In this document: positions 1-28,730 of the stretch, piece after piece
Layout: every line of letters starts with the position of its first letter
Position numbering within the stretch: the first letter of the stretch is position 1
Virus record (IMG/VR): IMGVR_UViG_3300013104_000065
Location: 1 to 28,730 of that record
DNA: 28,730 bases
Origin: a virus
Direction: 5' to 3' (one strand)
Made by a program: the position numbers and the translations under genes
Notes under the pieces: generated by a model
Databases searched by the model: none
What the model saw: only the letters and a program-made list of their open reading frames with translations
Told to the model about the DNA's origin: nothing

Positions 1-482
1 CTGTCCTCCCACACCCCGATTGTGTAGGGGTATTTGAGTGATCATGTTTGAAAGGCCCGTGGTTGCTGGCTGTAATGCCCACATGCATTCGATTGCATAA
101 ATGCATAAATGGCATTGAATGGCATGGGTTGGCGTCCGATTTGCCCCATTTTTGCCCCACACGTTTCAGCGTGCATGATCCTTCCGTAGGAGAACACTGA
201 GCAACATCGCAAAATGCGAAGCTGCATCGCACTTATCACTCGTTAAGTCTTACGCGTCACTCAAGCCAAGCACACATTGAACTATCGACGTGTCGCATGT
301 GATCAAACGAGCGGGGCTTGCAAACCAAGATAATTGTAGTCAACACCTCTAGGTGAGACAGTCTCTCCCTTAGGAACGCTTTCAGAACGTGCGAGACAGC
401 CATGATTGTGGTAGTAATTGCTCTCCCCATATCAAGCGCATGATTCCCAGTTTTTCGGCAACCCCGTAAATAAGGATATTGA
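1..482. other. left-edge non-coding stretch with short repeats
   Basis: I see no convincing gene here. Positions 94-109 hold two tandem copies of TGCATAAA, and 110-125 hold TGGCAT twice around TGAA. Two TTGCCCCA copies lie at 141-148 and 152-159 (TTGCCCCATTTTTGCCCCA); GGGGCA-type direct repeats like these are often seen near phage integrase and attachment regions, but no integrase or tRNA is visible. Positions 344-355 (CACCT-CT-AGGTG) and 355-365 (GAGAC-A-GTCTC) are overlapping small palindromes upstream of the ATPase gene and could be operator sites. The stretch could be part of a prophage end, but nothing proves it. Confidence 0.4.
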
Positions 483-1721
483 ATGTTCAGTGCCCCCCTA
501 AAGCCTGAAGAAGTTTTTACGCCTCGCCTGGCTGAGGTCAACAATGAGATGTACGTTTCTCGACCTCACCTAGAGAAGGCTCTTACGACCTCATTACGCG
601 GTCATCTGCACATGGTGATCCATGGCGAAAGTGGCACGGGCAAATCTTGGCTTTACAAAAAAACGTTCAGGGATTTAAAAGTCCCTTTCATGGTAGCCAA
701 TCTTGCAAACGCGTCTCGTATGGGCAGCATCTCTGCTGAACTCAAGAACCTCATTGATCGAGATGGCGAATCAGCAAAAACCGCATATTCCGAAGCTAAG
801 ACTGCCGAGATTAACGCAGCTGTCGCAAAAGGTGGACTCGCTCACACGGGTCAATACTCTATTGGTCAAATGGAACCGTTCGAAGCATGCCTACGTAGCC
901 TTCACAGAAAGTCGAAGGGTCAAAGTTCTGTTTTAGTTTTTGACAATTTGGAGGCTGCGTTTACTGAACCACTGCTCAAAGAGTTAGCAGACTTATTAAT
1001 ACTTTGCGACGACGAAAGATATGCCACTTACAAGGTAAAAATTCTGATCGTTGGAGTTCCTAGCGGAATCAAAGAGTATTTTTATAAAACTCCTCACCAC
1101 TCGACTGTTGCTAATAGGCTTTCTGAGCTTCCGGAAGTTCACCGTCTTGAGCCTGCGGAGTGCGATGCGCTTGTAGTTCGAGGCTTTGGCCAAAAGCTTA
1201 AGTACCAATTGGATAACTCAGCTAGTCTGCTAAAGCATGTGGCATGGATCACAGACCGAGCGCCCCAGGTCGTACATGAATACTGTTTGGAACTCGCATT
1301 TGTCTGTGAGGAAAGCAAGAAGGTAGACGCTGCCAGCATAAGCATCGCTGACGATACATGGTTAAGCAGATCGCAGTTCCACTCTTACGCAGTCGTTGAG
1401 TCGCACATGAACGAACGCGATACAAAAGCGGGCCGTAGAAATCAAACTCTGTACGCGCTTTCGTTGTGTGAGGGCGAACAATTCAAAGCGCCAGAAATAG
1501 AAGACATTCTTCGGAGTGAGTTTCCTGTATCTACTGGCTCAACAGCGCTAAATATGCCGCAAGTGTTATCGCAGCTTTCATCAGGAGAACGCCCTCTTAT
1601 CAGAAGGTCGCCAAAGGGAGATGCTTTCACGTTTACTGACCCGAGATACAGAATGGTACTTCGCGCCATGCTCAGAAAAAATGAAGAGCGTGTTGAAAAG
1701 AAACCCATATCGCGCAAATAA
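483..1721 (+). CDS. ORC/CDC6-like AAA+ ATPase (putative prophage cargo)
   Basis: A 412-residue P-loop ATPase. Walker A is GESGTGKS at residues 48-55, Walker B is SVLVFDN at about 149-155, and a sensor-1-like strand (ILIVGVPSG) lies at 188-196. Arginines follow near 212-221. The last 80 or so residues (IRRSPKGDAFTFTDPRYR) look like a small winged-helix domain. This layout matches ORC/CDC6-type AAA+ ATPases, which bind and remodel DNA or act as sensor ATPases. The ATG at 483 is preceded by AAGGA at 472-476, a good ribosome-binding site. Base composition is clearly more AT-rich than the phage structural genes, suggesting separate acquisition. It stands alone, is convergent with umuC, and ends in a strong terminator. 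Position at the prophage edge suggests cargo, possibly anti-phage, but the actual function is unknown. Confidence 0.8.
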   Translation: MFSAPLKPEEVFTPRLAEVNNEMYVSRPHLEKALTTSLRGHLHMVIHGESGTGKSWLYKKTFRDLKVPFMVANLANASRMGSISAELKNLIDRDGESAKTAYSEAKTAEINAAVAKGGLAHTGQYSIGQMEPFEACLRSLHRKSKGQSSVLVFDNLEAAFTEPLLKELADLLILCDDERYATYKVKILIVGVPSGIKEYFYKTPHHSTVANRLSELPEVHRLEPAECDALVVRGFGQKLKYQLDNSASLLKHVAWITDRAPQVVHEYCLELAFVCEESKKVDAASISIADDTWLSRSQFHSYAVVESHMNERDTKAGRRNQTLYALSLCEGEQFKAPEIEDILRSEFPVSTGSTALNMPQVLSQLSSGERPLIRRSPKGDAFTFTDPRYRMVLRAMLRKNEERVEKKPISRK

Positions 1722-1738
1722 ACGTGATGTGCTTCCTG

Positions 1739-1768
1739 TGCGCGGATCTCTGCAGATACGCGCATTTT
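1739..1768 (+). terminator. rho-independent terminator of the ATPase gene
   Basis: TGCGCG (1739-1744) pairs with CGCGCA (1759-1764). Inside, ATCT (1746-1749) pairs with AGAT (1754-1757) around a CTGC loop. TTTT follows at 1765-1768. It lies 18 bases after the ATPase stop and just before the convergent umuC stop. Only the plus strand has the U-run. Confidence 0.8.
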
Positions 1769-1772
1769 CTGA

Positions 1773-3050
1773 TTAGTTGGAGTTAACCCGCCATATTTGA
1801 TCGAGCCTGGTCGTGAAACTTTGGCTCATCATCCCGCGCCTCATGCCCCAAACAGGATTAGTGGGCACACAGGCCGAGCGCAACGTGCCCCTACCCCATC
1901 GCTCATTGATCTGGTCCATGACTGTCATCACCCGAGTCGCCTCCGCTGGCTGTGATATAGCAAACAAATCATCCGTGTATTCGCCAGGCTGGCAGAGGCC
2001 AAGCAACATCACCTCAGCCTTGCTGTACTTAAAGCCTGGTCGAAAAATCCGATCAAGCGCACTCACCGCTGCTTGAGTAAGCAGGCGCACGTCGTCGGTG
2101 GGATACGGCATATCCACGACCACCCCATTGGCATACTTCATCTCCTCCGGACTGAACATGCCCGTGCGAATGCACACGCGCACCTTCTTGCACAGTGAGT
2201 TCTGAGCACGCAATTTCTCAGAGGCACGCATCATGTAGGTAGCCACCGCCTCTTTGATGGGCGGCAACTCCGTCAGCCTCATACCGAACATGCGGCTACA
2301 GCAGATCTCCTGCTTCGGCGGATCCGGCTCATCCAGCTCCATGCAAGGCGTGCCGCCCAACTCCCTTGCCGTCTTCTCGATCACAATGCTGAACTTCTTA
2401 CGGAGCGTCCACGGATCGGCCTTAGCCAGGTCCATCGCCGACTTGATACCCATGGCATCAAGATGAAGTTTCATCTTGCGGCCAACGCCCCACACTTCCG
2501 CCACGTCTGTATTGCGCAGCACCCAGTCACGCTTGACCGGATCGGTGATGTTGACCACCCCACCGGTTTGGGACTGCAAACGTTTCGCGGTGTGGTTTGC
2601 CAGCTTCGCCAGGGTCTTTGTGTGAGCAATACCAACCCCAACAGGAATGCCGGTGCAGCGAAGTACCTGAGCGCGAATCTGTCGGCCTAAGGCATCCAGC
2701 TCACCGATACCAGTCAAGTCGGCGAACGCCTCATCGATGCTGTACACCTCAACGGCCGGTACCATCGCCTCGATCAGGCTCATCACACGCTCGCTCATGT
2801 CGCCGTACAGCGCATAGTTGGAAGAAAACGGGACAATGCCGTGCTGCTTGAGCTTGTGCTTGATCTGGAAATACGGCTCGCCCATCTTGATAAAGGGCTT
2901 GGCGTCGTAACTACGGGCGATGACACAACCATCATTGTTGCTCAGCACCACGATGAGCACCTTCGCCAGGTCGGGCCGGAATACCCGTTCGCAACTGGCA
3001 TAGAAGCTGTTGCAGTCGATCAGTGCGAAGGTTGGCTGCTGCTTAGACAT
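1773..3050 (-). CDS. umuC: UmuC-type DNA polymerase V catalytic subunit (Y family)
   Basis: A 425-residue Y-family translesion polymerase, close to the 422 residues of E. coli UmuC. The N-terminal DCNSFYASCE motif gives metal ligand Asp12 and the likely steric-gate Tyr17. YSIDEAF at 103-109 gives the catalytic Asp106-Glu107 pair. A thumb region with helix-hairpin-helix-like GVGRKMK follows, then the little-finger domain and the typical UmuC C-terminus ending in a tryptophan-rich basic tail. The protein would act at stalled replication forks with processed UmuD. Its ATG overlaps the end of umuD by 8 bases, so the two are translationally coupled and share the LexA-controlled promoter. I do not see a classical QLxLF clamp-binding motif. 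Prophage- or plasmid-borne RulB proteins look the same, so it may supplement or replace a host copy. Confidence 0.95.
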   Translation of the reverse strand: MSKQQPTFALIDCNSFYASCERVFRPDLAKVLIVVLSNNDGCVIARSYDAKPFIKMGEPYFQIKHKLKQHGIVPFSSNYALYGDMSERVMSLIEAMVPAVEVYSIDEAFADLTGIGELDALGRQIRAQVLRCTGIPVGVGIAHTKTLAKLANHTAKRLQSQTGGVVNITDPVKRDWVLRNTDVAEVWGVGRKMKLHLDAMGIKSAMDLAKADPWTLRKKFSIVIEKTARELGGTPCMELDEPDPPKQEICCSRMFGMRLTELPPIKEAVATYMMRASEKLRAQNSLCKKVRVCIRTGMFSPEEMKYANGVVVDMPYPTDDVRLLTQAAVSALDRIFRPGFKYSKAEVMLLGLCQPGEYTDDLFAISQPAEATRVMTVMDQINERWGRGTLRSACVPTNPVWGMRRGMMSQSFTTRLDQIWRVNSN

Positions 3051-3468
3051 GACTGCGCACGGTGCTGGTAATCACGCCCCAGATCGATAGCTCGTCGCCT
3101 TCGAGAACGTAGCGTGCCGGGAACTTGGGGTTTTCGGAAAGGAGGACCACCTCCCGGCCACGCTTGCATAGGCGCTTGCAGACGGGCTCATTGTTCAGCA
3201 GTGCCACCACCACATGCCCGTGGATCGGCTCGATGGCACGGTCCACTACGGCCAGGTCACCATCGAAGATCCCGACGCCCTGCATGCTCTCACCGGTGAT
3301 TGCTACCAGGTACACGTGGGGCGCACGGATATTCAGGACCTCATCCAAGGAGATGTGCTGCTCAATGTGATCCGCTGCCGGCGATGGAAATCCAGCCGGG
3401 ACCTGAAACGAACACAACGGCAACTTCGCGCCGACCTCAGCGATGGGACCTAGAATGGTGAAGCTCAT
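3043..3468 (-). CDS. umuD: UmuD-type self-cleaving polymerase V accessory protein
   Basis: A 141-residue LexA/UmuD-family (S24) protein, about the size of E. coli UmuD (139). The Ala25-Gly26 bond in VPAGFPSPA sits where RecA-stimulated self-cleavage would occur. The Ser-Lys dyad is visible: Ser61 in TGESMQG and Lys98 in EPVCKRL. Cleavage yields the active UmuD' partner of UmuC. There is no DNA-binding domain, which separates it from a phage repressor. It is first in the umuDC operon, overlaps umuC by 8 bases and starts 20 bases from a canonical LexA box. All key residues are intact, so I expect a working protein. Confidence 0.95.
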   Translation of the reverse strand: MSFTILGPIAEVGAKLPLCSFQVPAGFPSPAADHIEQHISLDEVLNIRAPHVYLVAITGESMQGVGIFDGDLAVVDRAIEPIHGHVVVALLNNEPVCKRLCKRGREVVLLSENPKFPARYVLEGDELSIWGVITSTVRSHV

Positions 3469-3488
3469 GATGCGCCCTTTTACATTTA

Positions 3489-3504
3489 CTGTATGAATGT
3501 ACAG
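3489..3504. promoter_or_regulatory. LexA box between umuDC and the SRAP gene
   Basis: CTGTATGAATGTACAG is a CTG-N10-CAG match very close to the LexA consensus. It lies 20 bases upstream of the umuD start and 65 bases upstream of the divergent SRAP start, so one box could control both directions. SOS control of umuDC is established for the family; control of the SRAP gene is inferred. Confidence 0.9.
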
Positions 3505-3569
3505 TTAACGTTGTAGGACGCTTGCGGTCAATTTTTCTGTAGGGGATTTCGACAAGCGGAGAGGTGCGT

Positions 3570-4265
3570 ATGTGTGGGCGATTCGTGCAGTACGAAGGGA
3601 TGGCGATCTTCATTGAAGAGCTGAGCCCACAGATAGACCTGTTCAGCGGGTATGACGCTCAGCCTATTGATCGCTACAACGTCGCACCGTCAACGCGGGT
3701 GCAGGTTCTACACACAGATGAGGATGGGCTACATATCGATGCAGTCAAATGGGGATGGGCGCCGTTCTGGGCGAAGGGTAAGCGCCCGGATCCGATTAAC
3801 GCTCGGGTCGAGACGGTCACCACGGGGAAGTTCTTTAAACAGCTCTGGCCGAATGGCCGAGCCCTGGTGCCGAGTGAAGGGTGGTATGAGTGGGTCAAAG
3901 ACCCTGACGATCCGAAGAGAAAGCAGCCCTACTTCATTCGCCTGAAGAGTCAGAAGCCTATGTTCTTTGGCGCGCTCGCCCAAGTTCACCCTGGCCTGGA
4001 TCCCCACATGGACGATGGGTTTGTGATCATCACCGCCGCCAGTGATCAGGGCATGGTGGATATCCATGACCGAAAGCCACTCGTGCTATCACCGGCCTGC
4101 GCCAAGGAATGGCTTGATCCAAGCCTTAGCCCCGAGCGGGCTGAAGAAATAGCGCGCGAATGCTGCCAACCAACTGGTGATTTTGAGTGGTACCCCGTAG
4201 GCAAAGAGGTGGGTAACGTTAGAAATCAGGGGCCCGCCTTGATTCTCCCACTGGATAAAAATTAG
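3570..4265 (+). CDS. SRAP (YedK/HMCES-type) abasic-site DNA-protein crosslinking protein
   Basis: A SOS response-associated peptidase domain protein of 231 residues. SRAP proteins crosslink covalently to abasic sites in single-stranded DNA through the residue-2 cysteine and so shield the lesion. I chose the ATG at 3570, not the GTG at 3564, because it gives MCGRF with Cys at position 2, exposed after methionine removal; GGAGAGG at 3558-3564 is a good ribosome-binding site. Other active-site positions match the E. coli family: Asn77 (INARVET), Glu107 (GWYEW) and His166 (IHDRKP). The gene diverges from umuDC across a LexA box, which makes joint SOS induction likely. Together the three genes form a damage-tolerance cassette. 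Confidence in the family is high. Confidence 0.93.
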   Translation: MCGRFVQYEGMAIFIEELSPQIDLFSGYDAQPIDRYNVAPSTRVQVLHTDEDGLHIDAVKWGWAPFWAKGKRPDPINARVETVTTGKFFKQLWPNGRALVPSEGWYEWVKDPDDPKRKQPYFIRLKSQKPMFFGALAQVHPGLDPHMDDGFVIITAASDQGMVDIHDRKPLVLSPACAKEWLDPSLSPERAEEIARECCQPTGDFEWYPVGKEVGNVRNQGPALILPLDKN

Positions 4266-4302
4266 GCAGACCCTCGTTATCAGCAGCACAAGCAGCATTA
4301 GA

Positions 4303-4321
4303 AATTTTAGCCGCTAAAATT
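4303..4321. repeat. perfect 8-bp inverted repeat
   Basis: AATTTTAG-CCG-CTAAAATT is a perfect stem of 8 bp with a 3-base centre, 37 bases after the SRAP stop. The stem is AT-rich and has no U-run after it, so an operator is as likely as a terminator. Confidence 0.6.
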
Positions 4322-4330
4322 GCTCTATCA

Positions 4331-4344
4331 TTGTCCATGGACAA
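4331..4344. repeat. perfect 14-bp palindrome
   Basis: TTGTCCATGGACAA equals its own reverse complement. It lies nine bases beyond the previous inverted repeat and could be a binding site for a dimeric regulator. No regulator gene is visible in the window. Confidence 0.6.
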
Positions 4345-4382
4345 GTTAAGCTAAACCTTGCAGCAAACTCAACGCTGCCTGA

Positions 4383-4574
4383 ACAATTCCTTCATTCCTT
4401 CATTCCTTCATTCCTTCATTCCTTCATTTCGTTAATTCGTTAATTCGCTAATTCGCTAATTCGCTAATTCGCTATTTTGTGACGTTGTGACGTTGTGACG
4501 TTGTGACGTTATGATTTTGTGACTTTATGATTTTGCACACTTATGCACTTTGTACCTTCGCACTTTTGTACCTT
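4383..4574. repeat. phase-locked octamer tandem-repeat tract, part 1
   Basis: Twenty-four consecutive 8-base units keep one register. TTCATTCC occurs four times (4391-4422) and is followed by TTCATTTC. GTTAATTC twice (4431-4446) and GCTAATTC three times (4447-4470) come next, then GCTATTTT. GTGACGTT occurs four times (4479-4510). Degenerate units of the type ATGATTTT, GTGACTTT, GCACACTT, TGTACCTT, CGCACTTT and TGTACCTT follow to 4574. The repeated word drifts stepwise while the 8-base phase is kept. Since 8 is not a multiple of 3, this is not a protein repeat. Confidence 0.95.
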
Positions 4575-4602
4575 GGTACCGCCATCCCACTCAAGTGAGC
4601 GT

Positions 4603-4682
4603 ACGTAAAAACGTAAATGCGCAAATACGTAACAACGTAAATGCGTAGGTACGTGGATACGCTAATACGTATTTACGTAGAC
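4603..4682. repeat. phase-locked octamer tandem-repeat tract, part 2
   Basis: Ten 8-base units around the consensus ACGTAAAT: ACGTAAAA, ACGTAAAT, GCGCAAAT, ACGTAACA, ACGTAAAT, GCGTAGGT, ACGTGGAT, ACGCTAAT, ACGTATTT, ACGTAGAC. It follows part 1 after 28 bases of less regular sequence; the whole stretch can be read in one octamer register if unit boundaries are shifted by four. Confidence 0.9.
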
Positions 4683-5014
4683 ACGGCCACCTCACGCAAA
4701 AGCACTCACACCCAGTAAAATCAGGCATCAGAGTGCTCACCACGACCGAACCACTCAGGGTTTCGCCACTTAACACTCCACCGGCCAGCAAGAACCAAAA
4801 CTTACGAAGGCAAAAATAAAACAGCTACGCAGTATTGACTTAAAAGCCGCCTCCGACTTAGTCTAAAAAGCACTTGCCGAATGGCAATAAACTCTCGACC
4901 AAGATTAAAGCACTGCAATATTTGTGGCGCGCTTCTGTGCCTTACAAATGCAAAAGCACGACTAGCTTGATCGAGAGCCCGACGCCCCCAGACGCTAAAC
5001 TTGGACATTAAACA

Positions 5015-5034
5015 TCAGCCCCAATGGAGGCTGA
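5015..5034 (+). promoter_or_regulatory. small hairpin upstream of a short ORF
   Basis: TCAGCC (5015-5020) pairs with GGCTGA (5029-5034) 21 bases before the ATG of the possible 26-residue peptide. It has no U-run, so a role in RNA structure or translation control is more plausible than termination. Speculative. Confidence 0.35.
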
Positions 5035-5055
5035 CGCCACCACAGAGATCATTTT

Positions 5056-5136
5056 ATGAAGCGGATCGCATTAGTTATCGCCGTTGCAAACGCTCTAGTT
5101 GCCCTACGCAAAGTCTGGGAGCTATTTAAGCCATGA
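5056..5136 (+). CDS. possible 26-residue hydrophobic peptide
   Basis: An open frame of 26 codons encodes MKRIALVIAVANALVALRKV followed by WELFKP. It has a positively charged start, a hydrophobic stretch of roughly 14 residues (4-17) and a charged, aromatic tail. This is the general shape of small membrane peptides, including type I toxins, but the sequence matches no family I recognise. The ribosome-binding site is weak (AGAGA at 5044-5048). A hairpin lies just upstream and a promoter-like pair about 190 bases upstream. The frame is short enough to occur by chance, so this is a candidate only. Confidence 0.3.
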   Translation: MKRIALVIAVANALVALRKVWELFKP

Positions 5137-5177
5137 AACCCATGTAGTCCAAGTAAAGGACTCCCCCTTCTGAGACA

Positions 5178-5972
5178 CTAAAACAGAGAGCCCAAGGCAT
5201 CTGGCTGCCAGTTCATGATCACCAACTCGCCGCTCACCTCAGCCTTCCCCTGTCGCTGGTTGGCTGTGGTGTAGCGGATGCCCAACGTCTCAAAATGGAA
5301 GCCATCAAACACCCGCCGGATATCGGGATGATCGTTGATACTGACCATCACCTTGCCTTTACACCGTCGCATGAAGTCGGCCATGCGCTCGTAGTTTTCA
5401 AAGGGGAAATCCACGCCATAACCTGCCGTCTGCCAGTAAGGCGGGTCCATGTAGTGGAAGGTATGGACACGGTCGTAGCGTTCCGCGCATTCAAGCCAGG
5501 GCAGGTTCTCAACGTAGGTGCCGGACAGACGCTGCCATGCTGCAGAGAGGTTCTCCTCAATCCGCAGCAGGTTGATGGCCGGGCCAGTGGTGGCGGTGCC
5601 GAACGTCTGCCCGGTGACCTTGCCGGCGAAGGCATGATGTTGCAGGTAGAAAAACCGAGCGGCGCGCTGGATGTCGGTGAGGGTTTCAGGGCGGGTTATC
5701 TTCTGCCACTCAAACACCTGCCGGGAGCTGAGCGCCCATTTGAACTGGCGCACGAACTCTTCTAGGTGGTTCTGCACGACGCGGTAGAGCGTCACCAGGT
5801 CGCCGTTGATGTCGTTGAGGACTTCAACCGGCGCGGCCTGTGGACGCATGAAGTAGAGCGCGGCGCCGCCGGCGAAGACTTCGACGTAGCATTCGTGGGG
5901 TGGGAAGAGCGGGATAAGGCGGTCGGCCAGGCGGCGTTTGCCGCCCATCCAAGGGATGATGGGTGTGGACAT
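5178..5972 (-). CDS. D12-class DNA adenine N6-methyltransferase (Dam-like)
   Basis: A 264-residue class-D12 adenine methyltransferase that would transfer a methyl group from SAM to N6 of adenine. PWMGGKRR at 7-14 and EVFAGGAALYF at 31-41 form the SAM-binding part, NDINGDL lies at 53-59, and the catalytic DPPY is at 176-179. The length is typical (E. coli Dam 278). The target site cannot be read from sequence, though GATC is common in the family. It lies downstream of the lysis genes but is separated by 149 bases, a strong hairpin and its own LexA-type box 18 bases before the ATG, so I think it is transcribed independently in the SOS response. No restriction enzyme gene is nearby, so it is an orphan that may protect phage DNA or alter regulation. 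The ribosome-binding site is poor. Confidence 0.92.
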   Translation of the reverse strand: MSTPIIPWMGGKRRLADRLIPLFPPHECYVEVFAGGAALYFMRPQAAPVEVLNDINGDLVTLYRVVQNHLEEFVRQFKWALSSRQVFEWQKITRPETLTDIQRAARFFYLQHHAFAGKVTGQTFGTATTGPAINLLRIEENLSAAWQRLSGTYVENLPWLECAERYDRVHTFHYMDPPYWQTAGYGVDFPFENYERMADFMRRCKGKVMVSINDHPDIRRVFDGFHFETLGIRYTTANQRQGKAEVSGELVIMNWQPDALGSLF

Positions 5973-5990
5973 GTGAAAGCAAGACCTTTG

Positions 5991-6006
5991 CTGTATGGAT
6001 AAACAG
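5991..6006. promoter_or_regulatory. LexA-type box upstream of the methyltransferase gene
   Basis: CTGTATGGATAAACAG is a CTG-N10-CAG site resembling the LexA consensus and sharing CTGTATG with the umuD box. Its edge lies 18 bases before the methyltransferase ATG at 5972, where LexA would block transcription. Binding is inferred. Confidence 0.75.
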
Positions 6007-6082
6007 TGCTAGGCTCGCTCCGCTTTGTGCACGAAGCAGGAGCCTTGGCTGGACTTGCAGGGACATTCTGCGGGGAAGGTGG

Positions 6083-6112
6083 CCGGGCTGGATGTTGACG
6101 CATCCGGCCCGG
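6083..6112 (-). terminator. strong hairpin after the lysis genes, no U-run
   Basis: Positions 6083-6094 pair with 6101-6112 over 12 bp with a single imperfect pair, around a 6-base loop. It starts 10 bases after the Rz stop. On the minus strand no U-tract follows, so it may be a weak terminator or an mRNA 3'-end stabiliser. It marks the end of the late operon. Confidence 0.55.
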
Positions 6113-6121
6113 TCGCTCCTT

Positions 6122-6664
6122 TTACTTCGGTGTAGAGACTTCTTTTGCGTAGGCCTGACAGGCCCGCAGTGCGATCAGTCCTTGGTCGCCGGCATCGGTG
6201 ATGCCGATAATTCGTTGAGCATGCGCTGGGTCAAGTTGGGCTCTTGTGGGGCCATGAACCACGCGGCCGGTGGCGGTGGTGGTTGGCACTGCACAGCTGC
6301 TGGTGGCTTCGGTGGCGGCGAGAACGACTGACAGCCGCAGATCAGCAGTAGCCAGGCGATCACGCAGACGAGCCTGCTTTGTTTGCTCATCGGTCAATTC
6401 CTTGTGATGGGTTTCATCGTTGTTGTGCAGGCGCTGCTCCAGGGCGAAGCGCTTGTCCTGCTCTTTGCGCTGCAAGGCGGCAGCGGCTTGGGATAACTCG
6501 CCGAGGGTGTCGGCATGGAGCCGGGCCTGGTGCTCCAGCTGCTTGCCGTAGCGCCAGTCTTGAGCGGTCCAGGCCAGGGCAGCGGATCCGGCGACCAACA
6601 TCACCAGCAACAGGCCGACTGCCGCAATCCGGTATTGCATGGGGATCAGGTTGAAGAGACGCAT
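6122..6664 (-). CDS. Rz: Rz-type inner-membrane spanin
   Basis: A 180-residue i-spanin. Residues 11-32 form one N-terminal membrane anchor; residues about 40-125 are alanine-, glutamine- and charge-rich helix predicted to span the periplasm as a coiled coil. The protein pairs with Rz1 to fuse inner and outer membranes in the last step of lysis. I start at MRLFNL (6664), because upstream in-frame residues overlap the endolysin gene and do not look like a spanin N-terminus. It overlaps the endolysin end by 19 bases. The Rz1 gene lies wholly inside it in another frame, the classic arrangement. Confidence 0.85.
   Translation of the reverse strand: MRLFNLIPMQYRIAAVGLLLVMLVAGSAALAWTAQDWRYGKQLEHQARLHADTLGELSQAAAALQRKEQDKRFALEQRLHNNDETHHKELTDEQTKQARLRDRLATADLRLSVVLAATEATSSCAVPTTTATGRVVHGPTRAQLDPAHAQRIIGITDAGDQGLIALRACQAYAKEVSTPK
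6175..6390 (-). CDS. Rz1: Rz1-type outer-membrane spanin lipoprotein, nested in Rz
   Basis: A 71-residue frame inside Rz. It has a signal peptide of about 19 residues ending in a lipobox (ICGC, lipid-modified Cys20) and a short proline-rich mature part (SPPPKPP, PPPPP), as in o-spanins. AAGGA eight bases before the ATG is a good ribosome-binding site. The mature lipoprotein would sit in the outer membrane and bind the Rz C-terminus. The residue before Cys20 is Gly and the one before that Cys, acceptable for a lipobox. Confidence 0.88.
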   Translation of the reverse strand: MSKQSRLVCVIAWLLLICGCQSFSPPPKPPAAVQCQPPPPPAAWFMAPQEPNLTQRMLNELSASPMPATKD

Positions 6665-7209
6665 AACACCGTCCTCGCCCTGGCCCATAGTTGCAGCCGT
6701 TCCTCCAGGCCGTTGAGGCCGCCGTTGATCCGTCGGGTGATGGTGTTGAATTGCTCTTGATCCGCGAGCGCGTTCAATCCGTTTATCGACCAGAACCACG
6801 CGGCCGACTCAGCAGCCCATTGCGGCAATTCGAGCAGTTCCGGCGTGCGCAGCAATCGCTCATCACCAAACAACGCCAGACTGCAGCGCAGGTAGTTGTC
6901 GTGGCCGGTGATCTGGATCAGCCCACGGCCGCGATAGCGTTGGCCGTCACCATCGGCAGTCGGCGTGTTTCCCAGCTTGGCGGCCAGCGAGCCGGTGTCG
7001 TACTTGCTGAGGTATTGATCGCTCCCCAGTTCACGCACGTACTGCAGTTGGCCGGATTCGTGGCCGATCTGGGCAAGGAAGGCTGCCTGGCGCTTCGGTG
7101 TATCGATCTTGCGATTGGTCATGGCCGCGTTTAGCGCGGATACAAAAACGCCCGCTTGGCGGCGGGCGTTGGGCATGATGCGTAGGAGTTGTTGCTCGGT
7201 GATGGACAT
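6646..7209 (-). CDS. endolysin, glycoside hydrolase family 19 (chitinase-like)
   Basis: A 187-residue GH19-type muramidase that would cut cell-wall peptidoglycan. The GHESGQ motif gives the presumed catalytic Glu51, with a second acid at Glu60; the YRGRGLIQITG segment of the substrate groove is near residue 93. There is no signal peptide or membrane anchor, so release to the periplasm would need a holin, and none is recognised in the window. It follows gpD after a hairpin and U-run and uses a GGGA ribosome-binding site. It overlaps Rz. Confidence 0.92.
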   Translation of the reverse strand: MSITEQQLLRIMPNARRQAGVFVSALNAAMTNRKIDTPKRQAAFLAQIGHESGQLQYVRELGSDQYLSKYDTGSLAAKLGNTPTADGDGQRYRGRGLIQITGHDNYLRCSLALFGDERLLRTPELLELPQWAAESAAWFWSINGLNALADQEQFNTITRRINGGLNGLEERLQLWARARTVLCVSST

Positions 7210-7223
7210 TGCTTTTTCCCAGG

Positions 7224-7253
7224 CAAAAAAAGACCGCTCAATGGCGGCGGGTC
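7224..7253 (-). terminator. weak hairpin plus U-run before the endolysin gene
   Basis: On the minus strand CCGC and GCGG (7244-7247 and 7234-7237) pair around a 6-base loop, then a run of seven T follows (plus-strand A-run 7225-7231). The short stem suggests partial termination, one of several such sites between late genes. Confidence 0.5.
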
Positions 7254-7272
7254 GTGAAGCAGGTACGGCCAG

Positions 7273-8316
7273 TTACAGTTCCAGGACTTTGACCTCCTTG
7301 GACTTCTTCGTTTTCTTACCGGCCGCCTTGGCCTTCCCCTTCTTCCCTGCGTTGCATTCCACTGTGGTGCTCCAGCCGGACTGGGTGAACACCTGTTCCA
7401 CCGAGTCGACAAGGAACTCGCCGTCCAAGCCTTCCTTGAAGTCCTGTGCGTTGATCTGCCGCTCAGCAAATAGATCGGTGCGCCCTACCATCTCCAGCCG
7501 GACCTCGGCGGTCGAGCGGTTGAACGCCGCGAGTCGGGCTTTGGCCGCCTGCTCAGCGGCGGATTTGTTCGGATGGATATGCCGGTCGGTATGCACGGGC
7601 GGCAGCCCTGCAGGTGCGTCGTCGTTGTCCAGGGTCAGGTTAACCAGCTCGCCAGTTTTCTTGTCCTGGTACTTGGCCTTGACGGCTTTCTGCGTGGTGC
7701 GGTCGGTGAAGCGGAATTGCCAGCGACTGACGTCACTGCGTCGGATGGTGATCGCTGGCAGGCTCTTACCGCTGGCGGTCTGCCCGCTTTGGCGTGGCAG
7801 CACCAGCAACTTGCTGTCGGCGACTTTAGCCGTGCAGTCGTGATCCTTGGCAAGCCGAGTGACGAAATTGTAGTCCGACTCGTTCAACTGATCCGCCCGA
7901 GGCACCACCGTCGCGACTGGACATTCAGGCTTCCAGCCGTTGCGAGCAGCGATGTCGCTGACGATTCTAGACAGCGGTACATTCTCCCAACTGCCGCTGC
8001 GAGTGGTCTTGCCGCTGCCGCGCATGTCGCTGGCCTTGCCGCGAATAACCAGGGTGTCAGGCGGGCCGGAGACCTCGATGTCGTCGACCGTGTAGCGACC
8101 CAGGCGGGTCAGTGCTTTGCTGTCGTAGCCTAGGTAGATCTGTATCGCCGCCCCTTTTTTGGGGAGGGACACGGCGCCGTCGCGGTCATCAATGCGCAGC
8201 TCGAATTCATCCGACTCCATGCCGGGCTTATCCAGGGTACGCAGCAACAGCAAACGGTCATTGATCAGCGCTGTTATATCAGCGCCGTCAGCGACAATTC
8301 GAAAGATTGGTTTCAA
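7273..8316 (-). CDS. P2 gpD-like baseplate hub / late control protein
   Basis: A 347-residue tail protein of the gpD family (P2 gpD 387), the T4 gp27-like hub that links the tail tube to the spike. Characteristic stretches are the N-terminal FELRIDDRDG and the ESDYNFVTRLAKDHDC segment near the middle. The C-terminus is lysine-rich (KKGKAKAAGKKTKKSK), which is unusual. I start at a TTG at 8316 because GGAGG lies seven bases before it and the encoded (M)KPIFRIVADG is the normal N-terminus; the frame further upstream runs through a hairpin. It follows the small membrane protein gene and precedes the endolysin. Confidence 0.9.
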   Translation of the reverse strand: MKPIFRIVADGADITALINDRLLLLRTLDKPGMESDEFELRIDDRDGAVSLPKKGAAIQIYLGYDSKALTRLGRYTVDDIEVSGPPDTLVIRGKASDMRGSGKTTRSGSWENVPLSRIVSDIAARNGWKPECPVATVVPRADQLNESDYNFVTRLAKDHDCTAKVADSKLLVLPRQSGQTASGKSLPAITIRRSDVSRWQFRFTDRTTQKAVKAKYQDKKTGELVNLTLDNDDAPAGLPPVHTDRHIHPNKSAAEQAAKARLAAFNRSTAEVRLEMVGRTDLFAERQINAQDFKEGLDGEFLVDSVEQVFTQSGWSTTVECNAGKKGKAKAAGKKTKKSKEVKVLEL

Positions 8317-8328
8317 TAGTGAACCTCC

Positions 8329-8361
8329 AAAAACGACAAAGCCCCACACGATGGCAGGGCT
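8329..8361 (-). terminator. hairpin and U-rich run directly before the gpD ribosome-binding site
   Basis: On the minus strand AGCCC and GGGCT (8357-8361 and 8340-8344) enclose a 12-base loop, followed by TTTGTCGTTTTT and then GGAGG. The layout matches the hairpins before the sheath and capsid genes. Confidence 0.55.
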
Positions 8362-8386
8362 TGATCTGGTGTAGCGGTACGCGATA

Positions 8387-8704
8387 TCAGCTCTCGACTA
8401 TCAGCTTGTTGTCATTAATTTCGACGTAGCTTTGGCACACAGGGCAATCAATCCCTTCAACCTTGGGCTCAATCAGCAGCGTTTGGGTACAAACAGGACA
8501 ATCTCCGACCTTTTGCCTTTCCCTGAGGCCGAAGGTTTTCCACACCATCGCCACGAATACGCCAGCAGCCAGGAACCAACCAACAATCGGAATGAACGCC
8601 AAAAGAATGCAAGCGATCAGACCGAAGATAAACCAGTTTGACCGGTAGCTAAGCTCGCTCCAAAAACTCCTTTTAACCAGCCGAATTTCGCTGACTCTTT
8701 CCAT
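8387..8704 (-). CDS. small membrane protein with C-terminal zinc ribbon, unknown function
   Basis: A 105-residue protein of unknown function lying inside the tail module between gpX and gpD. Residues 24-56 are strongly hydrophobic, enough for two short membrane segments. A C-terminal CPVC...CPVC pair (Cys69, 72, 87, 90) looks like a zinc ribbon. I chose the ATG at 8704, not 8716, because GGAG lies six bases before it. Tail proteins are not membrane proteins, so this is probably an inserted accessory gene. It might act in superinfection exclusion or be a holin-like protein, but nothing shows that directly. Confidence 0.7.
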   Translation of the reverse strand: MERVSEIRLVKRSFWSELSYRSNWFIFGLIACILLAFIPIVGWFLAAGVFVAMVWKTFGLRERQKVGDCPVCTQTLLIEPKVEGIDCPVCQSYVEINDNKLIVES

Positions 8705-8772
8705 AGAAGACTCCATGCATGCAAATAAGCGAGGGAGTCTATCAGCGTGCCGATTTTATGGGCAACGAGCCA

Positions 8773-8979
8773 TCAGTCCCACAACTGCACCTCCTCATCC
8801 ATGGGCTCAGGAAGATCAGGAAAGGTGATCAACAAGCCTGTCCGCAACGGCTGCGACTCATCCGCCAACAAACGATTGGCAGCCAGCACCGCCTCGACCG
8901 TACCGTTCAGGTGCCCGTAATGCTGGTAACACAGGGTATCCAGCAGGTCGCCGTCAGACGTTCTGCATATCATCGCCAT
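8773..8979 (-). CDS. tail protein X (P2 gpX-like, LysM-type)
   Basis: A 68-residue protein matching P2 gpX in size (67) and in its DGDLLDTLCYQHYG motif, which resembles a LysM fold. gpX is a small essential tail component. I start at 8979 (MAMICR), with GGAG ten bases upstream, inside the gpU end; the overlap with gpU is 26 bases. The C-terminus (LPEPMDEEVQLWD) is usual for the family. Confidence 0.88.
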   Translation of the reverse strand: MAMICRTSDGDLLDTLCYQHYGHLNGTVEAVLAANRLLADESQPLRTGLLITFPDLPEPMDEEVQLWD

Positions 8980-9799
8980 AGCGTGTGAACTCCAAACTGA
9001 AAGTTTGCTTGCGCGGGATCCCACCTGCCAGCAACGCGCCCTGCTCTTCCTCCAGGCTGCGCAAGCACCAGGTGCCGAGGACTACGCCGTAGCCGGTGGT
9101 CAGGTTCAACGGCAGTAACTGGGCACCGATGGAGCGGAGGGTGTCCAGCTGCTTGAGGCCGCCTTTGAACGTGGGGAAGATCGCACCCTTGAGGCTGAGT
9201 TTCTCCTCCCCCATGCCCACGGCCTGCTGCGCCGGTCGACGGCTGAGGCGCTCTTGCGAGGCCCAGCGGAATTCCGTCTGCCGGCGCAGTTCGTCGAACG
9301 CCGCCGTGTCCAGGTTGAAGTAGAACGGCTGGGCGTTGGTTTGCAGCGGCTGCAGGATCAACAGATGCGGGAACGGCTTCACCGCTTCCGCCAAAGGTGT
9401 GGCGTTCGGCGCCAAGGCGCTGGTGGGCAAGATGTTCGCCAGGCTTGGGCTGACCTTGCCCGCCACCTGGTTGATCGCCGTGCTGGCCCGGGCGGCTTGT
9501 TCCTTCAAGGTGCCCAGGCGCTCATCCATGGCCGATATTGCACGGGTCGTTTTGCTGTAGGTCGACAAGACCGCGCCGACCTTGGACTGCGCCGCATCAA
9601 TCCCGCGCATCACCCGTTGCAGCTTTTCGCCAACGCCCGGCGGCACACCGGGAATGCTGGACAGCTCATCAGCCGCCCCAGTGATTTCGCCAATGGCGCC
9701 GTTCACCGGGCCGATCATGCCGTCGATGCTATGTCGGCCCGCCTCCCCGGCCTGGACCAGGGATTTGAAGCCGGACTGCAGTTGCTCCATGTAAGCCAT
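8954..9799 (-). CDS. gpU-like tail protein with a long N-terminal extension
   Basis: A 281-residue protein. The last 130 or so residues match phage tail protein gpU: a strand-rich start, the RRQTEFRWASQERL segment, RPAQQAVGMGEEKLSLKG, and the final SLEFTRYGDD. P2 gpU is about 159 residues. The first 140 or so residues are an extra part rich in alanine and glycine with helical stretches and no motif I recognise. It follows the tape measure gene at 9 bases and overlaps gpX. gpU caps or completes the tail. The extension could help tail assembly. Confidence 0.85.
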   Translation of the reverse strand: MAYMEQLQSGFKSLVQAGEAGRHSIDGMIGPVNGAIGEITGAADELSSIPGVPPGVGEKLQRVMRGIDAAQSKVGAVLSTYSKTTRAISAMDERLGTLKEQAARASTAINQVAGKVSPSLANILPTSALAPNATPLAEAVKPFPHLLILQPLQTNAQPFYFNLDTAAFDELRRQTEFRWASQERLSRRPAQQAVGMGEEKLSLKGAIFPTFKGGLKQLDTLRSIGAQLLPLNLTTGYGVVLGTWCLRSLEEEQGALLAGGIPRKQTFSLEFTRYGDDMQNV

Positions 9800-9808
9800 G
9801 ACAACTCC

Positions 9809-12292
9809 TTAAACGTGAGGGGCATCGAACAGGTTGCGCCGCGCCTGCTCCCGGCTGAACTCCTCGAACAGCTGACGCATGTACGGCATCATTTCCTGCG
9901 CCAGTTGCCGTGGATCCTTGACGTCGCCCTGCACCGTCACCGGCATGGTTGGAGAGAACGTCCAAGCCTGCTCAACGCGAGCAGGCTCCGATTTCGCTGC
10001 GGCACCGGCACTGAGCAACGCGGGTACTGTTGCGGTTGATGGGCCAGTCGCCAACGAACGGGCAACGTCCCCCATCAACGGACCGGTAGCCGGAGTCGGC
10101 GCCAGTTGCGCGAACCGTGAAATGCCTGGTCCGCTGGGCTTCGGCAGCAGCAATGGCGAGGGCTGAGCCAAGCGTTCTATCGGCGTATCCGGCCCACCGA
10201 ATGCAGCCTTGCCCACCGCACTGCCCAGCTCGCCGCCGCCCCAGCTACCGAGGAATCCGCCAATAAGCCCGCCGACAACGGTACCAATCACGGGCACCAC
10301 CGAACCAATCGCCGCACCCGCAGCCGCACCGGCCAGCGTGCCAGCCAATGTCCCAGCAGCATTGCCGTAACCCTCGGCTTTTTCGTCGCGGGTCTCTGCG
10401 TTTTGATAGGTATCTGCAGCAATCAACCCCGCCTCGATCAGCGCCATGGGCGCGCCGACCTTGGCGAATCCAAGCCCCTTGCCCATCATGGCTGCGGGCG
10501 CGAGTCGACTGGCCGTCGCACCAAGAGGTGCGGCAGCCGCAGCAGTACTGGCAATTGCCCCTCGACCACCGCGACCACGCTTACCCTTGCCACGGCGCCG
10601 CTTTCCATCCCCACCATCGATCCCGCCAGCGCCGCCGGACGGGTTGGTGACAAACACCCGCTGGATCACGTTCGGGTTGCCCATCAGCGAACCACGTCCA
10701 ATGTTCAGCAGTCCCTTGCCAATCTTGATCGCATTTATCGCGGCGCCCAGGCCAACCACACCGGCTGCCAGCACCGTCGCGCCACTAATTACGGTGGGAA
10801 ACTTTCCAGCCAACTCTCCAAGCCCGTAGGCCACTTTTGCCAGCCCATCCGCCGCAATGTCGGTCAACGGCCTCACCGCGTCACCGATACGCGTCATCGA
10901 CGATTCAATGCCGGCAGTCGCCGTCGCCCACTTCCTATTGGACGTCTCCCGCGCCTTCGCCGCATCCGCCTCGATCTTGGCCTTACCGTCCGTTTTCTCG
11001 ATGGTCGCCATATCGGCCTTGATCCTGTCGCCATATTTGATCTGCGCGAGCAAACCCGCACTGGCGCTCTGATCACTGACGATGTTCGCCAGCCCGGCCG
11101 CCTCGGTCAGGGCGACCATGGCCTGTTCTTCTTCGGCACTGCCATCCGCCGACGCCTTGATCTTGGCCTTAAGCGCCTCGATTTTCTTGGCTTTGGCGGG
11201 ATCCTGTTTCTTGATCAACTGCTCGCTGAGCATGATGAACGCGTCGACCGGGTTTGCTGCCTTACCGCTTTTGGTCGCAGCTAGGATCGAGCCGGCCAAG
11301 TCGTAGCCTTCCTTGGCAAACCGTTCCTGGCTGGTGTTGCTGATCACTGCGTTGAGCAGGTTGTTCATGTTGGTAGCTGCAGCCGCCGAGTCCTGAGTTT
11401 GCGAGTACTGTGACTGGAGGCTGGCCCCTAGGAAGCGGACGGCCTCAGGACCTTCCATACCAAGGCGCTTGATGTTGCCAAGCATCGCGGGCAAATACTT
11501 TGCCATGTCCTTGGGACCGAAAGCGCCAATGTCGCCTGCCGCTGCAACCTGGCCCAACATCGCCGCCATATCCCCCTGCTTGACCCCGGCCTCCTTGAAG
11601 GAGTTGATCAACGTTGCGATGGTTTCGGGCTCCATGCCCTGGCCGTCGATCAGGTCGGCGATCTGCCCGGCATAGGCGGTGGCCACGTCCCAGTCCACGC
11701 CTTTCTCGATCAACGCGCCGACCGATTTCGCAAGCAGTTGCTGGCTCATGCCCTTTGCCGCAGCGACCTTGCTGATGCTCTCCGCCAGTTTCGCCTCATC
11801 GCCGGTACCGGCGGTGTGTGCCCACAACGACATCTGGCGGATCTGCGCCTGGTAATCGCCAGAGACTTTGGTCGGAATCGCCAACGACGCAGTGAGCGCC
11901 GCTGCTTTGCCGAGGGAGTTCTTCATGCCCTCCTTGCCCTGCTGGATCTGCGTGTGGCCCAGCGCCTTGAGTTCGGCGCCACGCGCTACCTGGCCGAGGG
12001 CCTGGTATTCCTTGCGCAGCTTGCCTACTTCAATACCCTGCTCCTTCAGGGTTTTGAGGTTGCCTTCCAGCTTTCGTAGCAGGCCATCAGCCGACGCTGC
12101 ACCGGTGTCGTGGGCCTTTTTCCATTCGTCTCGCAGGCGGATGGTGTCGCCGATGGTGCTCTGCAGTACGCGGGCCTTGGTGCCGGTTTCGCCAAGCTTC
12201 TTGATGCGGCCTTCAACATCCTTGAAGGCAGCGCCGACCGTGGAGCTGACGGCGCCGCCGATGACCAGGCCGAGCGCCAGGTTGTTTGCCAT
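9809..12292 (-). CDS. tail tape measure protein (P2 gpT-like)
   Basis: An 827-residue tape measure protein (P2 gpT about 815), which sets tail length and may enter the cell envelope on injection. The N-terminal third is helical (residues about 25-110, coiled-coil character), followed by the conserved tape measure core (SGDYQAQIRQMSLWAHTAG). Near residues 560-590 a very basic stretch (GKRRRGKGKRGRGGRGA) occurs. Around 640-690 an alanine/glycine-rich hydrophobic segment (AGTLAGAAAGAAIG) could insert in membranes. GGAGAG lies just before the ATG. It follows the E/E' tail chaperone genes, the standard order. Confidence 0.93.
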   Translation of the reverse strand: MANNLALGLVIGGAVSSTVGAAFKDVEGRIKKLGETGTKARVLQSTIGDTIRLRDEWKKAHDTGAASADGLLRKLEGNLKTLKEQGIEVGKLRKEYQALGQVARGAELKALGHTQIQQGKEGMKNSLGKAAALTASLAIPTKVSGDYQAQIRQMSLWAHTAGTGDEAKLAESISKVAAAKGMSQQLLAKSVGALIEKGVDWDVATAYAGQIADLIDGQGMEPETIATLINSFKEAGVKQGDMAAMLGQVAAAGDIGAFGPKDMAKYLPAMLGNIKRLGMEGPEAVRFLGASLQSQYSQTQDSAAAATNMNNLLNAVISNTSQERFAKEGYDLAGSILAATKSGKAANPVDAFIMLSEQLIKKQDPAKAKKIEALKAKIKASADGSAEEEQAMVALTEAAGLANIVSDQSASAGLLAQIKYGDRIKADMATIEKTDGKAKIEADAAKARETSNRKWATATAGIESSMTRIGDAVRPLTDIAADGLAKVAYGLGELAGKFPTVISGATVLAAGVVGLGAAINAIKIGKGLLNIGRGSLMGNPNVIQRVFVTNPSGGAGGIDGGDGKRRRGKGKRGRGGRGAIASTAAAAAPLGATASRLAPAAMMGKGLGFAKVGAPMALIEAGLIAADTYQNAETRDEKAEGYGNAAGTLAGTLAGAAAGAAIGSVVPVIGTVVGGLIGGFLGSWGGGELGSAVGKAAFGGPDTPIERLAQPSPLLLPKPSGPGISRFAQLAPTPATGPLMGDVARSLATGPSTATVPALLSAGAAAKSEPARVEQAWTFSPTMPVTVQGDVKDPRQLAQEMMPYMRQLFEEFSREQARRNLFDAPHV

Positions 12293-12320
12293 GAGAACTC
12301 TCCGGGCAGGGATGCGGGGC

Positions 12321-12446
12321 TCAGTCCATGAGCCACCAGATCATCGTGGAAAAAGGCATGGTCTCGATTTCGCTGGCTGCGAAGGAGAACTCCGTAGCCA
12401 GGCGCTTCGCGACCCGCTTCTGCAGGGAGGCGTTAAACCCCGTCAT
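12321..12446 (-). CDS. E'-like tail assembly chaperone extension (overlapping frame)
   Basis: A 41-residue frame (starting MTGFNASLQK) overlaps the end of gpE and stops 28 bases before the tape measure gene. It contains KRLATEFSFAASEIETM, typical of the E' / Mu gp42-like partner that is normally made as a frameshift extension of gpE. Relative to E, the frame is +1 (equal to -2). It could be made by a shift at GGGG near the E stop or by starting at the ATG at 12446. Either way it would be a tape-measure chaperone. Its function follows from position and motif. Confidence 0.65.
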   Translation of the reverse strand: MTGFNASLQKRVAKRLATEFSFAASEIETMPFSTMIWWLMD

Positions 12447-12735
12447 CCTGCACCAGGCGAAAGTAGGCGGTCTGCAGCCGCTGGTAATCCGTCAGCTTGA
12501 GCCCCTCCAAATCTTTGGTACCGGCTTCGGAGAGGGACGCAAACAGATGCATCTCGCGCAGCTCATCGTCACCACCACTGGTGGCATTAGCGGCTCGCAC
12601 TTCACGCACGGTAGGAGAACGCAGAGTCAGGCGGTCGACCATGACACCGTTAATCTCACTAGGTCGTGACAGCGTAATAGCGGCGCTCTCAGGGGTAACG
12701 GTCAGCCAGGTCGGCATTTTTTTCAGAGTAGTCAT
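12433..12735 (-). CDS. gpE-like tail assembly chaperone
   Basis: A 100-residue protein in the gpE position between the tube and tape measure genes (P2 gpE 91). Proteins of this family help assemble the tape measure and tube; the helical C-terminal half (LREMHLFASLSEAG, LEGLKLTDYQRLQ) is typical. It starts 15 bases from the tube gene end. The last codons overlap the E'-like frame, which suggests programmed frameshifting or coupled initiation. Confidence 0.85.
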   Translation of the reverse strand: MTTLKKMPTWLTVTPESAAITLSRPSEINGVMVDRLTLRSPTVREVRAANATSGGDDELREMHLFASLSEAGTKDLEGLKLTDYQRLQTAYFRLVQDDGV

Positions 12736-12749
12736 GATGAAAGGTTTCC

Positions 12750-13253
12750 TTACAGGCCCAGGTCGCGTCGGACACTGGCAAGTTGATCCACACCGTTGAT
12801 GACCCGAACGCAGTTGATCGGATCGATTTCGTACATCAGGCGCCCGGCGACTTCGAGCTTGTAATAGCTGACCGCCACGGCGTACTTGAACTCGCCCGCT
12901 TCACCGGCTTTCCAGTCGCCTGGGTCTATCTCTTTGAGCATGCCGCGAAGGGTGGCAACCACCGCAGTGGTCGCGCCTCTCTGACCTTTGAAGGAGCCAC
13001 GGAACACCGCGTTGAATGCCGTCTGATCAGCCAGGCCGTAAAACTTCATGACCTCGGGGCGTACGCCCTTGCCGGCGAAACTGGCCTCCAGTTTCTCCAT
13101 GCCCTGATCCATCTCGACCGGGGCATCCATCCCCCCGGCGCGATGCTCTTCGGTTTTCAGGGTCATCTTGGGAAGGGTCACGCTGGTGATATCCCCGGCA
13201 AAGCTGACGCCATCGATATGGGCGTTCATGTTGTAGAGCGTTTGCGGAACCAT
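12750..13253 (-). CDS. major tail tube protein (P2 FII-like)
   Basis: A 167-residue tail tube protein (P2 FII 172) with the usual start (MVPQTLYNMNAHIDGVSFAG) and MDAPVEMDQGMEKLEASF segment. It polymerises into the tube around the tape measure protein inside the sheath. It is 12 bases downstream of the sheath gene; GGAG precedes the ATG. Sheath plus tube proves a contractile tail. Confidence 0.95.
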   Translation of the reverse strand: MVPQTLYNMNAHIDGVSFAGDITSVTLPKMTLKTEEHRAGGMDAPVEMDQGMEKLEASFAGKGVRPEVMKFYGLADQTAFNAVFRGSFKGQRGATTAVVATLRGMLKEIDPGDWKAGEAGEFKYAVAVSYYKLEVAGRLMYEIDPINCVRVINGVDQLASVRRDLGL

Positions 13254-13265
13254 CGGCGGCTCTCC

Positions 13266-14441
13266 TTATGCGTTGGTGTCGAGAACTTCGGTCAGCCACT
13301 GGTTGGTGACCTCGACCCGGAAGTTGGGGTTTTCTGCCGGCGGTACATCGGTGAAGCGGATGTTCCAGTACACCTTGCCCTGCTCCAGCTGGCTGGCCGT
13401 GTTCAGCACGGGGTCAGCGAACACCTCGAAGTTGATCACCGCCCCCTGGTTTTTCAGGTCACGCATGAACGCCGCGAGGCCTTCGGTCACGTCGCTGACG
13501 TAGGTCTTGGTGATCGAGCGGTCGACCGCCCATTTGTGGCCGTAGAGGATCGCGTCCATGACGATGTCCATGGTTCGCACGCGGGTAACAAACGCCCACT
13601 TCGGATCGCTGGAACAGGTGCGGTTGCCCCACAGGCGGTAGCCGTCATCACGGATGATGGTGGCGATCTGCGCGTTGTTGAGCAGGTTCGCCCGGCAGGT
13701 TTCGTCGCCATCCAGGAACTCGATTGGGCGACCGGTGCCGGTTAGGCCGACAAACTCCTTGTTCGACGGAGAAGCCCAAAAGCCGTACTCCGAATCGGTC
13801 CAAGCGAAGAGCCCGGCGACCCAGGCAGAACTCGGCGCGTCGATGGTGGCACTGAGCGCGGTGTCCCAGTACTGCACGCCAGGGTCGACCAGGAACACGC
13901 GCTTGCCGCCGAAGTTTTCGCGGTATTCCATAGCGGCTTCGTCGGTGGTGTTGGGGCCGTCGATGATCGCCAGGGCACGCAGCTTGTCGCTCAGGGCCAC
14001 AAGCGCCGTGGCGGCGGCCAGCGTCGCGGTGTGTTTGGGCGCGGCCAGCAAACGAGGCTGCGCGTTAAAGCGGCTCTTGCCGTCGAGCAGCGCCTGCATG
14101 CCGGTACGGGTGCCGTTCGCCAGGACCCCGCCAATGATGGCCGATGTCTGCGCGGCGGCGTCGGCCAGCTTCTCCACCCCGCAGGCAACGATCACGGCCT
14201 TGGAGCGAACGTAGATGGCCTGGACCGCCTTGGTGATTGCCGCATCCGGCCCCCAGGCGGCGATGGCTTCGCTTTCGCGGGTGATCAGCACCAGTTGATT
14301 GGGCAAGGCGCTGGCATTGGGGCCAGGCGTGAAGGTGTCGCAAAGGCCGATGATGGAAGAAGACGGCACAGCGATAGGCCGCGTGCCGGTGTCGACGTTG
14401 GTCACGGTGACGCCGTGAAAAAATCCACCTGGATTACTCAT
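13266..14441 (-). CDS. tail sheath protein (P2 FI-like)
   Basis: A 391-residue contractile tail sheath protein (P2 FI 396). Recognisable parts are the N-terminal HGVTVTNVDTGTRPI, the AAIT/KAVQAIYVRSKAVI stretch, and the conserved C-terminal GAVINFEVFADPVLNTASQL and IRFTDVPPAENP. It follows two hairpins with U-runs and a TGGAG ribosome-binding site, which probably set its high expression separately from the upstream fibre genes. The tube gene follows directly. Confidence 0.95.
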   Translation of the reverse strand: MSNPGGFFHGVTVTNVDTGTRPIAVPSSSIIGLCDTFTPGPNASALPNQLVLITRESEAIAAWGPDAAITKAVQAIYVRSKAVIVACGVEKLADAAAQTSAIIGGVLANGTRTGMQALLDGKSRFNAQPRLLAAPKHTATLAAATALVALSDKLRALAIIDGPNTTDEAAMEYRENFGGKRVFLVDPGVQYWDTALSATIDAPSSAWVAGLFAWTDSEYGFWASPSNKEFVGLTGTGRPIEFLDGDETCRANLLNNAQIATIIRDDGYRLWGNRTCSSDPKWAFVTRVRTMDIVMDAILYGHKWAVDRSITKTYVSDVTEGLAAFMRDLKNQGAVINFEVFADPVLNTASQLEQGKVYWNIRFTDVPPAENPNFRVEVTNQWLTEVLDTNA

Positions 14442-14459
14442 GGTTAAACTCCAGAAACG

Positions 14460-14483
14460 AAAAAGCCCCGCAAGAGCGAGGCT
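14460..14483 (-). terminator. hairpin plus U-run before the sheath gene
   Basis: On the minus strand AGCCTCGC (14483-14476) pairs with GCGGGGCT (14471-14464) with one G-U pair and a 4-base loop, then TTTTTCGTTTCTGGAG leads into the sheath start. Confidence 0.65.
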
Positions 14484-14512
14484 GGGGTTGGTCGTGTTGC
14501 GCGTAGCGGAAG

Positions 14513-14536
14513 AAAACGCCCCGTCAGTGCGGGGTG
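14513..14536 (-). terminator. hairpin plus U-run right after the fibre-assembly gene
   Basis: CCCCG and CGGGG (14534-14530 and 14523-14519 on the minus strand) pair around a 6-base loop; TTTTC follows. It begins one base after the stop of the upstream gene and forms a tandem pair with the next hairpin. Confidence 0.6.
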
Positions 14537-15208
14537 TTATTGAAGTTGCTCAGCCAGCCAGGCCGGCTGCCCAGGCCTGTACTCGACCGCCGGGAAATGC
14601 TCCGATTCGGGCCAGTCACGTAGATCCTGCCGGTAGCCCTGCAACTGCTTGTACTGCTCGGCAGTGAGGGTTGTCGGGCGCTCGGCCTCCAGCTCGTCGC
14701 GGTGACGGGCGATCAGCGGATCGGTGAGCAGCAACGCCCGGTCGCGAATGACCCGCTCGCGGTTTTTCAGATCCTCTACCGTAGGCGGCGGCGCTGGTGC
14801 GGTACTCGGCCGCCCGTTTTTGCCAGGTACAAGGATCGACCCACCCAGCGAAAGCTCCCGGTAGATTTCGTCATGTTCTTCATGGGGAACGTCCACCAGT
14901 TCAGATTCTGGCGGAAGCAAACACTTAGGGTTGGGCACAACAACCAACGGGGGAGACGCGCTGTCATCCGGCACCTTAATCATCGGGGCAACTGCATCAA
15001 TGTCAGGAACCCAAATAGTTTCAGGCGTCACCGTATCCCCCTCACTCCAATCCGGGTTTTCAACTTCAATATCAGGGCGATTCCATGCTGGGTCTTGGAT
15101 TGTAATGGTTGGTCGCTCCCATTCTGGGTCAGGAACCTGAATAGTCCGAGTACCGTGGAAGTCTTCATTGAAGAATGCATTGTCTTTTGCGCTATAGAAA
15201 ATTTTCAT
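14537..15208 (-). CDS. tail fibre assembly protein with N-terminal 12-residue repeats
   Basis: A 223-residue protein next to the fibre gene. The C-terminal half (ARHRDELEAERPTTLTAEQY, DLRDWPESEHFP) is typical of tail fibre assembly chaperones found with Pseudomonas prophage fibres; the N-terminal MKIFYSAKDNAFF also fits. Residues 23-58 and 65-100 form six 12-residue units of the pattern I-x-V-x-D-P-x-W-x-R-P, with a 6-residue break; the last three units lose the Trp. These repeats are not part of chaperones as I know them. The coding sequence of the first 110 residues is AT-richer than the rest, suggesting a swapped N-terminal part. Confidence 0.75.
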   Translation of the reverse strand: MKIFYSAKDNAFFNEDFHGTRTIQVPDPEWERPTITIQDPAWNRPDIEVENPDWSEGDTVTPETIWVPDIDAVAPMIKVPDDSASPPLVVVPNPKCLLPPESELVDVPHEEHDEIYRELSLGGSILVPGKNGRPSTAPAPPPTVEDLKNRERVIRDRALLLTDPLIARHRDELEAERPTTLTAEQYKQLQGYRQDLRDWPESEHFPAVEYRPGQPAWLAEQLQ

Positions 15209-15211
15209 GTA

Positions 15212-17191
15212 TTAAAATCCCCTGGCCTCGACCATCACAACAAGCCCTGTTTGCACTACCCCTGCCCATTCCTCGATTCGTAACGTGCAACCATCCACAG
15301 TGCCGAGTGAATACGAACCCTGAGTACCACACTGAGCATTAGCCGCCAGTTTGAAGCTCACTCTTGCATTCAAAAATTGATTAGGGAATCGAAAAGGCCA
15401 AGTGACATTTATCAACGTAGTCTGACCAAAGTCGCCAAGACTGTATTCCAACCATTGAATTATTTCCCCCGTATCCGCGTTTTTGCTCCACCCATTCGGA
15501 GCCAATAGCGCCGTGTCTTTAGGACGGTCCACCTGAAGGCGAACAACTGTTCCATTGACATTTTTCATATAAGGGACGGCAACATCCCCACCAATAAAAC
15601 CAGCCTCAAAACAATTGTTGCCATTTATCTTGTATTGAACAGCGGCAACAACGTATGCGCAGTTAGCGATGTATGGACCCGCGTATCCGGCGGGCTGATC
15701 CCAAACAGTCGTGTTGCCTGCAATAGCAGGCACAGACAACGACTTCGGGACAATTAGAGCGCCATCAGCGCTATAGGACATCAGTGGGCCGAGGGTTTTG
15801 TTGTCATCCGCAACCGTTCCCCACACGAAACCACCTGTGCTGCCGCCTCCCTTGTTGCAAATAAATTGCACCTTCCCAGTACCTAACGACCCCCATCCAA
15901 TGTAACCGCCAAACTCGCTGTAACCCGTCACTTCGGAATTAAAAGACAACCCCATAAACTTTGGATAGACGGGGCCACCGGTTTTCAACATCAGAGTCGA
16001 CGGATCGAAGTTGGCGCTAGTCCAATATTCGAACCAGTCACCAGTCCCGTCCGCATAGGTGAGCCGCCCCCATGATCTACGGGCAGTCATTGAACATACA
16101 AAATCAAATCCCAACTTCCCGCCATCGTACTTGGCGCGAATACCTGAAAAATACACGGTACCGGGCGGGCCATCTTTAGTGGTCGGGTTCCCATTAATGA
16201 AACGCGCACTACCTACATCAGAAATTTTCCCGGGGATGGCTTCATTGTTATTTGAACTCACCGCATCAGTAATGCCAGCATCGGCCAACGTAGTCGGATT
16301 CGTTCCGGCAATCACGTGACCGTTCTTGTCTACGGTCAAACTGCGATAGGTTCCCGCGACTATACCCGTACGCCCGGTGATCATTTCGAAGGTGAGCGCC
16401 GTGGATCCCAACTCTATCGGTGCATCCGTGACCAACTGCCAAACGCTGTCGCCGTTGTCTGTACCCTTCTCGACATGGACGAACAAACCCGGCGTCACTT
16501 CAACGCTGGCATCCGCATCTTGCGACCGCGCCCATGCACCCTTCGCAACCAGGTAGATACCGTTGGTTTTACCCTGCGCCTGGTTCTTCACTAACACCCG
16601 GTTGCCTTCAACCACAGCCACGCCGTCGATGGTCTGCTGCCCGTTGAGTGCGATTGCCGCCGTGGTGGCTACCAGAACCGAATGCTTGAAGTCCTGCCGG
16701 TTGACAGCCTCAGTGATTGCTAGGTCGACGTATTCACGGGTCGCCAGTACCACGGCGGGATCGATCTTCAGCACGATGTTGTTGGTGCTGGAAACAATGA
16801 AGTTCATCCGCACAATCTGTGTACGACCTGACCCCTGATCCAGCGCGGGCTTAAAGCTGGGCGCGCAGTTCGATACCGCGACCAGGTCGCCATCAGAATC
16901 GTACAAGCCAATCTCACGGATCCACCAACCGCCCACGTCTGCGGGGATGACCTGCTCGGCGATGATCACCGCCGCGTTAACCGGGTCGACGCGAAGTTGA
17001 TTGAGCGGCGCCCGCCGCTGCTCGTTGATCAGCTTGGTCTGGGTTGCACTGGGGATTGGGTCAGTGCCGTTGGCATCCCCTACCCCCAACGCAGTGAGGT
17101 TCCAGGGAATGCCAAGGGAGTTGGCATTCGCCAGCTTTGCGGCCCCCACGTTGGTGAGGATCGCCATAAATTGCGAGTTGCGATCAATCAT
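15212..17191 (-). CDS. tail fibre protein (receptor binding), gpH-like
   Basis: A 659-residue tail fibre. Residues about 8-165 form the conserved baseplate-attachment domain (ILTNVGAAKLANA, GVGDANGTDP, GGWWIREIGLYD). Then comes the domain with DGVAVVEGNRVLVKNQAQGKTNGIYLVAKGAW (split here only as a description; residues about 190-225) seen in many trimeric phage fibres. The C-terminal 300 or so residues (from about 350) show no family motif I recognise and have lower GC and different codon use, as expected of a host-range tip acquired by recombination. It overlaps gpI by ATGA and is followed closely by its assembly gene. Receptor is unknown. Confidence 0.9.
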   Translation of the reverse strand: MIDRNSQFMAILTNVGAAKLANANSLGIPWNLTALGVGDANGTDPIPSATQTKLINEQRRAPLNQLRVDPVNAAVIIAEQVIPADVGGWWIREIGLYDSDGDLVAVSNCAPSFKPALDQGSGRTQIVRMNFIVSSTNNIVLKIDPAVVLATREYVDLAITEAVNRQDFKHSVLVATTAAIALNGQQTIDGVAVVEGNRVLVKNQAQGKTNGIYLVAKGAWARSQDADASVEVTPGLFVHVEKGTDNGDSVWQLVTDAPIELGSTALTFEMITGRTGIVAGTYRSLTVDKNGHVIAGTNPTTLADAGITDAVSSNNNEAIPGKISDVGSARFINGNPTTKDGPPGTVYFSGIRAKYDGGKLGFDFVCSMTARRSWGRLTYADGTGDWFEYWTSANFDPSTLMLKTGGPVYPKFMGLSFNSEVTGYSEFGGYIGWGSLGTGKVQFICNKGGGSTGGFVWGTVADDNKTLGPLMSYSADGALIVPKSLSVPAIAGNTTVWDQPAGYAGPYIANCAYVVAAVQYKINGNNCFEAGFIGGDVAVPYMKNVNGTVVRLQVDRPKDTALLAPNGWSKNADTGEIIQWLEYSLGDFGQTTLINVTWPFRFPNQFLNARVSFKLAANAQCGTQGSYSLGTVDGCTLRIEEWAGVVQTGLVVMVEARGF

Positions 17192-17793
17192 GGGTAAACG
17201 TCCAGAGTGTCTATGCTGTGTTCGCGCCCAACCACGCCGATGTAGCCCGTGACTTCGATGTCACGCTGCACAGGTGGGTAGACGTCGATTACGTCGCCTT
17301 CGTAGAGGGCGACACCAATGTTTATGGCGCCTTGGGTTTCCAGGCTGATCGCCAGGCCGGTCAAGGGACGGCTGACGGGCTTGGCGTCGTCGATCAGACG
17401 CTCCAGCTCCAGGTACATCTCTTCAGTGATGCCGGTGTCCAGCACGCCGACCTTCAAAGCGAAGGTGCCGGGAATACCCTTAGGCGTGGTCTGCCACCAC
17501 TCCAGCACCTCGATCAGGTAACCGAGCGGCTCGACCACTCGCCGCAGGGCGCCGATGGTGCCCTTGTGGGCATGCACGTAGAACGCGGAGCGAATGGCCG
17601 AACGTTTGACGGCTTCCGACCACTTGTTGTCCCAGCGGTCGACCGACCAGGTCCAGGCCAGCCAAGGCAGCAGATGCGCCGGACAGGTGTCAGGGTTGTA
17701 GAGGTCGCGCAATGGGATCTTGGTTTTCTCGGCCAGGGCGGCCTCAATGGCGCGCTCCAGTTGCGTGCTGTTCAAGGGGAGCAAGCTGGTCAT
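17188..17793 (-). CDS. baseplate protein I (P2 gpI-like)
   Basis: A 201-residue baseplate wedge protein (P2 gpI 176) with the family signatures LLPWLAWTWSVDRWD, the RSAFYVHAHKGTIGALRRVVEPLG segment and a C-terminal IDVYP end. I start at MTSLLP (17793), which overlaps the gpJ stop as ATGA; the upstream in-frame residues lie inside gpJ. It links the baseplate to the tail fibre. Confidence 0.93.
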   Translation of the reverse strand: MTSLLPLNSTQLERAIEAALAEKTKIPLRDLYNPDTCPAHLLPWLAWTWSVDRWDNKWSEAVKRSAIRSAFYVHAHKGTIGALRRVVEPLGYLIEVLEWWQTTPKGIPGTFALKVGVLDTGITEEMYLELERLIDDAKPVSRPLTGLAISLETQGAINIGVALYEGDVIDVYPPVQRDIEVTGYIGVVGREHSIDTLDVYP

Positions 17794-18677
17794 GTCGAGC
17801 CCCCGAGGACAACACTGAAGCCCGTGCAATACGCCGCCTGGGCTTTGGTGGGCTTCAGGTCGACCCAGCCCAGCAGCTCGACCCGGCCAACGCCGTTGAT
17901 GTGCAACTGGGCATCGACACCGGACTGAGCAACCTCCAGCGCCAGGCGCTTGCGGGGGTTGATCCAGGCCGCGAGACGCTTGGTGGCTTCGGCCAGGATC
18001 GCGTCGTTTTCCGGGCCGGCGCCTTGCATGTGCAACACGGCATCGATCCGGTAGTTGAGGATCTCGGCGCTCTGCACGATGAGACGGTCACCCACCGGGC
18101 GGATGTCATCGTCGCTGAGTTTGGCGTGTACCGCGTCAAGCAAGGGCTGATCGGCCAGGCCGCTGCCGGTAAGGCTCAGCACGGTTACTACCACTACGGC
18201 CGGCGACGGGCTTTCTGCCGTGGCGTCGGCCACCAGCGCCGAGGCGTTGCGTGCATGGAAGATATAGCTATTGCGCGGCCCGGCAGTCGTCAGCCCTTCA
18301 TAGACAAGCTGGATACGCTCGCGCAGGGCATCGTCCGATTCCCTGACCTCTTCCACCGGCGGCACCGCCTGCAGGTTGGCCGGTTGAATCACCAGGCGCT
18401 GGAGTTTGACGTTGGCCGCGAGCTGATCTAGATCCTCCTTCTCGGCATACGCCAGCATCAGCGCCTTGGCCGCGTCGTTGACCCGAGCCCGGTTTTGCAT
18501 CTTGCCGTACGAGCCTAACTCAACCAGCTTGACCACCGGGTCGCTCTCAAGAGCCGCCGACCAATTGTCGCCCATGTACCCGCGAAACGCCGCGAGCCCC
18601 TCTTCGTACAACGCTTCGTAGTCCAGGGCCTCCAGCACCTGCGGCGCCGGCAGTGCCGATAAATCCACTGTGCTCAT
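17790..18677 (-). CDS. baseplate protein J (P2 gpJ-like)
   Basis: A 295-residue baseplate J protein (P2 gpJ 302), with LSALPAPQVLEALDYEALYE near the start, the GSYGKMQNRARVNDAAKALM motif and the family C-terminus. It builds the outer wedge of the baseplate. ATGA overlaps join it to gpW upstream and gpI downstream, consistent with translational coupling and balanced amounts. Confidence 0.95.
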   Translation of the reverse strand: MSTVDLSALPAPQVLEALDYEALYEEGLAAFRGYMGDNWSAALESDPVVKLVELGSYGKMQNRARVNDAAKALMLAYAEKEDLDQLAANVKLQRLVIQPANLQAVPPVEEVRESDDALRERIQLVYEGLTTAGPRNSYIFHARNASALVADATAESPSPAVVVVTVLSLTGSGLADQPLLDAVHAKLSDDDIRPVGDRLIVQSAEILNYRIDAVLHMQGAGPENDAILAEATKRLAAWINPRKRLALEVAQSGVDAQLHINGVGRVELLGWVDLKPTKAQAAYCTGFSVVLGGST

Positions 18678-19000
18678 GCCGACACCTCCAGCAGCAGGCG
18701 CTCGCCCTGGTATTCACCGGTTAATTTGAAGTCAATGCGCCCACTGACAATGGCGACGACCTGTACCTGCTCCAGCTTTAGCCGCGGCTCCCAGCGCCCC
18801 AGCGAACGAGCCACCTCGGCCTGTACTGCACTCTTCCAACCGGCGTTAACCGGCAGGTCGACAAAGCGTCGGATCTGGCTGCCGTACTCGGGCCGCATCC
18901 GCCGACTGCCCACGGGCGTGGAGAGAATGTCCCCAATGGACTGCCGGAGATGGTCGAGCCCGGACAACGGTTGGCCGGTGCGGCGATCCATTCCGATCAT
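18674..19000 (-). CDS. baseplate protein W (gp25-like)
   Basis: A 108-residue gp25/W-family baseplate protein (P2 gpW 115) with the DILSTPVGSRRMRPEYGS motif that defines the family. It sits at the inner wedge and nucleates sheath contraction. It lies five bases after a small unknown gene and overlaps gpJ by ATGA. Confidence 0.95.
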   Translation of the reverse strand: MIGMDRRTGQPLSGLDHLRQSIGDILSTPVGSRRMRPEYGSQIRRFVDLPVNAGWKSAVQAEVARSLGRWEPRLKLEQVQVVAIVSGRIDFKLTGEYQGERLLLEVSA

Positions 19001-19005
19001 CGGGA

Positions 19006-19197
19006 TTACTCCTGCACCAGGTCCGGGTGAGCCTTGAGGAAGGCGAATTGTTCCTTGGTAGTGGCTGTCACGCTTGCCTTGGTCACGGCCAGGGCGCTGC
19101 CGTCGGGAAGGATCAGCGTGCGCGAGGTGTAGAGCGTGTCGCGAAACACGCGGCCAGGCCCAATCTCGTCCTGGCTGTCGGGTTTGTTCTTGCTCAT
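19006..19197 (-). CDS. small unknown protein between baseplate V and W
   Basis: A 63-residue protein (MSKNKPDSQDEIGPGRVF start) that I do not recognise. It has a hydrophilic N-terminus, a strand-forming middle (TLILPDGSALAVTKASV) and a helical tail (EQFAFLKAHPDL). AGGAG lies nine bases before the ATG at 19197; a TTG at 19200 is an alternative. It follows a hairpin and U-run. Position suggests a minor baseplate or assembly factor. Confidence 0.7.
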   Translation of the reverse strand: MSKNKPDSQDEIGPGRVFRDTLYTSRTLILPDGSALAVTKASVTATTKEQFAFLKAHPDLVQE

Positions 19198-19217
19198 CAA
19201 TGGATGCTCCTAAAACG

Positions 19218-19236
19218 AAAAAACCGCACTAGGCGG
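19218..19236 (-). terminator. short hairpin plus U-run before the small baseplate gene
   Basis: On the minus strand CCGC and GCGG (19236-19233 and 19227-19224) enclose a 5-base loop, then TTTTTTCGTTTTAGGAG leads to the next start. The stem is only 4 bp, so termination would be weak. Confidence 0.45.
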
Positions 19237-19243
19237 GCCGGAA

Positions 19244-19801
19244 TCAGTGTTTGTGGTTCGGCGTGTTGCCGCCGACATCGATGACCTTGCCGGCACTGTT
19301 GATGTCGCCGGTCGTACTCAGCGTGCCGTCAATGGCGACCGCGCCTACCAGGTCAATCGTGCCCGAGACCAACCGTATGCTTTCCGGCGTCATCTCCCAG
19401 ACCGACGCACCGACCTTGATCGTGACGGTGCCCGCCGGCAGATCGATGGTGTAGCTGCTGGCTTCCCAGTCGTAGACCAAGGAGCCGCCATCATCGAAAC
19501 GCCAAACTTCGACGTGGTCGCGATTGTCCGGTTGGGCACCGGCATTGCCGTACAGGCCGGGGATAAACGTGCCCATCGCCGGCTCGCCGCTGGGACTGAT
19601 CAATGCACCCTGCTCGCCCAGGCTCGGCACCCGCCAGTGGCGCGCCTTACCGGCGGCTTGGCTGTGCCAGCGAACCCAAGCGCTGGTCCAATCACCGGAC
19701 TGCACACGCACCACGGCAGCAGGCAGATCGACCGCCACGACAATGCAGGGCAGCACCGTGGAAGCGATCATCCGATCATGCTGGGCCGTGACGTAGCTCA
19801 T
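19244..19801 (-). CDS. baseplate spike protein V (P2 gpV-like)
   Basis: A 185-residue central spike protein (P2 gpV 211). The N-terminal OB-fold-like half (VVAVDLPAAVVRVQSG, RVPSLGEQGALISPSG) is followed by a beta-helical part and a C-terminal HKH (183-185). In P2-type spikes such an HxH motif binds iron at the membrane-piercing tip, so this tip probably does too. It overlaps the upstream gene by ATGA and is the first baseplate gene. Confidence 0.94.
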   Translation of the reverse strand: MSYVTAQHDRMIASTVLPCIVVAVDLPAAVVRVQSGDWTSAWVRWHSQAAGKARHWRVPSLGEQGALISPSGEPAMGTFIPGLYGNAGAQPDNRDHVEVWRFDDGGSLVYDWEASSYTIDLPAGTVTIKVGASVWEMTPESIRLVSGTIDLVGAVAIDGTLSTTGDINSAGKVIDVGGNTPNHKH

Positions 19802-20316
19802 CGCAGATCCTCCGGCTTGATCGGCCCGACGCCTGGCCCCAGATCGATGACCAGCGAACCCGGCGGTTCATCCGGCCACGGCCATTCCTCGGCGCCCAGG
19901 TAAACCGTCTGATCCCACTCCACCAGCCAGACGAAATAGCCGTCCAGTTCGGGCTTGGTCCAGTCCTGGGTGGAGCGCACGAACTTCGCGCAGTCGACCT
20001 CCAAGCCCCAGCTTTGCCCCCGCAGCAGTACCGCCAATTGAGACGCCAGCTGCACAGCTTGCCGTTGCGGGTCCGTGCTGATCGAATCGACGATGATTCG
20101 CGCCTCGAACTTGCAGGTGAGCGCGGTTTCACCGGTACCGGGATCCGGTGCAGGTTCCATCTCGGCCATTTCCAGCAGCACCACCGGGGTGGGGATGCTG
20201 GTCTCTGCCGACAAATCCGGCCAGAACGACGCGCCCTGAATGCCCGGTAAGTGCTCCTGCAGTTGCTGTTCGACGGCCGAGTACAACTGGTCAAGGCTGA
20301 AAGGTTGGTCAGACAC
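19798..20316 (-). CDS. gp37-like phage protein (tail completion position)
   Basis: A 172-residue protein of the gp37 type found before baseplate V in Mu- and P2-like prophages. It may help complete or terminate the tail, but this is inferred from position. Features: acidic, tryptophan-rich C-terminal half (LDGYFVWLVEWDQTVYLGAEEWPWPDE). I start at a GTG at 20316 that overlaps the upstream stop and has GGGAGG five bases before it. The same frame continues upstream through the Z-like gene but that part is a shadow. Confidence 0.75.
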   Translation of the reverse strand: MSDQPFSLDQLYSAVEQQLQEHLPGIQGASFWPDLSAETSIPTPVVLLEMAEMEPAPDPGTGETALTCKFEARIIVDSISTDPQRQAVQLASQLAVLLRGQSWGLEVDCAKFVRSTQDWTKPELDGYFVWLVEWDQTVYLGAEEWPWPDEPPGSLVIDLGPGVGPIKPEDLR

Positions 20317-20965
20317 GGGCGCCTCCCTTGAGGTACTTCTGCAGTTCAAAGTTGAGTTCTTGCTTGAGGATCTCCAGCAAGCGTTCATCGGCGCGTTTGA
20401 CCCAGCTGTCGAAGTGCGGTCGCACCTGGTCCAGGGAGACCTTGGCTTTCGCCAGCGGAAAGCGGTTGTCGCTTTCGGCGATGAAACCAGAGCTGCGTCG
20501 GCCCTGAGTGCTGCCGGGATAATCCGTGGCGTTGAAGTGCTTGCTCGACGTGCGGATCCAGATATCTGGACCGCTGCCGTACACCTGCTTGAAGAACGCC
20601 CCCTGGTAGCGCCGCCCCGCCACCGAAACGCCGGCACGGGTTTGCCGAGCCTTCCCGATCCGGCTGGCCTCAATGGCGTTGACCCCAAACCACAACTTGC
20701 CGCGCATCGCCCCGCCGCTGACCGGATAAGCCCGCAGGCGTTGCCGGACGGCGCCGATGGCGATGCGTTCCTGCTTGCCCACGGCCCGGGCAATGTGAGT
20801 GCGCAGCCAGCCCAGCGTCTTGTTGATCGCACGGCGTTGAGCCGCTGCGGCCGCCTTGGGCACCAACTGGCCGAATTCACGCAGGGCCTGGGAATGCACC
20901 GCCGATGGCTGGATGTTGATCATGCCGCTGTCGCGGGTTTGCTGTACGTGGCTGCCGACGCTCAT
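20309..20965 (-). CDS. minor tail protein Z-like
   Basis: A 218-residue protein of the lambda gpZ family (gpZ 192), basic, with AQRRAINKTLGWLRTHIAR and the FFKQVYGSGPDIWIRTSSKH segment. gpZ-type proteins act at the head-tail interface or tail tip completion. It overlaps both neighbours (ATGA upstream). A second Met at residue 15 is a possible start. Confidence 0.8.
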   Translation of the reverse strand: MSVGSHVQQTRDSGMINIQPSAVHSQALREFGQLVPKAAAAAQRRAINKTLGWLRTHIARAVGKQERIAIGAVRQRLRAYPVSGGAMRGKLWFGVNAIEASRIGKARQTRAGVSVAGRRYQGAFFKQVYGSGPDIWIRTSSKHFNATDYPGSTQGRRSSGFIAESDNRFPLAKAKVSLDQVRPHFDSWVKRADERLLEILKQELNFELQKYLKGGARV

Positions 20966-21288
20966 GGACGCTTCCTCAAGATCAGGGCCACCAGGCCATT
21001 ACCGTTGGGCTCCAGCTGCAGCAGGTCGTATTCGCCACCACCATCCAAAACCGGCACATCGACCGTGACCCGCAGACCTTTGCTGAGGCCTTCCGAATCC
21101 TTCACGCGGATCTCAAAGCGAGGCTCGCGTATGGCGGAGTGGACCTTGCCGAACGCGGGTTGCTTCCACGGTGCCGAGAACATGCCCAACACCGGCTCGG
21201 CGCGGCCTTCGATCTGGGCGCTGTCGCCCAAGGTCTCGAAGACCACATCGTCGATGTCGTCGATCAGGTCGCGGAAGGCCACGGTCAC
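20962..21288 (-). CDS. head-tail attachment protein in the lambda FII position
   Basis: A 108-residue protein directly after the capsid gene, as lambda FII (117) is. It has an acidic start (FRDLIDDIDDVVFETLGD) and a strand-rich C-terminal half, in keeping with head-completion proteins, but the match is by position and size more than motif. I start at the GTG at 21288, overlapping the capsid stop as GTGA with GGAG just upstream; the longer frame reads back into the capsid gene. Confidence 0.7.
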   Translation of the reverse strand: MTVAFRDLIDDIDDVVFETLGDSAQIEGRAEPVLGMFSAPWKQPAFGKVHSAIREPRFEIRVKDSEGLSKGLRVTVDVPVLDGGGEYDLLQLEPNGNGLVALILRKRP

Positions 21289-22280
21289 ATCTCCAGCAGG
21301 ATCTGCGCCCGAGGCCGCGTGCACAGGTGCAGCGGGTTCGACTGCGCTTCGCCGGCCACGCCCTTGTTAAACGGCAGCGGTTCGATCTTGCTGTAGTACG
21401 GGATGCCCTGGGTATTGACCGTTTCCATGTAGTCGGCCGGTGCGAAGGACGAGATGTACAGATCCGGTACGCCCTCGGGGATCAGCAGCGCCTTGTCGTC
21501 GTGGACGAACGCAACGCCAGCAACCTTGCCGCGATAACGCTCCCAGACGATCCCGCCGAACTCGAAGCTTTCACGGGCATCGCCACGCAGAGACGCCGCC
21601 TGCATGGTGTTGAGGTAGGTCTCTTTCACCGACTTATGAACAATCAGCTTGTTCCAGAAGTTCTTGCCGCACAAAGCACGGGAGCCAGTGCTGGTGACGC
21701 TGCCGAGGGCCTCCTCCTGCATATCCAGCGCTTCGCCGCATTTAACTCGCAGCTCGGTATCCGGACTGTTCAAACCCATCGGCAGCCTCTGGCGATTCAC
21801 ACCGAAGGATTTGTAAATATCCAACAGGACGGTCTTGCCATCGGCGTCCAGCACCTGCCCGTTCAATGCACCCATGCGCTGGAATTCGTGGGTGGCATCC
21901 AACTGGCGACGGGCCTTCGCCAGGCGCTTGTTGACCACGTCCTGCACGGCCTGCAATTCGCTGCGGGTGCCAAAGGCGCGGATGCCCTGGATCTCATCCG
22001 CCTTGATGGTAAAGCGCTCTGGCAGGTGTACGGTGTTGAAAGGGATCAACGTACGCTTGGTCCCGCCAACCACCAGACCCGAGGTGCCGCGTTCACCCGA
22101 AGGCACCAGGGCCAGGGTGTCGCCGTCCTTCTCGATCTGCACAGTCAGGGTGCTGATGCCCTCTTCGCGAAACAGACCCAGGCTGCTGATGCGGCCCGGC
22201 AGGTATTCTTGTTCGTTGATTGCAGCGGTCAGCGAGGAGACGCTGAATGCATCGTCTTCAAAAATGGCGATATCGGCCAT
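21285..22280 (-). CDS. major capsid protein (lambda gpE-like)
   Basis: A 331-residue major capsid protein of the lambda gpE family (341). Typical segments include SSLTAAINEQEYLPGRI at the start, FNTVHLPERFTIKADEIQGIRAFG, and GIVWERYRGKVAGV toward the C-terminus. It forms the HK97-fold shell and is decorated by the D protein encoded just upstream. A hairpin with U-run lies between D and this gene and a CTGGAG ribosome-binding site follows. Confidence 0.95.
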   Translation of the reverse strand: MADIAIFEDDAFSVSSLTAAINEQEYLPGRISSLGLFREEGISTLTVQIEKDGDTLALVPSGERGTSGLVVGGTKRTLIPFNTVHLPERFTIKADEIQGIRAFGTRSELQAVQDVVNKRLAKARRQLDATHEFQRMGALNGQVLDADGKTVLLDIYKSFGVNRQRLPMGLNSPDTELRVKCGEALDMQEEALGSVTSTGSRALCGKNFWNKLIVHKSVKETYLNTMQAASLRGDARESFEFGGIVWERYRGKVAGVAFVHDDKALLIPEGVPDLYISSFAPADYMETVNTQGIPYYSKIEPLPFNKGVAGEAQSNPLHLCTRPRAQILLEM

Positions 22281-22298
22281 GGGGTACTCTCCAGAAAC

Positions 22299-22322
22299 GA
22301 AAAATCCCGCACGCGGCGGGAT
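22299..22322 (-). terminator. hairpin plus U-run between decoration and capsid genes
   Basis: On the minus strand ATCCCGC (22322-22316) pairs with GCGGGAT (22310-22304) around a 5-base loop, followed by TTTTTCGTTTCTGGAG. It looks like a true terminator yet sits inside the head operon. Confidence 0.7.
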
Positions 22323-22342
22323 GGATAAGTGGGCTGAACGTC

Positions 22343-22681
22343 TTAGCGGACGATCACGAAATGGGACGCCAGGGCCTTTTCGGCAGCAGGGTCGAGTCCG
22401 GTCAGGTGGGCTTCGCTGACCTCGGCCAAGCGCACGACAGCACGACCGCGACGAGGAACATCGGACTCGCCCAGCGGGCCGTAGAGGATCGCGATGGCGT
22501 TCTCGGTGCCGTCCTCGGCGGTTGGCTTATAAGGCGCAAATTCGCTGGTGGCGGTGATCAAGCCCAGGATCTGACCCGGCTCAAGTGCCGCACCAGCCGC
22601 GACGTTGATCGCTTCGCGGGAAATGTTGCCAGCGCCTTCGGACAGCAGGAACTCGCCCGCGTGCATCGATTCGGTTTTCAT
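22343..22681 (-). CDS. head decoration protein (lambda gpD-like)
   Basis: A 112-residue capsid-stabilising protein (lambda gpD 110), with the conserved SREAINVAAGAALEPGQILG and a small beta-rich core. Trimers bind the expanded capsid. ATGA overlap joins it to the protease gene; a hairpin separates it from the capsid gene. Confidence 0.94.
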   Translation of the reverse strand: MKTESMHAGEFLLSEGAGNISREAINVAAGAALEPGQILGLITATSEFAPYKPTAEDGTENAIAILYGPLGESDVPRRGRAVVRLAEVSEAHLTGLDPAAEKALASHFVIVR

Positions 22682-23820
22682 GCTCTTGCTCCTTTCGAGG
22701 TTCCGGTATGAGCTGCCTGACGACTGCTCCAGATTGCTTGGGTGTCGACCTGCTTGGCCTTGACCGTGGGTTCGGGGTCATTGTCCAGCGGCAGGCTGTT
22801 GTTGATTTCAAAGCCGCCGCCACTGCTCACCAGCTTGTCGAACAGGCGCGCCCTGACAGCAGATTCATCCAGACCAGCTGCGATGAACTCGCCAGTTAGC
22901 TCAGGTAATCGTGCAGCAACGCAAAGGCCGTGAAGCGCTTTCGCCCTGGTCAGCGCCGCCGTGACCACCGCTTCGCTCTCCAGCTTGGTGGCAGCGAGTA
23001 GCGGCTCTACCAGGTTGCTGATGCCTGCCGCCGCACAACTCTTGGTGACCAGCAGTGCCAATCCGGCGGCGTCCAGCACGGGAGGAGGTTCCGGTGGCTC
23101 GCTCGGCTCTTTCGGCTCAGCATCCGGTTCATCATCCAGCTGAGCGAGCAACTCAGGCGGGGCGTGCTGGAAACGCTGCAGCACGCTGCCCTGGCCGAGG
23201 CAGGCGCTGACCTTCAATCCGTCACCCACTTCATCAGCCAGCCCCAACGCCACCGCTTCATTGGCGGTGAGCCAGGTCTCGGCGTTGACCATGCGCCGCA
23301 ACTCGGCCTCGTCGATGTCCGGTGCTTTGGCTTTGTAAGCCGCGATGATCGCTTCCAGGGTCTGGTCCAGCACATCGGCAACACGGCGGAAGTCTTCCGC
23401 ATCGCCACCGGTAAAGGTGTAGGGGTTGTGGATCATCAACATGGCGTTGGCCGCGATCACCACCCGGTGAGCGCCGCACACCGCGACACTGGCAGCGCTG
23501 GCCGCCAGCGCATCAATACGCCCGGTACAGCGCTCGCCCAATCGCGACAGCGCGTTGTGGATCGCCAGGCCGTCAAACAGATCGCCGCCGATACTGTTGA
23601 ACGCGACGATCACCGGTGACGCGCCGTCATCCATGGCGCGCAGATCTTGCACAAACTGATTGGCGGTGACGCCCCAGGCGCCGATTTCGCCGTAGACGAA
23701 TATCTCGATGTTGCGCTGCTCGGCTTCGCCGCTGGCCTGGAAGGTGTACCAGCTTTTATCGGCGACCTTTACCTGCTTGCCCGCCTTGTCATAAACGCGG
23801 GGTTTGGCTTTTTTGCTCAT
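22678..23820 (-). CDS. ClpP-related head maturation protease / scaffold
   Basis: A 380-residue phage prohead protease. The ClpP-type fold is shown by NSIGGDLFDGLAIHNAL, the catalytic serine in AASAAS (Ser108 most likely), His131 in MIHNP, and an acid in LADEVGD near residue 195. The C-terminal half (from about 215) is acidic, proline-rich, then helical, and probably serves as internal scaffold as in lambda gpC/Nu3. It cuts scaffold during capsid maturation. It overlaps portal and D genes by ATGA. An internal in-frame start for a separate scaffold is possible but not proven. Confidence 0.92.
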   Translation of the reverse strand: MSKKAKPRVYDKAGKQVKVADKSWYTFQASGEAEQRNIEIFVYGEIGAWGVTANQFVQDLRAMDDGASPVIVAFNSIGGDLFDGLAIHNALSRLGERCTGRIDALAASAASVAVCGAHRVVIAANAMLMIHNPYTFTGGDAEDFRRVADVLDQTLEAIIAAYKAKAPDIDEAELRRMVNAETWLTANEAVALGLADEVGDGLKVSACLGQGSVLQRFQHAPPELLAQLDDEPDAEPKEPSEPPEPPPVLDAAGLALLVTKSCAAAGISNLVEPLLAATKLESEAVVTAALTRAKALHGLCVAARLPELTGEFIAAGLDESAVRARLFDKLVSSGGGFEINNSLPLDNDPEPTVKAKQVDTQAIWSSRQAAHTGTSKGARA

Positions 23821-25298
23821 GGTTGTTCCTTGTCATCGATCACCTCGATGGCTTCAAGAGTCGTGTAGTTGAGGCCAAGGCCAGTGGCCCTGACGAGATC
23901 AGCAGCGTTTTCCGTATCGACCGTTTCCGCGTCGTAGCCGGTGCGCAGCACCATCTCGCTGCGCGAGGCAAAGCCCGCCTGCACTTCCATCCGCCGCGCC
24001 TGCACGTCCTGCACCGGCTGAATGTAGGCCCAGCCTTGCGGCACCCAACGCGTGCGCAGGTATTCGCGTCGGCGTTGCGCGTAGTCCTCCAGCACCAGCG
24101 CGCCGGACAACACCGCCATGTCCATCCAGGCCGCCCGCACCGGGCGACACAGCTGATGCACATACACACCGAATTGCAGCTGCTCCAGGCGTCGCCGGAA
24201 TTCGTTGAGCACCACCCGCAGCGCCCGGTCGTTGACCTCACGCATGTCACCGGTGAGGATCTCGTAGGGCGTGCCCGAACCCGCCGCAGCTGCCATCAGC
24301 TGCTGACGCATAAAGTCCGGGTAGTTGTTGCCGGCGTCCGGTGGCTTGGAGAACTCCACCTCTTCACCTGGCCCCAGCTCCTGCATGGTGCCGGGCTCCA
24401 GGGCGACCATCGGCGTGAAGCCGTCGCGGTCGGTGGTCAGGAGTTGCCCCGTGACAGGGTCACGCGGTTGTTGCCCCATCTCCGGTGATGGCCGCTTGAT
24501 GAAACCGGCAAACAGGTTTGCCACTTCCTGGCGGAACAGCACCGCGTCATCGTAGTTATCCAGGCTGCGCAGACGCTTCAACACCGGCGCCAGACGCGGC
24601 ACCCCGCGCAACTGCCCCGGCTCCATCGGTTCGAAGATATGCAGTACTTGCGCTGCTGGTACACGTACCAGCTGGTTGTAGCCTGCGTTCAACGACGACG
24701 AATCCCGTGGGTGCGAGAGGTACATCCAATACGCCACTCGCTTGCCGGCCGGGTTGAACTCGATCCCGGCGCGGATCACGTTGCCGTTTTTGGCGGTCTC
24801 GAATTTGTCGTGGGGGACAAACTCAGGGGCCAGCGCCTGCAGCTGCAGCGGCACCGCCAAGCCTTCGCTCGGACTGCGCGGCCGGAGCCGTATAAAGCAC
24901 TCACCGGCCGTTTCCACGGTGCGCGCCACCAGGGCCTGCATGCCGTAGAAGTCGGTCAACTCGTCGGCGTCTGCCTCATCCACCCAGTCGTCCCACAGCT
25001 GTTGCTTGAGTTTGCGCAGGGCTGCGTCATCCGTGGTCGGCCTGGGCGTGATGCCGGTGCCGATCAGGTTGCTGACGCGCTTGTCGATGACGTTGAACGC
25101 ATACGGGTCATTGCGCACCGCCGCCCGTGAACGCGCCCGCAGGTTGCGCAATGCCGGAGTGTTGATGCTGTTGATGCCGTTGTCGGTGGCTTCCCAACTG
25201 GCCGAACGCCGGCCCTCCCCGGCGCCTTCGTAACTGGCCTTGATGTTCGACGGCAGCAAGAATCCGTTACGGGTCAGCGTCGGGTAATGTCGAGCCAT
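23817..25298 (-). CDS. portal protein (lambda gpB-like)
   Basis: A 493-residue lambda-family portal (gpB 533). Clear family signatures are RNDPYAFNVIDKRVSNLIGTG near residue 60, the LHIFEPMEPGQLRGVPRLAPVL segment and GDMREVNDRALRVVLNEFRR. It forms the dodecameric vertex ring that DNA passes through and on which terminase docks. The start overlaps the gpW stop by one base (TAATG). Confidence 0.95.
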   Translation of the reverse strand: MARHYPTLTRNGFLLPSNIKASYEGAGEGRRSASWEATDNGINSINTPALRNLRARSRAAVRNDPYAFNVIDKRVSNLIGTGITPRPTTDDAALRKLKQQLWDDWVDEADADELTDFYGMQALVARTVETAGECFIRLRPRSPSEGLAVPLQLQALAPEFVPHDKFETAKNGNVIRAGIEFNPAGKRVAYWMYLSHPRDSSSLNAGYNQLVRVPAAQVLHIFEPMEPGQLRGVPRLAPVLKRLRSLDNYDDAVLFRQEVANLFAGFIKRPSPEMGQQPRDPVTGQLLTTDRDGFTPMVALEPGTMQELGPGEEVEFSKPPDAGNNYPDFMRQQLMAAAAGSGTPYEILTGDMREVNDRALRVVLNEFRRRLEQLQFGVYVHQLCRPVRAAWMDMAVLSGALVLEDYAQRRREYLRTRWVPQGWAYIQPVQDVQARRMEVQAGFASRSEMVLRTGYDAETVDTENAADLVRATGLGLNYTTLEAIEVIDDKEQP

Positions 25299-25504
25299 TA
25301 GAGTCCTTTGCCTCCGTGAGTGAGCCGAACGACGCGAGAGCGCGGTCCGGCGGCTTGGCTCAGCGACGTGCGGATCTCGTCGCGGGCCTTGAGCAGTTCG
25401 TCGATAGAGCGGTACTCCACCGTGCGGTCGCTGTAGCGCACGGTCTTTTCACCGCGTGCGATGGCGCGCTCGATGGCTTCGAGGTGCTTGGGAGTAAAGG
25501 ACAT
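25298..25504 (-). CDS. head-tail joining protein gpW-like
   Basis: A 68-residue protein, exactly the lambda gpW length, in the lambda position before the portal. MSFTPKHLEAIERAIARGEK and YRSIDELLKARDEI fit the gpW fold (two helices, short hairpin). I start at 25504; an upstream Met nine codons earlier is less likely, and AAGG lies about ten bases before the chosen ATG. It plugs the portal and joins head to tail. Confidence 0.9.
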   Translation of the reverse strand: MSFTPKHLEAIERAIARGEKTVRYSDRTVEYRSIDELLKARDEIRTSLSQAAGPRSRVVRLTHGGKGL

Positions 25505-25521
25505 TGGTGGATACCTTAAAC

Positions 25522-25550
25522 TTGATGGCACTGAGTCAACGTTCTAGATA
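25522..25550 (+). promoter_or_regulatory. possible sigma-70 promoter of the plus-strand insert gene
   Basis: TTGATG (25522-25527), a 17-base spacer and TAGATA (25545-25550) lie 35 bases before the GTG start of the plus-strand gene. The -10 match is modest, so this is a suggestion. Confidence 0.4.
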
Positions 25551-25585
25551 TTCTGAAAAACGTGACCAAAAGGAGTTGATTTGAA

Positions 25586-26026
25586 GTGACGACCCAAAAC
25601 ATCAAGCGGTTTGACGAATACACCGGGCAAATTTTCGCCTACCTTTATCAAAGCTTCCCGGTACCCACATCGATAGTCCCCCGCGAGTTTGTCGACCTAG
25701 AAACCGACGGCCTAGCTGCCAATAAGGACGACGATATCAATGAAGAGATACGTATCTTCTTAGCTACAGCGAGATGGCTTGTGATGTCTGGCTACATTCA
25801 CTGCCGAGAAGAAAGACTGAGTTACATCCGGGAAGCCGTACTAACTGCAAAGGGTCTAGAGATCTTAAAACGCACACCATCCAGCGTTGAGGGTGGCCCT
25901 TCCTTCGGAGACCGGTTGAGCAAAGCTGCAAAAGAGGAAGGCCGGGAAACGATGCGTTCATTAGTTTCAGAAGTACTTGGTCTCGGAGCGAAGTTGATCA
26001 GCCCACTCGTAGGTCTATCTTCTTGA
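25586..26026 (+). CDS. plus-strand accessory gene (moron) of unknown function
   Basis: A 146-residue protein encoded against the direction of the late operon, between large terminase and gpW. It reads as helical, with a likely winged-helix-type middle (EIRIFLATARWLVMSGYI, REAVLTAKGLEIL) and a C-terminal helix. I recognise no family. A GTG start with AAAGGAG eleven bases upstream and a possible promoter fit an independently expressed prophage gene. Lower GC than its neighbours supports later insertion. It ends one base from the terminase stop with no visible terminator. Superinfection immunity or host modification would be typical roles of such genes but are only inferred. Confidence 0.75.
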   Translation: MTTQNIKRFDEYTGQIFAYLYQSFPVPTSIVPREFVDLETDGLAANKDDDINEEIRIFLATARWLVMSGYIHCREERLSYIREAVLTAKGLEILKRTPSSVEGGPSFGDRLSKAAKEEGRETMRSLVSEVLGLGAKLISPLVGLSS

Positions 26027-26027
26027 T

Positions 26028-27869
26028 TCAACGTCTCTTCAAGTAACCGCTTGTGGAGCTGCGGCGTTGTGGGGGTGCAGCGGGTCGCGATTGGGCCACA
26101 GGTGCTGCCGGTGGCGGTGCAGGTAGCGACTGACGCGCCGCCACCGGAGCCGGTGTTTCGTCAGCGTCGACGCGCTCGCCTTGTACGGGCTTGACGCCCA
26201 ACACATCGTCGAACAAACCGGACTGAGCCAGCGCCTGTCGCACCCGCTCCCAGTCGTGTTCCTGGTACCGGTTGATGCCGAGGTAATGCGCCATCGCCAG
26301 GCAATACACCATCAGGTCAAGCGCCTCGTTGCGCTCAGCCTTGCCCTTGACCCACTCGATACGCTTGTAGCCTTTGACGTACCGGGCGACCTTGCGCTCG
26401 GCCACGCACTGGGCGAAGAACTCGTCCGGCAGGTCGTTGGCAAAGTGCAGCGAACCAGGGCCGTCCTCGAAGGCGTAGCGGTTGTAGATCCAGTCCTTCG
26501 CGGTGTCGGTACCAACAAACCACAGCTCGGCGCCGCCGCGTTCGGTCTGCCCCTTCCAGGTCACATCGACCATGGACGGCCGCTGAGCAATCACCGGTTT
26601 GCCGGGCTTGCTCGCGCCCTTGATGGCGAAGATATTGCGCCAGCGCCGCACACGGCAGAACTGGTACACCTCGTCGGTGTGGTGACCGCCGGAGTCGACG
26701 CCCGTCGCCAGGATCGCCAAGCCGACACCGCATGGATGCCGGTATCGAACCTTGAGCTTTTCGTCCAACACCGCCCAGGTGCGCTCATCTGCAGGATCGC
26801 CCCAGATCACCTGGTGGTCGACAACCCAACGTTCCATGCCGACGCCGAAGCCCATTACCATCAGTTCCAGGCGGTTGGCCTGCACGTCGACGGCGCCGGT
26901 CAGCATGAGCACGCCCACCGGCATGCTGCCGAGGGTGTAGGTCTCCATCCGTGCCCGAGCGACCAACACCTCAGCCTTGGTCTGCTCTTGCGCGCTGTCC
27001 CATACCTTGGCGAGACGGGTGTTGTAGAACACCTGCATCAACCCCATGTCGCCTTTGGCCTGGGCCTTCTTGGCGTCTTCGAACTCCTCGGCAAGTGAGG
27101 CCCAGTCCTTCCAACCAATCGGCGAATAGAGCGCATTCAGGTGGAAACCCACCGTCTTGCCATCGCCGCTGTCATGGGCACGCCACTCGCCACGGGCGAG
27201 CATGTCGGTCTTGTGATGCTCCTCAATCAGCACATCACATTCAGGCGCGGCGCACTGGTAGTGAACCGTGCGGTAGTCCTTGCTATAGAGCAGCCGCTCC
27301 CACTCCAGCACCTGCATATGCCCGCATGAAGGGCACGGCACATAGTAGTAACGCTGGTCGCTGGACTCGAACAGGTCCGCGATCCGCGAGGCGCCCTTGA
27401 TCGTCGGCGAGCTGGAAAAGTAGATCTTGGCATTGCGCCCGAAGTTGGTCGCCCGCGTCTCTGCCAGCACGATGGGATCACCCTCCTGGCCGACGTCACT
27501 CTCCCAACGGTCGACCTCATCGCCGTAGATGTAGCGTGCCGACAATTCGGATAGGTTGGCAGCAGAACCCGCCGTGGTGACGTACAAGGCGCCGCCCTCA
27601 AACTCCTTTGTATCCATGGTATTGCGGGCATCCCGCGAGCGGCTGGCCGCTACTCGCTTCGCCAGTTCCGGGGTCGCCTTGATCGTCTTACTGATCCGTC
27701 CGGAAACCCGCTTGGAGAGGCTCAGACTGGGCAACAGCGCCAGGATGTTGGACGGTGCCATGTGGATCAGGCCGCCCATCCAGTTCAAGGCGATCTGGGT
27801 TTTCATCAACTGCGAGGCCACCATGGTGACAACTCGCCGGCACGGGTGAGCCGGTGACAAGCAACGCAT
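26028..27869 (-). CDS. terL: terminase large subunit (lambda gpA-like), N-terminally cut by an amber codon
   Basis: This is the open part of the packaging ATPase/nuclease gene, 613 codons from the first Met after an in-frame TAG. The ATP-binding segment VASQLMKTQ (Walker A-like, near residue 18-25 here), the KIYFSSSPTIKGASRI motif, a CPSCGH zinc knuckle and the SGGHHTDEVYQFCRV nuclease part are all present. The natural start is at 28052: the 56 codons before the TAG (27882-27884) read as a perfect gpA N-terminus. In lambda the gpA N-terminus binds the small subunit, so the truncated protein would probably not dock. The ATG at 27869 has no good ribosome-binding site; reinitiation after the stop is possible. 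Family call is very secure. Confidence 0.9.
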   Translation of the reverse strand: MRCLSPAHPCRRVVTMVASQLMKTQIALNWMGGLIHMAPSNILALLPSLSLSKRVSGRISKTIKATPELAKRVAASRSRDARNTMDTKEFEGGALYVTTAGSAANLSELSARYIYGDEVDRWESDVGQEGDPIVLAETRATNFGRNAKIYFSSSPTIKGASRIADLFESSDQRYYYVPCPSCGHMQVLEWERLLYSKDYRTVHYQCAAPECDVLIEEHHKTDMLARGEWRAHDSGDGKTVGFHLNALYSPIGWKDWASLAEEFEDAKKAQAKGDMGLMQVFYNTRLAKVWDSAQEQTKAEVLVARARMETYTLGSMPVGVLMLTGAVDVQANRLELMVMGFGVGMERWVVDHQVIWGDPADERTWAVLDEKLKVRYRHPCGVGLAILATGVDSGGHHTDEVYQFCRVRRWRNIFAIKGASKPGKPVIAQRPSMVDVTWKGQTERGGAELWFVGTDTAKDWIYNRYAFEDGPGSLHFANDLPDEFFAQCVAERKVARYVKGYKRIEWVKGKAERNEALDLMVYCLAMAHYLGINRYQEHDWERVRQALAQSGLFDDVLGVKPVQGERVDADETPAPVAARQSLPAPPPAAPVAQSRPAAPPQRRSSTSGYLKRR

Positions 27870-27881
27870 GGGTTCGCGAGC

Positions 27882-28052
27882 CTACGGCGTCCGATCCGTG
27901 CGGTACTGGCCGGGCTCAGGCGCGCCGGTATCGCGAGGGATGCGCATGTACTCGTCGGCCCACTCGTCGATCCAGAGGTCTGGGTCGGGTCGCAGCCCAC
28001 GGAAATACGCCTCACGGTACGCACGGTCACCGTCAGGAAATTCCGTGGTCAT
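27882..28052 (-). pseudogene. terL: severed N-terminus of the large terminase, ending in TAG
   Basis: Starting three bases after the small terminase stop, an ATG opens 56 codons (MTTEFPDGDRAYREAY, LWIDEWADEYMRIPR, GQYRTDRTP) that then meet TAG where homologues would have an aromatic residue before AREPM. Four codons later the main frame continues at 27869. The reading frame is otherwise continuous, so a single base change (TAC or TAT to TAG), a sequencing error, or suppression explains it. Confidence 0.85.
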
Positions 28053-28055
28053 AGG

Positions 28056-28658
28056 TCAGCTCGTTGTCATTGCTCGTTCAAGGTCGGACGAGGACATGCG
28101 CTCAGCCTCTTCCAGTGATTTACGAAGTGTCGCCGCCAGGTGTTTCTCGATGTCCCAGGGATCGGTCATGGCTGCCACCTTGTGGGAAAGCTGGGGGAGC
28201 AGGCCGAACAACTGGTCACGCAGATGTCGCCCCGCGTTATAGGCCCCCAGCTCCACCGCATCCCTGGCAACCAGCGAGCCCTGCGCCTTGTGCAGCTCGA
28301 TCTCGGCCAGTTGCGCCAGGTTGTGTTCGCGCATGGCGCGAGCCTTCTGGAAGTCGTGGCCCTTGGCGCCAACAGCGATAGGCTGCTGCGGCGCAGCCGT
28401 GTTAGTCGGCTCGACCAGGGGGGACAGTTGGCTGTAAACGTCACGCTGGATCCGGTCCTGCTGGTGTCGAGCAGCGACGGCGGCCTTGCTGGGGTCGGCG
28501 GTTTCGACGATCAGAGCTTCAGTTGCCAACACGTCGACCATCTTGCCGTCCGGCGACAGGACCAGGCGATTGTTGCCTTTCAGCCAGGTGATGTAACTCG
28601 GCGTCCTGCCGATGCGAGCCGCGAAAGCGCTTTTAGACAGAAACAGTGGATCCGTCAT
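28056..28658 (-). CDS. terS: terminase small subunit (Nu1-like)
   Basis: A 200-residue small terminase (lambda Nu1 181). The N-terminal 50 residues form a winged helix-turn-helix (LSKSAFAARIGRTPSYITWL) for packaging-site recognition. A helical middle (AREHNLAQLAEIELHKAQG) would mediate oligomerisation; the C-terminus binds the large subunit. AAGGAGG lies just before the ATG. It is the first gene of the late operon in this window and is followed after three bases by the large-subunit start. Confidence 0.88.
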   Translation of the reverse strand: MTDPLFLSKSAFAARIGRTPSYITWLKGNNRLVLSPDGKMVDVLATEALIVETADPSKAAVAARHQQDRIQRDVYSQLSPLVEPTNTAAPQQPIAVGAKGHDFQKARAMREHNLAQLAEIELHKAQGSLVARDAVELGAYNAGRHLRDQLFGLLPQLSHKVAAMTDPWDIEKHLAATLRKSLEEAERMSSSDLERAMTTS

Positions 28659-28730
28659 AAGCCCTCCTTTTCAACGGCTTTTCAATGGAAACCTTTCAAT
28701 TTCAATGGATTGAATTTCAGTAAGCTGGCA
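28659..28730. repeat. TTTCAAT repeats upstream of the packaging genes
   Basis: The 72 bases before terS hold TTTTCAACGG, TTTTCAATGG, CTTTCAATTT and TTTCAATGGA, plus an imperfect inverted repeat at 28698-28717 (9-bp arms, one mismatch, GG centre). The terS ribosome-binding site (AAGGAGG on the minus strand) lies at its inner end. This could be part of a packaging site or a regulator site; the window ends before it can be judged. Confidence 0.5.

Follow-up and report, generated by a model that had tools for sequence, protein, structure and literature searches.

An in-frame amber codon, probably a recent nonsense mutation, in the large terminase gene of a temperate Pseudomonas phage

Introduction

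Does an in-frame amber codon near the start of a large terminase gene mark a broken packaging motor, a stop that the phage tolerates, or an error in the sequence? The question is raised by the single virus record IMGVR_UViG_3300013104_000065, whose 28,730 nucleotides, analyzed as one whole stretch, are referred to below as the window. In lambda, amber mutations in gene A block cos cutting and DNA packaging but not the formation of heads and tails, and the N-terminal end of gpA reportedly contacts the small terminase subunit (attributed to Wu, Christiansen and Feiss, 1988). In contrast to the classical gene A ambers of lambda, the amber described here lies in a natural prophage contig and is known from its sequence alone. 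We therefore asked which gene the codon interrupts, what related phages carry at the same position, and in what state the rest of the phage is.

Results

The minus-strand frame running from the ATG at 28052 to the TGA at 26030-26028 comprises 674 codons, and its sole internal stop is a TAG at codon 57 (27884-27882), which was read directly from the sequence, in frame, where a preceding sequence-only reading had placed it. Both sides of the stop belong to a large subunit of the gpA type. The 56-amino acid piece alone matches PHROG family phrog_15, terminase large subunit (E 3.8e-12), bearing out the proposal that the codons ahead of the TAG are gpA-like. The 613 amino acids downstream match GpA_ATPase (1.7e-75) and GpA_nuclease (2.5e-106) in Pfam, and the whole frame, with X at the stop, carries both domains in order (9.9e-83 and 3.1e-106, respectively). 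The earlier reading had described the first 61 residues as severed: the N terminus is indeed cut off, but only 56 residues precede the stop, and the figure of 61 counts up to the methionine of codon 62, the first in-frame ATG past the TAG (27869, 12 bases after the stop).

As shown in Table 1, the gene lies downstream of a small terminase gene and is followed by a gpW-type gene and then the portal gene, the same order as nu1-A-W-B in lambda, interrupted only by an antisense gene between the large terminase and gpW. The gpA protein of lambda belongs to the same family (30% identity over 623 residues); the alignment includes the N-terminal segment and crosses the stop, and lambda has Phe opposite codon 57. 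The small terminase gene stops 3 bases before the start of the large subunit, a spacing that suggests coupled translation of the two.

Table 1. Features of the terminase region and of the head and tail genes in the window
Feature	Coordinates	Strand	Evidence
Small terminase subunit, intact	28056..28658	-	phrog_57, E 2.7e-24; intact compared with relatives
Large terminase, first 56 codons (N-terminal segment)	27885..28052	-	phrog_15, E 3.8e-12; aligns with lambda gpA 1-55
Internal TAG at codon 57 of the large terminase	27882..27884	-	Tyr in 299/299 relatives covering the codon
Large terminase past the stop, read from the first in-frame ATG: most of the ATPase domain, complete nuclease domain	26028..27869	-	Pfam
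Head-tail joining protein (gpW position), intact	25298..25504	-	95.6-98.5% identical, without stop, in four relatives
Lambda-type portal protein, intact	23817..25298	-	Phage_portal_2, 8.1e-118
Head maturation protease, decoration protein D and major capsid protein E, all intact	21285..23820	-	
Contractile-tail module (baseplate, tail fibre, sheath, tube, tape measure, hub), all open	7273..21324	-	

The antisense gene (25586-26026, plus strand) encodes 146 amino acids, belongs to phrog_2266 (function unassigned) and has a GC content of 48% compared with 63-64% in its neighbors. Of the 21 loci that carry the gene, most have their homologue (35-85% identical) in the corresponding position, and in loci L078 and L308/L283 a homologue is found on the opposite side, before the small terminase. 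Judging from these positions, the gene seems to have moved around the terminase pair.

To place codon 57 among related genes, relatives were drawn from Pseudomonas genomes and IMG/VR contigs; 399 Pseudomonas-group genomes were searched, with codon 57 read in the best loci only. Among the 299 related loci covering the codon, 202 have TAT, 97 have TAC and none has a stop, so that tyrosine is universal in this set and the amber is the window's own, an in-frame stop where relatives have a sense codon, as expected of a pseudogene. Position 57 is one of 224 positions that are invariant across 209 distinct full-length genes and falls within an invariant block, R54-T-P-Y-A-R-E-P-M62. IMG/VR was also scanned with a degenerate pattern of the codon-57 site containing any stop codon; no other terminase with a stop at this site was returned, and the two matches were both due to chance and in unrelated frames. 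Inner stops anywhere in the large terminase gene are rare, at ∼1 in 250 full-length relatives, the one case being locus L040 (Pseudomonas lundensis L1802), which has its own in-frame TGA at codon 317, independent of the codon-57 stop.

The same comparison bears on where the gene begins. Were 27869 the normal start, the upstream frame would lie outside the gene; that position does have an ATG, and most of both domains falls within the open frame that it begins. However, Met 1 is invariant among the full-length relatives and the codons after it are conserved too, all 299 loci read through codon 57 with tyrosine rather than beginning at the ATG matching 27869, and lambda gpA aligns across the upstream segment. 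Further, the annotated large terminase of Pseudomonas phage Turba begins at the upstream position. By large terminase, the GenBank phages closest to the window are Turba, Haddon, Lodos and their allies, whose protein is 66% identical and has the same start; the gene is annotated as one whole in them, and the rest of their genomes is distant from the window. The relatives and the Turba annotation refute 27869 as a natural start, leaving this reading with practically no probability.

We next considered 27869 as a site of restart. It is not preceded by a Shine-Dalgarno sequence (-2.6 kcal/mol, most genes having -5 to -13). The ribosome site at the start of the large subunit itself is weak too (-3.5), and coupling or restart could therefore outdo what the score suggests. 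The methionine at 27869 is internal and conserved both in the relatives and in lambda gpA. In the restart product, the GpA_ATPase match starts at profile position 19 instead of 2, and such a protein would lack most of the R54-M62 block and the start of the ATPase domain; the expectation that the ATPase and nuclease parts are left intact thus fails for the ATPase. A role in translocation has been proposed for non-Walker elements in the N-terminal region of gpA (Hang et al. 2000, as cited in PMC2366019). The predicted structure of an intact relative is poor in the ATPase part (mean pLDDT 53), and a search of solved structures by sequence gave no terminase match.

A real stop could nevertheless be tolerated if enough terminase for a functional phage came from suppression by an amber tRNA of the host, from leaky readthrough or from restart at 27869. 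The frame past the TAG is fully conserved, a restart codon follows 12 bases on, and in-frame stops under purifying selection have been reported to be common in prokaryotes, although the same authors think many of them short-lived (PMC7918605). Conservation is explained equally well by recency, however, and restart would cost the ATPase the invariant block near its start and would rely on a codon with the poor initiation signal described above. Nor does the window speak for amber suppression, on which the sequence-only reading had thought the phage might depend: neither the window nor the stretches of the relatives that were read contain a tRNA gene, no second in-frame TAG occurs in the genes checked, and just one of these genes ends in TAG. 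Overall, we regard a tolerated stop as unlikely. Stop-codon recoding was rejected, with a single in-frame TAG among 29 gene coordinates and no phage tRNA in the window. It is more improbable still that the amber is kept as a switch, with leaky readthrough or restart giving a little terminase, so that the prophage would mostly kill and shed empty particles or tails, packaging DNA only rarely.

The other late genes (small terminase, head, tail and lysis) have open frames, and their collinearity with four or five relatives is largely preserved. A check of 29 gene coordinates found no inner stop except codon 57, and comparison of the checked genes with the relatives revealed no frameshift or stop in any other gene; apparent inner stops seen in that comparison were rejected as matches to longer or antisense open reading frames. 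A tailocin or satellite would have its head and packaging genes absent or degraded, whereas here the small terminase, portal, protease, decoration and capsid genes are intact. The idea of a decaying, tail-producing or helper-dependent element thus finds no support in the gene content, because the head genes are intact and collinearity with the relatives extends through open head, tail and lysis genes. By description, prophages of the Pseudomonas fluorescens group, such as Pf-5 prophage 03, likewise combine siphovirus-type head genes with a myovirus-like tail (PMC2647930). No plasmid match to the window and no Rfam match were found.

Outside the late genes, an AAA ATPase gene (483-1721, plus strand; GC 47%) has a weak match to the candidate defence family PDC-S59. 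At 1773-4265, a plus-strand SRAP peptidase gene lies back to back with a minus-strand umuDC-like pair encoding an S24 peptidase and a Y-family polymerase. A D12-class adenine methyltransferase gene (5178-5972, minus strand), located after the lysis genes, is the only gene checked that ends in TAG.

The closest relatives are ∼95% identical to the window in DNA in the terminase region and are found in Pseudomonas genomes; their large terminase frame is open, whereas here it is stopped. Compared with the nearest relative, L302, the large terminase has 96 silent and 12 amino acid-changing codon differences, the stop included. The window's terminase has only three private residues, namely the stop and a pair at variable sites, and the rest of the gene gives no sign of relaxed selection. 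The few private changes, together with the open late genes, fit either a very recent mutation or a base-call error.

An error of sequencing or assembly, or a minority variant in the consensus, with the real gene intact, is the main rival. The change involves a single base, is absent from every other sequence compared and sits in intact, strongly conserved surroundings; in addition, the window is a single record whose nearest relatives, at ∼95% identity, are not an independent copy of it. Conversely, no cluster of odd differences surrounds the codon, its neighbors being ordinary silent changes without an insertion or deletion, and consensus substitution errors are rare in deep short-read contigs. 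We give this explanation a real but minor chance, larger than that of any other rival.

Discussion

With a probability of roughly 70%, the results are best explained by a single-base change that recently created a nonsense codon in the large terminase gene. The phage is a temperate one of Pseudomonas, combining a lambda-type head with a contractile tail, and the mutation most likely leaves the prophage defective in packaging. Ribosomes arriving from the small-subunit gene would initiate at 28052 and terminate 56 residues later. Unless a suppressor were present, complete terminase would not be made and, by analogy with lambda, concatemers would be neither cut nor packaged, whereas proheads, tails and lysis proteins could still be produced, as in gene A amber mutants. 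At most a little of the 613-residue protein would be expected from 27869 and, lacking both the end that binds the small subunit and the beginning of the ATPase, it should not package DNA. The earlier expectation that loss of the N terminus would impair packaging is consistent with these results, since the amber removes the N-terminal part of a gpA-type terminase and none of the relatives has it.

The stop at codon 57 would then be the first, and so far the only visible, lesion of the prophage. Incomplete prophages preferentially lose certain classes of genes, and terminase is one of them (PMC7744054). The case is an ordinary one, another prophage gene disrupted by a one-base change, and it warns that the infectivity of the phage on this contig should not be assumed. 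At the same time, it would provide an example of the packaging motor as the first visible lesion in an otherwise intact temperate phage.
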